Assembly: GCF_022829605.1 (NCBI RefSeq)
Contig: NZ_JAKSYD010000068.1
Coordinates: 1 to 64,000 of the forward strand
Length of the DNA: 64,000 nt
From: Methylobacterium sp. E-065
GTDB taxonomy: Bacteria; Pseudomonadota; Alphaproteobacteria; Rhizobiales; Beijerinckiaceae
Direction of reading: 5' to 3'
A program made the position numbers and the translations under genes. Positions 1 to 64,000 of the stretch are shown one piece after another. Each line of letters opens with the position of its first letter. Position 1 is the first letter of the stretch. A model generated the notes under the pieces. It had not been told where the DNA came from. It worked only from the letters and a program-made list of their open reading frames with translations, and did not search any database.

Positions 1-786
1 GAACGCGACGGACGCCGGCTGCACTACGAGGTGCTCGGCCGAGGCGATCCCGTAATGCTGATCCATGGGTTCACGAACGCCGGGTGGTCCTGGATGAACC
101 AGGTCGCCGCCCTGGTGTTCGCCGGCTACAGCGTGATCCTACCCGATCTTCGCGGGCACGGCCTGTCGGATCCCGCCGCCGACGTCACCACCGTGGACGA
201 TCTGACCCGGGACGTCATCGGCTTGCTCGACCATCTCGCGATCGCGCGCGTCTCGGTCTGCGGCTTGTCGCTCGGCGGCATGATCGCGCTGACGCTCGCG
301 CTCGAGCAGCCGCAGCGGGTCGACCGGCTGGTCGTGGCCAATTCGCGGGCCGCGTTCAACGACCCGGCGACGGCGGATCTCGTCGCCGGCTGGGTCGAGA
401 TGTTTCATCAGCTGGGCGGGCCGCTCCGACGCTTCCAAGCGACGTGGCCCGTGATGCTCAACGCGCAGTACCGGGAGAGCTCGGCCGGACGCGCGACTTA
501 CGCGACCTGGTGCCGCTTGGCCGAGCGACACAGCGGGTCCTCACTCGCGAACGTCGCCCTCGGCATGCGCGCGTTCGACGTCGCGGGCCGCCTCCAGGGT
601 ATCGGGCATCCCACCCTGGTGATCGCCGGCGAAGAGGACAGGCTGTTCCCGCCCGCCGTCGCGCGCGAGGTCAGCGACGGCATGGCCGATGCGCAATTCA
701 CGATCATCCCTGGGGCAGCGCACATCTCGTCTCTGGATAGCGCGGAGGCGTTCAACGCGCGCCTGCTCGCCTTCCTCGCCGGTTGA
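1..786 (+). CDS. alpha/beta-fold hydrolase, 5' end cut by window edge
   Basis: The reading frame is open from base 1 and ends at TGA 784-786, so the true start lies upstream; GTG 31 is the first start-type codon seen. Counting from that codon, the oxyanion-hole region HGFTN is at 12-16. The nucleophile elbow GLSLGG places Ser80, the acid is Asp203 in EEDRLF and the base is His231 in GAAHIS, so a complete Ser-Asp-His triad is present. About 260 residues is typical of 3-oxoadipate enol-lactonase/haloperoxidase-like soluble hydrolases. The substrate cannot be read from the sequence. It converges with the ModA-like gene downstream. Certain as a hydrolase, open on substrate. Confidence 0.88.
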   Translation, partial: ERDGRRLHYEVLGRGDPVMLIHGFTNAGWSWMNQVAALVFAGYSVILPDLRGHGLSDPAADVTTVDDLTRDVIGLLDHLAIARVSVCGLSLGGMIALTLALEQPQRVDRLVVANSRAAFNDPATADLVAGWVEMFHQLGGPLRRFQATWPVMLNAQYRESSAGRATYATWCRLAERHSGSSLANVALGMRAFDVAGRLQGIGHPTLVIAGEEDRLFPPAVAREVSDGMADAQFTIIPGAAHISSLDSAEAFNARLLAFLAG

Positions 787-834
787 TCGAGAACGCTGAA
801 CCCCTCGGATGTCCCGCTGATACGGGTCCTTCCC

Positions 835-1602
835 TCAGCGTGGCGGGACGTCCCAACCCGCCTGCTTCAGCCGGGCGCTCCCGTTCGGTCCGGTCACGAA
901 GGCGATGAAGGCGCGTGCCGCGCTCGGGTCCTGCGTCGTCGTCGTGACGGCGGCGGCGTAGGGCGTCCACGTGTTGACGGCCTCGGGCAGGAACCCGGCG
1001 AACGCCACACCTGGTGCGTCGATGAGCTCGCTGGCCTGTGTCAGCCCGATCGCTGCCCGGCCTGAGGCGACGGCAGATGCCACCTCGGCGCCGGTGGCGC
1101 ACAGCACCGCTCTGGCCTGCACTGCCTCGGCGAGGCCGAGCCGGGTCAGCATCCCGTCGAAGAAGGCGCCGGCCGAGCCGCCGCCCTTGGGATCGATGTA
1201 GGCCACGGTGGGCGCCGCGAGGAGCGCGGTGCGGAAACCCGCCTCGCCCGTCAGGTCGGGGAGCGCGGCCCTGGATCTGACGGCGGCGCCGAGCCGCATG
1301 CGTGCGATATCGACCTTGGTCTCCGGGCGGACGTCGCCGCGCGCGACGAGCGCGTCGATGCCGGCCGAGGCGGTCATGGCCACGTCGGCGTCTTCGTGCG
1401 CGGCAAGCTTGGCGAGGACGCCGCCCGCATTGGTGATCGTCAGGACGAGGTGATCGCCGGTCATTGCCTCGAACGGCCCGGCGAGGTCGCGCAGGCTGGA
1501 CGCGTAGACGCCCGTCGCGAGCACACGGATGTCGGCCGCCGCCGCGGGCGTGCTCAGCGCAGCCATGCAGGAGGCGATCGACAGCAGCTGAGCTCGGCAC
1601 AT
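835..1602 (-). CDS. ModA-like periplasmic substrate-binding protein
   Basis: A 255-residue protein with an N-terminal signal peptide (hydrophobic 5-22, cleavage near AAAAD), then a type-II periplasmic binding fold. The pattern of a VLATG-type first strand, a DVAMTAS segment near 75 and a YIDPKGGGSAG segment near 137 fits the molybdate-binding/extracellular SBP_bac_11 group. The GAGGAG ribosome-binding site 8 bases before ATG 1602 supports this start. No permease or ATPase gene adjoins it, so it is an orphan receptor here, and molybdate specificity is not established. Members of this family may also bind organic acids or act with a distant transporter. Confidence 0.75.
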   Translation of the reverse strand: MCRAQLLSIASCMAALSTPAAAADIRVLATGVYASSLRDLAGPFEAMTGDHLVLTITNAGGVLAKLAAHEDADVAMTASAGIDALVARGDVRPETKVDIARMRLGAAVRSRAALPDLTGEAGFRTALLAAPTVAYIDPKGGGSAGAFFDGMLTRLGLAEAVQARAVLCATGAEVASAVASGRAAIGLTQASELIDAPGVAFAGFLPEAVNTWTPYAAAVTTTTQDPSAARAFIAFVTGPNGSARLKQAGWDVPPR

Positions 1603-1903
1603 GGCATTTCTCCTCAGGCGCGATGCCTGCGATCGCGCGAACCGACGGGATGCGCCGGACTTTGGACCACGGAGCGCTGCACTCTACACACGATGGGCCG
1701 CGTCCGGCCGCCGTCCGCCTCCCCGCCTGTCGCGCCCTCCCCCGTCCGAGCGCGGCCTCGGAGACGCCTGATACGGCGGCACCGGGACGCCTCTCCTCGT
1801 GGCATCGCCGCTCGGGCGCTCCGGGAAGTGATCCCGGATAGCGAGTGCGGGCCGTCGGCCACAGGGCGCGGAGCGGGCGGTGCTCGAAGCTGGGACTTAC
1901 CCC
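1603..1903. other. intergenic stretch without a supported gene
   Basis: About 300 bases between the ModA-like gene start and the MFS gene stop. Open frames here have arginine/proline-rich compositions typical of translated non-coding high-GC DNA. I see no convincing start site, hairpin or repeat. Confidence 0.5.
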
Positions 1904-3268
1904 TCATCCTGCCTCGCGGGTCTTCGCCCGCGGGGCGAGCGTTGCGGTCTGCACCTGCTCACCCGGTAGAACGGGGCTCAGCGGCGCGCGCGTGCGGCCC
2001 AAATCCAGCGCGAGAGCGGCGCCCGTGGCCGTGACCAGGGCGAGCGGCAGCAGGCCCAGCGCGTAGCTGCCGCTCGCATCCTTGATCACGCCCATCAGGT
2101 ACGTCCCGACGAAGGCGCCGAGATTGCCGATGGCGTTGATCTGCGCGATCCCGGCCGCGGACGCGCCCGGCGGCAGCCATTCCGTGACCATGGCCCAGAA
2201 CGGGCCCTTGACGGCGTAAGTCCCCAGGATCGCCAGGAACAGGATCGCCACCGTCGGCCCGAACCCCTGGGCGGCCAGCGCCGCGGCGAGGCAGAGCGCG
2301 GTGAGCGCCTGCGGCCCGGCGACGTGCCAGGCCCGCTCCCCCGTGCGGTCCGAGCGTCGGGCCCAGAGCACCATCAGCCCGGCCGCGACCCCGAACGGCA
2401 CCGAGTTGAGCAGGCCGATCTCCATGGTCGTGAGGCCGTAGGATTTGAAGATCTGCGGCTGCCAGATCGACAGGCACGCGCTCGCGCCGACGCTGCCGGC
2501 GAAGATCAGGCCCGCCGCCAGCACGCGCCGATCGAGGATCACCCGCCAGACGGAAGGCCGGACCAGCGGCTGCTCCGCGCGCTCGGCTTCCAAACGTCCG
2601 GTGAGCCAGCCGCGCTGCGCCGCGTCGAGCCAGGGCGCCCGGTCCGGCCCCTCCGGGAGGAACCGCAGGACCAGCACGCCCAGCACCACGGCCGGCATCG
2701 CCTCGACGATCGACATCAGCTGCCAACCGCGCAGACCGAGCCAGCCGTCGAGCCCGAGCAGCGCCGCCGAGAGCGGCGAGCCGACGAAGTTCGACAGGGG
2801 CACGGCCACCGCGAAGAGGGCGATCACCCGGGCGCGATAGGCCTTTGGGAACCAGCGCGTCAGGTAGAAGATCACGCCGGGATAGAAGCCGGCTTCCGCC
2901 GCGCCGAGCAGGAAGCGCACCGCGCAGAACGAGACCGGTCCGACGACGAGCGCGGTGGCCGCGGAGATCACCCCCCAGGTGATCATGATGCGGGCCAGCC
3001 ACAGCCGGGCGCCGAACCGCTCGAGCATCAGGTTCGAAGGCACCTCGAACAGGAAGTAGGCGATGAAGAACAGGCCCGCGCCCAGGCCGAAGACCGACGC
3101 GGATAGGCCGGCATCGGCGTTCATCTGCAACGCCGCGAAGCCGACGTTCACCCGGTCGATGAAGGCGACGAGGAAGCCCAGCATCAGGAGCGGCATGATC
3201 CGCAGCGTGACCTGCCGCATCGTCGCCCGCTCGATCTCGGACGGGGTCTCGTCGCTCGTCGATGTCAC
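1904..3268 (-). CDS. MFS transporter, anion:cation symporter type
   Basis: A 454-residue inner-membrane protein with about 12 hydrophobic segments. The features match the phthalate/tartrate/glucarate permease (ACS) branch of the major facilitator superfamily: FIDRVNVGFA near 40, FFIAYFLFEVPSN near 68, the loop-2/3 motif around GARLWLARI, and GAAEAGFYPG near 140. It probably imports an organic anion with protons. The start is GTG 3268, with GGAG seven bases upstream. It lies directly downstream of the interrupted aspartate-dehydrogenase-like gene on the same strand, so the two probably shared a transcript. It is paralogous to the MFS gene at 11716-13071. Confidence 0.88.
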   Translation of the reverse strand: MTSTSDETPSEIERATMRQVTLRIMPLLMLGFLVAFIDRVNVGFAALQMNADAGLSASVFGLGAGLFFIAYFLFEVPSNLMLERFGARLWLARIMITWGVISAATALVVGPVSFCAVRFLLGAAEAGFYPGVIFYLTRWFPKAYRARVIALFAVAVPLSNFVGSPLSAALLGLDGWLGLRGWQLMSIVEAMPAVVLGVLVLRFLPEGPDRAPWLDAAQRGWLTGRLEAERAEQPLVRPSVWRVILDRRVLAAGLIFAGSVGASACLSIWQPQIFKSYGLTTMEIGLLNSVPFGVAAGLMVLWARRSDRTGERAWHVAGPQALTALCLAAALAAQGFGPTVAILFLAILGTYAVKGPFWAMVTEWLPPGASAAGIAQINAIGNLGAFVGTYLMGVIKDASGSYALGLLPLALVTATGAALALDLGRTRAPLSPVLPGEQVQTATLAPRAKTREAG

Positions 3269-3362
3269 GGGCCGCTCCGGGTCTGAGGGGGCATCCGCGC
3301 GCAGAGGCTGGCCCGGGCGCAGGCGACCGGCCGCACGGGCTGTGCCAGCTCGGCCCGGCCCG

Positions 3363-4208
3363 TCAGGTGCCGACCCGGAGCGGGGCGGCGAGCTTGCGCA
3401 GGTAGGCGATGACCGACAGGGCCGTGATGCGGCCCGTACGGGGGTTCTCGTCGGTCGGCACGTTCTCGATCGTCATGGAGAACCGCGCCGCGTCGGCCTC
3501 GACCTCGATGCGGTGGGTGTTGCGGTCGAGATTCGGGTCCGCCCAGATCTCGAGCTCGGTCCGATCCGGTCCGATGCCGGCGAGTGAGAGCGCGACCGCG
3601 ACGTTGAGGTTGGCCGGAAACCCGCGGGCTGCCTCGCGCGGGCTGCCCGAGAAGACCCGCATCGGCTCGGTGATGCCGGCGATCTCGATGCCGTTCTCCA
3701 CGAGGTAGGGCGCGCCGACGAGGCCGCGCACGGGCTTGCGGGTGATCATCCGCACCGTGTGGATCGTGCCCTCCGCGGCGGCCGTCACGGCGTCGAGGCC
3801 GAGCAAGGCGCCGGTCGGGACGACGATCTGACCGCCGTAGGCGCGGGCGGTCGCCACGAGGTCCTCGTGGTCGAGGAGCGCCCCGCAGCTCAACACGACG
3901 GCGGTTTTGCCCGCCGTCACGAACGGCCGCACGATCGCCGGGAGATACTGGGACGGCGCGCATTCCAGCACGATGTCCGCCCGCGGCTACAGGGCATCGA
4001 ATGCGGTGACGACCTCGGGGGGGGCGGCGAGCGCCGCGAGCTCGGCGCGGGCTTTGCCGCCATCGCGGACCGCGACGGCGGTCAGGCTCAGTCCGGGAAT
4101 GGCCCCCCCGTCGAGGGCGCGCGCCACGGCGCGCCCGACAGTGCCGAGGCCGGCGATCGCGACGCGCCCACCGCGGACCGGCGATCTGGCTGCTTCCTGC
4201 GGCGGCAT
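3363..4208 (-). pseudogene. aspartate dehydrogenase-like (NadX family), interrupted by in-frame TAG
   Basis: Two pieces in the same frame together give a full-length L-aspartate dehydrogenase-like protein of about 280 codons. The N-terminal piece carries the NAD-binding GLGTVGRAVA motif and ends FDAL. It is followed by a TAG at 3987-3989, and the frame continues at once with PRADIVLECAPSQ and the rest of the family. The C-terminal piece includes NTHRIEVEAD, the region of the family's catalytic histidine. No frameshift is needed: a single stop codon separates the halves. The start ATG 4208 is chosen because the dinucleotide-binding strand follows about ten residues later. Either the gene is dead, or the stop is a sequencing error or is read through. 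Confidence 0.8.
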
Positions 4209-4422
4209 GCTGGGATCCCGTTTTTTCGAGGCCGGAACGGCTGGCCACCGCCACCCTTTGCATCGGCCGTGCCGATGGATGACGCGGATCGCTTCCATCT
4301 TGGACCGCCGGTCAACCGGCGGCTAGGCCCGAACGCGCCGCCGGCATGCGGCTTGCCATGTGCCCCTGGGGATGTGACCCTGACCGGCGCGCCGGGCGCG
4401 TGCGTGCTCGACGAGGTGCAGG

Positions 4423-6015
4423 ATGGATCGCCGTCGGTTCCTCCAGCTCGCAGCGGCTCAGGCCCTCACCGCGGGCATCGCACGGCCAGGCCGCGTCGCC
4501 GCGCAGGGCACGCGCGTCCTGCGCTACGTGCCCTACACCGACGTCACGGTCCTCGACCCCACCTGGAGCACCGCCTACGTCACCCGCGACCACGCGGCGA
4601 TGGTCTACGACACGCTGTTCGCCCTCGACGAACGGCTGACGCCCCAGCACCAGATGCTGGCCGGCCACACGGTCTCGGACGATGGCCTCACCTGGGATCT
4701 CACCCTGCGGCCGGGACTGAACTTCCACGACGGCTCGGCCGTGCTCGCCCGGGATTGCGTCGCGAGCCTCGTGCGCTGGGCGCGCCGTGACGCCTTCGGC
4801 GGGGCGCTGATGGCCGTGACCGACGAACTCGCGGCGCCCGACGACGGCACCATCCGCTTCCGCCTCAAGCGGCCCTTCCCGCTCTTGCCCTACGCCCTGG
4901 CCCGCAACGGCGCCCCCTACCCCGCGATCATGCCCGAGCGGCTGGCACGGACCGACGCCTTCACCCAGCTCACCGAGATCGTCGGGAGCGGCCCGTTCCG
5001 CTTCAAGGCGGACGAGCGCGTCGTCGGCGCGCGCGCCGTGTACACCCGCTTCGAGGGCTATCGCCCGCGCGAGACCGGGACGCCGAGCGGCACCGCCGGG
5101 CCGAAGATCGTGCACTTCGACCGAGTCGAGTGGCTCGTCCAGCCGGACGCGGCCACCGCCGTCAACGCCCTCGTCGCGGGCGAAGTCGACATGTTCTACA
5201 ATCCACCCACCGACCTGTTGCCGGTCCTGCGCCGCAGTCGCGACCTCCAGGTCTTCCAGGGCGATCCCCTCGGCAACGTCGCCCTGATGCGGGTGAATCA
5301 CCTGCACCCGCCCTTCGACAATCCGGGCGTGCGCCGCGCCGTCCTCTCGGCCGTGCGCCAGGAGGACTTCATGCTGGCGATGATGGGCGAGGACCGCGCC
5401 CTGTGGCGCGACGGGGTCGGCGTCTTCCCGCCCGGCACGCCGATGGCGAGCGAGGCCGGCCTCGACGTCCTGACGAACCCGCGGCCGGTCGAGGAGGCCA
5501 AGCGCGCGCTGGAGGAGGCGGGCTACCGGGGCGAGCGCGCGGTGGTGCTGATCTCGACCGACAGCCCCAAGCTCCAGGCGCTGGGCGAGGTGGCGGCCGA
5601 CCTGATGCGCCGCATCGGCATGAACGTCGACCCGCAGGTCACCGACTGGGGCACCGTGGTGCAGCGCCGCGCCAAGAAGGAGCCGGTCGCGCAGGGCGGC
5701 TGGAGCGCGTTCTTCACGACCTTCTCCGGCCAGGACCTCCTCGACCCCGCGGGCTACCTGGCCCTGCGCGGCACCGGCGAGCGCGCGTGGTTCGGCTGGC
5801 CGACCGACGCACGGGTGGAGGATCTGCGCGCCCAGTGGCTGGCGAGCGGCGATCCCGCGCAGCAGCGGGCGATCTGCAGGGACATCCAGGCACGGGCGAT
5901 GGCCGAGGTGCCCTTCCTGCCGCTGGGGCAAGCCTTCTACGCCACGGCGGCCAAGCGCGACCTCACAGGCATTCTGAAGGGCTTCAGCACCTTCTGGAAC
6001 GTGCGGCGGGCTTGA
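4423..6015 (+). CDS. peptide/nickel-type ABC transporter substrate-binding protein
   Basis: A 530-residue SBP_bac_5 protein. It begins MDRRRFLQLAAAQ, a Tat-type export leader, with a likely cleavage site near VAAQG (about residue 28). The signature FHDGSAVLARDCVASL region near 105-120, GSGPFRF near 188 and PFDNPGVRRAV near 304 are characteristic of dipeptide/oligopeptide-binding receptors. AGGTGCAGG stands just before ATG 4423. No DppB/C/D/F permease or ATPase gene is linked. Two amidases follow at once on the same strand, so the ligand may be an amide or peptide compound cleaved by them; that is inference. Confidence 0.88.
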   Translation: MDRRRFLQLAAAQALTAGIARPGRVAAQGTRVLRYVPYTDVTVLDPTWSTAYVTRDHAAMVYDTLFALDERLTPQHQMLAGHTVSDDGLTWDLTLRPGLNFHDGSAVLARDCVASLVRWARRDAFGGALMAVTDELAAPDDGTIRFRLKRPFPLLPYALARNGAPYPAIMPERLARTDAFTQLTEIVGSGPFRFKADERVVGARAVYTRFEGYRPRETGTPSGTAGPKIVHFDRVEWLVQPDAATAVNALVAGEVDMFYNPPTDLLPVLRRSRDLQVFQGDPLGNVALMRVNHLHPPFDNPGVRRAVLSAVRQEDFMLAMMGEDRALWRDGVGVFPPGTPMASEAGLDVLTNPRPVEEAKRALEEAGYRGERAVVLISTDSPKLQALGEVAADLMRRIGMNVDPQVTDWGTVVQRRAKKEPVAQGGWSAFFTTFSGQDLLDPAGYLALRGTGERAWFGWPTDARVEDLRAQWLASGDPAQQRAICRDIQARAMAEVPFLPLGQAFYATAAKRDLTGILKGFSTFWNVRRA

Positions 6016-6028
6016 GGGGATCGGGATC

Positions 6029-7477
6029 ATGGCGGATGACCTCGCCTACACGCCCGCGGCGGAGCTCGCGACCCTGATCCGAACGCGGCGGCTGTCACCG
6101 GTGGAGCTCATGACGGCGACGCTCGCGCGTATCGCCAGGGCCCAACTGGTGCTGAACGCCTTCATCACCGTCGCGGAGGAGCAGGCGCTCGCCGGTGCCC
6201 GGGCAGCGGAGGCCGCGGTGATGCACGGAGAGCCGCTGGCGCCACTGCACGGCCTGCCGGTCTCGATCAAGGATCTCGTTACGACCGCCGGGATCCGCAC
6301 CACTTGGGGCTCGCGCGTCTTCGCCGCGCACGTGCCGGAGGCCGACGCGGAGGTCGTGACCCGCCTGAAGGCTTCCGGCGCGATCGTCGTGGGTAAGATC
6401 ACCACACCGGAATTCGGTCAGCAATGCCTAACCGAGGCGCCCCTGTTTGGGCGCACGCGCAAAGCCTGGGACGCGGGCCGCACGTCGGGCGGATCCAGCG
6501 GCGGGGCGGCGGTCGCCGCGGCGGCGGGACTGACCGCGCTCGGCGTCGCCACGGACGGCGGCGGCTCGACGCGGATCCCCGCCGCCTGCAACGGCGTCGT
6601 CGGATTCAAGCAGGGGCTCGGCGTCGTGCCGCAGGAGTACGCCCAGGATGGGTTCGGCAACATCTCCTACGTGACGCCGATGACCCGCACCGTCCGCGAC
6701 ACGGCGCTGATGCTGGACGCGATGGCTGGACCCGACCCTCGGGATCCGCTCAGCGCGGGCCGGCCCCAGCCAGGCTTCGTCGCGGCCCTGGACACGCTCC
6801 CTCCGAGGACGAAGCCTCTCGCCGGGCTGCGCGTCGGCTGGCGGCCGCTGCTCGGCAACGCGCACGTGGCGACCGTTGTGCTGGCAGCCTGCGAGCGGGC
6901 GGTCGCCGCCCTGGCGGATCTCGGCGCCGAGACGCGCGAGCAAGAGGCGCCGTTCGAAAATCCCGAGGCGCTCTGGTTCGTCAGCAACGGCGCCTACCGG
7001 ATGGCGCAGTTCGGCCACCACATGGCGCGGCACAGGGAGATCCTGTGCCCGACCTTCGTGCGCCAGATGGACCGGGTGCGCGACGTCTCGGCGGCCGAGC
7101 TCTACGCGGCGATCTTCGCGCGCACTGCCCTTTACCGGCAGGTGCAGGGATGGTTCTCAGATACCGACATCCTGGCGATGCCGACCCTGTCGCGCACAGC
7201 CCTACCGATCGACCAGGACTTCTTCGGGCCGATCACGATCGACGGGACGTCCGTGCCGAACCTGCGCGCGGCCTGGTACCCGTACACCATGCCATTCAAC
7301 CTCACCGGCAACCCGGCCGTGAGCCTACCCTGCGGCTTCGACGAAGCGGGACTGCCGATCGCGATCCAACTCGTCGGACGCGTCGGCGAGGATGCGCGCC
7401 TGCTGCAGGTCGCGGCCGCCTTCGAGCGGGCGAAACCCTGGGCGGACCGGCATCCGCCGCTGCCGGAACTCGACTGA
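6029..7477 (+). CDS. amidase (amidase-signature family)
   Basis: A 482-residue amidase-signature enzyme hydrolysing a carboxamide with a Ser-cisSer-Lys triad. The lysine lies in GLPVSIKDL near residue 80. The glycine/serine-rich GRTSGGSSGG segment near 150 supplies the cis-Ser, and the nucleophile lies in the following DGGGSTRIPA stretch near 175. All three elements are intact. The start ATG 6029 is 13 bases after the binding-protein stop, preceded by GAGGGGATCGGG. A second amidase follows after 14 bases, so the binding protein and both amidases form one probable operon. Related enzymes include GatA-like and aryl-acylamidases; the substrate is unknown. Confidence 0.9.
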   Translation: MADDLAYTPAAELATLIRTRRLSPVELMTATLARIARAQLVLNAFITVAEEQALAGARAAEAAVMHGEPLAPLHGLPVSIKDLVTTAGIRTTWGSRVFAAHVPEADAEVVTRLKASGAIVVGKITTPEFGQQCLTEAPLFGRTRKAWDAGRTSGGSSGGAAVAAAAGLTALGVATDGGGSTRIPAACNGVVGFKQGLGVVPQEYAQDGFGNISYVTPMTRTVRDTALMLDAMAGPDPRDPLSAGRPQPGFVAALDTLPPRTKPLAGLRVGWRPLLGNAHVATVVLAACERAVAALADLGAETREQEAPFENPEALWFVSNGAYRMAQFGHHMARHREILCPTFVRQMDRVRDVSAAELYAAIFARTALYRQVQGWFSDTDILAMPTLSRTALPIDQDFFGPITIDGTSVPNLRAAWYPYTMPFNLTGNPAVSLPCGFDEAGLPIAIQLVGRVGEDARLLQVAAAFERAKPWADRHPPLPELD

Positions 7478-7491
7478 CCCGAGGAGCAGAA

Positions 7492-8880
7492 ATGGCCCCC
7501 TACGATCCGAACCGCCGGACCCCAGGCTTCGACGCCGCCGCGGAGGCGTTCCGCTCGGGCGCCGATTCCCCGCGAGCTTACCTGGAGCGCTGCCTCGCAG
7601 TGATCGCTCAGTGCGAGCCCGTGGTGCGGGCCTTCGTGGTCGTGAACGAGGCCGGGGCGCAGGAGGCTGCGGACGCCAGCGGCGCGCGCTGGCGGGCGGG
7701 GCGGCCGCTCTCGCCGATCGACGGCATGCCGGTGGGGATCAAGGACCTCCTCGAGACGCGCGACATGCCGACCCAGATGGGCTGCGCGGCCTACGCGGGC
7801 AACTTTCCCCGACGCGACAACGCCGCGGTCTGGGCGCTGCGCGAGGCCGGGGCTGTGGTGCTCGGCAAGACCACCACGGCCGAGCTCGGCGGTACGCACC
7901 CGCCGGCGACGACGAACCCGTTTGATCCGGCGCACACGCCGGGCGGGTCGTCCTCGGGCTCGGCCGCCGCGGTCGCGGCCGGGATGGTGCCGGCCGCGAT
8001 CGGCAGCCAGGTCGGTGGCTCGATCATCCGGCCGGCGAGCTACTGCGGCAACTGGGCCCTGAAGCCATCCCAAGGCGCGATCAACCGCGGCGAGCGACAG
8101 GCGACCAGTATGAGCACGCACGGCGTGCACGCGACCTGCGCGGAGGACATGTGGCGCGTGTCGATCGAGATCGCGCGCCGGGCCGGCGGCGATCCGGGGC
8201 GCGCCCCGCTCGCCGGCCCCGCGGACCCGCCCTCCCCGCACCGCCCGCTCACCGTGGCGGTGATGGAGACGGAGGGGTGGGAAGCGCTCGACGACACGTC
8301 GCGGGCAGCCTTCGAAGCTGTGGTGGCGCAGATCGCCGACGCCGGCGTCTCGGTGCTGCGCCGCCGGGACGCCCCCGCGATCGAACGCCTCGAGCGCACC
8401 CTCGTCGGCGTGCGCGAGATGGCCAACACGATCACGGCCTGGGAGAATCACTGGGCGATCCGCAACCTCGTGGCGCAGCACCCCGACGGCGTCAGCGCGC
8501 GAGCCAAGGCCACGGTCGCGACCGCGGAACGCCTGGGGGTCGAGGGCTACCAGGATCTACTGCATCGGCGGGAAGCGGTGCGCACCGTGTACGCGGCGCT
8601 GGCGCCCACGCTCGACGCGCTGATCGCGCCGGCCTCGCCCGGACCGGCGCCACCTTGGTCGGGCGATCGTCCCGGCGAGCCGCTCGCGCCGCGCCCGACG
8701 GGGGATTCCGTGTTCAATACGCCGAGCTCGCTCCTCGGCGCGCCCGTGGTGACGGTCCCCCTCACGGCCGTGGGCGGCCTGCCGATGGGCATTCAGGTCG
8801 TCGGGCAGCCCGGCACGGACGCGCGGATGACGGCGATCGCGCGCTGGATGGATGCGGCGGTGCGGCGGGTGGTCCTCTGA
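7492..8880 (+). CDS. second amidase (amidase-signature family)
   Basis: A 462-residue amidase-signature enzyme, distinct from its upstream neighbour. It has MPVGIKDLLE (catalytic Lys) near 80, TPGGSSSGSAAA near 145 (cis-Ser), and GSQVGGSIIRPA near 170, which supplies the nucleophile serine. The start ATG 7492 follows GAGGAGC six bases upstream and gives the canonical length; frames open further upstream are only the shadow of the first amidase. Two tandem, divergent amidases beside one peptide-type receptor suggest sequential hydrolysis of an amide-containing nutrient (inference). Confidence 0.9.
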   Translation: MAPYDPNRRTPGFDAAAEAFRSGADSPRAYLERCLAVIAQCEPVVRAFVVVNEAGAQEAADASGARWRAGRPLSPIDGMPVGIKDLLETRDMPTQMGCAAYAGNFPRRDNAAVWALREAGAVVLGKTTTAELGGTHPPATTNPFDPAHTPGGSSSGSAAAVAAGMVPAAIGSQVGGSIIRPASYCGNWALKPSQGAINRGERQATSMSTHGVHATCAEDMWRVSIEIARRAGGDPGRAPLAGPADPPSPHRPLTVAVMETEGWEALDDTSRAAFEAVVAQIADAGVSVLRRRDAPAIERLERTLVGVREMANTITAWENHWAIRNLVAQHPDGVSARAKATVATAERLGVEGYQDLLHRREAVRTVYAALAPTLDALIAPASPGPAPPWSGDRPGEPLAPRPTGDSVFNTPSSLLGAPVVTVPLTAVGGLPMGIQVVGQPGTDARMTAIARWMDAAVRRVVL

Positions 8881-8956
8881 CCGAGCGGCGGTGATCCCGT
8901 TGCCGTCCGTGATTTGCGGCCCAGCTGTGTAGGCCAGACGAGGGCAGGAGAGATCT

Positions 8957-10030
8957 ATGGACATCGATCGACGCCTCCTCCTGGCCGGCGCGGCCGCACA
9001 ATTCCTGGCCTCCCGCGCTGCCACAGCCGAGGATCGCCCCATCGCGCCGGCCGAGACCCGGATGAAGGCCATCGTGGTCGGACCGGAGGGGCCGAGCCTC
9101 GTCGAGATCGACACGCCGACGCCGAAACCCGCGGAGGTGCTCGTCCGGGTTCGGGCCGCCGCCCTCAACCGCGCCGATCTCGCCGTCGCCTCGGGGCAGC
9201 CGCACGGCCCGACCGGAGGGCCCGACGCGATCCCGGGGCTGGAGTGGGCCGGGGAGGTCGTGGCGGTCGGCGCGGCCGTGAACGACTTCCATCCGGGTGA
9301 CCGCGTCATGTGTTCCGGCGCCGGCGGCTACGCCGCGTATGCCGTGGCGGATCACGGGCGGACCCTTCCGCTTCCCGCGGACCTGTCGTTCGAGGTCGCC
9401 GCGACCTTGCCGGTCGCCCTGCAGACGATGCACGATGCGCTCATAACGCAGGCGCACCTGCAACCGGGCGAGACCGTGCTGATCCAGGGGGCGAGTTCCG
9501 GCGTCGGGCTGATGGGGCTTCAGATCGCTCGGTGGCGGAGGGCCTCATTGGTGATCGGCACGTCGCGAAGCCCCGAGCACCGCGCGCGCCTGGCCGAGTT
9601 CGGCGCAACCCTGGCGATCGACACCAAGGATCCGACTTGGCCCGAGCAGGTACGGGCGGCGACCGGCGGCCGGGGCGTCGACGTGATCATCGATCAGGTC
9701 TCAGCGCCGGTCGCCAACGGCAATCTGCAGGCGGCGGCGGTCCTGGGCCGCATCGTCAACGTCGGCCGCCTCGGCGGGAGCCGGGGCGAGTTCGATTTCG
9801 ATCTGCACGCCACGAAGCGCATCAGCTACATCGGCGTGACCAACCGGACTCGGTCGATCGAGGAGCAGCGCGCGATCACCGCGCGCGTCCGGGCCGACCT
9901 GTGGCCGGCGATCGCGGCCGGGGGCTTCCATCTGCCGATCGATGGCCGCTACGCTCTGGCCGAGGCGCCGGCCGCGCTCACCCGCATGAGGAAGAACGAG
10001 CATTTCGGGAAGATCGTCCTGACCGTCTGA
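8957..10030 (+). CDS. NADPH:quinone oxidoreductase-like MDR protein with Tat-type leader
   Basis: A 357-residue zinc-independent medium-chain reductase/quinone oxidoreductase. The MDR core starts at MKAIVVGPEG (residue 36), with the nucleotide-binding GASSGVGLMG motif near 178. It is preceded by a 35-residue leader reading DRRLLLAGAAAQFLASRAATA, which looks like a twin-arginine signal with an Ala-X-Ala-type cleavage site. The strong AGGAGAG site five bases before ATG 8957 supports translation of the leader, whereas ATG 9062 at the core has no good ribosome-binding site. Export would be unusual for an NADPH enzyme. It follows the amidase operon after 76 bases. Confidence 0.85.
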   Translation: MDIDRRLLLAGAAAQFLASRAATAEDRPIAPAETRMKAIVVGPEGPSLVEIDTPTPKPAEVLVRVRAAALNRADLAVASGQPHGPTGGPDAIPGLEWAGEVVAVGAAVNDFHPGDRVMCSGAGGYAAYAVADHGRTLPLPADLSFEVAATLPVALQTMHDALITQAHLQPGETVLIQGASSGVGLMGLQIARWRRASLVIGTSRSPEHRARLAEFGATLAIDTKDPTWPEQVRAATGGRGVDVIIDQVSAPVANGNLQAAAVLGRIVNVGRLGGSRGEFDFDLHATKRISYIGVTNRTRSIEEQRAITARVRADLWPAIAAGGFHLPIDGRYALAEAPAALTRMRKNEHFGKIVLTV

Positions 10031-10078
10031 CGCATGGTTCTCGGCTCGCCGATCGCCGACGGCTTGGTCGCGTCGAGG

Positions 10079-11338
10079 TCAGCCTCTCGGCGCCGCGGCC
10101 GGAAGTGCGGGCTTCACCTCACCGCCGAACCAGCCCCGGACCGTGCCGAGGATGTCGCTCGGGATCACGACCCAGGATGGTAGGAAGCCCGAGACGCTAC
10201 CGTTCCAGCGCCCCGCCAGCGTCTGCCGCGCCTGCGCGTCCGAGCGGCGGATCTCCAAGTCGAGGATCCGCTCCTGGATCGGCAGCGTGGCGAGCTGCGC
10301 CTGGGCCGACTGCGCCCGCTTGTTGGCCATGAACGTGTCGTCGATCGCCGCCTGGATCGCGGCGTTCTCGAAGTTCAGCTCGTCGGCAAAGCCCAGCGTC
10401 GTGACTGTGACGCCCATCGGAGCGAACTGGTCGATCACCGCCTTCTCGACGGCCGCCATGATCTCGGCCTTCTGGTGGATCGCGTCATCGGTCGAGCGGC
10501 GGCCGAACTCGCGCGCGAGCGCCGCTTGCACGGTGCGGTGGACGTTGCCGTCGACCACCTCGGCGAGCGAGCGGCCGTAGAGCACCGAGGCGAAGCGCGC
10601 CTCGTCCGTGTCCTGGGCGGCCGGCTTCGTGCCGAACCAGTACAGGAACTTGGCCGCGTCCTCCTCCTTCACGAAGGCCGAGATGACCACCGAGGTCGAC
10701 AGCCCGATCGAGTCTGCGGTCTCGAAGCGGAAGCCCTGATCGGCGCTCGACGTGCCTCGATTGGCCGACGTCGTCCACTCGCGCGACACCGGCGTGCGGT
10801 CGACGATGATCAGGCGCGCGGCCGGCACGTAGTAGTCCGACAGCGTCCCGGTGTTCGGCAGCTTCGTGTGCGGGATCTGCACGCGCTTGGCCGCGACCTT
10901 GCTCTCGGCGAGGAACCGCTCCGAGCCGAACTGCGCCTGCGTGGTCTTCGTGTCCCCGCTCTCCGGGATCACGAAGGCCGACTGGTTCGGCAGGATCTCG
11001 ATGTATTCGCCGTAGTCGTACTTGCTGAAGTAGGCGCGCGCGGGCTCAGGCTCCACAAACGCGCTGAGCCCGAGGAGCAGGATAGCGAGGGGGATGCGTC
11101 GGGCGGGCACGAGCCAGATCACTGTGAGGACGGCGAGCAGTGCCAGGAACGGCAGGGGCGAGCCGCCAGCGAGGTCGGACGCGATCTGTGTCTTGAAGGG
11201 GGCGGCATCGCTGTCGGAGAGTTGTGCGACGGCTATACGGCCCGCGGCCAATCCGGCCTCGGTCGAGGCGAGCCGCGGCAGGCCGGCGAAAACCGCGACG
11301 GCGCCGAGCGACAGGCCAGCGCGGATGAGCGTAGACAT
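10079..11338 (-). CDS. band 7/SPFH-domain membrane protein
   Basis: About 419 residues from ATG 11338; an alternative start at 11365 adds nine residues. Two hydrophobic segments lie near the N-terminus (roughly 5-25 and 60-85). A domain follows that reads like a band-7/SPFH module (EILPNQSAFVIPESG, then an RTPVSREWT strand, then a helix with APMGVTVTTLGFAD). The stretch rich in Ala/Gln/Arg near the C-terminus is probably coiled coil. Such proteins oligomerise at the membrane and scaffold proteases or lipid domains. No NfeD or protease partner is adjacent. It converges with the oxidoreductase gene. Domain assignment is good, function unknown. Confidence 0.75.
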   Translation of the reverse strand: MSTLIRAGLSLGAVAVFAGLPRLASTEAGLAAGRIAVAQLSDSDAAPFKTQIASDLAGGSPLPFLALLAVLTVIWLVPARRIPLAILLLGLSAFVEPEPARAYFSKYDYGEYIEILPNQSAFVIPESGDTKTTQAQFGSERFLAESKVAAKRVQIPHTKLPNTGTLSDYYVPAARLIIVDRTPVSREWTTSANRGTSSADQGFRFETADSIGLSTSVVISAFVKEEDAAKFLYWFGTKPAAQDTDEARFASVLYGRSLAEVVDGNVHRTVQAALAREFGRRSTDDAIHQKAEIMAAVEKAVIDQFAPMGVTVTTLGFADELNFENAAIQAAIDDTFMANKRAQSAQAQLATLPIQERILDLEIRRSDAQARQTLAGRWNGSVSGFLPSWVVIPSDILGTVRGWFGGEVKPALPAAAPRG

Positions 11339-11715
11339 GCAAAGTCTCAAGGATCGAATGCCCAAGATGAGCGTCGCCGATATCAGTACTCGTGCCGAAG
11401 CGTGTCAGGGTCTTTTTCGCGAAGCTCGGCCTTGAGCCGAGCTGCCGCGGTATGGAACAACCCCTACACTCCTTCGTTTGGGGTGCCGCCCGCAGGGGCA
11501 GGCCGCGCACCGGCCGGCGTGAGATGCTCCGTCGAATCGCCGGATCAGGCGTGCCGACTACCCCATGCTGGACCAGCCGCGGCGGTCCTGGCACCGGTCG
11601 TGAATTCCGCGGGGCGCAGCGTGGCCACAAAGCCTTCCGGCGCTCTCGTGCCAAAACACGTCACGCCGGAAGGCTGGCGCCGCGACCATCGCGTCACGTA
11701 GGGCGCGGACGGCGT

Positions 11716-13071
11716 TCACGGCTCCGCCGCCACGGGCGTCGTCGGGTTCACGGGCGGCTCGGATCGGTCCGAAGACGCCGAGGCCGAGGGCATCGGGCGT
11801 CCGAGCAGGACGACGGCCACCGTGGCGACCGCGGTCACGCCGGCGAGCGGCAGGAGCGCCACGGTCCAGCTTCCGGTCGCATCCTTGATCGCCCCGGTCG
11901 CCCAGCTCGTGAAGAAGCTCGCGCCGGTGCCCACCGCGTTGATCTGTGCGATCCCCGCGACTGCCGCGCGCGAGGACAACCACTCGGTCGTCAGCGCCCA
12001 GAAGGGGCCGCGCGACGCCGATACGCCGAGCAGGGCGAGGCACAACAGGAATACGGTCGGGATCAAGCCGTGCAGGACGAGGCACAGGCAGAGGCCCAGC
12101 GTCGTCAGTGCGGTGGGCACGGCCGTGTGCCAGACGCGCTCGTCGCGCCCATCGGAACTCCGGCCGCCCGCGTACATCGCCAACGCGGCGACGGCGAACG
12201 GGATCGCGTTCACGAGGCCGACTTCCGCCGTCGAGAGGCCGAACGACTTCAGGAATTGCGGCTGCCACAGTGACAAGCCGGCGTTGGCGGTGGCTTGCCC
12301 CGCGTAGATCAGCGACAGCACCAGCACCGTGCGGTCACCCATCACCGCCCAGACGGAGGTCTTCTCGACGCTGATCCGTGCGGCAGCGTCGGCGGCGAGA
12401 CGGCCGGCGAGCCAATCCTTGTGCTCCGGGTCGAGCCAACGTGCCTGCGCGGGCGAGTCGGTCAGCCAGAACAGGCCGACGAGGCCGATCAAGACGGCCG
12501 GCATCGCCTCGATGATGAACAGCCACTGCCAGCCCGAGAGGCCGAGACAGCCGTCGAGCCCGAGCAGTGCCGCCGAGATCGGCGAGCCGACGATACCAGC
12601 CACAGGGCTCGCGACCATGAACAGGCCGATGACGCGGGCCCGCTCCCGGGCCGGGAACCATTGCATCAGGTACAGGATCACGCCGGGCACGAAGCCGGCC
12701 TCCGCCGCGCCGAGCAGAAACCGCAGCACGCAGAAGGAGACCGGACCGGAGGTCAGCGCCATCGCCCCGGAGACGAGCCCCCACGTGATCATGATCCGCG
12801 TGAGCCACAGGCGCGCCCCGACCCGGACCATCGCGAGGTTGCTCGGCACCTCGAACAGCAGGTAGGCGATGAAGAACATCCCGCCGCCGAGACCGAACGC
12901 GCTCGCCGTCAGCCCGACTTCCCGGTTCATCTGCAGGGCGGCGAAGCCCGCGTTGACCCGGTCGATGTAGTTCGCGAGGTAACTCAGCGCCAGAAATGGC
13001 AGCAAACGCAGGCTAATCCTGCGCAGAGCTTCTCGGCCGACCGCGTCAGTCGGCGTCGACGGGATACTCAC
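11716..13071 (-). CDS. MFS transporter, anion:cation symporter type (paralog)
   Basis: A 451-residue, 12-segment permease with the same ACS-family landmarks as the MFS gene at 1904-3268: YIDRVNAGFAALQMN near 40, FFIAYLLFEVPSN near 68 and GAAEAGFVPG near 142. The start GTG 13071 has GGGAGGA six bases upstream. It is divergent from the first enolase-superfamily gene (start 13204), with about 130 bases between them. Substrates of this transporter branch (glucarate, galactonate, phthalate, tartrate) fit the acid-sugar enzymes beside it. The exact ligand is not determinable. Confidence 0.88.
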   Translation of the reverse strand: MSIPSTPTDAVGREALRRISLRLLPFLALSYLANYIDRVNAGFAALQMNREVGLTASAFGLGGGMFFIAYLLFEVPSNLAMVRVGARLWLTRIMITWGLVSGAMALTSGPVSFCVLRFLLGAAEAGFVPGVILYLMQWFPARERARVIGLFMVASPVAGIVGSPISAALLGLDGCLGLSGWQWLFIIEAMPAVLIGLVGLFWLTDSPAQARWLDPEHKDWLAGRLAADAAARISVEKTSVWAVMGDRTVLVLSLIYAGQATANAGLSLWQPQFLKSFGLSTAEVGLVNAIPFAVAALAMYAGGRSSDGRDERVWHTAVPTALTTLGLCLCLVLHGLIPTVFLLCLALLGVSASRGPFWALTTEWLSSRAAVAGIAQINAVGTGASFFTSWATGAIKDATGSWTVALLPLAGVTAVATVAVVLLGRPMPSASASSDRSEPPVNPTTPVAAEP

Positions 13072-13203
13072 GGTTGTCCTCCCAGTATTTGGGCCGGCCC
13101 ACGTCTCGACGCGCGGGTCACGGCGGCTCTAGATGGCGGGTGGCCCGAACGCGCCGGAGAGCGAAGGCCGCATCCGTGGTGGTCCCGGGCCGGAGGCGAC
13201 GTC

Positions 13204-14313
13204 ATGCGCATACGAGATGTCACTGTGACCCTGTTCGGCTGGGACGATATCCCGCCGACGCGCTACTCCGGACGCACGGCGCGCGCGGTGGGCAGCAGCC
13301 AACTCGGCCTCGTCACGATCCACACCGACGAGGGCATCGAGGGCCACGCCTTCCTCGGCTCGGCGTACGGACCGGCCGATCTCGACGCGCCGCTTCTCGT
13401 GCGGGTGCTCAAGCCGGTGCTCATGGGGCGCGATCCCCTCGACCGCGAGCGCCTGAACCAAGAGCTGTGGGCCCGCGTGCGCGCGGCCTCCGTCCGGACG
13501 ATTGGCGCGCTCGACGTCGCCCTGTGGGACCTCGCCGGAAAGGCCGCCGGCCTGCCGATCCACCGGCTCATCGGCACCTATCGCGACCGCGTCCCCGCCT
13601 ACGCCAGCTCGCAGATCCTCGAGGGGGCCACGGCCTACGTGGAGCAGGCGTGTGCGTATCGCGAGGCCGGCTGGAGCGCCTACAAGATCCACCCGCCTCA
13701 GGTATGGCGCGACGACATCGCGATCTGCGAGGCGGTGCGGGCCGGGATGGGTGACGGGTTCACGCTGATGCTCGACGCCTGCTGGGGGTATACCTACGAG
13801 CAGGCGCTGCGGGTAGGCCGCGCGATCGAGGCGGCGGGCTACTACTGGTACGAGGATCCGCTCACGGATTCCGACCTCTACGGCTACGTCAAGCTCAAGG
13901 CCAAGCTCGACGTGCCGATCATGGCGACCGAGTATCCGCAGGCCGGCTTCGAGTCCTACGCGCCCTGGATCCTGCAGCGCGCCACCGATTTCCTGCGCGG
14001 CGACGTGGCGGTGAAGGGCGGCATCACCACGCTCGTCAAGGCGGCCCATCTCGCGGAGGCCTTCGGGATGAACTTCGAGGTCCATCACGGCGGCAACTCG
14101 CTCAACAACGTCGCCAACCTCCACGTCGTCATGGCGATCCGCAACACCGAGTTCTTCGAGGTGCTGCTGCCGGATGCGGCGCAGAAGTACGGGCTCGCCG
14201 AAGACATCGCTGTCGATCCCGCCGGCATGGTGCACGCGCCGACGGCGGCCGGGCTCGGCGCGGAGATCGACCACGAACTCATCCGTGCAAAGACCAAGAC
14301 GGTCCTGACGTAG
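13204..14313 (+). CDS. enolase-superfamily enzyme (mandelate racemase/MLE type), K-x-H variant
   Basis: A 369-residue protein with an N-terminal capping domain and C-terminal (beta/alpha)7 barrel. Metal ligands are recognisable as Asp in MLDACWG (about 192), Glu in YEDPL (about 219) and Glu in ATEYP (about 243). His in FEVHHGG (about 297) is a candidate base. The second-strand catalytic motif is KIH (about 163) instead of the K-x-K of mandelate racemase, a variant seen in part of the family. The likely reaction is dehydration or epimerisation of a carboxylate via an enolate. ATG 13204 gives the canonical length. The first of three paralogs in 7 kb. Confidence 0.87.
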   Translation: MRIRDVTVTLFGWDDIPPTRYSGRTARAVGSSQLGLVTIHTDEGIEGHAFLGSAYGPADLDAPLLVRVLKPVLMGRDPLDRERLNQELWARVRAASVRTIGALDVALWDLAGKAAGLPIHRLIGTYRDRVPAYASSQILEGATAYVEQACAYREAGWSAYKIHPPQVWRDDIAICEAVRAGMGDGFTLMLDACWGYTYEQALRVGRAIEAAGYYWYEDPLTDSDLYGYVKLKAKLDVPIMATEYPQAGFESYAPWILQRATDFLRGDVAVKGGITTLVKAAHLAEAFGMNFEVHHGGNSLNNVANLHVVMAIRNTEFFEVLLPDAAQKYGLAEDIAVDPAGMVHAPTAAGLGAEIDHELIRAKTKTVLT

Positions 14314-14344
14314 GAGCACGCTCATCGCGGTCACCTGTTCCCGA

Positions 14345-15061
14345 TCATGACGCCGCGTGCGCCCGCGGCCGGCGGCTCGCTGCCGGGTCTTCGATGAGCC
14401 CGGCGGCGTCGGCGAGACCGGCGATGTACTGGCCCGCCTCGCGGATATCCTGCCGGATCGCCGCGGCTGCCGCCTCCGCGTCACCCGTGCGCAGGGCCGA
14501 GAGTGCCGCGGTGTGCAGGTCGCTCCCCTTCTCGAGCAGCACGTAGTCCGGGATGACGTAGGTCAGGACTGGGCCGCACCTGAGCCAGATGTTCTCGATC
14601 AATCCCTCCAGGATCGGCATGCGCGCGAGGGCGTAGAGTTCGAAGTGGAAGCGCCGGTGCAGATCGAGATACGCGTCGAGGTTCTGCTGCCGGATCAGGG
14701 CCTTCATCTCGGCGAGCAGTGCGTCGAGGACGCCGAGATCGCCCGGGGCTGCGCGCTCGGCGGCGCAGGCCGCGGCCCGGCCCTCAAGGTCGCAGCGGAT
14801 CGTCAGCAACTCGTCGAAACGCTCCACGTTCATGCGCGGAACCACGGCGCCGCCGCCCTGCCCCGAGCTGCCGCGCTCAAGCACGTGCTCCGCGATCAGC
14901 CGGTTGACCGCATCGCGGACCGGCGTGAGGCTGATGCCGAGCTCGGCCGCCACCTCGCGTAGGAGGATCCGCTCACCCGGCCCGAACCGGCCGCCGAGCA
15001 TGGCGGTCCGCAGCTCCGCGTAGGCCTGATCCCAGAGCGGCAGCCGCTCGACGTGCCTCAT
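14345..15061 (-). CDS. GntR-family transcriptional regulator (FCD type)
   Basis: A 238-residue regulator. The N-terminal winged helix (about 10-75) contains LREVAAELGISLTPVRDAVNRL, shown here as LREVAAELG then TPVRDAVNRL. The remaining residues form an FCD-type ligand domain with DLEGRAAACAAE near 95 and HRRFHFELYALA near 128. Such proteins respond to a small carboxylate and usually repress. The start ATG 15061 matches the conserved N-terminus. It is divergent from the TctC-like gene, so the shared 135-base intergenic region is the likely operator, and it probably controls the acid-catabolic genes that follow. Confidence 0.88.
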   Translation of the reverse strand: MRHVERLPLWDQAYAELRTAMLGGRFGPGERILLREVAAELGISLTPVRDAVNRLIAEHVLERGSSGQGGGAVVPRMNVERFDELLTIRCDLEGRAAACAAERAAPGDLGVLDALLAEMKALIRQQNLDAYLDLHRRFHFELYALARMPILEGLIENIWLRCGPVLTYVIPDYVLLEKGSDLHTAALSALRTGDAEAAAAAIRQDIREAGQYIAGLADAAGLIEDPAASRRPRAHAAS

Positions 15062-15139
15062 GATATTGACTCCCCCTGTCCGCCAGCAATCCCGAGCCGC
15101 TGGATCAGGATGGATCAGCGAGACCGGCTGCGACCGCGC

Positions 15140-15171
15140 TTGACAACCTACCCGCTTTCCATCGTTATAAC
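15140..15171 (+). promoter_or_regulatory. candidate promoter/operator between gntR and tctC-like genes
   Basis: TTGACA at 15140-15145 and a TTATAA/TATAAC box at 15165-15171, with 19-20 bases between them, somewhat wider than ideal. The perfect 8-base palindrome GTTATAAC (15164-15171) covers the -10 box and could be a GntR half-operator, followed by AAACAACG. The A/T content contrasts with the surroundings. Binding is an inference. Confidence 0.4.
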
Positions 15172-15196
15172 AAACAACGAAGACGGGAGGAACGCC

Positions 15197-16162
15197 ATGC
15201 TGACCCGCCGCAGCGTCGTCGGAAGCCTCGCCCTGGGGGGGCTTCGCACACAGATTGCACTGGCGCAGTCGGGCTTCCCGGCGCGCGAGATCACGTTCGT
15301 CGTACCCTGGAACGCGGGCGGCTCGAACGACATCCTGGCGCGCGGGCTGCAGCCGCTGCTCAAGGAGCGCGGCATCACGGTCATCATCGAGAACCAGCCC
15401 GGCGCCACCGGCGCGATCGGGATGCGACGCGTGGCGACGGCGAACCCCGACGGCTACACGCTCGGCATGGGGACGAGCTCGACGCTGGCCTACATGGCCG
15501 AGGGCAAGACGCCCCTGAAGAGCACTCAGTTCACCCACATCGCCCGTGTGTCGATCGATCCCCTGATGCTGCTCGTCCCCGGCTCGAGCCCGCACCAGAC
15601 GCTGGACGACTTCCTCGCCCACATGAAGAAGAACCCGGGCAGCGTGTCGATCGGCACGCCGGGCAACTACAACCTCAACCACATCTTCGCCTCGATGACC
15701 GCCCGGGCGGCCGGCGTCGCCTACATCAACGCGCCCTATACCGGCGGGGCCAAGGTCATCACCGACCTCGCCGGCGGGCAGATCCAGGCCGCGGTGCTCA
15801 AGCCCGCGGAGTCGCTCGGCCAGTTGCAGCAGGGCCTGGTGCGCGCGCTCGGCGTGTTCGCCGACGAGCGCCTCCGGCAGTTCCCCGACGTGCCGACCTT
15901 CAAGGAGCGCGGCTACGACGTGTTCCCGTTCGGCCCGGTGGAGCAGATGGCCTACGTGGTCGCCCCGGCCAAGCTTCCGCCGGAGGTTCGCACCAAGCTG
16001 ACAGACGGCTTCAGCGCCGCGATCGGGGACCAGCGCTTCAAGGATTTCGCCGAGCGCAACGCCTTTCTGATCGCCCCCCTGACTGGCGATGCGCTGGCCG
16101 CCGAGGTCGATCGGGTCGAGCAGTCGATCAAGGTCGTGGCCGAGAAAGTCTTCAAATCCTGA
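15197..16162 (+). CDS. tripartite tricarboxylate transporter receptor (TctC/Bug family)
   Basis: A 321-residue periplasmic receptor. The leader MLTRRSVVGSLALGG resembles a Tat signal. The first beta strand ITFVVPWNAGGSNDILAR and NQPGATGAIG near 75 are hallmark Bug-family ligand-loop elements. GTPGNYNLNHI near 155 is the second carboxylate-binding loop. GGGAGG stands six bases before ATG 15197. It would capture a carboxylate and deliver it to TctAB, encoded 4.3 kb downstream at 20475-22474 with catabolic genes in between, an unusual separation of transporter parts within one co-directional cluster. Confidence 0.92.
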   Translation: MLTRRSVVGSLALGGLRTQIALAQSGFPAREITFVVPWNAGGSNDILARGLQPLLKERGITVIIENQPGATGAIGMRRVATANPDGYTLGMGTSSTLAYMAEGKTPLKSTQFTHIARVSIDPLMLLVPGSSPHQTLDDFLAHMKKNPGSVSIGTPGNYNLNHIFASMTARAAGVAYINAPYTGGAKVITDLAGGQIQAAVLKPAESLGQLQQGLVRALGVFADERLRQFPDVPTFKERGYDVFPFGPVEQMAYVVAPAKLPPEVRTKLTDGFSAAIGDQRFKDFAERNAFLIAPLTGDALAAEVDRVEQSIKVVAEKVFKS

Positions 16163-16218
16163 GCCGACGTGCCGCTCTGAGCGCTCGAACGATCTGAACA
16201 ACGACCGGGACGGATAGC

Positions 16219-17361
16219 GTGACCAAGATCAAGACCATCACCTGCCACGTCGTGACCACGCCGATCAAACGGCCGTTCACCTCATCGCGCGGCTGGCTGT
16301 ACAAGACCCGCGGCACCTGCCTCGTCGAGATCGAGACGGCCGACGGCATCGTCGGGTGGGGCGAGTGCTACGGGCCTTCCGCAGTCGCCAAGGCGTTCAT
16401 CGACACGCAGCTCGCGCCCCGGGTGATCGGTCAGGACCCGTTCGACGTCGAGGTCGTCTGGGAGGACCTCTACAACCGGATCAAGGATTACGGGCCGAAG
16501 GGCATGTCGATCGCCGCGATCAGCGGCATCGACATCGCGCTGTGGGACATCATCGGCAAGAGCGTGGGCAAGCCGGTGCATAAGCTCATCGGGGGCGCCT
16601 TCCGCACCAGCGTCGACGCCTACGCGACCGGCCTGTACTTCACCGACATGGACCGGCTCGTCGAGGAGGCGGTCGAGGAAGCGCGCGGCTACGTCGAGGC
16701 CGGCTTCAAGGCCGTGAAGATGAAGATCGGCCTCGGTTCGATCGAGCGCGACATCGCCCGCGTGGCGGCGGTGCGCGAGGCGGTCGGCCCGGACATCCGC
16801 CTCATGGTCGACGCCAACCACTCGCTCTCGGTCCCAACCGCCATCCGCATGGGTCGGCGGCTGGAGGAGCTCGGCATCGAGTGGTTCGAGGAGCCGATCT
16901 CGCCGGAGGATCTCGACGGCTACGTCGAGGTCACCCGCGCCCTCGACATCGCGGTGGCCGGCGGCGAGAACGAGTTCACCCGCTGGGGCTTCCGCGACGC
17001 CATCACGCGCAAGGCAATGGACATCGTCCAGCCGGACGTGTGCGCGGCCGGCGGCATCACCGAGTGCAAGAAGATCGCCGCGATGGCGACGGCGCACGGC
17101 GTCGAGTGCGTGCCCCACGCCTGGGGCTCGGTCGTCGGCTTGGCCGCGACCATCCACTTCCTCGCCTCGATCCCCGATCAGCCGCCCTGCCTGTTCCCGG
17201 TCGCGCCGATGCTCGAGTTCGAGCAGGAGGAGAACCCCTTCCGGGATCATCTCGCCCGCGAGCCGATCCGGCAGGTCGGCGGCAAAATCGCGGTCCCCAC
17301 CGCGCCGGGGCTCGGGATCGAGGTCGACCGCGCCGTGATCGACCGCTACCGCGCGGCCTGA
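16219..17361 (+). CDS. enolase-superfamily enzyme (mandelate racemase/MLE type), K-x-K
   Basis: A 380-residue barrel enzyme. The canonical KMKIG pair is near 167, with metal ligands Asp in MVDANHS (about 198), Glu in FEEPIS (about 224) and Glu in GGENEF (about 249). His in VPHAWGS (about 300) is the opposing base, with Glu in EFEQEE (about 335). This full K-x-K plus His set matches mandelate racemase-subgroup acid-sugar dehydratases or racemases. It lies 56 bases after the TTT receptor and 11 bases before the FAH gene, so it is probably in the same transcript. Substrate is likely a 2-hydroxy acid or aldonate. Confidence 0.9.
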   Translation: MTKIKTITCHVVTTPIKRPFTSSRGWLYKTRGTCLVEIETADGIVGWGECYGPSAVAKAFIDTQLAPRVIGQDPFDVEVVWEDLYNRIKDYGPKGMSIAAISGIDIALWDIIGKSVGKPVHKLIGGAFRTSVDAYATGLYFTDMDRLVEEAVEEARGYVEAGFKAVKMKIGLGSIERDIARVAAVREAVGPDIRLMVDANHSLSVPTAIRMGRRLEELGIEWFEEPISPEDLDGYVEVTRALDIAVAGGENEFTRWGFRDAITRKAMDIVQPDVCAAGGITECKKIAAMATAHGVECVPHAWGSVVGLAATIHFLASIPDQPPCLFPVAPMLEFEQEENPFRDHLAREPIRQVGGKIAVPTAPGLGIEVDRAVIDRYRAA

Positions 17362-17372
17362 GGCACACTGCG

Positions 17373-18266
17373 ATGCGCTTCGTCACCTTCACGAGCGACG
17401 GCGCGGAGCGGGCGGGTATCCTGCTGGGCGACGCCAGCGGGCCGGACGACATGGTCGTCGACCTCGCCCATCCCGCCTTGCGGTCTGCGCTTAACGGCTG
17501 CCCGCCGCAGGTCCTCGACCTGATCCGCTCCGGATTGGCCGGCGCCGCAGCACGCCTGCGCGATCACGCCATCCCGGAGGCGGCGCAGCTGCCGCTGCGA
17601 TCGGTGCGCCTGCGCGCCCCGATGCCCAAGCCCGGCCGGATCTTCGGGATCGCCCACAACTACGTCGACGCGCTGGCCGAGCGGGGCACGCCCCATCCGG
17701 CCGAGCCGTTCCTGTTCATGAAGGAGCCGTGGACGGTGATCGGCCCGGGCGAGCCCGTGGTGCCGCCGCCGGGCATCGGCGGCTGCACCTACGAAGCGGA
17801 GATCGCCGCGGTGATCGGCAGCCGCGCCGAGCATGTCGCTGCGCAAGACGCGCTGGCCCATGTCTGCGCCTACGGCGTGTTCAATGACGTCAGCGCCAGC
17901 GAGCTGATCCGCCGCGACGGCTTCGGCCCAGGCAAGAACATCGCGACCTTCGGCCCGTTCGGCCCCTATCTCGCGACCAGCGACGAGGTCCCCGACCCGC
18001 AGGCGCTGCGGATCGGCCTGTCGATCGACGGGGTGAGCCTGCAGGACTCCACCACGGCCCGAATGCTGTTCTCGGTGGCCGACCTCGTCGCCCACCTGTC
18101 GCGGCAGACGGTGCTGGAACCGGGCGACGTGATCGCCACCGGCACGCCGGCGGGGATCGCGGCCCTACGCCAACCGCCGGCCTGGATCCGGCCCGGCACG
18201 ACGATGACCGCCTGGGTCGAGGGTCTGGGCAGCCTGATCAGCCCCATCGTCGAGGAAGGTCCATGA
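17373..18266 (+). CDS. fumarylacetoacetate hydrolase (FAH)-family protein
   Basis: A 297-residue protein. The FAH catalytic core has GIAHNYVDA near 91, metal ligands in YEAEIAAVIG near 140, an Asp in FNDVSA near 170, Lys in GKNIATFGPFGPY near 190 and the closing GTPAG near 256. FAH-family members in sugar-acid clusters include 2,4-diketo-3-deoxyonate hydrolases and acylpyruvases, either of which would fit downstream of an acid-sugar dehydratase and a dehydrogenase. The stop overlaps the start of the next gene as ATGA (18263-18266), which indicates translational coupling. Confidence 0.9.
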   Translation: MRFVTFTSDGAERAGILLGDASGPDDMVVDLAHPALRSALNGCPPQVLDLIRSGLAGAAARLRDHAIPEAAQLPLRSVRLRAPMPKPGRIFGIAHNYVDALAERGTPHPAEPFLFMKEPWTVIGPGEPVVPPPGIGGCTYEAEIAAVIGSRAEHVAAQDALAHVCAYGVFNDVSASELIRRDGFGPGKNIATFGPFGPYLATSDEVPDPQALRIGLSIDGVSLQDSTTARMLFSVADLVAHLSRQTVLEPGDVIATGTPAGIAALRQPPAWIRPGTTMTAWVEGLGSLISPIVEEGP

Positions 18267-19237
18267 CCGAGCGCCCCATGGTCCTGTTGACCAACCCGAT
18301 CCATCCGGAGGCGGAGGCGATGCTGGCCGTCCAGGCCCGCCCCGTCACCGCGCCAGATCCCAGCCCCGAGACTCTGCGGGCGCTCATCGCCGAGGCGGAG
18401 GGGCTCATCGTGCGCGTCAAGCTGCCCGACGATATCCTGGACGGCGCGACGCGGCTGCGCGGCCTCGTCCGCCACGGCGTCGGCCTCGACATGATCCCCG
18501 TCGCGGCGGCGACCGCGCGGGGCATTCCGGTCGCCAACCTGCCCGGCAGCAACACCCAGGCCGTGGCCGAGTACGTGTTCGCGGCGCTGTTCCACCTACG
18601 CCGCCAGGTCTGGCGTCTCGACGGCGGCCTGCGCGCGCAGGGATGGGGCGCCGTGCGACCGATCGCCGACGGCCTCGCCGAGATCGGCGGCAGCACCCTC
18701 GGGATACTGGGCTTGGGCGAGATCGGCGGGCGCGTCGCGCGGATCGCCCATCACGGCTTCGGCCTGCGCGTGCTCGGCGCCTCCCGCAGCGGCGCGACGC
18801 TCGGCGGTCTCGTCCAGGCGGTCGACCTGGAGACCCTGTTCGCGCAGAGCGACGCGGTGGTGATCGCCTGCCCGCTCACCGAGGCGACGCGCGGCCTCGT
18901 CGACGCGGCGCTGATCGGCCGGATGCGCTCGGACGCCGTCCTCATCAACGTCGCCCGCGGGCCCGTCGTCGAGACGGCCGCGCTCGCCGCCGCCCTGCAT
19001 TCCGGCGCGCTCGCCGGTGCGGCACTCGACGTGTTCGACGTGCAGCCGCTGCCCCCCGACGACCCGCTTCTCGCCTGCCCGAACCTGCTGCTGACCCCGC
19101 ACGTGGCCGGCATCACGCAGACCAGCTCGCGCGCGATGAGCGTCGGCGCCGTCGAGGAGATGCTGCGCATCCTGCGCGGCGAGCGACCGCGCAACCTCGT
19201 GAACCCCGAAATCCTGCCCGAGACCCTGTCCGCCTGA
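18263..19237 (+). CDS. D-isomer-specific 2-hydroxyacid dehydrogenase
   Basis: A 324-residue enzyme of the phosphoglycerate-dehydrogenase-like family. The NAD-binding motif GLGEIGGRVA is near 151. Catalytic Arg lies in NVARGPVVE near 235 and His in TPHVAGIT near 283. The position normally held by the Glu of the His-Glu relay reads DVFDVQPLP, with Gln in its place; formate dehydrogenases also pair His with Gln. It probably interconverts a 2-keto acid and a D-2-hydroxy acid with NAD(P)H. It overlaps the FAH gene by four bases, and the next enolase-superfamily gene starts nine bases after its stop. Confidence 0.9.
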   Translation: MTERPMVLLTNPIHPEAEAMLAVQARPVTAPDPSPETLRALIAEAEGLIVRVKLPDDILDGATRLRGLVRHGVGLDMIPVAAATARGIPVANLPGSNTQAVAEYVFAALFHLRRQVWRLDGGLRAQGWGAVRPIADGLAEIGGSTLGILGLGEIGGRVARIAHHGFGLRVLGASRSGATLGGLVQAVDLETLFAQSDAVVIACPLTEATRGLVDAALIGRMRSDAVLINVARGPVVETAALAAALHSGALAGAALDVFDVQPLPPDDPLLACPNLLLTPHVAGITQTSSRAMSVGAVEEMLRILRGERPRNLVNPEILPETLSA

Positions 19238-19246
19238 GGCAAGCCC

Positions 19247-20386
19247 ATGCGCATCACCCGTATCCAGTCCGTCCCGATCTCGTTCCGGGTCCCCGAGGGT
19301 CAGAACGTCCGCCTCGGCATCGGCCGCGCGGTCAAGCGCGACGCCGTGCTCGTGAAGGTCGAGACCGACGAAGGCCTCATCGGCTGGGGCGAGGCCCATC
19401 ACGGGCGCTGCCCGGGCGCCATCGCCAAGCTCATCGACACCACCCTGTCCGAGCTCGTCCTCGGCATGGATCCCCTCGACGTCAACGGCGTCTGGGCCCG
19501 GGTCTACCGGATGCAGCTCGCCAGCCACGGCATGGGCGCGGCCGCCGCGATGGCGTTGTCAGGCCTCGACATCGCCCTGTGGGACATCCGCGGCAAGGCG
19601 TCCGGATGGCCGATCTACCGGCTGCTCGGGGGTGGCCCCCGCGCGGTGCCGGCCTATGCAGGCGGCATCTCGCTCGGCTGGCAGGAGCCGGCCTCGCTCG
19701 CCGACGAGGCGCGCGCCCACGTCGCCGCCGGCTACCGGGCGGTGAAACTGCGCGTCGGCGACAGCCCCCGGCGCGACATCGCCCGAGTCGAGGCGGTGCG
19801 CGAGGCCCTGGGCGCCGACGTCGAGATCCTGGTCGACGCCAACACCGGCTACACGGTCGACGACGTCCGCCGGGTGATGCCGGCGTTCGAGGCGGCGGGG
19901 GTCGCGTGGCTGGAGGAGCCGTTCCCGCCGCATGACGCCTACAGCTACGGCGAGGCCGCGCGGCTCGGCACCGTGCCGCTCGCCGCCGGCGAGAATCACT
20001 TCACCCGCTACGAGTTCGTGCAGGCGCTGCAGGCCGGCTATCTCGGCTTCGTCCAGCCCGACCTGTCGAAGACCGGCGGCATCACCGAGACGATGCGGAT
20101 CGCCGCCCTCGCCTCCGCGTGGAAGATCTCGGTCAACCCGCACACCTCGGCCACCGGCATCAACATGGTGGCGACGCTCCACCTGCTCGCGGCCGTCGAC
20201 AACCCCGGCTACTTCGAGGGGGACGTGGCCCGGCACAACCCCTTCCGCGACGACGTGGTCGGTCTGCCCTACCGGCTCGACGCCGAGGGCAAGGTGTGCC
20301 CGCCGGACGGTCCGGGCCTCGGCGTCGAGGTCGACGAGCGCTTCCTCGCCGCCAATCCGCTGATCGACGGCCCCTGCTACGTCTGA
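19247..20386 (+). CDS. enolase-superfamily enzyme (mandelate racemase/MLE type), K-x-R variant
   Basis: A 379-residue barrel enzyme, the third paralog. The second-strand motif is KLRVG (about 166), so the second lysine of K-x-K is Arg. Metal ligands are in LVDANTG (about 197), LEEPFPP (about 224) and AAGENHF (about 249). His in NPHTSATG (about 300) is the candidate base. ATG 19247 follows the dehydrogenase by nine bases. The three enzymes differ in catalytic pair (K-x-H, K-x-K, K-x-R), so they probably act on different stereoisomers or steps. Confidence 0.9.
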   Translation: MRITRIQSVPISFRVPEGQNVRLGIGRAVKRDAVLVKVETDEGLIGWGEAHHGRCPGAIAKLIDTTLSELVLGMDPLDVNGVWARVYRMQLASHGMGAAAAMALSGLDIALWDIRGKASGWPIYRLLGGGPRAVPAYAGGISLGWQEPASLADEARAHVAAGYRAVKLRVGDSPRRDIARVEAVREALGADVEILVDANTGYTVDDVRRVMPAFEAAGVAWLEEPFPPHDAYSYGEAARLGTVPLAAGENHFTRYEFVQALQAGYLGFVQPDLSKTGGITETMRIAALASAWKISVNPHTSATGINMVATLHLLAAVDNPGYFEGDVARHNPFRDDVVGLPYRLDAEGKVCPPDGPGLGVEVDERFLAANPLIDGPCYV

Positions 20387-20474
20387 TCTCCTTTGACAGA
20401 TCGCGCGGCCCCGCGACGCTCGGGGGCTTCGCACGAGCAAGAATTAAAAAAAGCTAGGTCGACCGGAGGGACGC

Positions 20475-20951
20475 GTGCTTCACTCGATCCAACAGCACAG
20501 GGAGCGCTACGCTGGCGTCCTGATCGCGGTGATCGGCCTGGGCGCCATCGCGGAATCGGCCACCTACGGCCTCGGCACGATGGCGGCGATCGGGCCAGGG
20601 GCTTTCCCGCTGGCCATGGGCGTCATCCTCCTGGCCTGCGGCCTCGGCATCGGGCTGTCGGAGGCTCCGGCCGCCGACGCGCACGACCACGACCGCGTCG
20701 ACCTCAGCCGACCCGAATGGCGCGGTTGGGCCTGCATCATCGGCGGGATGCTCGCCTTCCTGCTGCTCGCCCGGACCGCCGGCCTGTTCCCGGCGACGTT
20801 CGCCTGCGTGTTCCTGTCGGCGATGGGCGACCGCACCTCGACGGTGCGCGGGGCCTCCCTCCTCGCGACCCTGATCGCGGCGTTCGGCTGCGCCCTGTTC
20901 TACTACGGCCTGCACATCCAGCTGCCGCCGTTCGCCTGGGGGCAGTCATGA
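20475..20951 (+). CDS. tctB: TctB-type small membrane subunit of TTT transporter
   Basis: A 158-residue protein with four hydrophobic segments (about 14-32, 36-55, 83-103 and 125-150), as in TctB small membrane subunits. The start is GTG 20475, with GGAGGG five bases upstream. The stop overlaps the tctA start as ATGA (20948-20951). It assists the large TctA subunit in secondary import of a carboxylate captured by the TctC-like receptor. Confidence 0.88.
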   Translation: MLHSIQQHRERYAGVLIAVIGLGAIAESATYGLGTMAAIGPGAFPLAMGVILLACGLGIGLSEAPAADAHDHDRVDLSRPEWRGWACIIGGMLAFLLLARTAGLFPATFACVFLSAMGDRTSTVRGASLLATLIAAFGCALFYYGLHIQLPPFAWGQS

Positions 20952-22474
20952 TCGGCACGGCGCTCACCGACCTCGCCCACGGCTTCGAGGTCGCCCTCCA
21001 GCCGACCAATTTCTTGGCCTGCTTCGCCGGGGTCCTGCTCGGCAACATCGTCGGCGTGCTGCCCGGGATGGGCGTGATGGCGGCGATCTCGATCCTGCTG
21101 CCGCTCACCTTCGCCATGCCGCCGGTGGCCGCGATCCTGATGCTGTCGGGCATCTTCTACGGGGCGCAGTACGGGGGCGCGATCTGCTCGATCCTGCTCA
21201 ACCTGCCCTGCCATCCGCCGCACGCGGTGACCTGCCTCGACGGCTATCCCCTGACCCAGCAGGGCAAGGGCGGCACGGCGCTGGGCATCACCATGCTGGG
21301 CGGCTTCTGCGGCGCCTCGTTCGGCATCGTGATGATGATCTTCTTCGCCCCCCTCCTCGTGCGGGCGGCGCTGAAGTTCGGGCCCGCCGACGTGTGCTCG
21401 CTGATGCTGCTCGGGCTGCTCGCCGGCTCGACGCTGGCCCGCGGCTCGGCGCTGAAGGGCATCGCCATGACGACGCTCGGCCTCCTGCTCGGCATCTTCG
21501 GCACCGACGTCACGTCGGGCTACGAGCGCTTCACCTTCGGCCTGCCCGAACTCGCCGACGGGGTCGAGATCGTCGCCCTCGCGCTCGGGCTGTTCGGCAT
21601 CGCGGAGTTCCTCAAGAGCGTGAACAAGGTCGAGCCGCTGCGCGGTGCCGCGGGCGTGCGCCTGCGCGACATGCGCCCGAGCAAGGCGGACCTGAAGCGC
21701 TCCGCCCTGCCGATCCTGCGCGGCACGCTGATCGGCAGCCTGTGCTCGCTCATCCCCGGCACCGGCCCGACCATCGCCTCGTTCGTCGCCTACGCAGCCG
21801 AGAAGAAGATCTCGCGCACGCCTGAGCGCTTCGGGCGGGGCGCGATCGAGGGCGTGGCCGCGCCCGAGACCGCGACGCACTCCTCGGTCCAGGGCGACTT
21901 CATCCCGACCATGAGCCTCGGCATCCCGGGCGATGCGGTGATGGCGCTGCTGCTCGCCGCCCTGACCATCCAGGGCATCACGCCCGGCCCGCTCTTGATC
22001 TCGCAGCACCCGGACATCTTCTGGGGCCTGATCGCGAGCTTCTGGGTCGGAAACATCCTCCTGATGGGGCTCAACGTCCCGCTGATCGGCGTCTGGGTGA
22101 AGCTGCTGACGATCCCCTACCGCTACCTCTATCCCAGCGCGCTGTTCTTCGTGTGCATCGGCGTCTACTCGACCAGCAGCAGCCTGTTCCAGGTCGGCGA
22201 GACGCTGGTGATCGGGATCTTTGGGTATCTCCTGCTGATCCTCGGCTTCCACCCGGCCCCGATCCTGCTGGGCTTCGTGCTCGGGCCGCGCTTTGAGGAG
22301 AACTTCAGGCGCGCCATGCTGCTCTCGCAGGGCGACCTGACGGTGTTCGTCGAGCGCCCGATCAGCGCCGCCTTCCTCGCCGTCTGCGCGATCCTGATCC
22401 TCGGACAGCTCTATCTGCGCTGGCGACGCCGGGGGGGATTGATACCTGACGGCCCCGTCGTGATGGAGGGATAG
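20948..22474 (+). CDS. tctA: TctA-type large membrane subunit of TTT transporter
   Basis: A 508-residue, roughly 12-segment permease. The signature N-terminal GVLPGMGVMAAISILLPLTF near 35-55 and the GAICSILLNLPCHP segment near 80 are diagnostic of the family, as is the repeat-related GTGPTIASFVAY plus GDFIPTMSLGIPGDAVMALLL in the second half. ATG 20948 is coupled to tctB. The true start is internal to a longer open frame that begins in tctB. Confidence 0.93.
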   Translation: MIGTALTDLAHGFEVALQPTNFLACFAGVLLGNIVGVLPGMGVMAAISILLPLTFAMPPVAAILMLSGIFYGAQYGGAICSILLNLPCHPPHAVTCLDGYPLTQQGKGGTALGITMLGGFCGASFGIVMMIFFAPLLVRAALKFGPADVCSLMLLGLLAGSTLARGSALKGIAMTTLGLLLGIFGTDVTSGYERFTFGLPELADGVEIVALALGLFGIAEFLKSVNKVEPLRGAAGVRLRDMRPSKADLKRSALPILRGTLIGSLCSLIPGTGPTIASFVAYAAEKKISRTPERFGRGAIEGVAAPETATHSSVQGDFIPTMSLGIPGDAVMALLLAALTIQGITPGPLLISQHPDIFWGLIASFWVGNILLMGLNVPLIGVWVKLLTIPYRYLYPSALFFVCIGVYSTSSSLFQVGETLVIGIFGYLLLILGFHPAPILLGFVLGPRFEENFRRAMLLSQGDLTVFVERPISAAFLAVCAILILGQLYLRWRRRGGLIPDGPVVMEG

Positions 22475-22699
22475 GCTCGCGCCGAGCACGATCCTTTCCG
22501 CCGAGACCAGGCGGCCGAACTTTGGCGAGAGGTCCAACCGGGGCAGGCATGCTTCTTGGAACGCGCCGCGTGATTCAGGGTGCGCGCGGGGAGCGCCGTT
22601 CGCCTCAGCGCGGCGAACCTTCGCGATACGCTCGAATCGTTCCGAGGACGCGGAAGCGGGGGCTTTCGCATCCCCTTACACCCACGCGTGGGGAGCTCC

Positions 22700-23710
22700 G
22701 TGGCTGCATCTGACCTCCATCCCGATCTCCTCGTCTTCGACGGCCTCGTCCTCACCTCCGGCGGTCGCCGGGAGCTCGAGCTCATGCGAGCCGGTGGGCT
22801 GACGGGGGCTAACTTCACCTGCTCGGTGTGGGAGGGGTTTCGCCCGACCATGGAGCGCGTCGCGCGCTGGAAGATATCGCTGGCCGCCAACGCCGACCTC
22901 GTGCGCCCGGTGCTCACCGCCGCCGATCTGCGCGCCGCCAAGCGGGAGGGCCGGATCGGCGTGGTCCTGGGCTGGCAGAATGCCTCGGCGATCGAGGACC
23001 AGATCCCGTTCATCCAGCTCTTCCACGACGTCGGCGTGCGCGTCGTGCAGCTGACCTACAACACGCAGAACCTCATCGGCTGCGGCTGCTACGAGGCGCG
23101 CGACTCCGGCCTCACCGGCTTCGGCCACGAGGTCGTGGCGGAGCTGAACCGCGTGCGCATGCTGATCGACCTGTCGCATGTCGGGCCCAAGACCTCCGAG
23201 GAGGCCATCGCCGCCTCACGCCTGCCGGTCTGCTACTCCCACGTGGCCGCGCGGGCCTTGAAGGATCATCCGCGCAACAAGTCGGACGACCAGCTCCGCG
23301 CCCTCGCCGAGAAGGGCGGGTTCGTCGGCGTGACCTTCTTCACCACGTTCCTGGCGCGCGGCATGGACGCGACCCTCGACGACTTTCTCGACGTCGTCGA
23401 GCACATCATCGGCGTCGTGGGCGAGGAGGGCGTCGGCTTCGGCACCGACGCCCGGCAGCGCTACGAGGCATGGTCGATCTACTGGGAAGACTACACCGAG
23501 GCCGACCCGCCTTACTGGACGCACGACAAGGGTTACGCCCGCCAGCTCACGACCTTCGCCCCGCAGCGCCGGCCCGCGGCCTTTGTCGATTACGCAAGCT
23601 ACGGCGCGCTGACCGTCGCCATGGAAGCGCGCGGCTGGCCGGAGTCTCGCATCCGGCGCGTCATGGGCGAGAACTGGGTTCGCTTCCTCGGCGATGTCTG
23701 GGGCGCGTAG
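22700..23710 (+). CDS. M19 membrane-dipeptidase-like protein with altered metal site
   Basis: A 336-residue barrel protein related to renal/membrane dipeptidases. Two metal-ligand histidines are visible, in LIDLSHVG (about 158) and CYSHVAARA (about 180), with Asp in GFGTDAR near 252. The N-terminal H-x-D of classic M19 enzymes is absent (VFDGLVLT), and the bridging-Glu segment reads GWQNAS rather than a GxEG-type motif. It may use fewer metals or have another substrate; such non-canonical forms exist in proteobacteria. GTG 22700 with GGGGAG upstream is preferred over GTG 22688 or GTG/ATG 22580, because the family N-terminus begins just after it. Confidence 0.78.
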   Translation: MAASDLHPDLLVFDGLVLTSGGRRELELMRAGGLTGANFTCSVWEGFRPTMERVARWKISLAANADLVRPVLTAADLRAAKREGRIGVVLGWQNASAIEDQIPFIQLFHDVGVRVVQLTYNTQNLIGCGCYEARDSGLTGFGHEVVAELNRVRMLIDLSHVGPKTSEEAIAASRLPVCYSHVAARALKDHPRNKSDDQLRALAEKGGFVGVTFFTTFLARGMDATLDDFLDVVEHIIGVVGEEGVGFGTDARQRYEAWSIYWEDYTEADPPYWTHDKGYARQLTTFAPQRRPAAFVDYASYGALTVAMEARGWPESRIRRVMGENWVRFLGDVWGA

Positions 23711-23738
23711 CCTCACGGAGCGGTCGAAGGGTTCGAGG

Positions 23739-24794
23739 ATGATGGCGATCGTCGGCTTCCGTCTCGCATCACCGTATCGCCGGCCCTGGCGGCGGGTGCT
23801 CGCCGCGGCGCTGATCGCCCTGCTCGCCAGCCTGCCCGGCGCGGCGCGGGCCGAGAAGACCGAGATCGCCATCGCCAAACAATTCTCGATCGCGTTCCTG
23901 CCGCTCATCGTCATGGAGCGCGACCGCCTGATCGAGAAGCACGCCCGCGAGGCGGGCCTGCCAGAGGTCAAGGTCAACTGGCTCACCTTCAGCGGGCCGG
24001 ACACGATGATCTCCTCACTCTTGTCCGGAAGCGCGGACGTGGCGGCGGCCGGCATCCCGGGGGCGCTCATCGTCTGGGCGCGCACGCGCGGTTCGCGTCA
24101 GGCGGTGAAGGGCATCGCGGCGATCGGCGCGGTGCCGCTCTATCTCGTGACCCGCAACCCGGCGATCGCCTCCGTGCGGGATTTCAAGGACACCGATCGG
24201 ATCGCCACCCCGGGCGGCAAGGGCACGATCAACGCCGTCCTGCTGCAGATGGCGGTCGCGCAGACCCTGGGCGAGGCGAGCGTCCCCCGGTTCGATCCCC
24301 TGCTGTTCTCGATGGGCCAGCCCGATGCCACCACGGCTATGCTGGCGGGCGTCGATACCGTGAAGAGCGTCGTCAGCACGCCGCCTTTCCAGGATCAGCT
24401 GCTCGCCGCGCCCGGGATGCGCCGGCTGTTCAGCTCGTTTGCCGTGATGGGCGGGCCGCACAGCTACGCCAACGTCCTGGCGACGACCCGCTTCCACGAC
24501 GAGAACCCGAAGCTGTTCGGCGCGATCGTGGCGGCCCTGAAGGAGGCTGAGGCGGCGATCACGGCCGACCCGCGCGGTGCGATCGCGGGCTGGATCGCCG
24601 CCACCGGATCGAAGTTGCCGATCACCGTCGCCGCGCGCGTCCTGGACGAGCCCGGGACCAACTGGAGCCTCACCCCGCAGAACGTGATGACGTTCGCCGA
24701 CTTCATGGCGCGCACCGGCATGATCGCGAGCGCGCCCGCGTCGTGGCGCGATCTCTACTTCCCGGAAGCCGTGTCCGATCGGCCCGGCGGCTGA
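23739..24794 (+). CDS. NitT/TauT-type ABC transporter substrate-binding protein
   Basis: A 351-residue SsuA/TauA/NMT1-like periplasmic receptor. The hydrophobic leader (about 17-37) ends GAARAEK. The ligand-binding core includes FLPLIVMERDRLIEKHA, SSLLSGSADVAAAGIPG near 90 and GGKGTINAVLLQ near 155. GAGG precedes ATG 23739, and ATG 23742 is an equal alternative. It follows the M19-like gene by 28 bases. No SsuB/SsuC-type ATPase or permease is present; the next genes are on the other strand. The receptor is therefore an orphan here and may serve a distant transporter. Confidence 0.87.
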   Translation: MMAIVGFRLASPYRRPWRRVLAAALIALLASLPGAARAEKTEIAIAKQFSIAFLPLIVMERDRLIEKHAREAGLPEVKVNWLTFSGPDTMISSLLSGSADVAAAGIPGALIVWARTRGSRQAVKGIAAIGAVPLYLVTRNPAIASVRDFKDTDRIATPGGKGTINAVLLQMAVAQTLGEASVPRFDPLLFSMGQPDATTAMLAGVDTVKSVVSTPPFQDQLLAAPGMRRLFSSFAVMGGPHSYANVLATTRFHDENPKLFGAIVAALKEAEAAITADPRGAIAGWIAATGSKLPITVAARVLDEPGTNWSLTPQNVMTFADFMARTGMIASAPASWRDLYFPEAVSDRPGG

Positions 24795-24922
24795 GGGTTC
24801 GATACTCGCCGCGAACGAGGCGAAGGTGCGCGCGGCCTTCTGGGGCGGCCTCACCCTCCGGTCGAGACTTCGCCGCGTCATCGCCGCTGGGTCCGTATCT
24901 GAGCGAGCGGCCGCGCCCGCGC

Positions 24923-26173
24923 TCAGGATGCGAAGCGGCCGACGGCGTAGGGGGCCGGATCGATCGGGGCGGCGCGCCGTGCCAACAGCGCGGCGACCAG
25001 GCGCCCGCTCGGCGGACCGGCGGTCATGCCGTAGTGGCCGTGGCCGAACGCCAGGTGCAGGCCCGGCTGCTGCGGGACCGGACCGAGCACGGGCAGCGTG
25101 TCTGGGAGCGAGGGCCGGAACCCGAGCCACAGCTGCGGCTCCCCGTGGGTGAGGCCGGGGAAGAGCGCGCGCGCGTGCTCGGCCAGGATCCGGGCGCGGG
25201 TCTCGTCCGGCGGGGCGTCGAGCCCCGCGAACTCGACCGTTCCGGCCGCGCGCAGGCCCCCTTCCATCGGCGTCACCCCGAAACCGCGCGACTTGTAGCT
25301 GATCGTGTAGCGCGGCTCGATCGACGGCGCGGGCAGCATGGCGTGATAGCCGCGCTCGGTCTCGAGCGGCACGCGCACGCCGAGCGGATCGAGCAGCGCC
25401 TTCGACCACGCGCCGCCGGCGACCACGACATCGGCGCCAACGCGGTTTGCGACGTTGGTCCAGACCGTGAAGCCGCCGCCCTCACGCGGGATGAGCTTCA
25501 GGGCCCGCTCGGCCACGATCGTGCCGCCCTCGCCGCGCAGACGCTCGGCCAGGGCCCCGACGAGCCGGGCGGGGCTGATCGTGTAGCCGTTGCCGGGCAC
25601 GAGGAGCGCGCGCCGCACGGCGCGGGAGATGCCGGGCACCATCTGCTGCAGGTCGTCGGCCCCGAGCACCTGCGCCTCGATGCCGTGCCGCTCGCGGATC
25701 TGCCGCTCGACGCGCGCGCCCGCGCCCTCGCCCTCGCCGTCCCAAACCTGGATCTGGCCGGTGCGCCGGACGAGCTCGCCGAACGCCTGCGCTCCGATCA
25801 GGTCCTGCCAGCAGGCGAACGCGTCCTTGTGCAGGGCGCGCAGCGCGTCCGAGATCGCCAGGACGCGCTCGATCCGCCCCTCCTTGATCCAGCGCATCAG
25901 CCAGGGCAGCGCGGTGGGCAGGTAGGAGGGGTGGACGACGAGGGGCCCCTTCTTGTCCCGGAGCCAGCCGGGCACCTGGCGCAGCATGCCGGGCATCGCG
26001 ATCGGCGAGGCCGTGTCGGCGCTGATCATGCCGGCGTTGCCGTAGGAGGCGCCGCCGCCCGGCGGCAGCGGATCGATCACGGTGACATCCCGACCGGCGC
26101 GCCGGAGGTAGAGCGCGGTCGACAGTCCGACCACGCCCGCGCCGAGGACGATCGCGGTGTTCTCATCGCTCAT
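24923..26173 (-). CDS. FAD-dependent D-amino-acid dehydrogenase-like oxidoreductase (DadA-type)
   Basis: A 416-residue DAO-superfamily flavoprotein. The FAD Rossmann motif IVLGAGVVGLSTALYL is at about 7-22, and PGGGASYGNAGMIS near 40 matches the DadA-type loop. A C-terminal GHGHYGMT segment near 390 closes the FAD site. It would oxidise an amino or imino acid and feed electrons to the respiratory chain. ATG 26173 is preferred over an upstream extension of 30 arginine/proline-rich residues. It is the distal gene on the strand of the polyamine-type ABC operon, 153 bases after the last permease. Confidence 0.88.
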   Translation of the reverse strand: MSDENTAIVLGAGVVGLSTALYLRRAGRDVTVIDPLPPGGGASYGNAGMISADTASPIAMPGMLRQVPGWLRDKKGPLVVHPSYLPTALPWLMRWIKEGRIERVLAISDALRALHKDAFACWQDLIGAQAFGELVRRTGQIQVWDGEGEGAGARVERQIRERHGIEAQVLGADDLQQMVPGISRAVRRALLVPGNGYTISPARLVGALAERLRGEGGTIVAERALKLIPREGGGFTVWTNVANRVGADVVVAGGAWSKALLDPLGVRVPLETERGYHAMLPAPSIEPRYTISYKSRGFGVTPMEGGLRAAGTVEFAGLDAPPDETRARILAEHARALFPGLTHGEPQLWLGFRPSLPDTLPVLGPVPQQPGLHLAFGHGHYGMTAGPPSGRLVAALLARRAAPIDPAPYAVGRFAS

Positions 26174-26326
26174 GCGGCGTCTCCGGCGGCCGAGGATAGG
26201 CGGTGGTTCGACCGTGATCGGTCGGACGGATGGCGTCCGGACTCCGCCCCGGCGATCGCGCACCGCGCGCGGCGCCCGCGCGGTGCGGCCGGGATCGTGG
26301 GAGCGGGGCGAGAGCCAGGCATGGGG

Positions 26327-27097
26327 TCATGTGGCCCGGCGCCGGCGCAGGAGCGCGTCGGCGGCCAGGATCACGCCCGTGACACCGATCAGGAACGCGC
26401 TGACCGCCGCCACCGTCGGCTCGACCTGCATGTGCAGGCTGTTCCAGATGCGCACCGGCAGGGTTTGCGTGGCCGCGTTGGTGAGGAAGAGCGAGATGAC
26501 GAGCTCGTCGAAGGAGGTCAGGAACGCGAACAGGGCGGCCGAGGCGAGGCCGGGTGCGGCGAGCGGCACGACGACGGTGCGCAGCGTCCGCGCGCGACTC
26601 GCGCCTAGGCTGAGGGCCGCCTGCTCCAGGCGCAGATCGACGGATTGCAGCGCGGACAACAGGATCAGCAGGACGACCGGGAAGGCGATCACCGCGTGGC
26701 ACAGACCGACCCAGACCACGCTCCCGACCAGCCCGAGGCGCGCGGACGCGTAGTACATGGCGATCGCCGTGACGACGGTCGGCGAGACGATCGGTAGGAG
26801 CGCGACGGCCAGGATCAGCCTCTTGGCCGGGAACGCGCCGCGCACGAGCGCGTAGGCGGCCAGGAACCCGACTCCGGTGGCGACGACGCACGCCACGCCG
26901 CCGATCGTGAGGCTCGACCACAGCGCGGCGCGCCAGGCCGGATCGCCGAGGAAGGCCGCAAACCAGCGCAGCGACAGGGAGGTGGGCGGGAAGCGCAGGA
27001 GGGTGCCACCGCTGAAACCCAGCACCACCACGATGGCGATCGGCAGAATCAAGAGCAGGCAGCCGCATCCGACGAACAGCGGCAGCGCGGCGCGCAC
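26327..27097 (-). CDS. ABC transporter permease (PotC-like)
   Basis: A 256-residue inner-membrane protein with six hydrophobic segments. The EAA loop is readable as EQAALSLGASRARTLRTVVVPLAAPG near 156-180, given here in outline only (EQAALSLGAS then VVPLAAPG). The start is GTG 27097, three bases after the stop of the first permease. It forms a heterodimer channel with that permease for the spermidine/putrescine-type importer. Substrate specificity is set by the binding protein. Confidence 0.88.
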   Translation of the reverse strand: MRAALPLFVGCGCLLLILPIAIVVVLGFSGGTLLRFPPTSLSLRWFAAFLGDPAWRAALWSSLTIGGVACVVATGVGFLAAYALVRGAFPAKRLILAVALLPIVSPTVVTAIAMYYASARLGLVGSVVWVGLCHAVIAFPVVLLILLSALQSVDLRLEQAALSLGASRARTLRTVVVPLAAPGLASAALFAFLTSFDELVISLFLTNAATQTLPVRIWNSLHMQVEPTVAAVSAFLIGVTGVILAADALLRRRRAT

Positions 27098-27100
27098 GCT

Positions 27101-27934
27101 TCAGGCCCCCATCATGCGGCGCAGATCCGTCACGCGGGCGTAGACCGCGAAGAGGATCAGGGTCGCTGTGAGCAAGACCACCGACATCACAGCTGCGCTC
27201 GGCCAGTCGATCAGGATCTCGACCGCCCGCTCGATCAGCATCGCGACGGTGACGTCGCCGGGGCCGCCCATCAGCGCGGGCGTGATGAAGAAGCCGAGCG
27301 CCAGGATGAGGACGATGAGCGAGCCCGACACGACCCCCGGGACCGACAGCGGGAAGTACACGCGCCGGAACAGGTAGAGCGGGCTCGCCCCGAGGGCGCG
27401 CCCGGCCCGCAGCAGGCTCGGGTCGATCGCCTTCATAGTCGCGTAGAGGGTGAGCACCATGTAGGGCAGCAGCACGTAGGCCATGCCGACCACGATCGCG
27501 AAGGTGTTGTAGAGGAGCGCCAGGGGCGCCCCGATGAGCCCCGACGCGCCCAGGAGCTCGTTGATGAGCCCGCTGCGGCCTAGCACCACGGTCAGCGCGT
27601 AGGTCCGCACGATCACGCTGGTGAAGTACGGCACGATCACGCAGAACACGACGAGCGCGGCGCGCCAGCCGCGGCGATTGGCCAGGTAGAACGCGATCGG
27701 GTAGCCGATCACCAAGGTCGCCAACGTGACGAGGATCGAGACCCAGAACGTCGTGAGCGCGGCGATCTGCATCGAGCGCGCGGTCAGCACGTCGACGAAG
27801 AGGTCAGGCACCTCGGCGGGCGCCGTCTCGACGAACAGGGTCCGCGCCAGGAACCAGGCGAGCGGCCCGAGGAACAAAAGCGCGAGCAGGCCGAGCGCGG
27901 GCAGGAGCAGGAGCCACGTCCGGTCCCGGCCCAT
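27101..27934 (-). CDS. ABC transporter permease (PotB-like)
   Basis: A 277-residue permease with six hydrophobic segments. The EAA-type loop RAGRALGASPLYLF near 180 is followed by VYFPLSVPGV. ATG 27934 shares one base with the ATPase stop (TGATG), showing coupling, so a 15-residue upstream extension in the same frame is unlikely. It pairs with the second permease at 26327. Confidence 0.88.
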   Translation of the reverse strand: MGRDRTWLLLLPALGLLALLFLGPLAWFLARTLFVETAPAEVPDLFVDVLTARSMQIAALTTFWVSILVTLATLVIGYPIAFYLANRRGWRAALVVFCVIVPYFTSVIVRTYALTVVLGRSGLINELLGASGLIGAPLALLYNTFAIVVGMAYVLLPYMVLTLYATMKAIDPSLLRAGRALGASPLYLFRRVYFPLSVPGVVSGSLIVLILALGFFITPALMGGPGDVTVAMLIERAVEILIDWPSAAVMSVVLLTATLILFAVYARVTDLRRMMGA

Positions 27935-29112
27935 CAGGCCGCGTCCGGTGGCAGGATCACCGTGTCGGCGGGCGACCACGCGAGGGCGACGCGCGCGCCG
28001 GGCTCCGGGTGGTGATGGGCGGCTACGTTCGGGGCGTCGGCGGTCACGAGCGTGCCGCTGCCCGTCTCGACGGCGTAGCGCACGACGCTGCCGAGGAAGG
28101 ACGCGCGCCGCACCGTGCCGCTCAGGCGGTTGACACCGTCGCGCGGCGGATCGGCTAAAGGGTGCAGGGTCAGCTTCTCCGGGCGCACGAACAGCTGACC
28201 CTCAGCCTCCGCCGCGCGCGTCGACGCTTCGTCCGCGTGTAGCACCGTCCCGTCCCTGAGCTGAAACGCGACGCGGCCCGAGCCGGGCGTCACGATCCTG
28301 CCCGGCAGGAGGTTCGCCTCACCCAGGAAGCGGGCGGTGAAGGCGTTGACCGGGCGCTCGTAGACGGCGCGGGGCGCGCCGATCTGCTCGACGCGGCCAC
28401 GGCTCATGATCGCCACGCGATCGGACAGGTTCATCGCCTCCTCCTGATCGTGGGTGACGTAGAGGACGGTCATGCCGAGCCGCCGCTGGATCTCCTTGAT
28501 CTCGACCTGCAGGTCGTAGCGGAGGTTCTTGTCGAGGGCGCCGAGCGGCTCGTCCATGAGCACGACGGGCGGTTGGAACACGATCGCCCGGGCGATGGCC
28601 ACGCGCTGCTGCTGCCCGCCCGAGAGCTGGCGCGCGTAGCGGTCGGACAGGTGCTTGAGCTGAACGAGGTCGAGCGCGGAAGCCACCCGCTCGCGCACGA
28701 GCGCCTTCGGCATCCCGCGGGCGCGAAGCGGGAACGCCACGTTCTCGAACACGTCCATGTGCGGGAAGATCGCGTAGTTCTGGAACACCATCCCGAAGCC
28801 CCGCCGCTCCGGGGGCACGGCCGCGAGGTCGACCCCCTCGACCAGGAGGCGCCCGGCGTCGATCGACGCGAACCCCGCGACCATCATCAGGGTCGTGGTC
28901 TTGCCCGAGCCGGAGGGGCCGAGCAGCGAGAAGAACTCGCCCGCCTGGATCCGGGTGTCGAAGCGGTCCACGACGGTCTCGGAGCCGTAGATCTTGGTCA
29001 GCCCCTGGAGCTCGAGCGCCTTGCCGGCCGGTGCCGAGATGGCGGCCGCCGCGCGCTCGTGCGGGCGGGCGAGGCCGACGGCGCTCGGCACGGTCACGCC
29101 CCGTCCGATCAC
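27934..29112 (-). CDS. ABC transporter ATP-binding protein (PotA-like)
   Basis: A 392-residue ATPase. Walker A is [10 protein letters not shown] near 60, the signature [14 protein letters not shown] near 155, Walker [13 protein letters not shown] near 177 and the H-loop [10 protein letters not shown] near 210. A C-terminal TOBE-type domain (about 265-385) follows, as in PotA. GTG 29112 overlaps the binding-protein stop (GTGA). The frame is open much further upstream, but that part is antisense-quality translation of the binding-protein gene. It powers the two permeases encoded downstream. Confidence 0.9.
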
Positions 29113-30176
29113 AGCACCCAATTCGACCAAGCGCGGCTCACTTTGGTTCGGTTGGCCGACCACCAGTTGATGTCGTTTCTGAAGCCCTTCGACACGGTCC
29201 AGGGCGTGCCGGTCGCGGGATCGAGCAGGAGCTTCGAGGTGTGCGGGTAGACCTTGGTGTTGACCGGGATCGCCTTGTACTCGGCGAGCCAGCGCTTCTG
29301 CACGTCCTCGCTGATCGAGTAGTCGATGAACTTGAGCGCGGCCTCGGGCACTTTGGCCCCTTTCGGAATGGCGTAGGACTGCACCAGCACCTGGTTCTGG
29401 TTCCACTGGATGCCGAGCGGCGCACCGCCGTCGATGGAGGCCTGGGCCCGGGTATTCCAGAGCACGCCGAGCACGGCCTCCTTGTCGGCCATCATCTGAG
29501 CGGATAGCGCGCCGGTGTCCCAGAATTTGGGCACGCTGGGCTTGATCCGGCCCATGGATTTGAGGGCGCGCTCGATGTCGACGGGGTAGACCTTGTCCAT
29601 CGCCACGCCGTCGGCGAGGAGCGCGATCTCGAGGTTGGGGGCGCCGGACTCGATCCCGGCCAGCGTGCGCGGCCCTGGGAACGCCTGCGTGTCCCAGAAC
29701 TCGGACCAGGATTTCGGTTCGGAGCCGGGCTTGAACACGTCCGTCCGGTAGCACAGCACGAACGCGTACACGAACGAGCCGACTTGATAGGGGAGCTTCA
29801 GGCTTGGATCGATGTCCTCGAGCTTCGTGTAGCGAAACGCGCCGTAGTCGATCGGGACGAGCGCGCCCGCCTCCTCGAGCATGAGGTTGGCGTCGTTGCC
29901 GGTGTCGATGCAGTCGATCTCGACCTGTCCGGCCTTGTACATGGCGAGCAGTTTGCCCACCGTGCTCGGGACCGGTACGATCTCGATGCCGGTCTCCTTC
30001 AGGAACGGCTCGTAGACGGTCCGGCGCTTGATCTCGTCGAAGGAGCCGCCGGGGGTGCGAACGCGCAGTTGCGTGGCGGCCCGGGCGGGGTTCGTGATCA
30101 CGGCCGGCATGGCGAGCAAGGCCGCACTACCCACCATGAGGTCGCGCCGCGTCGGGGTCGTGGACAGCTTCGGCAC
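29109..30176 (-). CDS. spermidine/putrescine-type ABC substrate-binding protein (PotD-like)
   Basis: A 355-residue periplasmic receptor. The leader TRRDLMVGSAALLAMPAV is Tat-like, with cleavage near ARAATQ (about 34). The core has LRVRTPGGSFDEIKRR near 37, IDCIDTGNDAN near 87 and GVLWNTRAQ near 240, in the pattern of polyamine or opine receptors (SBP_bac_8). It is the first gene of a five-gene minus-strand unit: receptor, ATPase, two permeases and a flavoprotein. Together with the flanking amine/amino-acid oxidases, the ligand is probably a polyamine, opine or modified amino acid. Confidence 0.9.
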   Translation of the reverse strand: MPKLSTTPTRRDLMVGSAALLAMPAVITNPARAATQLRVRTPGGSFDEIKRRTVYEPFLKETGIEIVPVPSTVGKLLAMYKAGQVEIDCIDTGNDANLMLEEAGALVPIDYGAFRYTKLEDIDPSLKLPYQVGSFVYAFVLCYRTDVFKPGSEPKSWSEFWDTQAFPGPRTLAGIESGAPNLEIALLADGVAMDKVYPVDIERALKSMGRIKPSVPKFWDTGALSAQMMADKEAVLGVLWNTRAQASIDGGAPLGIQWNQNQVLVQSYAIPKGAKVPEAALKFIDYSISEDVQKRWLAEYKAIPVNTKVYPHTSKLLLDPATGTPWTVSKGFRNDINWWSANRTKVSRAWSNWVL

Positions 30177-30377
30177 CGCGCGCTCCCATCACCTCGGAGC
30201 GGAGTGTAGACGCAGGAAATACTGTCGGGCTAGCGGAAATCACGGGCATTACTGATCGCATTTGCGACGTCCCGCACACGCAGCGGGCTGCCGGGGTGGC
30301 CCGCGATCGAGCCCTGCACTTGCATAGGTCTGTCTGAGGCCGGACCGTGGTCGCGCCGGCGGTCGAAGGAAGCGTCC

Positions 30378-31658
30378 ATGATCAAGAGCGAGCCGTACTG
30401 GTGGCAAGCGGCACCTCTGGCTGCCTCGGATCCCACGCCCGTGCGCGGCACTGCCGACGTGGTCATCGTCGGCGCGGGCTATACAGGGCTGTCCGCGGCG
30501 CTGACGCTGGCCCGGGCCGGCCGCAGCGTTCAGGTCTTCGACCGGCAGAAGCCCGGTGAGGGCGCCTCGTCCCGCAACGGCGGCATCACGAGCGGCAACC
30601 TGCGACCCTCGCTCGCCGCGTTGACGAAGCAGTTCGGCGCCGAGCGGGCGGCTGCCCTCGTGGCCGAGTCCAAGGCGGCGCGCGAGGACCTGTACCAGTT
30701 CATCGCCGAGGAGGGCATCGACTGCGACTTCAAGCTCGTCGGCCGCTTCGCCGGTGCGTCCCGTGCCGCAGACTACGAGCGCCTGGCGCGGGAGGCCGAT
30801 CACCTGCGCAGCGCGTTCGGCATCGAGGCTTACCCGGTCGGGCGCGGCGAGCAGCAAAGCTACATCGGCTCGACGTTCTACCACGGCGGCAACGTCCGCA
30901 TGGACATCGGCGGCCTTCATCCGGCGAAGCTGCACGCCGCGATGCTCCGCCTCGCCCGGGACGCGGGCGCCCTCGTGCACGGCGAGACCGCCGTTCTCGG
31001 CATCCGGGACGAGGCCGGCGGCTACGAGGTTCTGACCGCGCGGGGGGCGGTCCGCGCCAGCCACGTGATCGTCGGCACCAACGGCTACACGGATCGGTTC
31101 GACCGGTGGCTGCGCAGCCGCCTCGTACCCGTGCGCAGCCGCATCATCGCGACCGTACCGCTCTCGGCCAATCTCATGGGTGAATTGATGCCGAGCCGCA
31201 TGATGTACTCGGAGACGCGCAAGCTCCATTACTACTACCGGCCCTCCCCGGACGGGACGCGCATCCTATTCGGCGGCCGCGATGGAACGATCGCCGGCGA
31301 CGCGGAGTGGCCCACTGCGAGCCTGCGCCGCGCCCTTGCAGATATCTTCCCTCAGCTCGCTGGTGTCACGATCGAACACAGCTGGTACGGCAACGTCGCC
31401 ATGAACCGCGACATGGTCCCCCGCATCTTCGCGCGATCTGGCCGGCGCTACGCCGCGGGCTACTGCGGATCGGGCGTGGTTTGGGCGCGATGGGCCGGCC
31501 GGAAGGCGGCGCTTCAGGTGTTGAGCGATCAGGCTGGAGGCTCGGCCCTCGACTTCCGCCCGCCGCGGTGGGTCCCGCTTATTTCTGGCAAGGCGTGGTT
31601 CATGCCGGCCGTGTTCGGCTGGTTGCGCTTCCGGGATTGGTTAGCCACTCGGGAATGA
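30378..31658 (+). CDS. FAD-dependent amine oxidoreductase (PuuB-like)
   Basis: A 426-residue DAO-superfamily flavoprotein. An N-terminal SEPYWWQAAP segment precedes the FAD motif VVIVGAGYTGLSAALTLARAG (about 30), as in gamma-glutamylputrescine oxidase and related enzymes. PGEGASSRNGGITSGN near 58 binds the flavin, and the C-terminal GYCGSGVVWARWAGR near 365 completes the fold. ATG 30378 is supported by the family start. It is divergent from the PotD-like gene (201 bases between), so oxidation of the imported amine is a plausible role. Confidence 0.9.
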   Translation: MIKSEPYWWQAAPLAASDPTPVRGTADVVIVGAGYTGLSAALTLARAGRSVQVFDRQKPGEGASSRNGGITSGNLRPSLAALTKQFGAERAAALVAESKAAREDLYQFIAEEGIDCDFKLVGRFAGASRAADYERLAREADHLRSAFGIEAYPVGRGEQQSYIGSTFYHGGNVRMDIGGLHPAKLHAAMLRLARDAGALVHGETAVLGIRDEAGGYEVLTARGAVRASHVIVGTNGYTDRFDRWLRSRLVPVRSRIIATVPLSANLMGELMPSRMMYSETRKLHYYYRPSPDGTRILFGGRDGTIAGDAEWPTASLRRALADIFPQLAGVTIEHSWYGNVAMNRDMVPRIFARSGRRYAAGYCGSGVVWARWAGRKAALQVLSDQAGGSALDFRPPRWVPLISGKAWFMPAVFGWLRFRDWLATRE

Positions 31659-31803
31659 GAACATCCCAGGGCAAAAGTTGCCTCGTCAGCCTCCCGCGAT
31701 GTCCGCCTCTCGGCGACCGGCGCAACTGTTCGAACGGCGGGAACGGACGGAAGCCGAACGTCCGCTCCTGCGCGTGATGACGATCCGGCATGGCGTAGTC
31801 TGG

Positions 31804-31827
31804 CCGAAAGCGGAATGACCGCTTCGG
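31804..31827. repeat. imperfect hairpin in intergenic DNA
   Basis: CCGAAAGCGG and CCGCTTCGG face each other around a short AATGA loop, with one bulged base. It lies in the 286-base gap between two convergent genes (the amine oxidase and LysR). It could terminate transcription or be a copy of a dispersed intergenic repeat. There is no T-tract. Confidence 0.35.
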
Positions 31828-31944
31828 AAAAGGCAGATCGGAGAAGCGGACAACCTCCTATCGACCCGACGCGGTCACAGGACATGATCGGCGCGGCTCA
31901 CCAAAAACGCGCATCGAGCAACAGTTGGGAGATACTTTTCGTCG

Positions 31945-32934
31945 TCAAGAAGCAAACGGCGTGGGTATTTCAGACCAGTCCGTTGAAGATGTCGGGGCAC
32001 CCAAGGCCGAGACCGGTTGCGAATGCCGAAGATCAACCTGTAGCGAGGAGTCGGAGCGGAACAGGGTTTTCAGGAAGGCCGAAACCGCCCTGATGCGGGG
32101 CGAGAATTGCAGGTCGGTGTGGACGTTGAGCCAGAGATCTCGGGTTGTCGACAAGTCATCGTGCAGTACGGGGACCAAGAGGTCGCGACTGGTAACCGCG
32201 AAGCTTGGGAGGAGGACGATGCCGAGCCCTCCGGCGGCCGCCTGCTTCTGCGCGATCATGCTCGTCGAATGGAACACGGTACGCCGATCCGCAATGATCT
32301 CGTCGAGCCACCGAACGCAATCGACCTGCACGAGGTCCTCGACGTAGGTGACAAAGGCGTGGCGCTCCAGATCCTGGATGGATTGGGGCGTTCCCGCCCG
32401 GTCGAGGTAGCCCGGCGAGGCGTACAGCCCGAGCCGGAAGCGGCCGATCCGCTCGGAGACGAGCCCTTGTCCCGGAGGCTTAAAAAAGCTGAGGAAAAGG
32501 TCGGCCTCCCGGCGGTTCACGTAGACTGTCTGAGACGAGGTCAGCAGCTCGACGGTGAGGTGGGGGTGCGTCTCGTGCAGGCACACGAACCGCTCAGCGA
32601 GGTAGAGGGAGGCGATTCCTTCCATCGTCGCAAGCCGGACGCGGCCCCCGGCCTGCCCCGATCCGGGGGTGACCTCCTCCTCCATAGCGATGATGGCGCT
32701 CTCCACCCGCTCCGCATGGCGCAGCAAGCGCTGGCCCGCCTCGCTTAGGCGCAGGCCGGAGGGTACACGCTCGAACAGGGAGACGCCCAGGGCAGCTTCC
32801 AGATGGGCGAGTCGTCGGCTGACGGTCGATTGATCGACCCGCAGCCTCTTGGCCGCACCCGCAAGGCTGCCCCCACGGGCGGCATGGACGAAGACCTTCA
32901 GGTCATCCCAGTCGAGCTGATCGAGGGCACGCAT
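31945..32934 (-). CDS. LysR-family transcriptional regulator
   Basis: A 329-residue regulator. The N-terminal helix-turn-helix (about 8-65) contains SLAGAAKRLRVDQSTVSRRL, written here in two parts (SLAGAAKRL, then QSTVSRRL), followed by the linker helix LEAALGVSLFERVPSG. The effector domain resembles LysR proteins, but the last 35-40 residues extend beyond the usual length of about 300 without recognisable similarity, and may be a readthrough tail. It is divergent from the nitrilase gene (123 bases between), so it probably controls the nitrilase and Liv-type operon in response to a nitrile or its product. Confidence 0.88.
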   Translation of the reverse strand: MRALDQLDWDDLKVFVHAARGGSLAGAAKRLRVDQSTVSRRLAHLEAALGVSLFERVPSGLRLSEAGQRLLRHAERVESAIIAMEEEVTPGSGQAGGRVRLATMEGIASLYLAERFVCLHETHPHLTVELLTSSQTVYVNRREADLFLSFFKPPGQGLVSERIGRFRLGLYASPGYLDRAGTPQSIQDLERHAFVTYVEDLVQVDCVRWLDEIIADRRTVFHSTSMIAQKQAAAGGLGIVLLPSFAVTSRDLLVPVLHDDLSTTRDLWLNVHTDLQFSPRIRAVSAFLKTLFRSDSSLQVDLRHSQPVSALGAPTSSTDWSEIPTPFAS

Positions 32935-33057
32935 CGCCTCGCGCGCCGCAAGAGGCGCGCCACGTCGGCGGCTCGGGATCTGTGCAAGGGCGCTTGCGGA
33001 ATTGGCCGCTTCAAGCCGCGGACGAGGCGCCTAAGCTCGGCTTAGAAAGGGTAACCT

Positions 33058-34083
33058 ATGCATCCCCGTTTCAAGGCAGCAGCCATCCATGCCGCACCGG
33101 TCTTCCTCGACGCCACGGCGACTACGGACAAGGCGGTCTCGCTCATCCACGAAGCGGCCAGGGCCGGCGCGGCCCTCGTCGCCTTCCCGGAAACCTTCAT
33201 CCCGGCCTTTCCAGTCTGGGCCGCCCTGGCTGCGCCGATCGACAATCACGACCTGTTCACCCGCATGGCCGACCAGTCGGTCCTCGTCGACGGGCCGGAA
33301 GTCGCCCGCATCCGCGAGACCGCGAAGGCGGCGGGGGTCATCGTCTCCATCGGTTTCAGCGAGCGTTCGCCCGTGAGTGTCGGCTGCCTGTGGAACAGCA
33401 ACCTGCTGATCGGCGAGGGCGGCGACATCCTCAACCACCACCGCAAGCTCGTACCGACCTTCTACGAGAAGCTTGTCTGGGCGGCAGGCGATGGAGCCGG
33501 GCTGCGGGTGGTCGAGACCGCGATCGGACGCATCGGCCAACTCATCTGCGGCGAGAACACCAATCCGCTGGCCCGCTTCAGCCTGATGGCGCAGGGCGAG
33601 CAGTTCCACATCTCGTCCTGGCCGCCGGTTTGGCCGACGCGGCGCCCAGCGGGCGGAGGCAATTACGACAACCTCGCCGCGAACCGACTCCGGGCGGGCG
33701 CCCATTGCTTCGAGGCCAAGGTCTTCGGCCTTGTCACCGCGAGTGTGCTCGACCGGGCGGCGTTCGACACCATCGCCGCCTGCGATCCCCGGGCCGCCGA
33801 GGTGCTGGAAGCAACCCCGCGCGCGGCCTCGTTCTTCCTCGATCCCACCGGTGCCCAGATCGGCGAAGCCCTTCGGGACGAGGGGATCCTCTACGCGGAG
33901 ATCGACCTCGCAGCCTGCATCGAGCCGAAGCAGTTCCACGACGTGGTCGGCTACTACAACCGCTTCGACGTGTTCGACCTCACGGTGAACCGCCGCCGCC
34001 TCGCCCCCGCGGCCTTTCGCGATCCCGGCTCGGCCCCGCCGCCCACGACCGTGTCCGCGCCCGTTCCCGGCGACGGCGCGTGA
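33058..34083 (+). CDS. nitrilase (C-N hydrolase family)
   Basis: A 341-residue nitrilase converting an organic nitrile to the carboxylic acid and ammonia. The Glu-Lys-Cys triad is intact: Glu in AFPETFIP (about 48), Lys in HHRKLVPTFYE (about 130) and Cys in LICGENTNPLA (about 164). The CGENTNPL context is typical of true nitrilases rather than amidases. AAAGGG stands seven bases before ATG 33058. It precedes a Liv-type ABC operon on the same strand, which may import the nitrile or related compound. Confidence 0.92.
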   Translation: MHPRFKAAAIHAAPVFLDATATTDKAVSLIHEAARAGAALVAFPETFIPAFPVWAALAAPIDNHDLFTRMADQSVLVDGPEVARIRETAKAAGVIVSIGFSERSPVSVGCLWNSNLLIGEGGDILNHHRKLVPTFYEKLVWAAGDGAGLRVVETAIGRIGQLICGENTNPLARFSLMAQGEQFHISSWPPVWPTRRPAGGGNYDNLAANRLRAGAHCFEAKVFGLVTASVLDRAAFDTIAACDPRAAEVLEATPRAASFFLDPTGAQIGEALRDEGILYAEIDLAACIEPKQFHDVVGYYNRFDVFDLTVNRRRLAPAAFRDPGSAPPPTTVSAPVPGDGA

Positions 34084-34130
34084 CTTGCTGAGCTTTACCT
34101 CGACCCCTGCCTAAGCGGAGATGTGCCCTG

Positions 34131-35435
34131 ATGTTCGACCGTCGTAAGCTGCTCCTCGGGGGCGCCGCCGGGCTGATGCTGCCGGGTTTGGCCCGGGCGC
34201 AGGCGCCCGCCGCGATCGGCACCTTCCCGGAGGGCGTCAGCGCCGACTCCGTCTTCGTCGGCCTCAACATGCCCCTGACAGGCGTCTTCTCAGGTGATGG
34301 CAACGACCTCAAGCTCGGCTATGAACTCGCCATCGCGCAGATCAACGGGGGTGGCGAGATCCCGGCTGCCTGGGGCCTGAAGGGCAAGGGCGTCCTTGGA
34401 CGCCAGATTCGCTACAAGGTCGCCGACACGGAGGGGAAGCCCAACGTCGCGGTGCAGGCGGCGACCCAGTTCATTCAGCGTGACAAGGCGATTCAGTTCT
34501 CGGGCTCCGTGAGCAGTTCCGAGGCCATCGCCCTGGAGGAACTCGCGAGCCGCGACAAGGTCCTCTACATGGTCGGCATTGCCGGTTCGAACGACGTCAC
34601 CGGCAAGAACTGCCAGCGCTACGGCTTCCGCTCGCAGCAGAACGCCTTCATGGCCGCCAAGGCGCTGGCCCCGGTGGTGGCAAAGGCACTCGGTCCCAAG
34701 CGCAAGATGGCCTTCCTGGTGCCGGACTACACCTACGGCCAGACGGTCTACGAATCTTTTGCCAAGTTCGCCAAAGAGGCGGGCTGGACACAGGTTCTGA
34801 AGGAGACCGTGCCGCTGGGCACCGCGGATTACAGCTCGGCGCTCCTCAACATCGCTAATAGCGGTGCCGACGTCTTCGTGAACATCTGCTTCGGCGCCGA
34901 TGCGGTCGCCTCAACCAAGCAGGCCGAGCAGTTCGGCGTCCTGTCGAGCATGAAGCTCGTCGTGCCGAACCTGTCCTCCTTCCAGGACAAGGAACTGGGC
35001 GCCGAACTGATGCAAGGCGTCTATGGCTCCTGCGATTTTTGGTGGACGCTGGAGGATCGCTACCCCCTCGCCAAGACCTTCGTGGCGAGCTTCCTCGACA
35101 AGAACAAATATCATCCGCGCTGGGGCGCCCACATTGCCTACATGCAGACCTATCTCTGGGCGCTTACGGTCGAGCGGGTCGGCGGGTTCAACCCGGTTGA
35201 CATGATCAAAGCGATGGAGGCCTCGAAGAGCCAGCCCTATGACTCGACCATCGGCCGCGTCTATTACCGTGCCGAGGACCACCAGATGGTCCGACCGATC
35301 CCGATCCTGAAAGGCAAGGCGCCCGCCGCGATGAAGGGGCCGGAGGATTTCTACGAGATCGTGGACATGGTCGAGGGGGAGAGCGTGATGAACCCGACCG
35401 ACCTGTTCGGTTGCAAGCTCGGCCCCTACACCTGA
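34131..35435 (+). CDS. branched-chain amino acid/amide-type ABC substrate-binding protein
   Basis: A 434-residue Peripla_BP_6 receptor. The leader MFDRRKLLLGGAAG is Tat-like, and cleavage is likely near LARAQA. The core shows GLNMPLTGVFSGDG near 44, GSVSSSEAIALEELA near 125 and FLVPDYTYGQTVYES near 195. Compared with LivK or the urea receptor, the ligand cannot be assigned. It is the first transporter gene after the nitrilase (47 bases), followed after ten bases by the LivH-type permease. Confidence 0.92.
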   Translation: MFDRRKLLLGGAAGLMLPGLARAQAPAAIGTFPEGVSADSVFVGLNMPLTGVFSGDGNDLKLGYELAIAQINGGGEIPAAWGLKGKGVLGRQIRYKVADTEGKPNVAVQAATQFIQRDKAIQFSGSVSSSEAIALEELASRDKVLYMVGIAGSNDVTGKNCQRYGFRSQQNAFMAAKALAPVVAKALGPKRKMAFLVPDYTYGQTVYESFAKFAKEAGWTQVLKETVPLGTADYSSALLNIANSGADVFVNICFGADAVASTKQAEQFGVLSSMKLVVPNLSSFQDKELGAELMQGVYGSCDFWWTLEDRYPLAKTFVASFLDKNKYHPRWGAHIAYMQTYLWALTVERVGGFNPVDMIKAMEASKSQPYDSTIGRVYYRAEDHQMVRPIPILKGKAPAAMKGPEDFYEIVDMVEGESVMNPTDLFGCKLGPYT

Positions 35436-35445
35436 GGGACCGGCC

Positions 35446-36321
35446 ATGCCCAGCACGGCGGTTCTCCTCTCTCAGGCCTTCAACGGCCTTGCCCTCGGGA
35501 GCCTTCTGGCGCTCGTGTCCAGCGGGCTCACCATCATCCTGGGCACCCTGGGGGTGCTCAACTTCGCCCACGGCGCGCTGTTCGCCGTGGGGGCCTACAC
35601 CGCCTTCGTGATGATGTCAGCGACGCATTCCTTCCTGCTCGCCCTGCTCGGCGGCTGCGCCATCATGCTGGTTGTCGGCTTCGCCATGGAGCGCCTGGTG
35701 ATCCGCCATTTCTACGCGAGGCCAGACGAGGACCAGATCCTCGTCACCTACGGCATTGGCATCGTCCTCGTGGAGGCATTGCGCGCGTGGTTCGGGGGGA
35801 ACAGCCAGCGGGTGCCGGTGCCCTCGTGGGGCGTGGGGGCGACCAAGCTCGGCTTCCTCGTCTACCCGACCTACCGACTCCAACTGATCGGCATCGTCGC
35901 GGCGCTCCTCCTCGGCCTCTACCTCGTCCTCTACCGGACGGCGATCGGCCTCGTGGTGCGGGCGGGCATCGAGAATGCCGGCATGGTCGGCATCCTCGGC
36001 ATCGACGTGCGCCGCACCTTCCTCCTCGTCTTCGGCATCGGCGTCGTCGCGGTAGGGCTCGCCGGGATGCTCTACGCCCCCGTCGTCTCGGTGACGCCTG
36101 ACATGGGCGCCAGCTTCATGGTGCAATCCTTCGTGGTCATCGTGCTGGGCGGGCTCGGCTCGTTCCCCGGTGCGGTGGTGGGAGGGCTGATCGCAGGCGA
36201 GGTCATCAGCCTGACGAGCGCCTTCAGCTCCGCCTATTCGGAGGTGATGCTCTACGGCCTGATGGCTCTGGTGCTGGTGGCGCGCCCGCAAGGGCTGTTC
36301 GGCACGGAGGGCCGCGTCTGA
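35446..36321 (+). CDS. livH: branched-chain-type ABC permease (LivH)
   Basis: A 291-residue permease with about eight hydrophobic segments. GLALGSLLALVSSGLTIILG near the start and GVLNFAHGALFAVGAY near 40 are the LivH hallmark. The conserved VVIVLGGLGSFPGAVVGG near 230 is the second. The stop abuts the next gene's start (36321), indicating coupling. Confidence 0.92.
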   Translation: MPSTAVLLSQAFNGLALGSLLALVSSGLTIILGTLGVLNFAHGALFAVGAYTAFVMMSATHSFLLALLGGCAIMLVVGFAMERLVIRHFYARPDEDQILVTYGIGIVLVEALRAWFGGNSQRVPVPSWGVGATKLGFLVYPTYRLQLIGIVAALLLGLYLVLYRTAIGLVVRAGIENAGMVGILGIDVRRTFLLVFGIGVVAVGLAGMLYAPVVSVTPDMGASFMVQSFVVIVLGGLGSFPGAVVGGLIAGEVISLTSAFSSAYSEVMLYGLMALVLVARPQGLFGTEGRV

Positions 36322-38210
36322 TGCCCCCTGCTCTCCGCCGCATCCTCCCCGAACTGGCGCTCGCCGCCTTCCTATTGGTCGCCCCTCTCCTGCTGCCGCC
36401 GCTGGGCTTCTCGCACGACCTGCTGTCGCGGGCGCTCAATTGGGCGCTGTTCGGCCTCGGGCTCGACATCCTGTTCGGTCTCACGGGCCTCCTCTCCTTC
36501 GGCCAGGCCGCCTTCTACGGGACGGGCGGGTTCGTCACCGCCACCCTCCTCGTCTCCGGGACGGTGGGAAGCGTCTGGCTCGCCCTCCTGGCCGGGACGC
36601 TGGCGGCGGGGCTGTTCGGCCTACTCGTCGGGTGGCTCGCCGTCCGGCGCATCGGCATCTACTTCGCCATGATCACCCTGGCCTTCGGCCAGATGGCGTA
36701 TTTTATCGAAAACTCCCCGCTCTCGGGCTGGACCGGCGGCGAGAACGGCATCGCCGGCGTGCCCCTTCCGACAATCGGCTTCGGGGCGGACGCGGTGCGG
36801 ATCACCGCCGGGCTGCCGATGTACACGCTCCTTGCGGCCACCTTCCTTGTCGGCTTCGTCCTGGCCCGCCGCATCGCGAAATCTCCTGTGGGGCTGATTC
36901 TGCGGGCGGTGAAGGAGAACACCGCCCGCGTGGCGATGCTCGGCCACGACGTCCCGGCCTACAAGCTCGCCGCCTTCACCATCGCCGCGCTCTATGCGGG
37001 GCTCGCCGGGGCGATGCTCGGGCCGTTCCAGAGCTATATGCCGCCGGACGCTTTCGCCCTGGAGACCTCGGGGCAACTCGTGGTGCAGACCATCGTCGGC
37101 GGCGTCGGCACCTTGGTCGGGCCACTGGTCGGCGCGGCCCTCTGGCTGTGGCTGCGCGACAACCTCCAGCTCATCCCTGGCCTCGGTCCGCTGTGGAAGC
37201 TCGTCCTTGGGCTCGCCTTCATCGGCCTCGTGATCGGCCTCCGTCGGGGCATCTGCGGGGAGATCCTGCATCTCTGGAACCGCCGCCGGGAGGCCCATCG
37301 CCTCCGCGCGGAGCTGGCCCGAACGGAGGCCATCGAGGTGAGCGGCGGGGCACCGGCCCGCGCCATCCCGGCTGAGATCGCCCTGCCGATGCCGCGCCCG
37401 GCGGTGGACGGACGCAGCGCGCGCGGGGAGATCGCCCTTGAGGCGCGCGGGCTCGCCCGGCACTACGGTGGCCTGAAGGCGGTCGATGGCGTGAGCTTCA
37501 CCGTGCGCCGGGGTTCGATCCATGCGGTGATCGGGCCGAATGGGGCGGGCAAGAGCACCCTGTTCAAGATGCTCTCCGACGAGGTGAGCCCGAGCGCGGG
37601 CGAGGTGCTGCTGTTCGGCGAGCGTCTGACCGGGGGCGGCGTAAGCCGGGCGGCCCAGCGGGGTATCGCCAAGAGTAACCAGCTCAACCAGCTCTTCCTG
37701 AACCTCACGGTGCAGGACAACCTGCGGGTAGCGGCGCTGGCGCGGGCGCGGGGCGGCTTCCGTCTGGATCTTCTCGCCCCCGCCGACGGACGCCCCGAGA
37801 TGGAGGCGCAGGTCGCGACCCTGATGGACCTTCTCGATCTCAGCGAGCGAGCCGGCACCCCGGCGAGCGTCCTGGCCTATGGTGAGAAGCGACGGCTGGA
37901 GATCGGCATGGCGCTCGCCACCAGCCCGAACGTGCTGCTCCTCGACGAACCCTTGGCCGGCATGAGCCTGTCGGAGCGGGCGGCGACCTGCGCCCTGATC
38001 CGACGCATCGCGAAGGCTTGCACGGTCGTCGTGGTGGAGCACGACCTCGACGCTATCTTCGACCTCGCCGAGCGGATCACCGTGCTGTGCGAGGGCCGCC
38101 TCCTTGCCGACGGCCCAACCGATTCCGTGCGCCGGGACGCAGCCGTCCAGCGCGCCTATCTCGGTGCCGGGCCAGCGGAAGCTGGTGCCACGCTGGGGAG
38201 CGCCGCATGA
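36321..38210 (+). CDS. fused LivM permease-LivG ATPase
   Basis: A 629-residue fusion. Residues 1 to about 315 are a LivM-type permease: FGLTGLLSFGQAAFYGTGGF near 53-72, GGVGTLVGPLVGAALW near 257. After a linker rich in Ala/Arg/Pro (about 315-370), residues 375-620 are a LivG-type ATPase with Walker A GPNGAGKSTLF near 410, signature LAYGEKRRLEIG near 520 and Walker B VLLLDEPLAGMS near 540. Fusions of these two subunits occur in the family. The stop overlaps the LivF start (38207-38210, ATGA). Confidence 0.92.
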   Translation: MPPALRRILPELALAAFLLVAPLLLPPLGFSHDLLSRALNWALFGLGLDILFGLTGLLSFGQAAFYGTGGFVTATLLVSGTVGSVWLALLAGTLAAGLFGLLVGWLAVRRIGIYFAMITLAFGQMAYFIENSPLSGWTGGENGIAGVPLPTIGFGADAVRITAGLPMYTLLAATFLVGFVLARRIAKSPVGLILRAVKENTARVAMLGHDVPAYKLAAFTIAALYAGLAGAMLGPFQSYMPPDAFALETSGQLVVQTIVGGVGTLVGPLVGAALWLWLRDNLQLIPGLGPLWKLVLGLAFIGLVIGLRRGICGEILHLWNRRREAHRLRAELARTEAIEVSGGAPARAIPAEIALPMPRPAVDGRSARGEIALEARGLARHYGGLKAVDGVSFTVRRGSIHAVIGPNGAGKSTLFKMLSDEVSPSAGEVLLFGERLTGGGVSRAAQRGIAKSNQLNQLFLNLTVQDNLRVAALARARGGFRLDLLAPADGRPEMEAQVATLMDLLDLSERAGTPASVLAYGEKRRLEIGMALATSPNVLLLDEPLAGMSLSERAATCALIRRIAKACTVVVVEHDLDAIFDLAERITVLCEGRLLADGPTDSVRRDAAVQRAYLGAGPAEAGATLGSAA

Positions 38211-38911
38211 GCCTGCTCGAAGTCGAGGGCATCGACACCCTCTACGGCGATTCCCACGTCCTGTTCGGTGTCTCCCTGCGAGTGGAACAGAACGAGGTCG
38301 TGGCCCTGCTCGGCCGCAACGGTGCGGGCAAGACCACGACGCTGCGCACCCTCATGGGCGTGCTCAGCCCTAGGACGGGCACGATCCGCCTCGACGGTCA
38401 GCCGATCCACGGGCTCCCGCCCTCGAAGATCGCCCGCGTCGGCATGCAGCTCGTGCCGGAGGAGCGCGCCGTGTTCGGCGGCCTGACCGTGGAGGAGAAC
38501 CTCCGGGTCGCGTGCCTAAGCGCCCCTAAGGCGTGGCCCCTCAGCCGGATCTGGGAGATCTTCCCCCGGCTCAAGGAGCGACGCACCTCGCGGGGGCGCA
38601 CCCTCTCGGGGGGCGAGCAGCAGATGCTCTCGATCGCCCGCGCCCTGGTCCGCGACCCGCGCATCCTCCTCCTCGACGAACCCTTTGAGGGGCTGGCGCC
38701 ACTGATCGTTCAGGATCTAGTCGTGTTGACGAAGCGTCTGGCCGCGGAAGGGCGCACGATCGTCGTGGTCGAGCAGAACGTCGCAGCGGTACTGAGCTTC
38801 GCCGATCGGGTCTACGGCTTCAACAACGGCCACGTCGTCTACGAGGGGCAGGCTTCAGCTCTCCGAACGGATCCCGCTCCAATGAGGGACTTCATGGGCT
38901 TGGCGCTGTGA
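38207..38911 (+). CDS. livF: branched-chain-type ABC ATPase (LivF)
   Basis: A 234-residue ATPase with Walker A GRNGAGKTTT near 38, signature LSGGEQQMLSIARA near 132 and Walker B ILLLDEPFEGLAP near 153. The H-loop equivalent is in VVEQNVAAVL near 185, with Gln rather than His, which is usual for LivF. It is translationally coupled to the LivM-LivG fusion. It completes a transporter of receptor, LivH, LivM-LivG and LivF. Confidence 0.93.
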   Translation: MSLLEVEGIDTLYGDSHVLFGVSLRVEQNEVVALLGRNGAGKTTTLRTLMGVLSPRTGTIRLDGQPIHGLPPSKIARVGMQLVPEERAVFGGLTVEENLRVACLSAPKAWPLSRIWEIFPRLKERRTSRGRTLSGGEQQMLSIARALVRDPRILLLDEPFEGLAPLIVQDLVVLTKRLAAEGRTIVVVEQNVAAVLSFADRVYGFNNGHVVYEGQASALRTDPAPMRDFMGLAL

Positions 38912-39394
38912 GCGAGACCACGGACACTGTCTTGATGCCGCTGCTTATATCAAGAGGTCACCACCTTGAATCGGTTAACCTGAGGATGTTTGATCGCGCG
39001 ATTTGATGTCGGTTCTTGCTGCATTTTGCCCGAAAAAAGACCGGCGGCAATCCATGCATCCGAGACGTTCGGACACGCGATGCGTTGCGGCAGATGCTGG
39101 CCGAAAGCGCTCTGGCGGTGTTCGGTTGCGCGAGGTGCTAAACCGGACATCACAGCGTTCTCGCTGCCGGCTGCCGGCTGCCGGCTGCCGACGGACACGT
39201 TTTTTCGACGTTTGAATTTCCGACGTGGTTTTCCGACAGCCTCGGCGGGCGCAACATGCATTGCCAGCGTTTGTCGGGAAGACGATCGTTTTCCGTGCAC
39301 GACCGATCGTGTTACCCGCCGTTGCGTTCCAATAGGGCTTGCGCAATGGAACGACGTAACTGGAACTGAGCCGTGCCGTTCACCCGCGGCGCCT
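38912..39394. other. intergenic DNA without a supported gene
   Basis: About 480 bases between LivF and an IS6-like remnant. Open frames on both strands are short and without good starts. The only structure seen is a tandem 7-base repeat at 39163-39190. Homopolymer runs (for example TTTTTT and AAAAAA) are more common than in the coding regions, as expected for transferred or decaying DNA. Confidence 0.5.
39163..39190 (+). repeat. tandem heptanucleotide repeat, four copies
   Basis: GCTGCCG is repeated four times without interruption. A 7-base unit cannot keep reading frame, so the copy number could vary by slippage. It lies in intergenic DNA next to a degraded insertion sequence. Confidence 0.8.
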
Positions 39395-39857
39395 GGGCCT
39401 GTCGCAAAAGCGATAACGCTGGTTTTCACGAGTTGTTAGCCCTACCTGCCCAGCTGGCCGCCTCCGCCTCTGAGCCGGCCCATGATCCTTAACGCACCTG
39501 ACCTCAAGTTGAAATGAGAAGCCGGCGGCGACTTCAGAGGCCGGCACTTCGAGGCCAGCCTGATCGTGCAGGCAGTGTCCTGGTACCTGCACTACGCGCT
39601 CAGCTACCGCAGTATCGGAGAGATGCTCCTGGAACGTGGCATGAAGATGGATCACTCCACCATCAACCGTGGGGTGCTGGCCTACGCGCCACCATCGAGC
39701 ACCGCCTACGCCAGTTCCGCAAGCCGAACTGCAGGTCTATGCGCGTGGACGGAACCTACATCCGCGTCCGGGACCAATGGCGGGATCTCTAACCGCGCCA
39801 TCGACAAGCACGGCGAGGCAGTCGATTTCCTGCTCAGCCGTGGCGCTGCCTGCTAGG
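39395..39857 (+). pseudogene. degraded IS6-family transposase remnant
   Basis: Translation from about 39520 reads FRGRHFEASLIVQAVSWY, then ALSYRSIGEMLLERG and DHSTINRGV in one frame, the start of an IS6/IS26-type transposase. It then shifts frame (IEHRLRQF, MRVDGTYIRVRDQW) and returns (RAIDKHGEAVDFLLS). An in-frame TGA also precedes the DFRGRH segment. In the second segment the usual VDETY of the DDE catalytic site reads VDGTY. The C-terminal third is missing. GGGCCTGTCGCAAAAGCG at 39395-39412 resembles an IS6-type terminal inverted repeat and may mark the left end. Non-functional. Confidence 0.75.
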
Positions 39858-40226
39858 TTAGATACCGACGCTCACCGCGCCCGCTTCCGCTGCCTGTCTC
39901 ACGGTGGCTCCGCTCCGAAGCGCCATGGCTATCGCGGTCGACGTGGTGTCGACGGCAAGTGCCCGATCCTCTCCGTGGTCATAGGGGCTATTCTCGCCGG
40001 AACTCAGCCTTGCGTGATAATTGTCCGGGAAATTCTTATCCATCCGCAGCTTCAGCATGTTTGTGGCAGCATGATAGTCGTCCTCGAAATTCCTAGCCTT
40101 TGCCGATGTTTCCCCGACGTAAAGCCCCGCCTCTTTCTCCTTAGCCATAGAGGTGTTTCTTTGCTCATCTCCGCTGCCGATGAAGAACTGAATGATCATG
40201 GAGATCAGCCAACTGATGATGTTCAT
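39858..40226 (-). CDS. hypothetical protein, hydrophobic N-terminus
   Basis: A 122-residue protein of unknown function. The N-terminus MNIISWLISMIIQFFIG is hydrophobic (membrane or export). The middle is charged (KEKEAGLYVGETSAKARNF), and the C-terminus ends GATVRQAAEAGAVSVGI. AGGAG stands about ten bases before ATG 40226, supporting translation. The stop is right beside the end of the transposase remnant, so it may be truncated or newly formed by the insertion. Confidence 0.55.
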   Translation of the reverse strand: MNIISWLISMIIQFFIGSGDEQRNTSMAKEKEAGLYVGETSAKARNFEDDYHAATNMLKLRMDKNFPDNYHARLSSGENSPYDHGEDRALAVDTTSTAIAMALRSGATVRQAAEAGAVSVGI

Positions 40227-40343
40227 CGGGGGGGCTCCTGAGCGGGCAGCAGCGGATGCGCCCTGTCATAGAAGACAACGCATCCCGACAGGCTTCGGAC
40301 GCCGAGGTGATGTCATGACCGCTACTCACCGGGAGGCCTGCTG

Positions 40344-40703
40344 ATGTCCGAGACTGCCCGCATGCCCCATCTCGGCCAGACCTCGGCCGAGCGCCGCGCC
40401 CTCGACCGGATCGGCTGCGGCAAGTCCCCGGGCAGCTCGGCAAAGACGCTGAAGGCCCTGCTCGATGCCGGTCTGATCGTCGACCACGGCGGAGAAGTCC
40501 GGCGCGACGCCTTCGGGCTCTACAAAGTACCATCCTATGGCATGCCGCTCCCGGTCCACTACCAGTGGTGCAGCGCCGTCGCCTTCACCGACGAGGAGAT
40601 GGAAGCGTTCGAGGCCGAGATGAGCGCCAGCCATGACCGCCTCGCGCGAGCGCGCCCGCGAGTGGGAAATTTTGGCATCAAGCCGGTGCAGCAAGCCCGA
40701 TGA
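40344..40703 (+). CDS. hypothetical protein
   Basis: A 119-residue soluble protein that I do not recognise. GGGAGG stands just before ATG 40344, and codon use is like that of the genes around it. Residues 15-60 look like a small winged-helix-type fold (SAERRALDRIGCG, then LKALLDAGLIVDHGG), so a DNA-binding role is possible but unproven. Confidence 0.55.
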   Translation: MSETARMPHLGQTSAERRALDRIGCGKSPGSSAKTLKALLDAGLIVDHGGEVRRDAFGLYKVPSYGMPLPVHYQWCSAVAFTDEEMEAFEAEMSASHDRLARARPRVGNFGIKPVQQAR

Positions 40704-40729
40704 CGTCCAGCGAGTACCGCAACATCCCT

Positions 40730-41029
40730 CTACAGGATGCGCAGACCTCGGGCCGCGACCTCTGTTGGCACACCGCGACGCTTAGGTCGCCTCGTTCGCG
40801 CTTGCCGCTTCACGTGAGCCTTGATCTCGCTTCTCGTTCGCCGAGGTTCGCGGTGCTGACTTGCGGTCCAGGCGTAGTTCATCGCCACCGTAAGCAGCAT
40901 GGCGTTCTGGACCATTCTCGCGTTCAACCGAAGTGCTTCATCGGCCAACCGGCCCATCTCGTCGTAGAGCATTTTTTTCTCCGATCTGGGCTCTGGCAGT
41001 TGAGGCGCCCCGAGATCCAATCCGCTCAC
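40730..41029 (-). CDS. hypothetical protein, coupled to the upstream gene
   Basis: A 99-residue protein with an acidic N-terminal half and a basic C-terminus (KRQARTRRPKRRG). The start GTG 41029 overlaps the stop of the upstream gene (GTGA, 41026-41029), which supports coexpression. No family recognised. Confidence 0.4.
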   Translation of the reverse strand: MSGLDLGAPQLPEPRSEKKMLYDEMGRLADEALRLNARMVQNAMLLTVAMNYAWTASQHREPRRTRSEIKAHVKRQARTRRPKRRGVPTEVAARGLRIL

Positions 41030-41283
41030 GCGACGGCGTATGTGAACGGCCCGTCCTGCGGCCCAACTTGGGTTCGATCCCCGAGAACTCTTCGGCCAGA
41101 GGCGATGATCTGGACAGTCTGTCGGCTATCGCAGGCAGTCCGCGCCATGACCTCTAGATCGCGCAGATATGAAATTAGCAACCCGTGCGGAACATCATCT
41201 GTGTTAAGAGCCTCGTCTACTTTGGACGACACCTTACGCTCAAGCTCAGTCCAGAATTCTGGCGAAATTAACATTTCTTGCAT
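41026..41283 (-). CDS. hypothetical protein
   Basis: An 85-residue protein starting MQEMLISPEFWTELER. GGGGAG lies about nine bases before ATG 41283; an upstream GTG at 41328 would add 15 residues but has a weaker site. Rich in Glu/Lys/Asp helices, with no recognised domain. First of a two-gene unit with 40730-41029. Confidence 0.45.
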   Translation of the reverse strand: MQEMLISPEFWTELERKVSSKVDEALNTDDVPHGLLISYLRDLEVMARTACDSRQTVQIIASGRRVLGDRTQVGPQDGPFTYAVA

Positions 41284-41373
41284 TGTTAAAACTCCCCGAC
41301 TCGAAAATGTCGGGTTGATTTCTTGCACCTTTATTTGATGCCCATCCGGTCAAATGACAGTTGGAGTGCTTAA

Positions 41374-41634
41374 ATGCGTAACGCTACTGTTCGCGAGGAA
41401 GTCGCCTTCGCCGCCGGTATCAAGCCGGTCCGGCAGGCGGCGCTGACTACCGCCGTCACCCTGGAGACCCATGAGGGCTCAACTTGTGTCCGGGATTGTA
41501 CCGCCATCCAGGCGTTGCAAGACTTCGCCGAAGATCTTGATGTTCTGATGCTCGGCCACCTGAAACCTCGGTGGGCAGATTGCAGCCACACGAGGTTTAT
41601 ACCGATTGACCCGCCACCCGCTTCTCGCGGGTGA
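41374..41634 (+). CDS. hypothetical protein
   Basis: An 86-residue frame beginning MRNATVREEVAFAAG with GGAG upstream. The last residues overlap a stem-loop at 41615-41633, so the annotated C-terminus may be an artefact or the hairpin may lie within the message. No family recognised. Confidence 0.35.
   Translation: MRNATVREEVAFAAGIKPVRQAALTTAVTLETHEGSTCVRDCTAIQALQDFAEDLDVLMLGHLKPRWADCSHTRFIPIDPPPASRG
41615..41633 (+). terminator. stem-loop between convergent genes
   Basis: CACCCGC and GCGGGTG form a perfect 7-base stem with a five-base loop TTCTC. It sits at the end of 41374-41634 and before the stop of the opposing gene at 41652. There is no T-tract; it could serve both directions. Confidence 0.4.
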
Positions 41635-41651
41635 CGGGGCGAAATGAGTGA

Positions 41652-41996
41652 TTAGCGACCCATGCTGCCGGACGAGCTGCCGGACGAGCTGCCGGTTCCC
41701 TTACCCATCGAACCAGACGTTCCGGTCGAGCCGGTGCTCATCGATCCAGAGTTGCCCGCACCCATGCGGTCCCCCGTGCCGCTCCCATTGTTCATCTGAC
41801 CGCCGGTGCTCATGCCGGTGCCGGATCCACTACCTGCACCCATCGAGCCGCCTGTTCCTGTGGAACCGCCGCTCATGCCAGTTCCAGCACCACCTGCACC
41901 GCCGCCGGCAGCTCCGCCCTGGGCGAGAGCAAAGCTAGCGCCGCCGGTAAGCAGAGCTGCAGCAATCAAGGGAACGCATAGATTTTTGACGTTCAT
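41652..41996 (-). CDS. secreted Gly/Ser/Thr/Met-rich low-complexity protein
   Basis: A 114-residue protein. A signal peptide (MNVKNLCVPLIAAALLTGG, cleavage near FALAQ) leads to a mature part made of Gly, Ser, Thr and Met repeats such as GMSGGSTGTGG and SGSMGKGTG. Two tandem 12-base units encode the terminal SSSG repeats. It is probably a periplasmic or secreted flexible protein; function unknown. The start ATG 41996 is chosen because it begins the signal peptide. Confidence 0.65.
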   Translation of the reverse strand: MNVKNLCVPLIAAALLTGGASFALAQGGAAGGGAGGAGTGMSGGSTGTGGSMGAGSGSGTGMSTGGQMNNGSGTGDRMGAGNSGSMSTGSTGTSGSMGKGTGSSSGSSSGSMGR

Positions 41997-42177
41997 CTCA
42001 AAACCCAACTTTTGTTTGTAAGTAGATCCCAGACAGGATCTTGCCCAATAAACTATCAGCATCAGGAGATGTTCCCGTTTTTGTAAGCCTCACATTGTTG
42101 AAAGATGGTGCTAAACTGAGCTTGAACTAACCTATGTGAAAGTACGGCTCTGCCACGGGTCTAGGTTCAAACATTCG

Positions 42178-42441
42178 TTACGAGACGCGCCGTACCTGTG
42201 TAGCCGTCCACGCCCCACCCCGAGCGGCCGGGATGCCCCGCGCGTTCAGCGCCGCCGCGATCTGGCGCAGCGGGACCGCGCCCTCGGCCCGCACGGCGGC
42301 TATCACTGGGGCGAGGTCCCGGGCCCACTCCTCGGGCCGCCGGGTCTGTCGTGCCCGCGCACTTGGCCGGCCTCCCGGTTCGATAGGTTCTCCGGCTTGC
42401 CTTGACCAGATGTTCGCCCGAGAAGGGGCGACCCGTCTCAC
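42178..42441 (-). pseudogene. serine recombinase (resolvase/invertase) C-terminal fragment
   Basis: The segment LRQIAAALNARGIPAARGG followed by AWTATQVRRV is the recombinase-domain signature that follows the catalytic domain in large serine recombinases and Tn3-type resolvases. The N-terminal catalytic domain with its nucleophile Ser is absent, and the frame ends soon after the motif. A remnant of an integrated or transposed element. Confidence 0.6.
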
Positions 42442-42701
42442 ATGATGCAGATTAACGAGCGTTCAACCGGATGAAACACCCGCCCGCGATGACGCCAGGG
42501 ACACTCAGAGGCTTCCCCGCGGCCGCGCTCGCGCCTATCTCAGGACTATCTGCTGCCGACGCGGTCGGGAGGTGCGCGAGGTCGGCGTGCAATCAGCCGG
42601 CAATCTTGGCCGGTCGTATAAGGCGGACTTACGGAACGTCCCGATCCTGTTCACGCTCGGACGCCCGTAGGCTGAGCCTCACCAAGTGACGACCAACCTA
42701 T

Positions 42702-43220
42702 ATGACAATCGTTGAATTGATCCGTGCCTTTGGCCGCGACCTCCCGGTCGGCATCCTGATTACGGACGCATCCATAGAGCGGCCGGGCCCGATCATCGTC
42801 TATGCCAACTCGGCCTTTGGCCGGCTTGTTGGACGCGATCCAGATGAGATCATCGGGCAGAGCCCCCGCTTCATGCAGGGCAAGGAAACGCGTCAGGCGA
42901 CTCTCGACGCCTTTCATCGGGCCCTGAGGGCCGGTGAACGCTTCCACGGGTATCTGACCAACTACCGAGGCGACGGCACCAAATACCGGGCCGAGATCGA
43001 TTGCCGGCCATTGCGCAACGTGTGTGGTGAGATCGAGGGCTTCATCTCGTTCGAGCGTGAGGTGGCGCGGCGCATCGGACGCCCCTTTGAAAGCCGTGGG
43101 GGGCGGTATGAAGCAATCTCCATAAGTAACGATTTGTTAGGGGACGCTTTGCGCAGTTTGGGTGTTTTCAGCTCCGGAGATGCAAATTCCCGCCCGCCAC
43201 AATCGGCAGCACTGTTCTAA
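42702..43220 (+). CDS. PAS/LOV-like sensor domain protein without photoactive cysteine
   Basis: A 172-residue single PAS domain (about 10-125). The YANSAFGRLVGRD, DEIIGQSPRFMQG, YRGDGTKYRAEIDCRPL order matches LOV domains, in which the segment GRNCRFLQG holds the flavin-binding, adduct-forming Cys. Here it reads GQSPRFMQG, so the cysteine is replaced by Pro. No output domain is attached; a disordered tail follows. It may bind a cofactor without LOV photochemistry or act as a redox-sensing adaptor. Its neighbour 300 bases downstream is a GAF-EAL protein. Confidence 0.75.
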   Translation: MTIVELIRAFGRDLPVGILITDASIERPGPIIVYANSAFGRLVGRDPDEIIGQSPRFMQGKETRQATLDAFHRALRAGERFHGYLTNYRGDGTKYRAEIDCRPLRNVCGEIEGFISFEREVARRIGRPFESRGGRYEAISISNDLLGDALRSLGVFSSGDANSRPPQSAALF

Positions 43221-43518
43221 TCATCGCTACAACACTGAATTCCCGTCATTTGTTGTATTTCTTCCGACACAGTAACAAGATGTTTTTAAGCAATAAGTAA
43301 TAAATTGGTACTATATCCAGCACGGGAAAAAGTGATTACGTCGCGACTTATTGCCAGCGAGTAGATCAAGCCTGATCACGGGCCATGGCCCTGTCATATC
43401 GGACGAGACGGACTTCTGCCGAGGCGGCATCTCGGGAGGAGGCCGGTGCAGGGGGTCGCCACACTCTAGGACATGAGGCGACCGCAGCCAGTACGTGGAC
43501 GGCATGAGGGAGCAACTT

Positions 43519-45288
43519 ATGGTGTCGGCCGCAGAAACTGAGCGTCTTGATGCGCTTCGAAGGTTCGACCTCTTGGATACGCCCCCAGGAGAAAGCTTCG
43601 ACCGCATCACGCGTATGGCAAGCCAGATATTCGGCCTGTCAATCGCCGCCGTCTCTTTGACTGATAGCGACAGACAATGGTTCAAGTCCAGGATCGGAGT
43701 AGAGCACTGGTCGGTCACGCGCCAAAAAGCACCGTGTTCTCAGGTAGCCGAGAGCTGTGATTTGGTGGTGATAGAGGACTTCCTGACGGACCCCTACTAT
43801 CACGACAGCGCTTTGGCAAAGGCCGGCGTCCGTTTCTATGCCGGTGCCCCACTTGTCACGCGAGACGGTTTCGGCCTCGGTGCCATGTGCGTCCTGGGGA
43901 CGTCGCCTCGGCAAGCACAACCGTCAGAATTGGCGGCGTTGCGCGATCTCGCCGCCATGGTCATGTCGCAGATCGAGCTGCAGCATGCCTTCGGACGCAT
44001 CGACCCTATCAGTGAACTGCCGAACCGAACGCAGTTCATCGATGACCTGAGCGACTTTGCTCGTGATCATACGTCTGGAGAACGGCGGATCGCGGTCCTA
44101 GTGGATTTGATCTCCGTCGATCAGATGAACCATGTCGTGCGCGTCATGGGACAGGCTGCCATCGACAGTATGGTCAAGGCAGCCGCGCGCAATTTCCGGC
44201 TTTTGATCGGGCCGCAGCGGAAAGCCTACCACGTCGGCGCCACACAACTGGCAGCCCTGGCTCCCGACGGAATGGATGAGGTCGCATACAGCGATCTCTT
44301 GACCGTCCGGGCCGAGCGGCTGCGCAAGCTCGGTGGGCCCGACGCGATCGGCACGACCGTGATTGGGGTTGCCCCTTTCGCCCTTGGCGATCTACCTCCG
44401 ACCGATGTGCTGAGGATCGCTCAGGGAGCGGCCCAGGATGCGCGCTCAAAAGGCAAACTCTTCCAGATCCACTCGAACACGCTGGATAACGCATCCCAGC
44501 GAAGCTTCACGCTGCTGCGCGACTTCGAGGCGGCTTTGCAAAGCCCCTCCGGTTTCCGTCTGGTCTATCAGCCCCGCGTCGACCTGACCTCCGGACGCTG
44601 TGTCGGGGCCGAGGCGCTGATGCGGTGGATGCATCCGACGCTTGGGCCGATCTCGCCGGGTGAGTTCATCCCGTTGGTCGAGCGAATGGCCCTAGCCACG
44701 CCAACGACCGCCTGGGTGCTGGAGACGGCGGTCTCGCAGATGGCCCGGTGGCACGCGGCCGGCATGGAGCTGATCGTCTCGGTCAACATCTCCTCGACCA
44801 ACCTGCACGAGCCCGATTTCGCTTCTCGTGTCAGCCAAGTCCTGGCTCGACATGGTGTCTCTCCCGAGTTCCTCGAACTGGAAATCACCGAGACGGCGGT
44901 GATGAATGATGCCGAGCAGGCCTTACGTCAGCTTAAGGACCTCGCGGCTGCCGGAATTCGGTTGGCGATCGACGACTTTGGTACTGGGTACAGCAGCCTG
45001 TCCTACCTTCAGCGGCTGCCGGTGCACGTCGTGAAGATCGATCGCTCCTTCATGGGTGATCTTGATACCGACCCGCGTCAGCTCTCGCTGGTCACGATGA
45101 TGGTCTTGATGGCGAAGCATCTCGGCCATCGTGTCGTCGCGGAGGGCGTCGAAACGCAGGAAGTGCTCGACCAGCTCCGATTAACTGCGTGCGATGAGGT
45201 GCAGGGTTACTTCTTCGCTCGTCCTATTCCAGCCGATGAATTCATAAAATGGACGGAGACCCGAGCCTCTAATTTGGCGGTTGGCTGA
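43519..45288 (+). CDS. GAF-degenerate GGDEF-EAL cyclic-di-GMP phosphodiesterase
   Basis: A 589-residue protein. A GAF domain (about 10-150) has FGLSIAAVSLTD and PLVTRDGFGLGAMCVLG. A GGDEF-like domain (about 160-330) has lost its active site: the position of GGDEF reads VGATQL. The EAL domain (about 345-585) is intact, with AEALMRW, VNISSTNL, LELEITETAVM, IDDFGTGYSSLSYL, IDRSF and VVAEGVET. It is therefore predicted to hydrolyse c-di-GMP, with GAF and dead GGDEF as regulators. ATG 43519 is chosen because GAGGGAG lies six bases upstream; ATG 43504 or GTG 43495 would lengthen it. Confidence 0.9.
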   Translation: MVSAAETERLDALRRFDLLDTPPGESFDRITRMASQIFGLSIAAVSLTDSDRQWFKSRIGVEHWSVTRQKAPCSQVAESCDLVVIEDFLTDPYYHDSALAKAGVRFYAGAPLVTRDGFGLGAMCVLGTSPRQAQPSELAALRDLAAMVMSQIELQHAFGRIDPISELPNRTQFIDDLSDFARDHTSGERRIAVLVDLISVDQMNHVVRVMGQAAIDSMVKAAARNFRLLIGPQRKAYHVGATQLAALAPDGMDEVAYSDLLTVRAERLRKLGGPDAIGTTVIGVAPFALGDLPPTDVLRIAQGAAQDARSKGKLFQIHSNTLDNASQRSFTLLRDFEAALQSPSGFRLVYQPRVDLTSGRCVGAEALMRWMHPTLGPISPGEFIPLVERMALATPTTAWVLETAVSQMARWHAAGMELIVSVNISSTNLHEPDFASRVSQVLARHGVSPEFLELEITETAVMNDAEQALRQLKDLAAAGIRLAIDDFGTGYSSLSYLQRLPVHVVKIDRSFMGDLDTDPRQLSLVTMMVLMAKHLGHRVVAEGVETQEVLDQLRLTACDEVQGYFFARPIPADEFIKWTETRASNLAVG

Positions 45289-45991
45289 TAGCAAATTCCA
45301 CTGTGATTGGCTTTTCTAGTGCAGCGTTCGATCGGAAGAGCCATGGTTTAGCGGAGTCGCGATGATACGCTCGCTTTGAAACTCCCCGGTCGGACACTTC
45401 CTACGGATTGTCGAGGCCAACTTTGCAGCTGGTCAGGCTTGAAGTGGGTCCGCGAGCGGTTCGATACGGAGGGCATCACCCGGTTTCGTTGAAGCAGCGG
45501 TGGCTGGAGTGCTCGCGTGAGCGGACACGAAACCGTAGACCTGCTCCGGCAACCGCCCGCGCGGGAGGTCGTCGACTTCAAGGCTTTGTTGGTGGATCTG
45601 CGCGCCCAGCGGCGAGCTGGTCGAGAAGTCGAGCAGAAGGCCGTCCGCGAGGACGCCAGAGACATACCGCTGCTCCCCAAGCTGGGCTCGGGGTCCATCT
45701 CGGGCGCACCAGCCGCGGTACGGTCGGGAGTGCGCGAGGGCGGGCGAGCCGTGATGGTATGGCCGCCCCCGTCGCCTTGATGGGTTCGCCCGCGGGCTTG
45801 GCCTGGATCAGGCGACTACGCGGCAGATCGTGCAGAAGGTCTTCGTCGACATGCTGGTCCGCTCCGATGACGAGCGCATGGGCGAAGCGCGCAGGCAAAT
45901 GATCGTACCCTCTGCGTAGACGCCTCGCCGCGTGTCCCGCATCAGCAAGGCTTGCTCCTCACGGAGGCAGCACATGCCGGTCGCTATGCAT
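45289..45991. other. gene-poor stretch with a possible coding remnant
   Basis: No confident gene in about 700 bases. One plus-strand frame (45517 to about 45700) has G/C-biased third positions and reads plausibly (DLLRQPPAREVVDFKALL). A second in another frame (about 45753-45920) reads DQATTRQIVQKVFVDM before a stop. They may be pieces of one decayed gene I do not recognise. No repeat or RNA structure found. Confidence 0.35.
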
Positions 45992-46237
45992 TCAATCCCG
46001 CGCAGCGAGGGATTGCGCGAACGCCAGTACCTTCCGGCGGTCTGAGGCGTGTTTCAGTCTATCCCATAGCCGTAGCATCTCAGAAGCGTCATTAAGGTCT
46101 GCCAGCGCCTCGGGCCCATCGACGAATGCGGTCTCGGGCTTGCCGAGCGCAGAAGCAATGCGCTTCAGGATGTTGACGCTTCCGGCATCGTCTTCCTCGC
46201 AGCGGCGACGCAAAGCTTCTCGCAAAAAAGTTTCCAC
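45992..46237 (-). CDS. small hypothetical protein resembling the tail of an XRE-type regulator
   Basis: An 81-residue helical protein: LREALRRRCEEDD, SVNILKRIASALGK, EMLRLWDRLKHASDRRKVLAFAQSL. The pattern of an ALGK segment, a linker, and a helical tail resembles the end of XRE regulators (after the HTH), but no complete helix-turn-helix is present. The start is GTG 46237 without a strong ribosome-binding site. Could be a truncated regulator or an adaptor. Confidence 0.5.
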   Translation of the reverse strand: METFLREALRRRCEEDDAGSVNILKRIASALGKPETAFVDGPEALADLNDASEMLRLWDRLKHASDRRKVLAFAQSLAARD

Positions 46238-46400
46238 GCGCTACTTAGATTGCGGGTAGACAACAGTTAGAGCGAGATATTAAGCTCAGCGCAACGTCAT
46301 TTGATGGATTTGGGGTTGGAGTATTAATTTATATGTCGGGCGCTGTCTATCTAGAGTTAGCTACCTCGGACAAGAGAGGCGGTACTTGCCGGAGGGCAGG

Positions 46401-46580
46401 ATGAATGCGCTCAACGAGTTCGAGGCGATGATAGAAGCCTGCATCGCCAACCACGCTGAGATCATGCAGCACGGTTCATCTGAGATGAAGACCGCCTCTC
46501 GCCTGCTGCTCTATGCGCTTGGGGAGGAAGTCCGACGCCGCGGCCGCGGCGCGACCGTAGCGGCTAATGATGACGGTTAG
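46401..46580 (+). CDS. small hypothetical protein
   Basis: A 59-residue protein starting MNALNEFEAMIEACIANHA, with GGAGGGCAGG immediately before ATG 46401. One long amphipathic helix followed by a basic RRRGRG segment. Function unknown. It precedes the first Crp/partner module by 158 bases. Confidence 0.5.
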   Translation: MNALNEFEAMIEACIANHAEIMQHGSSEMKTASRLLLYALGEEVRRRGRGATVAANDDG

Positions 46581-46738
46581 CCTTGAGACCCGGGGGTTAA
46601 TCTTGAAAATACTTAACCCAGGTATGATTGCGGCGCTGATATAACCTTTAGACCTGACTGATCGTCAGCCGCTCCGAAACAGGTGCTGCCGCCTGGGAGA
46701 GCCGTGCGCTTCCGCCTGCAATGCAAGGCGACGCCACG

Positions 46739-47482
46739 ATGGCTTCGAAGATCCCCCACGCTCTCTGCCCGCTCATCCGCAAGCTGGAGAGCGTCACCCG
46801 CCTCTCGGACGAGGAGCGGCACGCAATCGAAGCGCTGCCGGTCCGGGTTCGAACCCTCTCAGCGCGGCAGGACATCGCGCGGGAGGGCGACCTCGCCACT
46901 CAGTGCTGCCTCATCCTAGAGGGTTGGGCCTACCGCTACAAGCTCCTGAGCGAGGGGCGGCGGCAGATCTTCTCGTTCCACATCGCGGGCGACATCCCGG
47001 ATCTGCAGAGCCTGCACATCCCGTTGATGGACCACAACCTCGGGACGATGACCCAGGCCACGGTCGCCTTCATCCCGCATGAGAGCATGCACGACCTCAC
47101 GGCGCGCTTCCCGAGCATTGCGGCCAAGCTCTGGCGTGACACGCTGATCGATGCGGCGATCTTCCGGGAATGGTTGATCGCCATGGGTCGCCGCCCGGCG
47201 TTCGAGCACCTCGCTCACCTATTCTGTGAGCTGTACCTCAAGCAGGAGGCGGTCGGCTTGGCAGGTGATCACCGCTGCTCACTGCCGATCACTCAGGTCG
47301 ATCTCGCCGACGCCACCGGAATGACCGGCGTTCACATCAATCGCGTGTTGAAGGAGATGCGCGGCCGCGGCCTGATCACGCTGCACCGACAGACGCTGGT
47401 CGTTAAGGCCTGGGACGAACTTATCCGTGCCTCCGAGTTCGACGGTAAGTATCTGCACCTGCAGAAGCGAGCCCTCGGATGA
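46739..47482 (+). CDS. Crp/Fnr-family transcriptional regulator (module 1)
   Basis: A 247-residue regulator. The cyclic-nucleotide-binding-like domain (about 20-125) has RQDIAREGDLATQCCLILEG and FHIAGDIPDLQSLHI. The dimer helix contains FREWLIAMGRRPAFEHLAHLFCEL. The HTH (about 185-225) reads QVDLADATGMTGVHINRVLKEM. The cysteine pair near the first strand is not arranged like an FNR iron-sulfur site, and no N-terminal Cys cluster is present. ATG 46739 is preferred to ATG 46721. The stop overlaps the partner start (ATGA). Very similar to module 3. Confidence 0.9.
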   Translation: MASKIPHALCPLIRKLESVTRLSDEERHAIEALPVRVRTLSARQDIAREGDLATQCCLILEGWAYRYKLLSEGRRQIFSFHIAGDIPDLQSLHIPLMDHNLGTMTQATVAFIPHESMHDLTARFPSIAAKLWRDTLIDAAIFREWLIAMGRRPAFEHLAHLFCELYLKQEAVGLAGDHRCSLPITQVDLADATGMTGVHINRVLKEMRGRGLITLHRQTLVVKAWDELIRASEFDGKYLHLQKRALG

Positions 47483-47733
47483 GCTTGCATCTTCAGCCTG
47501 TGCATGTCGCCACCAGCAGCGAAGACGGCGACGGCCAGCTTGTGTTCGCGGATGACTTCCTCGTGGCAGTCCTGGTGCGGCTTTCAGACCAGCATGGTGC
47601 TGACGTGGGCTTGTGGTTCCTAGAAGCTGGGTTCGGCCTAACCTCGGTAGCCCGCGCGCCCCTGTTCTTTGACCTCGATGCGGCTCAAGATTGGATCGAG
47701 GGGCACCTCAGCAGCAAGCGCGGCAGCGCGTAG
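47479..47733 (+). CDS. conserved small partner protein of Crp module 1
   Basis: An 84-residue protein overlapping the regulator by four bases (ATGA), so translation is coupled. It shares LQPVHV, AVLVRL and WFLEAGFG with the partners of modules 2 and 3. The pattern is two beta-rich halves, a central invariant GxWFxEAGFG, and a C-terminal amphipathic helix (DLDAAQDWIEGHL). Soluble, without Cys or signal. Function unknown; a modulator of the regulator is an inference. Confidence 0.7.
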   Translation: MSLHLQPVHVATSSEDGDGQLVFADDFLVAVLVRLSDQHGADVGLWFLEAGFGLTSVARAPLFFDLDAAQDWIEGHLSSKRGSA

Positions 47734-47757
47734 CTTGGGGTGGGACTGAGAAGGTTA

Positions 47758-48486
47758 TCAGTGGCCATCCGGCGTCGGATCCGTAATCAGGCGCTCGTAT
47801 TCGGCCTCGGGAGCGCCGTAGGAGGGGCCGGCTAGGGCGAGCAGCGCCGCGCGATCGCGGACGATCAGGGTACCGCGCTGCCTACCGATCACGCCGGAAC
47901 GCTCCAGTACCGAGATCGCGCCCGTCAGGCCCGGACGATTGACCCCCAGCATCAGCGACAGAAAGCGGTGCGTCGTCGGCAGTTCGTCACCCTCGGTCCG
48001 ATCGTGACACATGAGGAGCCAGCGGGCGAGACGCGGCTGCAGAGTGTAGCGGCCGTTGGCCAGGGCCGTGGCCGTGGCCTGCACGCCGAGGACGTGCGCA
48101 TACCGCAACAGCTGATTGTGCAGGCGCGGACTGTGCCGAAGCGCCTCGGAGAAGGCGCTCGCCGGCATGGCCCGCGCCAACCCGATAGCCTGAACTCGGG
48201 CCTCGTCCGGCGTCCGCTCGGCGTTGAGCAGGATGGGTACGCCGACCATGCCCTCGCATCCGACCAGCCCGACCTCGACCTGCTGTCCGTCTGCCGCGAT
48301 GCTGACGAGCGAGACGATGCCCTGTTCGACGAAGGCGACCTGCGTGATCGAGGTGTCGGCTTTGATCAGCACATCACCCAACGACAGGGTCATAAGTTCG
48401 AGGTGCGGCCGAAGCAGACCGAAATCGTCCGGATCCAGGGATCTAAGCAGGCGATTGAGGCAGCTATGCTGCGTCGGGTGCGACAT
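47758..48486 (-). CDS. Crp/Fnr-family transcriptional regulator (different subgroup, no partner)
   Basis: A 242-residue regulator, divergent in sequence from the three modules. The sensor domain reads TLSLGDVLIKADTSITQVAFVEQGIVSLVSI, then GCEGMVGVPILLNAE near 95, and the HTH contains THRFLSLMLGVNRPGLTGAISVLERSGVI. ATG 48486 begins the conserved region; an upstream extension of 19 residues is less likely. It is convergent with the module-1 partner and divergent from module 2. Typical of regulators that respond to redox or stress rather than cAMP. Confidence 0.88.
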   Translation of the reverse strand: MSHPTQHSCLNRLLRSLDPDDFGLLRPHLELMTLSLGDVLIKADTSITQVAFVEQGIVSLVSIAADGQQVEVGLVGCEGMVGVPILLNAERTPDEARVQAIGLARAMPASAFSEALRHSPRLHNQLLRYAHVLGVQATATALANGRYTLQPRLARWLLMCHDRTEGDELPTTHRFLSLMLGVNRPGLTGAISVLERSGVIGRQRGTLIVRDRAALLALAGPSYGAPEAEYERLITDPTPDGH

Positions 48487-48672
48487 GGTCCCGTTCACTT
48501 GGAGCGGGGGGCCAAGTGCCCTCGGTCGGGAGCCCCTGGACATGCCTGCGCGCGACGCCTCGCCTGTCTTTGAGCCTAATCTCCTAAGAGCGCAAGATAT
48601 CGGTCATTTGATGGAGATTTGGTCGGATATCTGACATATGGGCTGACAGCGAGTCTCGGCGATGTGGGCCCC

Positions 48673-49437
48673 ATGCAGCAGGCGCTGACGCGGAAGCTTG
48701 AGAGCTTCGAACCCTTGTCCGACCAAGCCCGCTGGGCCCTCAACGGCTTGGTGCTCAAGGTCCGGCAGGTCGGTGCACGCCAGGATCTGATCCAGGAAGG
48801 CGACAAGCCTGACAACGTCCTCCTGATCCTCGACGGCTTCGCATGCCGGTACAAGGTGCTCCCGGACGGCCAGCGCCAGATCATGGCTCTGCTGGTGCCC
48901 GGCGACTTCTGCGACCTGAACGTCTTCATCCTCGACGAGATGGACCACACCATCGGCACGATCTCGACGTGCCAAATCGTGGACATCCCACGCCAAGCCA
49001 TCGATGACATCGCAGCCCATCACCCGAGCATCGCGCGCGCTTTCTGGTGGTGCTCCCTGGTCGATGGTGCCGTCCTACGCGAGTGGCTGGTCAACATGGG
49101 AGCACGCGCTCCGGACCAGCGCATCTCCCACCTTCTGTGCGAGCTTCTCATGCGCTTGGAAGCGGTCGGGCGTGTCACCGACAACAGCTACGCGTTTCCA
49201 CTCACGCAGACCGAGATCGCCGAGACGATGGGTCTGTCCGACGTGCACGTGAACCGGACGCTGCGCGAGCTTCGCGCCCTCGGCCTGATCCACCTCAAGC
49301 GCCGGGTGCTGACCATCCTCGACGTCGAGCGCCTGAAGGCCTTCTGCAGCTTCACACCGAACTACCTGCACCTGCGCAGCACGCGCTGGGGGGATCGCCG
49401 CGACCTGAGCTGGCCCGGTCGAGCCCAGGAGGGCTAG
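48673..49437 (+). CDS. Crp/Fnr-family transcriptional regulator (module 2)
   Basis: A 254-residue regulator. The sensor domain reads QDLIQEGDKPDNVLLILDGFACRYK and MALLVPGDFCDLNVFILDEMDH; the HTH (about 178-215) reads LTQTEIAETMGLSDVHVNRTLREL. It aligns with modules 1 and 3 along the whole length but is clearly more diverged (LREWLVNMGARAPDQ for FREWLIxMGRRxAFE). ATG 48673 is preferred to 48619. The partner gene starts four bases after the stop. Confidence 0.9.
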   Translation: MQQALTRKLESFEPLSDQARWALNGLVLKVRQVGARQDLIQEGDKPDNVLLILDGFACRYKVLPDGQRQIMALLVPGDFCDLNVFILDEMDHTIGTISTCQIVDIPRQAIDDIAAHHPSIARAFWWCSLVDGAVLREWLVNMGARAPDQRISHLLCELLMRLEAVGRVTDNSYAFPLTQTEIAETMGLSDVHVNRTLRELRALGLIHLKRRVLTILDVERLKAFCSFTPNYLHLRSTRWGDRRDLSWPGRAQEG

Positions 49438-49440
49438 ACG

Positions 49441-49713
49441 ATGTCCGGGCGGGGCAACGTCGAGACGCTCCTCGTGCTGCAGCTTCAGCCGATTGCGGTC
49501 GACACCAACAGCCCCGACCGTGAAGGCATGCTGGTGATCGCCAATGGCCTGCTCGTGGCGGTTCTGGTGCGCCTCGAAGGGCCGGAGCACGATGATCGCG
49601 GGAGCTGGTTCATGGAGGCAGGGTTTGGTCGACTGCAAGGGCAGAGGGTCCCTACCTTCCCCACTCTGGAAGAAGCGACGCGCTGGCTGCGACGGCATCT
49701 GAAGGCGGCGTGA
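49441..49713 (+). CDS. conserved small partner protein of Crp module 2
   Basis: A 90-residue paralog of the partners at 47479-47733 and 50312-50557, with LQPIAV, LLVAVLVRL and GSWFMEAGFG. It has about eight more residues at its N-terminus than the others. Three bases separate it from the regulator. Unknown function. Confidence 0.7.
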   Translation: MSGRGNVETLLVLQLQPIAVDTNSPDREGMLVIANGLLVAVLVRLEGPEHDDRGSWFMEAGFGRLQGQRVPTFPTLEEATRWLRRHLKAA

Positions 49714-49824
49714 TCTGTCCGCAGGCTATCGGCCGGAGCGCATGACCTACAGATCCGAGGATGACGCCACCGAACGAGTGCGATCGGGTCGGAGCACGAG
49801 CGAACCCATGCACGGGACCGCTAA

Positions 49825-49917
49825 TCACCACGAGAACAGCCAGTCGAGTTTCGGCAGCATGAACACCATTGTCGCCCCGGCGCCCAGCACGCCCGCAATC
49901 ATGACCACGAATTCCAT
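49825..49917 (-). CDS. 30-residue membrane microprotein A
   Basis: A 30-residue ORF with one predicted transmembrane helix (VVMIAGVLGAGATMVFML) ending LPKLDWLFSW. GGGAGGA lies seven bases before ATG 49917, which is a strong translation signal for so short a frame. It sits between modules 2 and 3 and shares its C-terminal pattern with the next microprotein. Most gene finders would miss it. Confidence 0.6.
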   Translation of the reverse strand: MEFVVMIAGVLGAGATMVFMLPKLDWLFSW

Positions 49918-49985
49918 CGCGGCGTCCTCCCATTAGATTGAACTCAGCCTGACCTGTTGAAGCGCTGATGTGTCCACTTATCAGC

Positions 49986-50084
49986 TCACCAGCGAAAGAA
50001 GCGATCGAAAGAGGGGAGGACGGCGATGGTCAGTGCGATAGCGCAGACCGCTGCTACAAGCATGCTTCCGAGAGACAGAGACAC
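49986..50084 (-). CDS. 32-residue membrane microprotein B
   Basis: A 32-residue ORF starting GTG 50084 with GAGGAGC nine bases upstream. One predicted transmembrane helix (VAAVCAIALTIAVL) is followed by LPSFDRFFRW at the C-terminus. It is 68 bases from microprotein A on the same strand, and both end L-P-x-[LF]-D-[WR]-[LF]-F-x-W before the stop. An internal ATG at residue 8 is a weaker alternative start. Confidence 0.6.
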   Translation of the reverse strand: MSLSLGSMLVAAVCAIALTIAVLPSFDRFFRW

Positions 50085-50311
50085 AGCCGCGTCGCTCCTC
50101 GTTGATCCAAGAACCAATTTCCGGATCAATATTCCCAGAATGAAATCTGTGCTGCGCTACAGAATAACCGGCGTCGCTGGCTAGCGCTCGCTGGATGGGA
50201 TCACTCGGGATTGTCGACAGGCTGAAGGGCCTTGGTACGTCGTCTAGCGAACCAGAATAATTTGGCCCGCCAGCCTCTAAATGACGCGTGCCTTTCAAGG
50301 ATACAGTAGGC

Positions 50312-50557
50312 TCAGGCCGCGTCCGCCAGCCGCTGCTCGATCCAGGTCTGCGCGGCATCGAGGTCGGCGAAGGTGGGCGGGGTCGCGCTGCTCACCAGCC
50401 CGAAGCCCGCTTCCAAGAACCACATCCCGGCTATGTCCTCGTGAAATCCTGAGAGCCGCACCAGCACCGCCGCGAGGAAGGCATCGGCGAAGACGAGTTG
50501 GCCCTCGATATCGTAGCTGCCCGTTCCGACCTGCACGGGCTGTAGGCGAAGGGTCAT
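50312..50557 (-). CDS. conserved small partner protein of Crp module 3
   Basis: An 81-residue paralog of the other two partners: LQPVQV, AVLVRL and GMWFLEAGFG are shared. Its ATG overlaps the stop of the upstream regulator (ATGA, 50554-50557). It is closest to the module-1 partner, mirroring the similarity of regulators 1 and 3. Confidence 0.72.
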   Translation of the reverse strand: MTLRLQPVQVGTGSYDIEGQLVFADAFLAAVLVRLSGFHEDIAGMWFLEAGFGLVSSATPPTFADLDAAQTWIEQRLADAA

Positions 50558-51300
50558 CCGGCCGCCCGCTTCTCAAGCTGCAGGTATGTGGAGTCAAACT
50601 CCGAGACCCGAAGAAGTTCGTCCCACGCCTCGATCACGAGCATCTGGCTCCGGAGCGTGATCATGGTCCGGCCGCGCATCTCCTGGAGCACGCGGTTGAC
50701 GTGCACGGAGGTGAGCCCCAGCGCGTCGGCAATATCGGTCTGGGTGATCGGCAGCGGACAGCGGAAGTTGCCGGCCAAGCCGACCGCCTGCAGCTTCAGG
50801 TACAGTTCGCAGAACAGGTGCGCGACGTGCTCGAAGGCCGAGCGGCGGCCCATGCTGATCAGCCACTCGCGGAAGATGCCCGCATCGATCAGGGTGTCGC
50901 GCCAGAAGATCGACGCGATGCCAGGGTAGCACGCCGTCAGCTCCCGCAGGCTCTCGTGCGGGATGAAGGCCACGACCGCTTTGGTCAGCGTGGCGAGGCT
51001 GTGATCCATGGTGTGAATGTGTAGGCTCTGCAGATCCGGGATGTCGCCTGCGATGTGGAACGATAGGATCTGGCGCTTGCCCTGGCTAAGCATCTTGTAC
51101 CGGCAGGCCCATCCGTCGAGGATGAGGCAGCAGTGCGTGGGCTGGTCGCCGTCGCGCACGATGTCCTGGCGAGCGTCGAGGTTGTGGATCCTCATCGGCA
51201 AGCTCCGAACGGCCTGACGTTCCTTGTCCGAGAGGGTGGTGATGCTCTCCAGCTTGCGGATGAGCATGCCCGGGGCGTGCTGGTCGGGGGCTGCGTTCAT
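50554..51300 (-). CDS. Crp/Fnr-family transcriptional regulator (module 3)
   Basis: A 248-residue regulator, the closest relative of module 1: FHIAGDIPDLQSLHI, FREWLISMGRRSAFEH and VNRVLQEMRGR are shared or nearly so. ATG 51300 has GAGGTGGG upstream and begins after the conserved leader described separately. Translation is coupled to its partner. It faces away from module 1, so modules 1 and 3 are inverted relative to each other. Confidence 0.9.
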   Translation of the reverse strand: MNAAPDQHAPGMLIRKLESITTLSDKERQAVRSLPMRIHNLDARQDIVRDGDQPTHCCLILDGWACRYKMLSQGKRQILSFHIAGDIPDLQSLHIHTMDHSLATLTKAVVAFIPHESLRELTACYPGIASIFWRDTLIDAGIFREWLISMGRRSAFEHVAHLFCELYLKLQAVGLAGNFRCPLPITQTDIADALGLTSVHVNRVLQEMRGRTMITLRSQMLVIEAWDELLRVSEFDSTYLQLEKRAAG

Positions 51301-51846
51301 ATTTCCCACCTCGCATCGCAGGCGGAAGCGCACGGCTCTTCCAGTCATCAGCGCCTGTATCGGATCAACCGATGATGATCCCTACGATAGACTGATTTTA
51401 CCTCGAAGTTCTGTCATAAGATATGTTCTTGAGCCGATCATACGCCCGCAATGCTCAGATTCGGGGTCCATTTGCTTCGATCGCGCGGCGAAGGCATGGC
51501 TATCGGCATGACCTTGATCAAAATTCCAAGCTTGCACCCTCGATTACACGAGGCGATTGAGGACAAAACCTGACCAACGTCCGTCTTTTGATCAGATGGA
51601 TCTTTTTGTTTGCTGGCATGAGTGTCCGGCTGTCGCCGCGATGATGTGAGCGCAGATGGCCACGCGAGCGTTCCTTGCCCCTTCATCGCCCGCATGGCCT
51701 TTCCTAACCCGAGCGCACTCAGGCTCCGTTGCCCGGTTCGAGTAGCGGGGCCTTTTTGTGCGGATCATCCGTTCCGTGGTGTGACGAGGAAAGCCAAGCA
51801 AACGCACAAATCCCAGAATGCTTTGCCGAACTGAGGATTTCGGACG
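51301..51846. other. intergenic DNA with a leader shared with module 1
   Basis: About 550 bases without a supported gene. The part next to the module-3 regulator (51303-51345, read on the minus strand) matches the DNA before the module-1 regulator. The rest has only short frames of uneven codon use; a minus-strand frame at 51592-51996 is not credible. Confidence 0.5.
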
Positions 51847-52062
51847 ATGCTTTATGGTCTCTATTTCATAACGTGCATGGTTTCGAACCCGGCACACTGC
51901 ATTATGCGCGTTCACGCCTTCGACGAAGATGTCACGACGCCCCAGCAGTGTATGTCTGTCGCCCAGCCTCAGATGGCCCATTGGCAGGGCTCTCACGCCG
52001 ATTGGCGGGTTGAGCGCTTCCGCTGTGGGAAGCCACCGAAGGACGATGGGACGCGCATCTGA
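51847..52062 (+). CDS. small conserved-type protein with two cysteines near the N-terminus
   Basis: A 71-residue protein. The pattern LYFITCMVSNPAHC, then PQQCMSVAQPQMAHW, then WRVERFRCGKP has four regularly placed Cys and matches a type of small protein I associate with Methylobacterium, with a hydrophobic start and a Trp/Arg-rich C-terminus. It could be periplasmic with disulfides. No biochemical function can be assigned. Confidence 0.55.
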   Translation: MLYGLYFITCMVSNPAHCIMRVHAFDEDVTTPQQCMSVAQPQMAHWQGSHADWRVERFRCGKPPKDDGTRI

Positions 52063-52276
52063 GGTTTTGTCACCCGGCTTAGAAAGAGTAGGCCGGACCT
52101 CGGCTGTCGGTCAGTGAAACTACCCGCGTCCGGAGCCGGACCCTGGGTGGACCGTTCCGTCACCTGATCTGATTACCGGATGGCGGGGCTTGGTGCCGTT
52201 CCGCACGGCGATAGACGAGACGCAACGACGTTAGGGTTAGTCTTGTTATCCGAGAATTGGCGCACCGTGGAGCAGA

Positions 52277-52483
52277 TCAGGGACGCTCGAACTGTACGGC
52301 GGGCTCCAGGTCCTCGCATGAGGGGATGTAGGCGCACCAGCCGCATACGCCCCTATCAGCCGCCTTTGGGGCATTCCACTGCGAGCAGGTGGGGCAGACC
52401 TTCATCACAATGCGGGTGCCGTGGACGAACGCCAGTCCGCGGCCACCGAAGGTGGTCGTGCCTTGAGGGAGATTTTTTAACAT
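52277..52483 (-). CDS. zinc-ribbon small protein (paralog 1)
   Basis: A 68-residue protein with a four-cysteine ribbon: CPTC near 31 and CGWC near 47, separated by SQWNAPKAADRG. The N-terminal half FGGRGLAFVHGTRIVMK is beta-rich. ATG 52483 follows AGGAGACACCT. A paralog with the same cysteine spacing lies at 56537-56749. Zinc binding is inferred; nucleic-acid or protein contact is possible. Confidence 0.65.
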   Translation of the reverse strand: MLKNLPQGTTTFGGRGLAFVHGTRIVMKVCPTCSQWNAPKAADRGVCGWCAYIPSCEDLEPAVQFERP

Positions 52484-52519
52484 AGGTGTCTCCTGCGCAA
52501 TACCGCAGGTTGATGTCAA

Positions 52520-53113
52520 TGGCCGCTCAAGGTCTCCAGACCTGCTTTCTTAGCGGGTCTATCCGATGGGGCGCTCGGGAAGCGGCTGGCGCAGGAAGGA
52601 AGTGGCTGCTTGGCCAGCCCGCAGGGATAATTCCCTCTGACCCACGATTTGAGCCTAAGCCATTGATGTGCCGGGATTTAGGGGCGAGATCTCCTTGCTT
52701 GGTTTCGGGCCGACAATGCTCGCCCCGCGTTCCATCTTTCTGGAGCCGTAAGCGGAGCCCGGCACCCCACCGTTCTCAGGGATGAACTCTGGGCCGAAGG
52801 TCACTGCACGAGACCGGTGAACCTGCACGCGGGCAGTGCCGTCACCAGCATCGTGACACCCAGCAGCGACTTCGCGCTGCCGATTTGCGCGAAGAGCCGG
52901 CAGCTCACCGGCCCGCGCCCTTCTCGACGAACTCCCATACTGAGATACCCCATTGCTGGCCCGGCCCATTCCGATATCCGGAGGTTCGCTCAAACAAGAT
53001 CCGGTCGGCCTCAACGCCACGCGCCGGTCCGCCCCCGACCATCAGAACCCGCAATAATCCAGCCGGCTCGGTTCTCTTCGACCAAGCCGACGAAAATCAG
53101 CACGGTGTGGACA
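52520..53113. other. intergenic DNA without a supported gene
   Basis: About 590 bases between the zinc-ribbon gene and the PRC-barrel gene. Several long open frames on both strands have shadow-like Pro/Arg/Ser-rich translations and no ribosome-binding sites. No repeat, RNA or mobile-element signature found. Confidence 0.5.
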
Positions 53114-53608
53114 CTAGTCGGACTTGACTGTCTGATCCGGCTTGAAAGTGGCAGCCGCCGCGATCGTGTCTTTGCCCATGACGAGCATGGCCGAGAACCG
53201 GTCGCCACCGGGATACAGCACCAGCGCTGAGGGCTCGACCGCGATACGGCGGCTGCCGACGCCGAGGACGCCTCCGACATCTAGAACCACCGCCTTGAGG
53301 GCGCCCCCATCACCGATCAGAAGGTCAGTCATCTTGCCGACGCTCTGTCCCGACAGATTGTGCACCCCTGTGCCGATCATCTGTGACGTCAGGAAGGTGA
53401 TGGGTTTGGGATTACTGCGCCGCGTTGCATCATCCGCCCTGGCGACCTGCCTGAGTTGGCCGCCCGTTCCGTCGGTCGAGGAGCTTTGACCCGTGCCAGA
53501 AAGTATTGTATCGGTGCTGACCACCGTCTTATCCTGAGCGAGCGATGGAGATGTTGCCGAAAGGCCAAGGACCGAAATCAAAAATATAGTCTGGTATTTA
53601 AAAACCAT
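53114..53608 (-). CDS. exported PRC-barrel domain protein
   Basis: A 164-residue protein with a signal peptide (FLISVLGLSATSPSLAQ) and a PRC-barrel core: GTGVHNLSGQSVGKMTDLLIG near 83 and LKAVVLDVGGVLGVGSRRIAVE near 107, each given in part. PRC-barrel domains bind ligands or adapt proteins, and exported ones are frequent in alphaproteobacteria under envelope stress. ATG 53608 begins the signal peptide; an upstream extension of 24 residues is unlikely. Confidence 0.75.
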   Translation of the reverse strand: MVFKYQTIFLISVLGLSATSPSLAQDKTVVSTDTILSGTGQSSSTDGTGGQLRQVARADDATRRSNPKPITFLTSQMIGTGVHNLSGQSVGKMTDLLIGDGGALKAVVLDVGGVLGVGSRRIAVEPSALVLYPGGDRFSAMLVMGKDTIAAAATFKPDQTVKSD

Positions 53609-53639
53609 TCGCGAGACCTTATGGTGGAAATTAAGTACT

Positions 53640-53894
53640 TCATCCTCGGGCTGCTGATAGCCGCTTGGTGTTGAAGGCAACGTGCTCGCGGTAGCGAGCG
53701 ATGACTGTCTCGGACGAGCCGCCGAGCATCAGCGTCGTCATCGCCTCACCGGCGGCGTGCACCTTCTCGATCACCATCGACTGCATCTCGGCCCGGCCCT
53801 CACGGCCACCCCAAGCGAGGCGTACCATGCGCAACTCGATGACCCGTCGCGACTCAATCGCGAGCATTATCGATGAAAAGATGGGATTATACAC
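53640..53894 (-). CDS. small helical hypothetical protein
   Basis: An 84-residue protein: ESRRVIELRMVRLAWGGREG, then EKVHAAGEAMTTLMLGGSSE, then VIARYREHVAFNTKRL. The helices and the central GGS turn are typical of a phasin- or polyhydroxyalkanoate-associated-like four-helix small protein, but this is a weak impression. Start is GTG 53894 with GGAG nine bases upstream. Confidence 0.5.
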   Translation of the reverse strand: MYNPIFSSIMLAIESRRVIELRMVRLAWGGREGRAEMQSMVIEKVHAAGEAMTTLMLGGSSETVIARYREHVAFNTKRLSAARG

Positions 53895-54099
53895 GTTAAA
53901 ACTCCGCGATGTGGTAGATAGTGCCTAGATTAACGCGGCTTAAGGCCACGTTGATCCTCCCTAAAAATGTTAAGAAAAGACGCCGCACCCCTGATATAAT
54001 CTAAAATGGCAACCTATGACCCTGGGCTTAGTTCGATCTGTAGCATCATGCTCCCCGTCGCCCTTCCTTCGGCGGTTCTTTCGATGAAAGGCTTCGCCC

Positions 54100-54276
54100 A
54101 TGGGCAGCGGTATCTCTCTGCTATTTCTAGCGCTCGGTACGATAGGCGGAGTCGGCGTCCTCGCATTGGCCGCACGGAAGCAGGTCGCCAATTTGAAGGG
54201 CGACCCGGAACGTTCCAATCTCATCAAGGATCATGGCGGCGCGCCACGTCCGAACATGCCTGGGACAGAGCACTGA
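54100..54276 (+). CDS. 58-residue single-pass membrane protein
   Basis: A 58-residue ORF: a transmembrane helix (ISLLFLALGTIGGVGVLALAA) followed by a basic, Pro-rich cytoplasmic or periplasmic tail (KQVANLKGDPERSNLIKDH). ATG 54100 has AAGG about nine bases upstream. The codon use matches nearby real genes. Overlapping open frames of similar length on the same DNA are less credible. Function unknown. Confidence 0.6.
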   Translation: MGSGISLLFLALGTIGGVGVLALAARKQVANLKGDPERSNLIKDHGGAPRPNMPGTEH

Positions 54277-54412
54277 ACCCGTGACCGCGGTTGAGACGGC
54301 GAACGAAGATCCAGTCGAGGCTGCGGTGCTTGAACGAGCTCAGCAGAACTTTCTCGACACCGGTCCGGGCGACCGGATGTGGGTAGATCCCTCCCCGATG
54401 GAGGGATCCGCG

Positions 54413-54547
54413 ATGAGTGCCTGCTTCGCTCTGAGCGCGGATCAGCGCGCCGCGTTCATCGCCGCGGCGCGAGCGGAGATCGCATCCGAGGGCGGCGCGG
54501 CCGACCGATCGGAGGCACCCCTGCCACGAGCGAAGACCCGACCATGA
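54413..54547 (+). CDS. 44-residue hypothetical protein coupled to a stress-type protein
   Basis: MSACFALSADQRAAFIAAARAE begins 7 bases after GGAGGG, and the frame ends in an ATGA overlap with the next gene (54544-54547). A longer in-frame start at 54281 (GTG) or 54233 would add up to 60 residues, some of plausible codon use. Unknown function. Confidence 0.45.
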   Translation: MSACFALSADQRAAFIAAARAEIASEGGAADRSEAPLPRAKTRP

Positions 54548-54999
54548 GTCTCGGGATCCTCGCGCTGTATGAGAGCCGCAGCAAGGCGCAGGCGGCGATG
54601 GCCACGCTGGTCGCGGCCGGCATTCCCGAGCGAGCGATCCGGCTCGTCGTCGGCTCCGCTGATCCGGAACCCGGACGCGTCGAGGCGACGGCGGCGCTTC
54701 CCGACGGCCCCGGCCTCCGGGATAGGCTCGGGACGATGGGCCTGCCCCGGGAGGCATTGGACGCCTGCTGCGCGCGGCTGAGGCAGGGCGCGGCGATGCT
54801 GGACCTGGTGGTCGCGGACGCCCAGCGGGACCACGTCATGAGCATCCTGGAGGACCACGGCTCGGTCGACCCGACGCTGCGCGTCGCGACGTGGCGCGCC
54901 GAGGGGTGGGGCGGCACGTCGCCGGTCTCGACAGAGGGGTGGGGCGGCTATTCCGCCACCTCGACCGGTGCCACGGACATCACGACGAGACGGGAATAA
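54544..54999 (+). CDS. general-stress-type (YflT-like) small protein with C-terminal repeats
   Basis: A 151-residue protein. The N-terminal part LALYESRSKAQAAMATLVAAGIPERAIRLVVG has the alternating pattern of general-stress-protein 17M/YflT domains. The C-terminal part carries two copies of EGWGG followed by T/Y and S, a small Gly/Trp tandem repeat. Translation is coupled to the upstream ORF. Confidence 0.6.
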   Translation: MSLGILALYESRSKAQAAMATLVAAGIPERAIRLVVGSADPEPGRVEATAALPDGPGLRDRLGTMGLPREALDACCARLRQGAAMLDLVVADAQRDHVMSILEDHGSVDPTLRVATWRAEGWGGTSPVSTEGWGGYSATSTGATDITTRRE

Positions 55000-55003
55000 G
55001 CCG

Positions 55004-55369
55004 ATGCCTCAGTTCGCTCCCGTCAGGTCCGAGACGACCGACCTCGACGCCGTGCGGCGGTACGCGGTGAGCGTCATCGCGCAATCCGAAGGTGAGGCCT
55101 TGCAGATGAAGACGGTCACCTTGGCGCTGCTCGGCGGGATCATGTGGCGCGGCGCGCCGGGATCGACTGAGATGATCCAGGACGAGATGGGTACCAACGC
55201 CATCCTGTCGACCACCCTCGGCGGTCGCCATCTGACCTTCTCCTACGACCAGAATACCGAGTCGATCGAGATGCGCGAGGGAACGATGGACGGTCCCGTC
55301 CTGCACCGTTTCTGCAACCGGACTTTGGTCGGAGACTTCGAGCGAACCTTCAGCGCTCTGTGGGGCTGA
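55004..55369 (+). CDS. hypothetical protein
   Basis: A 121-residue soluble protein beginning MPQFAPVRSETTDLDAVRRYAVSV (five bases after the stop of the preceding gene). The center is beta-rich (ILSTTLGGRHLTFSYDQ) with a conserved-looking GGIMWRGAPG segment. No family recognised. Probably cotranscribed with the stress-type gene upstream. Confidence 0.55.
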   Translation: MPQFAPVRSETTDLDAVRRYAVSVIAQSEGEALQMKTVTLALLGGIMWRGAPGSTEMIQDEMGTNAILSTTLGGRHLTFSYDQNTESIEMREGTMDGPVLHRFCNRTLVGDFERTFSALWG

Positions 55370-55691
55370 GGGAGCCCGATCCGGTCCCGTTCATCGGCAG
55401 CAGCTGGGTCATCGGCATCGAGATCAGCACGCGCAGACCTGCGCGCTCCCAGTGATGCGGGATCTTGCCGCCGAGCTGACCGCCAACGCTGTGCTGGACC
55501 AGAGTCGAGTTGGACCCCGTATGCGCCGGCGTCTGCTCGATCGTCGGACTGCCCCGCTCGCATCAGATTAGACTGCCGAGGGAAATCGCCTGAGAAGCGG
55601 TGAAGGCGCCGAGATCCGGAAACTGTTTGTGCGATGCTATTGTTTTCAGAGCGCGAAGTCAGTCCCGACGGCGCAACCGTCGGAGCTGTCC

Positions 55692-56081
55692 GTGGCCCGT
55701 ATTCCTGTCTTGATCCTCGCAACTGGCCTGACGGCTGGCGCTCTCTGCTCGGCTGGTGCCGCCATGAAAAAAGTCCGGGTGCCGAACCAGTACGATGGCT
55801 CTTGGACCATCGTCGCCACCACGGCTCAAGGCCCCTGTTCGGCGAGCACGAGCTATCACGTGCAGATCAAGGATAGCGATGCCTCGATCCCCGGTGAGGA
55901 GGTCGATATCGACGGCGGCGTGTCTGCGAGCGGCTCCGTGCACGCCACGATCACCAGCGGCGCCAACAAGGTCCCGATCTCCGGCAGCCTCGACGCCAAG
56001 GGCGACGGCAGCGGCACATGGCGCACGTCCGGCGGACTGGTCGAATGCACCGGCAGTTGGAGCGCCAAGCGTTCAAGTTAG
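55692..56081 (+). CDS. exported small beta-rich protein
   Basis: A 129-residue protein with a signal peptide (ARIPVLILATGLTAGALCSAGAA), then YDGSWTIVATTAQGPCSA, a Cys near 47, and a later Cys in VECTGSW. The YDGSW...C...C pattern with GSVHATI and GSGTWR is known from uncharacterised secreted proteins of Hyphomicrobiales. GTG 55692 with GGAG upstream begins the signal peptide. Function unknown; the two cysteines may form a disulfide. Confidence 0.65.
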   Translation: MARIPVLILATGLTAGALCSAGAAMKKVRVPNQYDGSWTIVATTAQGPCSASTSYHVQIKDSDASIPGEEVDIDGGVSASGSVHATITSGANKVPISGSLDAKGDGSGTWRTSGGLVECTGSWSAKRSS

Positions 56082-56536
56082 GGTATTCAAGGCGCGAAGG
56101 CATGGTTCCTGACGTCGGTAGGCTATGCGGCGAGAAGGACCTTGCCCACCGTGGGTCGGGGCCGCTCGATACCCGTGCGCCAGTGGCTATCCTGCCGGGA
56201 TATTTACCTCGGGATGATCGCTTCCTTGAAGGGCATCACGGCGAGGATCAACCCGGTGCTGTCGCTGATCTGAAAGCATCGTCCATCCAGCACCTCGCCG
56301 AGCGATCAGCCCTTTGCGAGCACATGACGGGCAGAAGCAGAAGCGTCGGCGCATGCTGCTGCCAAGCTCGGCAAATAACTGCCATCCACGTCTTCAATCA
56401 GTCGGTCCCCATCGCGTACGTGGAAGAAGTACAACGGCATACAATTTAGATGTGCCGGCGGCATATGGACCTAAAGCACTAATCGTGCCGGGCCATCGAT
56501 TGGCTTATCTTGCTCTCAAGGATGCGCAACTCGGCA
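56082..56536. other. intergenic DNA without a supported gene
   Basis: About 450 bases. Open frames of 90-140 residues exist on the plus strand but have mixed codon use and no ribosome-binding site. No repeats or RNA motifs noticed. Confidence 0.5.
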
Positions 56537-56749
56537 TCAGATCATGCCGATCCGTGCGACAGCAACCGGCTCCACGTCCAAGTACGATGGAACGTAGGCA
56601 CACCAGCCGCAGTGGCCGTTCTCCGCCGCCTTTGGTGCATTCCATTGCGAACAAAGCGGACAGATTTTTACGACAATTCGTGTGCCGGAGATAAAGGCCA
56701 GTCCGCGGCCACGAAAAGTGACTCGGCCTTGCGGGAGGTCATTCGGCAT
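56537..56749 (-). CDS. zinc-ribbon small protein (paralog 2)
   Basis: A 70-residue protein with the ribbon CPLC near 31 and CGWC near 47, the same spacing and SQWNAPKAAENG linker as the protein at 52277-52483. The N-terminal RGRGLAFISGTRIV matches too. ATG 56761 or 56749 are both possible; the family start favours MPNDLPQG at 56749. Confidence 0.65.
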   Translation of the reverse strand: MPNDLPQGRVTFRGRGLAFISGTRIVVKICPLCSQWNAPKAAENGHCGWCAYVPSYLDVEPVAVARIGMI

Positions 56750-56967
56750 GGCTGCATCCATGCTCCTGTCAGAGTTGACCATCTCAAAGCGAGCATAATT
56801 ATATCGATGCGACTCTATCAAATGATTGCGCCGGTATCATATTTATGATTATTGTTTTCACGCTGATACTTGAATGTTGGGGCACGCCAATGGCCGCGTG
56901 GTCGCCGTCGATAACATGCCGCTTTATGCGAAAGCTCGTCATTATCCTCTCCGAGGATCAGTCGACA

Positions 56968-57135
56968 ATGGCCAGCACGCAGGACGCGCTTTTGTTCAAT
57001 CGCTTGCTTGAACTGGAGATGGACGCGGAGCGTCAGGGAGCGGAAGAAGCTTCTTGCCGGATCATCGCTAGGGTGCGTCGGATCGCGGGCACTGCTGCAT
57101 CCAGAGCGTATCCACCCACCATCCGCAGTCATTGA
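56968..57135 (+). CDS. small hypothetical protein
   Basis: A 55-residue helical protein beginning MASTQDALLFNRLLELEMDA, with GAGGA about ten bases before ATG 56968. An upstream ATG at 56845 would add 41 residues of lower quality. Unknown function. Confidence 0.4.
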   Translation: MASTQDALLFNRLLELEMDAERQGAEEASCRIIARVRRIAGTAASRAYPPTIRSH

Positions 57136-57352
57136 GTGGCGCGTTTGGCGCTACCGGCATTCTAAGCCCTGGCCCTCGCTATAGCTCCAGACGCTCGGCA
57201 TGACCAAGCTCAGGACCGTCCCTCTCCAGAGCTATGGTCAGGATCGGCTTCTGAGAAGCTGGCGCCGGCAGCGCGCAGGGCCTGCATCAGGGCGTTCAAC
57301 TGAATGATAGTGATCGTCGGCTCGCCAGGGCTGCTCTCGGCCCTCGGCGGGC

Positions 57353-57547
57353 GTGATTGGGGCGTTGAGCGTCAAGCACATCGCCAGCCGCTGGTCCGGG
57401 TTCAGCAGCTTCGCGCAGCTGGCCCCCTACGCCTCCGCAGGTCTGATCGTTCTCATCGGCCTCTACACCGGTTGGCTCGGCTACCAGGGTATCCAACACA
57501 GCCCGGTTGGCCACGCTGCCGAGGCACTCGCTGTGCAACGCGCCTGA
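57353..57547 (+). pseudogene. membrane-protein fragment, possibly a metal-exporter C-terminus
   Basis: Sixty-four residues reading SVKHIASRWSGFSS, APYASAGLIVLIGLYTGWLGYQG. One hydrophobic segment with Gly/Tyr-rich end recalls the last transmembrane helix of nickel/cobalt or similar exporters, but no upstream part of such a protein exists. GTG 57353 is the earliest start in frame. Treated as a remnant; the assignment is weak. Confidence 0.3.
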
Positions 57548-58140
57548 TTTTGCGAATGGCTGCAGATAAGCGCCGATCCGGGACTCCTTCCTGAAGGACG
57601 GTAACGTCCTCAACAAACGAAAGATTTCCATTTAGAGGCGGGGTCCCAATCGGCGCCGACCGAGATCCCGCTCCTCTTTTGCTTCTGCCAATAATATCAA
57701 TACGCTATCTTGGTTTTAGCTGGGGCCCCGCTTCAACGCCGATCTACACACCGACGTTCCGTAGCGTGCCCTTATGCGAACGGGCCCCTGCAGCCGTCGT
57801 GGTGGACGTCCGCTATTGAGGAGCGACCGCGGCTCCTTGAATGACCGAGATGGGCGCAAAGCGGAACGGCTGCTTGTCGGTTGAGGCGTCGGTCGTAGTT
57901 CGGATAAGTCGAGGCGAGTGCTCCCAGGATGATCAATCCTTCCGCCGGCCGATCTGAAGCGGCGTCGGCGGCGTTGCGTCTGGTCCCGGGACCGCGAACA
58001 GCTCACTCAACGCCACGCTGAGCGCACCGTGAACGAGTGATGCGCTTCTCCTGCTGCCGCCTGACTGAAATTCCGGGCAACTAATTGCTGTCCGCCCGAA
58101 CGCTTCTGCGCTTCTGTGAAAGGCATCAGAGGAGGAGCGT
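57548..58140. other. intergenic DNA without a supported gene
   Basis: About 590 bases before the DUF971 gene. The only long frame is a minus-strand one with Arg/Ser-rich composition that is not credible. It probably contains the promoter of the redox cluster; no FNR-type TTGAT-N4-ATCAA box was found by eye. Confidence 0.5.
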
Positions 58141-58512
58141 ATGGCAAATCACGCGATCGAGCTTCCCAGCCCGCCTCCATTCGATCCCAACGCGATCCCC
58201 GACTCTGCCATCCTGTCACGGGGCGGAACCGAACTTAGGCTGCTGTGGCGTGACGGGCTGTCCGTGGCGCTGCCTGCCGAGCATCTGCGCCTTCGCTGCC
58301 GATGCGCGTGGTGTACCCGTGACCGCGTCGTGGACCGCTTCCCCGAGGCTTTCCCCGGCGTCGCGATCACCCGCGTCGAGCCAATGGGCGGCTATGCCGT
58401 CCATATCGCGTTCACCGACGGCCATGCCCGCGGGATCTTTCCCTGGACCTACCTGCGCGCACTCGCGGCCGAGGCTGTCGACAACCCGCCTGCCACTGCC
58501 CAGGCCGCCTGA
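58141..58512 (+). CDS. DUF971-domain protein
   Basis: A 123-residue protein. The ELRLLWRDGLSVALPAEHLRLRC segment and the two-Cys CRCAWC ribbon near 58, followed by FPWTYLRAL, are the DUF971 (gamma-butyrobetaine-hydroxylase-like N-terminal) pattern. GGAGGAG stands before ATG 58141. It starts a plus-strand unit with the AprA-like flavoprotein 28 bases later, so a role in assembling or serving that flavin/iron-sulfur system is suggested. Confidence 0.78.
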   Translation: MANHAIELPSPPPFDPNAIPDSAILSRGGTELRLLWRDGLSVALPAEHLRLRCRCAWCTRDRVVDRFPEAFPGVAITRVEPMGGYAVHIAFTDGHARGIFPWTYLRALAAEAVDNPPATAQAA

Positions 58513-58539
58513 CCTCCGATCCGACCTCTTGGCGAGTGC

Positions 58540-60327
58540 ATGAGCGCCGCCACTCCGTTGACGCGAGACCTTGCCATGAGCGCCTTCGAATCCGCGACGA
58601 AGACCGAGATCATCGAGACCGACATCCTGGTGATCGGCGGCGGCACCGGCGGCCCGATGGCCGCGATCAAGGCCAAGGAAGCCGACCCGAAGCTCCGCGT
58701 CGTCCTGATGGAGAAAGCGAACGTGAAGCGCTCAGGCGCGATCAGCATGGGCATGGACGGGCTGAACAACGCCGTGGTGCCGGGCTACGCCACGCCGGAG
58801 CAGTACGTGAAGGAGATCACCGTCGCCAACGACGGCATCGTCGACCAGAAGGCGGTGATGGCCTACGCGCAAGGATCGTTCCCGATGATCCAGTACCTCG
58901 ACAAGCTCGGGGTCAAATTCGAGAAGGACGGCTCGGGCGAGTATAACATGCGCAAGGTCCACCACATGGGGACCTACGTGCTGCCGATGCCCGAGGGGCA
59001 CAACGTCAAGAAGGTGCTCTACCGGCAGCTTCGCCGCCTCCAAATCGGCGTGACCAACCGCTACATGGCGACCCGCCTGCTGAAAGGTCCGGACGGGCGC
59101 ATCGCGGGCGCCATCGGGGTCAACACCCGCACGAGCCAATTCTTGGTGGTGAAGGCGAAGGCGGTGATCCTCGCCTGCGGCGCAGCCGGGCGACTCGGCC
59201 TGCCGGCCTCGGGCTACCTTTTCGGCACCTACGAGAACGCGGCGAATTGCGGCGACGGCTACGCGATGGCCTACCATGCCGGCGCACAGCTCGCGAACCT
59301 CGAATGCTACCAGATCAACCCGCTGATCAAGGACTATAACGGGCCGTCCTGCGCCTACGTCACCGGCCCGTTCGGCGGATATACGGCCAACAACCGGGGC
59401 GAGCGCTTTATCGAGTGTGACTACTGGTCGGGCCAGATGATGCTCGAGTTCTGGCGTGAGCTGCAGGGCGGCAACGGCCCGGTTTTCCTGAAGATGGACC
59501 ATCTGCGCGAGGAGACGATCTCGGAGATCGAAACCATCCTCCACTCGAACGAGCGGCCCTCACGCGGGCGCTTCCACGAACGGCGCGGCACCAATTATCG
59601 CCGCCGGCCAGTCGAGATGCATATCTCCGAGATCGGCTTCTGCTCCGGTCACTCGGCCTCGGGCGTCTTCGTCGACGAGTATGCTCGCACCACGGTTCCA
59701 GGTCTCTACGCCGTTGGTGACATGGCGAGCGTGCCGCATAACTATATGCTCGGCGCCTTCGTGAACGGCGGCATCGCGGGCGCTGATGCAGCCGCCTACT
59801 GCTCGGCCAACACCCTGGCGGGCCATGACGAGGCCGATATCACCGCCGAGCGGGAGCGGGTCCTGGCCCCGACCCGGCGCGACGACGGTCTCACGCCTCA
59901 TGAGATGGAGTTCAAGACGCGCCGCCTCGTCAACGATTACCTCGAGCCGCCGAAGGTGACGGCCAAGATGGAACTTGGACAGCGCCGCTTCGCCGAGATC
60001 CGCGAGGACCTCGACCTGCTCTGCGCCCGCGACGCGCACGAGTTGCACCGGGCTCTGGAAATGCAGACGATCCTCGACTGCGCCGACATGGCGGCCGCGG
60101 CCTCGCTCTATCGCACCGAGAGCCGCTGGGGCTTCTACCACTTGCGCGTCGATCACCCCGAAACCGACGACGCGAACTGGAACTGCCACACCGTCCTGTT
60201 CAAGGACGGTCAGGGCCGGATGGCCCACGCCAAGCGCGCGGTCGACCCGTTCATCGTGCCGGTCGCCGCCGAGGAGATGAGCGCCTACCACCAGCTCCGC
60301 ATCAAGACGCCGGCCGCCGCCGAGTAG
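58540..60327 (+). CDS. AprA-like flavoprotein (fumarate reductase/SDH flavoprotein family)
   Basis: A 595-residue FAD protein. The FAD motif DILVIGGGTGGPMAAIKA is at about 28-45, and EKANVKRSGAISMGMDGLNN near 63 is close to adenylylsulfate-reductase alpha subunits. NRGERFIECDYWSGQMM near 285, GHSASGVFVDEYARTTVPGLYAVGDMAS near 375 (shown partly) and NGGIAGADAAAY near 408 complete the family. Start is ATG 58540; ATG 58576 is possible. The dedicated partner is the ferredoxin 26 bases downstream. The reaction is unknown; APS reduction needs a full AprB, which is absent. It could act on an organosulfonate. Confidence 0.85.
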   Translation: MSAATPLTRDLAMSAFESATKTEIIETDILVIGGGTGGPMAAIKAKEADPKLRVVLMEKANVKRSGAISMGMDGLNNAVVPGYATPEQYVKEITVANDGIVDQKAVMAYAQGSFPMIQYLDKLGVKFEKDGSGEYNMRKVHHMGTYVLPMPEGHNVKKVLYRQLRRLQIGVTNRYMATRLLKGPDGRIAGAIGVNTRTSQFLVVKAKAVILACGAAGRLGLPASGYLFGTYENAANCGDGYAMAYHAGAQLANLECYQINPLIKDYNGPSCAYVTGPFGGYTANNRGERFIECDYWSGQMMLEFWRELQGGNGPVFLKMDHLREETISEIETILHSNERPSRGRFHERRGTNYRRRPVEMHISEIGFCSGHSASGVFVDEYARTTVPGLYAVGDMASVPHNYMLGAFVNGGIAGADAAAYCSANTLAGHDEADITAERERVLAPTRRDDGLTPHEMEFKTRRLVNDYLEPPKVTAKMELGQRRFAEIREDLDLLCARDAHELHRALEMQTILDCADMAAAASLYRTESRWGFYHLRVDHPETDDANWNCHTVLFKDGQGRMAHAKRAVDPFIVPVAAEEMSAYHQLRIKTPAAAE

Positions 60328-60353
60328 CCCTCCCAAGAACCGGAGATCGATCC

Positions 60354-60587
60354 ATGCCGATCATCAATCAGGCCAGCAGTGCCGCGGTCGTCATCGACGA
60401 CGAGAAGTGCATCGCCGAGAAGGGCTGCCGCGTCTGCGTTGACGTCTGCCCGCTCGACATCCTCGCGATCGATGAGACGCGGCAGAAGGCCTACATGAAG
60501 TACGACGAGTGCTGGTACTGCATGCCGTGCGAGGTCGACTGCCCGACGAACGCAGTCAAGGTCAACATCCCGTACCTGCTGCGTTGA
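60354..60587 (+). CDS. 2x[4Fe-4S] ferredoxin partnered with the AprA-like flavoprotein
   Basis: A 77-residue ferredoxin with CIAEKGCRVCVDVCP near 20-35 and CWYCMPCEVDCPTNA near 53-67. Eight cysteines fit two clusters, although the first motif has an extra residue pair (CIAEKGC) that resembles AprB-type cluster I. It is shorter than AprB, lacking its C-terminal tail. The natural electron donor to or acceptor from the flavoprotein. Confidence 0.88.
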   Translation: MPIINQASSAAVVIDDEKCIAEKGCRVCVDVCPLDILAIDETRQKAYMKYDECWYCMPCEVDCPTNAVKVNIPYLLR

Positions 60588-60595
60588 GGCCGACC

Positions 60596-61561
60596 ATGAG
60601 CCCCGTATTCGATTCCTTCGACGACGACCTCGATGACGTGGCCGAGCGCTGCGCCAGCGCCGATGCGGTCGTCCGGCGCGTCGCGATGATGGAGCTCGCC
60701 GAGGCTGTCGGCCCCGAGGCGAAGGTCCTGCTTCTGAAGGGTCTCGGCGACCCGGACGCCACCGTTCGTGCAGCCGCCGCCAGGGCCCTGGACGAGCACG
60801 ACGGCGCGGACGTCGTCGAGGGCCTGGTGCGTTCCCTGGAGGACGCCGACGAGGCCGTGCGGCGCACCGCCGCCGACACCCTCGCCGAGAAGAAGGAGCC
60901 GACCTGCGGTCCGCTGCTGATCGAGCGCGCCGAGCACGCTGACCCCTTCGTGCAGGCGTCCGCCCTGCGGGCGCTGCGCGAGCTCGTCCTGCCGGACGCC
61001 CTGTCGGCCGCATTGAAGGCGCTCCAGAGTTCGGCGCCTGAGGTTCGCCGCGAGGGCCTCGGCGTCATCGGCTATCTCAAGGCCGAGGAAGCGCTGCCTG
61101 CGCTGATCGCCACCGCAGGCGATCCCGACCCGACCGTCCGGCGCGCGACGATGGCGGCGCTGATTTTCCTGCGAAACGGCGGCCCGGGCGTCTCCACGTT
61201 GATCGCTGGCTTGTCTGACGACAACTGGCAGGTGCGCGAGGAGGCAGCAGTCTCGTGCGCCAAGATCCGGCTGCCCGAGGCGACGCCCCCCCTGATCACG
61301 GCGATGGACGATCCCGTCTGGCAGGTCCGTATCAAGGCTGCCAACGCTCTGGGCCGGATCAAAGCCTCGGCTGCGGTCGAAGTCCTGGGGCGCGCACTGA
61401 CTTCGGAGGTAAGTAACCTGCGCAAGGAGTCCGCCGCGGCCATCGGCGAGATCGCCGACCCACGCGGTCTCGCTGCCCTTGAGGCGTCCTCCAACGATCC
61501 AGATCCCGACGTCCGCAAGCTCATCCAATGGGCCATCGGGCGCTGCCAGGGACGCCCCTGA
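60596..61561 (+). CDS. HEAT-repeat (PBS-lyase-type) protein
   Basis: A 321-residue soluble solenoid of about nine repeats, each about 31 residues, such as DPDATVRAAAARALDE, DADEAVRRTAADTLAE and DPVWQVRIKAANALGR. Such proteins are scaffolds or cofactor-insertion helpers, and companions of this kind occur with iron-sulfur enzymes. ATG 60596 is eight bases after the ferredoxin stop, so it is coupled to it in one transcript. Confidence 0.88.
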   Translation: MSPVFDSFDDDLDDVAERCASADAVVRRVAMMELAEAVGPEAKVLLLKGLGDPDATVRAAAARALDEHDGADVVEGLVRSLEDADEAVRRTAADTLAEKKEPTCGPLLIERAEHADPFVQASALRALRELVLPDALSAALKALQSSAPEVRREGLGVIGYLKAEEALPALIATAGDPDPTVRRATMAALIFLRNGGPGVSTLIAGLSDDNWQVREEAAVSCAKIRLPEATPPLITAMDDPVWQVRIKAANALGRIKASAAVEVLGRALTSEVSNLRKESAAAIGEIADPRGLAALEASSNDPDPDVRKLIQWAIGRCQGRP

Positions 61562-61584
61562 CCAATCCAACCGACGTCGTTTGA

Positions 61585-61618
61585 TGCGGCGCCCCTCTCC
61601 TTCGGGTGGGGCGCCGCA
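61585..61618 (+). terminator. stable hairpin after the HEAT-repeat gene
   Basis: TGCGGCGCCCC and GGGGCGCCGCA form a perfect 11-base stem around a 12-base loop (TCTCCTTCGGGT). It lies 24 bases after the HEAT gene stop and separates it from the Crp gene. There is no T-tract, so it may be a weak terminator or a transcript-end stabiliser. Confidence 0.6.
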
Positions 61619-61727
61619 CGGCGTTCACAGACGGCTCGCCGACAGCGGGACGCCGCATGCGATCAGGGATAGTTTAGAGCTGGTACAGGGTTTGCGGCGA
61701 CATCCCTGCAAGACGCAGGAGATGGCG

Positions 61728-62504
61728 ATGCAGACCACGGCGCCGATACGCCCGTCTCAAGCCCCGGCGGGGCTTCACACCCAGGCGAACGCCCTTCTGC
61801 TGTCCGAGGCGGCACCCAGGCCTGGCGCCGGCCAGCGCCCGCTGCTCGACGGATTGACCGAAGGCGAGCTTGCCCTCGTCATGGAGAAGGGGCGACGCCG
61901 TGTACTCTACCGCGGCGCGACCCTGTTCACGCAGGAGACGCCGAACGACGGGATCTGGATCGTCGAGAGCGGCCGCATCCGGGTCTTCTACGCGGCGCCT
62001 TCCGGTCGCGAGATCACGCTGGCCTACTGGTACCCCGGCAACTTCGTCGGCGGTCCCGACGTATTTGGCACCGGCCTTCACAAGTGGTCGGGCATGGCGG
62101 CAAGCAATTCCAGTGTGCTACACCTGCCGGGCAAGGCCCTCAAGCAGCTCGTGACGCAGATCCCGACGCTGGCGATCGGGGTCATCGACGGCCTGACCTT
62201 TAAGGGCCGCTGCTACTCGACCCTAGCCCAGATGCTCGGGACTCGCTCAATCACTGAGCGTCTCGCCCATCTCATCCTGCACCTGTGCGATCTCTACGGC
62301 GTGCCGGAGGAGGACGGGACCGTAATCGCGGCGACCTTTACCCACGCCGACCTCGCACACATGGTCGGCGCCACCCGGCAATGGGTAACGATCAGCCTGA
62401 AGCGCCTTTCGGAGCAAGGGGTCGTTGCGACACGGCGCACGCAGATCGTCGTGCTGCGCCCTGAGATCCTAGCGCAGATGCGTGGTGGCGAGGAATGCGC
62501 TTAA
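61728..62504 (+). CDS. Crp/Fnr-family transcriptional regulator
   Basis: A 258-residue regulator with the sensor domain at about 45-150 (RVLYRGATLFTQETPNDGIWIVESG, GREITLAYWYPGNFVGGP, each partial) and HTH near 205-240 (FTHADLAHMVGATRQWVTISLKRL). The sensor is unlike that of the module regulators; no FNR-type cysteine cluster is seen. ATG 61728 is preferred to ATG 61722 because the AGGAG site is then six bases upstream. It lies between the HEAT gene and the receptor gene and probably regulates this cluster. Confidence 0.88.
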   Translation: MQTTAPIRPSQAPAGLHTQANALLLSEAAPRPGAGQRPLLDGLTEGELALVMEKGRRRVLYRGATLFTQETPNDGIWIVESGRIRVFYAAPSGREITLAYWYPGNFVGGPDVFGTGLHKWSGMAASNSSVLHLPGKALKQLVTQIPTLAIGVIDGLTFKGRCYSTLAQMLGTRSITERLAHLILHLCDLYGVPEEDGTVIAATFTHADLAHMVGATRQWVTISLKRLSEQGVVATRRTQIVVLRPEILAQMRGGEECA

Positions 62505-62668
62505 ATCCGAAGCTTCCCGCTCAAATCGACAGCACATCCGGGCCGACACAACCTTTTTGCGCAACTAATCGACCCGCGCGCGCTCTCAGTGTTTGATCGA
62601 ACTCGTCTCCAAGTCCGATCATGCCCTCGATGTCGTTGCGGCATCGGACCGACATGACGGAGCGGGCG
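62505..62668. other. intergenic region before the receptor gene
   Basis: About 160 bases between the Crp gene and the receptor. In-frame ATGs at 62621 and 62654 could extend the receptor upstream, but the ribosome-binding site favours 62669. A promoter is likely; no perfect Crp-type palindrome was found by eye. Confidence 0.4.
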
Positions 62669-64000
62669 ATGGCAAGACGGTTCCCCGGGCTCGGATCAGT
62701 ATCCGCTCTCGCGCTTCTCGCACTCACCGGCACCGGGATCGGTACGCCGGCCCGCGCTGAGACCCTGACTGTCGGCATCGGTACGCAGGACACGACGACC
62801 AACACCGCGACCGTGGGGGTGGTTATCCGACAGCTCAAGCTGCTCGAGAGGTACCTGCCCAGGACCGGGAAGTATGCCGACAAGACCATCCAGCTCGACT
62901 GGCAGAACTTCACCTCGGGGCCGCCGGTCACGAATGGCATGATGGCCGGCAAGCTTCAGTTCGGCGCCATGGGCGATTACCCGTTGGTCGTCAACGGCGC
63001 CACCTTCCAGAACAATCCCGAGAGCAAGTCGCAGCTGATCGCGGTCGCGGCGTACAACCTCTACGGTTCCGGCAATGGCATCGTCGTCAACAAGGACTCC
63101 GAATACTTCTCCTTCGAGGATCTGAAGGGAAAGGTAGTCAGCGTGCCTTTCGGTTCTGCCGCCCACGGCATGGTTCTGAAGGCGCTACAGGACAAGGGCT
63201 ACCCAGCCACCTACTTCCGCCTCGTGAGCCAGAGCCCGGAGGTCGGTTCGACCAACCTTCAGGAGAAGAAGATCGACGCGCACGCCGATTTCGTCCCCTT
63301 CGCCGAGCTGCTGCCGTTCCGCGGCTTCGCCCGTAAGGTGTTCGACGGTGTCGAGACCAAGCTGCCGACCTGGCACGGCGTCGTCGTGCGCACCGATTTC
63401 GCCAAGCAATACCCCGAAATCGTCGAGGCCTACGTCAAGGCGGTGCTCGACGCCGACGCCTGGGTCAAGGCAGACCCGAAGCGCGCCGCCGAGCAGATCG
63501 CGACGTGGACCGGCACCGACAAGGAGGTGGTATACATCTTCCTCGGGCCCGGTGGGATCATGACCATCGATCCCACAATCAAGCCGCAGCTGATCGACGC
63601 CGCACGCGAGGACGTGAAGGTCCTGCAGAAGCTCGACCGGATCAAGGAGTTCGACGTCGGCCCGTGGGTCGACGACGCGTATCTGCGCAAGGTCTTCGCC
63701 GAGCGCAGTCTCGACTACGAGCAGCAGCGCGCGAGCACCGCCAACTACGAGGTAAGCGGCGAGGACACGTTCTGCAAGAAGCCGATCACCGAGCCGCGTA
63801 AGGCCGGCGAGATCTGGGTGAAAGGCGGCGCGATACAGCCCTATTCCAGCGCCGCCTGCACGCTCGGCGCGCTGAACGAGATGAAGACTAAGGGGCAGCC
63901 CGTCGACGTCGCCTACGTCTTCGACACCGCCCGCGGCATCAAGCTGTTCGCTCGCGAGGCCTTCTACGTGGTCGACAGCAAGGGCGGCATCGCGCCCTTC
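62669..64000 (+). CDS. NitT/TauT-type ABC substrate-binding protein with extra C-terminal domain, 3' end outside window
   Basis: The frame is open to the window end (444 codons). A signal peptide (RFPGLGSVSALALLALTG) is followed by the receptor: GVVIRQLKLLERYLP near 58, NGMMAGKLQFGAMGDYP near 95, VPFGSAAHGM near 158. From about 365 to the end is a second domain (ITEPRKAGEIWVKGG, AYVFDTARGIKLFAREAFYVVDS) whose pattern looks like a NosL-type copper-binding or accessory domain (weak impression). GGAG lies eight bases before ATG 62669. Downstream permease and ATPase genes are expected beyond the window. Confidence 0.82.
   Translation, partial: MARRFPGLGSVSALALLALTGTGIGTPARAETLTVGIGTQDTTTNTATVGVVIRQLKLLERYLPRTGKYADKTIQLDWQNFTSGPPVTNGMMAGKLQFGAMGDYPLVVNGATFQNNPESKSQLIAVAAYNLYGSGNGIVVNKDSEYFSFEDLKGKVVSVPFGSAAHGMVLKALQDKGYPATYFRLVSQSPEVGSTNLQEKKIDAHADFVPFAELLPFRGFARKVFDGVETKLPTWHGVVVRTDFAKQYPEIVEAYVKAVLDADAWVKADPKRAAEQIATWTGTDKEVVYIFLGPGGIMTIDPTIKPQLIDAAREDVKVLQKLDRIKEFDVGPWVDDAYLRKVFAERSLDYEQQRASTANYEVSGEDTFCKKPITEPRKAGEIWVKGGAIQPYSSAACTLGALNEMKTKGQPVDVAYVFDTARGIKLFAREAFYVVDSKGGIAPF

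Follow-up and report, generated by a model that had tools for sequence, protein, structure and literature searches.

Crp/Fnr-type genes and companions at the locus

The 64,000-nucleotide stretch of Methylobacterium DNA analyzed here (the window) contains three genes for Crp/Fnr-type regulators that are each followed by a gene for a small protein, which we call the companion. Regulator R1 (247 amino acids; positions 46739 to 47482, plus strand, with another possible ATG at 46721) overlaps companion P1 (84 amino acids; 47479 to 47733, plus strand) in the sequence ATGA, and the same overlap joins R3 (248 amino acids; 50554 to 51300, minus strand, with another possible ATG at 51348) to P3 (81 amino acids; 50312 to 50557, minus strand). 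The gene for R2 (254 amino acids; 48673 to 49437, plus strand) ends in TAG, and that for P2 (90 amino acids; 49441 to 49713, plus strand) begins 3 nt downstream in the same reading frame. The original prediction had described a Crp gene with a small partner at three places, two of them with ATGA overlaps, and this is what we found, with partners of 81 to 90 residues that belong to one family. The sequences LQP, AVLVRL, and GxWFxEAGFG that it had read as common to the partners are present in all of P1 to P3, which have 34 invariant columns in all. Counting regulators with a companion, its figure of three in 4.6 kb is correct, but the Crp genes there total four, as it overlooked a distant Crp/Fnr-type gene without a companion (47758 to 48543, minus strand), which converges on P1 and whose product is 18% identical to R1.

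All three regulators paired with a companion belong to the Crp/Fnr superfamily, with an N-terminal cNMP-binding beta-roll and a C-terminal Crp-type helix-turn-helix (HTH) that both score above the Pfam cut-offs (cNMP_binding and HTH_Crp_2 E values of 6.7e-09 and 5.4e-13 for R1, 1.4e-12 and 3.2e-16 for R2, and 1.5e-11 and 2.3e-12 for R3). The best NCBIfam models were FixK and FnrL, both below cut-off, and by sequence the nearest solved relatives of R3 were FixK2 (4i2o, 2.5e-14) and an FNR-type regulator. R1 to R3 share their two-domain makeup with the FixK/FnrL-type regulators of Alphaproteobacteria but differ from them in having a companion gene and in falling outside these equivalogs by score, since they reach only about 55 to 70 bits, versus 300, and are far below the curated cut-offs of the NCBIfam CRP, FNR, FnrL, and FixK models. 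A search for palindromic operators (arms of 5, spacer of 5) upstream of 89 Crp-type genes found no common motif, the only shared sites being those of near-identical sequences.

Cassettes 1 and 3 are duplicates at the DNA level, upstream DNA included. Positions 46661 to 47700 on the plus strand, which comprise the DNA before the gene, the regulator, and the companion, are homologous to positions 50336 to 51376 on the minus strand, and the inverted-repeat arms consist of segments of 68 nt (81% identity), 68 nt (81%), 752 nt (76%), and 44 nt (73%). Just upstream of R1 and R3 lies an identical stretch of 21 nt (46699 to 46719, plus strand, and 51318 to 51338, minus strand); a pattern modeled on one copy matched 2 places at a tolerance of up to 3 mismatches, versus 0.01 expected in shuffles. 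As predicted, R1 and R3 are the closest regulators (69% identity, versus 41% for R1 and R2), and their companions are likewise the closest (64% for P1 and P3, versus 48% for P1 and P2). The co-evolution that had been read from this matched closeness does not follow, however, because the two cassettes are one stretch that was duplicated as a whole, and correlated divergence would arise from joint inheritance alone. Across 105 regulator-companion pairs, the classes of the two proteins were not concordant throughout.

Linkage between companions and Crp genes

Using P1 as a query, we found 14 matches in its own genome, 12 of which immediately follow a Crp gene (12 of 15 when one member found only with a wide profile is added). 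In other genomes, the best 80 of 216 related loci (79 of them from Methylobacterium) contained 99 members, and a Crp gene was directly upstream of 80, with a 4-nt overlap in 61 of these 80. Among the 19 remaining members, 5 are truncated where their contig ends, 1 is behind a frame-shifted Crp gene, and 1 is behind a Crp frame that runs past the companion start. Two more families of the order showed the linkage, at 14 of 14 loci in 13 genomes, and in three of five annotated plasmid regions a "hypothetical protein" lies at -4, -1, or +3 nt from a "Crp/Fnr family transcriptional regulator." Five Microvirga Crp genes have a divergent member on one side and a second member 3' of them. The tally of Microvirga and remote members from which this comes omitted duplicates, short matches, and locus L197 and is not a random sample; sets of 40 and 20 loci were hand-picked from longer lists, and counts from the wide searches, for which 14 to 19 first-look candidates were scored per genome, are lower bounds.

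Of 28 members in eight nearly closed genomes, 16 are immediately 3' of a Crp gene, against a chance expectation of 0.018, and 3 more are divergent from one. For this count a match had to cover 62 or more of the 77 profile positions, which gave 28 of 41 rows and omitted 4 shorter or broken rows as well as 9 rows from genomes G036 and G381, where Crp genes were not searched for; of the 223 Crp rows in the eight genomes, 81 were copied by hand and the others were read through, with none lying within 2 kb of the 6 members scored as having no Crp gene. Linkage between companion and Crp genes is thus far beyond chance. The companion genes are also under purifying selection, with Ka/Ks values of 0.12 to 0.37 in 15 of 19 comparisons with genes of relatives; among the other four comparisons, the ratio was 0.62 in one with very few changes, and synonymous changes were lacking in the rest. 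GC-rich DNA is rich in short open reading frames, and these might chance to follow Crp genes, but such an artefact is refuted by the selection values, by the 16 cases seen where 0.018 were expected, and by the complete linkage in the other families, and we give it practically no credence.

The family is not exclusively bound to Crp genes. Two groups of stand-alone Methylobacterium orthologs, with 8 and 4 loci, are conserved in several species; 15 of 18 remote Methylobacterium relatives that we fetched have no Crp gene beside them; the same is true of 2 of the 5 members in annotated plasmid regions; and in G036, a nearly closed genome, all 7 matches (one of them partial) lack an upstream Crp gene. 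Crp genes also occur alone. In the genome of the window, 24 of the 36 places with a Crp-type HTH above the Pfam cut-off have no companion (eight Methylobacterium and Microvirga genomes have 20 to 44 Crp-type HTH places each), and in a Crp tree built without rows under 195 residues, a close companionless Crp gene falls inside the R1/R3 clade. No fusion of regulator and companion was found in the loci searched. The proposal that the small protein is the dedicated companion of a Crp subgroup therefore stands for a close clade that spans several genera from three families of the order, and fails for the superfamily as a whole. Close homologs are mostly found directly 3' of Crp genes, as that proposal had anticipated, and not mostly away from them, whereas the remote Methylobacterium members that we fetched are mostly without one.

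Gene neighborhoods bear on what the pair may do. In a genus with a single copy of the pair, a DUF892-like gene follows it in 9 of 10 loci, and 7 of the 10 have a Mn-catalase-like gene somewhere in the 7-kb stretch (tblastn, with Pfam on examples). On a Sphingomonas plasmid, a member with no Crp gene beside it follows cbpA-cbpM, with a catalase gene nearby. The companion could be an output of the system, a small stress or housekeeping protein that acts elsewhere in the cell and whose gene, downstream or divergent, is the nearest target of the regulator. The Sphingomonas member, the stand-alone orthologs kept across Methylobacterium species, and the neighboring DUF892 and Mn catalase genes, likewise stress outputs, all favor this reading, and the divergent Microvirga arrangement is as compatible with a target gene as with a partner. 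Two features count against it: 61 of the 80 linked members overlap their Crp gene by 4 nt, which suggests a fixed stoichiometry, commoner among partners than among targets, whose amount should vary, and the pair stays together through repeated duplication. We regard an output role, the main rival to the modulator role proposed below, as plausible but somewhat doubtful.

The spread of the cassette could alternatively reflect a selfish unit in Methylobacterium and Microvirga, either a toxin-antitoxin pair or mere hitchhiking. The number of matches per Methylobacterium genome ranges from 0 to 14 (37 genomes), with several on plasmids, the cassettes of the window sit in a stretch of lower GC content, and contigs of other copies carry an integrase-core gene (PF00665) and a Mu-transposase-type gene. 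Addiction should not tolerate that each member is also found alone, however, and the stand-alone companions and the companionless Crp gene in the R1/R3 clade are at odds with toxin and antitoxin genes that are always together. That another family has the pair only once, next to DUF892, also argues against a selfish element, we know of no Crp-type antitoxins, and we consider this explanation very improbable.

The companion family and its predicted fold

The original prediction could give the partner family no name, and our searches agree: P1 to P3 had no match above any cut-off in Pfam or NCBIfam, and the best E values for 22 diverse members were 0.039 in Pfam, 0.0048 in NCBIfam (for 1 of the 22), and 0.038 in PHROGs. 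The family is absent from these three libraries and has no convincing match in the PDB. A phage collection searched with P3 gave no match; four loci with companion matches are on viral contigs. In literature searches limited to open-access listings and the openings of abstracts, no paper on the Crp-companion pair was found.

The structure model of the companion (pLDDT 80.7, pTM 0.71) has the predicted element order E-E-E-H-E-H. Against the PDB, the best Foldseek E value was 0.8 and the best Z score in structural comparison was 5.3; Mediator, OspA/OspB, ssDNA-binding, SH2, and WGR proteins were considered as kin and none was accepted, as we read the rows with Z scores of 3 to 5 as ordinary small beta sheets. 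The order of elements may resemble that of WGR domains. Cysteine is absent from P1 to P3, occurs at any position in only 27 of 97 members, and is nowhere conserved. Another possible role for the companion is that of a sensor subunit, relaying a signal to a regulator that has lost its own ligand site. In favor of this, the regulators are so far under the CRP, FNR, and FixK cut-offs that their own ligand is not given by family, but the companion matches no ligand-binding family or fold and has no conserved cysteine, which makes a sensor role improbable.

Possible contact between regulator and companion was modeled with R2 and P2 read through as a single chain, which gave a pTM of 0.72 and block means for the companion of 59 to 83, mostly 60 to 68, from a shallow alignment (58 rows, in which 12 sequences besides the window's own span both halves); two earlier alignments were discarded because companion-only rows were misaligned. 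In a covariation test across the 105 pairs, companion distances kept a residual link with the hinge and the first helix of the HTH domain (0.44 for columns 140 to 180 and 0.11 for columns 180 to 220). We rejected this peak as evidence for an interface, since it lay elsewhere or was absent in four subsets taken alone.

Proposed role of the companion

The pairing is conserved, has been duplicated jointly, and recurs in three families of the order, and the companions are under purifying selection. Our best explanation, to which we give close to even chances, is that the companion is a co-translated modulator of its own regulator in a stress-type control system. The cassette would be a two-gene operon encoding a regulator of the Crp/Fnr superfamily together with a small, soluble beta-sheet protein, transcribed as one mRNA and mostly coupled in translation through ATGA. 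The companion may bind its own regulator, or the polymerase-bound regulator, and tune its activity. Most likely it would act as a co-regulator that restrains the regulator and is made in an amount tied to it. The original task was probably stress control, because the single-copy pair adjoins the DUF892 (YciF-like) gene and is often near Mn catalase. The cassette would then have multiplied in Methylobacterium and Microvirga, and some companions may have come loose and now act alone.

Small proteins with functions comparable to the one proposed here are known. The FixL-FixJ circuit, which includes the Crp/Fnr regulator FixK, has a small protein with negative feedback, the role proposed here for the companion. 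This protein, FixT, is an Fe-S-binding receiver domain with a four-cysteine motif that acts on a kinase (PMC7078487). We rejected the companion as a FixT, given its lack of conserved cysteines and its beta-rich predicted fold. CbpM is a small modulator of the DnaJ-like CbpA and is encoded beside its target, as the companion would be; the Sphingomonas member follows genes for these two proteins, but CbpM is a different protein and has only this neighborhood in common with the companion. Paratox, a phage protein, targets ComR. Both paratox (PMC8383118) and QslA, which acts on MvfR (PMC6068238), are small anti-activators that each restrain one transcription factor by binding. Such binding and restraint is the mechanism we propose for the companion, although these proteins act on other regulator families and the likeness is one of proposed mechanism.

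Crp/Fnr regulators are usually pictured as lone proteins that sense for themselves. A broader reading of the sequence data, which we hold only tentatively, is that the companion may be an obligate small co-regulator, in fixed ratio, of a whole Crp/Fnr branch in Hyphomicrobiales, multiplied as a cassette into large repertoires and doubled in Microvirga, where two different companions per Crp could set opposite directions. Where the pair is single-copy and has DUF892 and Mn catalase genes as neighbors, it offers a simple system for testing the companion's role. A dedicated second protein, if true, would change how the "orphan" Crp genes of Methylobacterium and Microvirga should be tested.

Regulator and companion genes in the window

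We found that three Crp/Fnr-type regulator genes are each followed directly 3' by a gene for a small protein of one companion family, as the original prediction had proposed, and that two of these pairs overlap as ATGA. The overlapping pairs are the first, R1 (46739-47482, plus strand) with its companion P1 (47479-47733, plus strand), and the third, R3 (51300-50554, minus strand) with P3 (50557-50312, minus strand); in the second, P2 (49441-49713, plus strand) lies 3 nt past R2 (48673-49437, plus strand), in frame with it across a TAG. A 21-nt sequence is identical at 46699-46719 and 51318-51338, preceding R1 and R3, and its 15-nt core occurs in 17 of 282 loci examined, several of these overlapping. 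In Methylobacterium sp. E-005, which encodes a protein with 98% identity to P1, companions occur at the same three spacings and strands.

The regulators are Crp/Fnr proteins that score far below the CRP, FNR, FnrL, and FixK model cut-offs, and among proteins of solved structure, R3 is closest to FixK2 and to an FNR-type regulator. In the AlphaFold2 model of P1 (pLDDT 80.7, pTM 0.71), three strands are followed by a short helix, a fourth strand, and a helix at the C terminus. Fold and sequence searches of the PDB gave no convincing match for the companion, nor did searches of Pfam, NCBIfam, or PHROGs. When R2 and P2 were folded as one read-through protein, the pTM was 0.72, and block means in the companion part were 59 to 83, mostly 60 to 68.

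Between the pairs lies a fourth Crp-type gene (47758-48543, minus strand), which has no companion, converges on P1, and encodes a protein with 18% identity to R1; a converging Crp gene opposite a companion is also seen in genomes G024, G286, and G354. Genes for a PAS protein and a GAF-GGDEF-EAL protein (GGDEF below Pfam's cut-off) lie 5' of the cluster at 42702-45288, and PAS and EAL genes are also close to the regulator-companion pairs of C81, another contig of this genome (locus L048). At 58540-60327 is a gene for a FAD-binding, fumarate-reductase-like flavoprotein, and at 61701-62504 an additional Crp/Fnr gene that lacks a companion. GC content is 0.59 to 0.66 in all nine 2-kb windows of 40000-58000, compared to 0.64 to 0.73 in the first 40 kb; this lower-GC stretch is perhaps a variable island.

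Linkage of the companion family to Crp genes

The E-065 genome (6.99 Mb, 304 contigs) contains 15 companion places, 14 found with P1 as the query and one more with a wide profile. A same-strand Crp gene lies directly 5' of 12 of them, and the other 3 stand alone. Among the 12, the Crp gene is cut by a contig end in 2, one of which has an inner TGA in its companion (L048, at 636 of C81, where the neighboring Crp is open to the contig end). Of 38 Crp-type HTH places in this genome, 36 are over Pfam's cut-off, and 24 of these 36 lack a companion. In a tree of the genome's Crps (24 rows), companion-bearing proteins fall in two larger groups with companionless ones mixed in (4 changes).

In other genomes, for the best 80 of 216 loci (79 from Methylobacterium and one from a Beijerinckiaceae metagenome-assembled genome), a Crp gene is directly upstream of 80 of 99 companions, with a 4-nt overlap in 61 of those 80. 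The remaining 19 comprise 5 contig-end cuts, 12 true stand-alones in two ortholog groups (8 and 4), one member behind a frame-shifted Crp gene, and one behind a Crp frame running beyond the companion start. Eight nearly closed genomes of Methylobacterium and of a genus taken to be Microvirga hold 28 nearly full-length members, 16 of them directly 3' of a Crp gene, compared to a chance expectation of 0.018, with 3 divergent, 3 convergent, and 6 without a Crp. In Microvirga (L243-L246 and L254), two different family members flank one Crp, one divergent and one 3'. On plasmids, a member is directly behind an annotated Crp/Fnr gene in 3 of the 5 regions with annotation and not in the other 2 (two more records lacked annotation there).

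The companion family is not exclusive to the Crp neighborhood, and its remote Methylobacterium relatives mostly stand alone. Among 18 unique sequences fetched, 15 had no adjoining Crp, 2 had one directly upstream, and 1 was cut by a contig end; in genome G036, an upstream Crp was absent in all 7 matches. On the companion tree (133 members, 75 columns, weakly resolved), members with the same label ("directly 3'," "divergent," or "none") cluster strongly, with 13 changes versus a shuffled mean of 37; near-copies contribute to this clustering.

Selection and joint descent

The companions are real proteins. Ka/Ks was 0.12 to 0.37 in 15 of 19 comparisons with relatives' genes; 3 others had no synonymous change, and the last, based on very few changes, gave 0.62. 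For R1, Ka/Ks was 0.09 to 0.15 (5 comparisons), and inside the window it was 0.26 for P1/P3 and 0.25 for R1/R3.

Regulator and companion identities are correlated across 9 pairs of the E-065 genome (r = 0.75), as are their distances across 105 pairs (r = 0.64). Pairs 1 and 3 are a single duplicated DNA stretch, pre-gene DNA included, so joint descent explains this correlation. It also suffices for the closeness of R1 to R3 and of P1 to P3, which therefore loses the force given to it earlier as an argument for co-evolution. The classes are not fully congruent, one regulator class being paired with two companion classes (16 and 19 pairs). A region-wise covariation signal was not upheld when subsets were analyzed.

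Possible roles of the companion

Regulator and companion genes form a conserved pair with a coupling signature, selection, and joint duplication. Such pairing may fix the stoichiometry of the two proteins, from which the companion would act on its own regulator. A restraining co-regulator is our first choice for its function, at just short of an even chance. Its main rival, which we consider somewhat improbable, is that the companion is an output protein under local control. Regulators that have a small cognate protein are already known as a type; the libraries searched hold neither this family nor its link to a Crp branch, and literature searches limited to open-access PMC turned up no paper on the pair.

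The family extends beyond close relatives. In genome draws at four taxonomic levels, the wide profile matched at least 54 of 347 in the same family, 20 of 377 in the order, 3 of 385 in the class, and 6 of 299 in the phylum, all lower bounds with 14 to 19 candidates scored per genome and E-065 counted in each draw. In two other families of the order (13 genomes), all 14 members are directly 3' of a Crp gene. One genus of these families yielded one member per genome (n = 10, candidates-limited search); by tblastn, a DUF892-like (YciF-like) gene comes next after the pair in 9 of the 10, and 7 have a Mn-catalase-like gene before or after the pair inside the 7-kb stretch (one cut by the edge). Pfam confirmed two DUF892 examples and one catalase example. 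By tblastn, neither neighbor was found near the E-065 pairs or other loci searched. In addition, a more distant member on a Sphingomonas plasmid (L302:2995-3306; profile, 1e-21) lies behind DnaJ-like and CbpM genes and near a catalase gene; Rhizorhabdus wittichii RW1 carries a near copy of it. The DUF892 and Mn-catalase neighborhood gives the best hint to the companion's job, which may be stress control.
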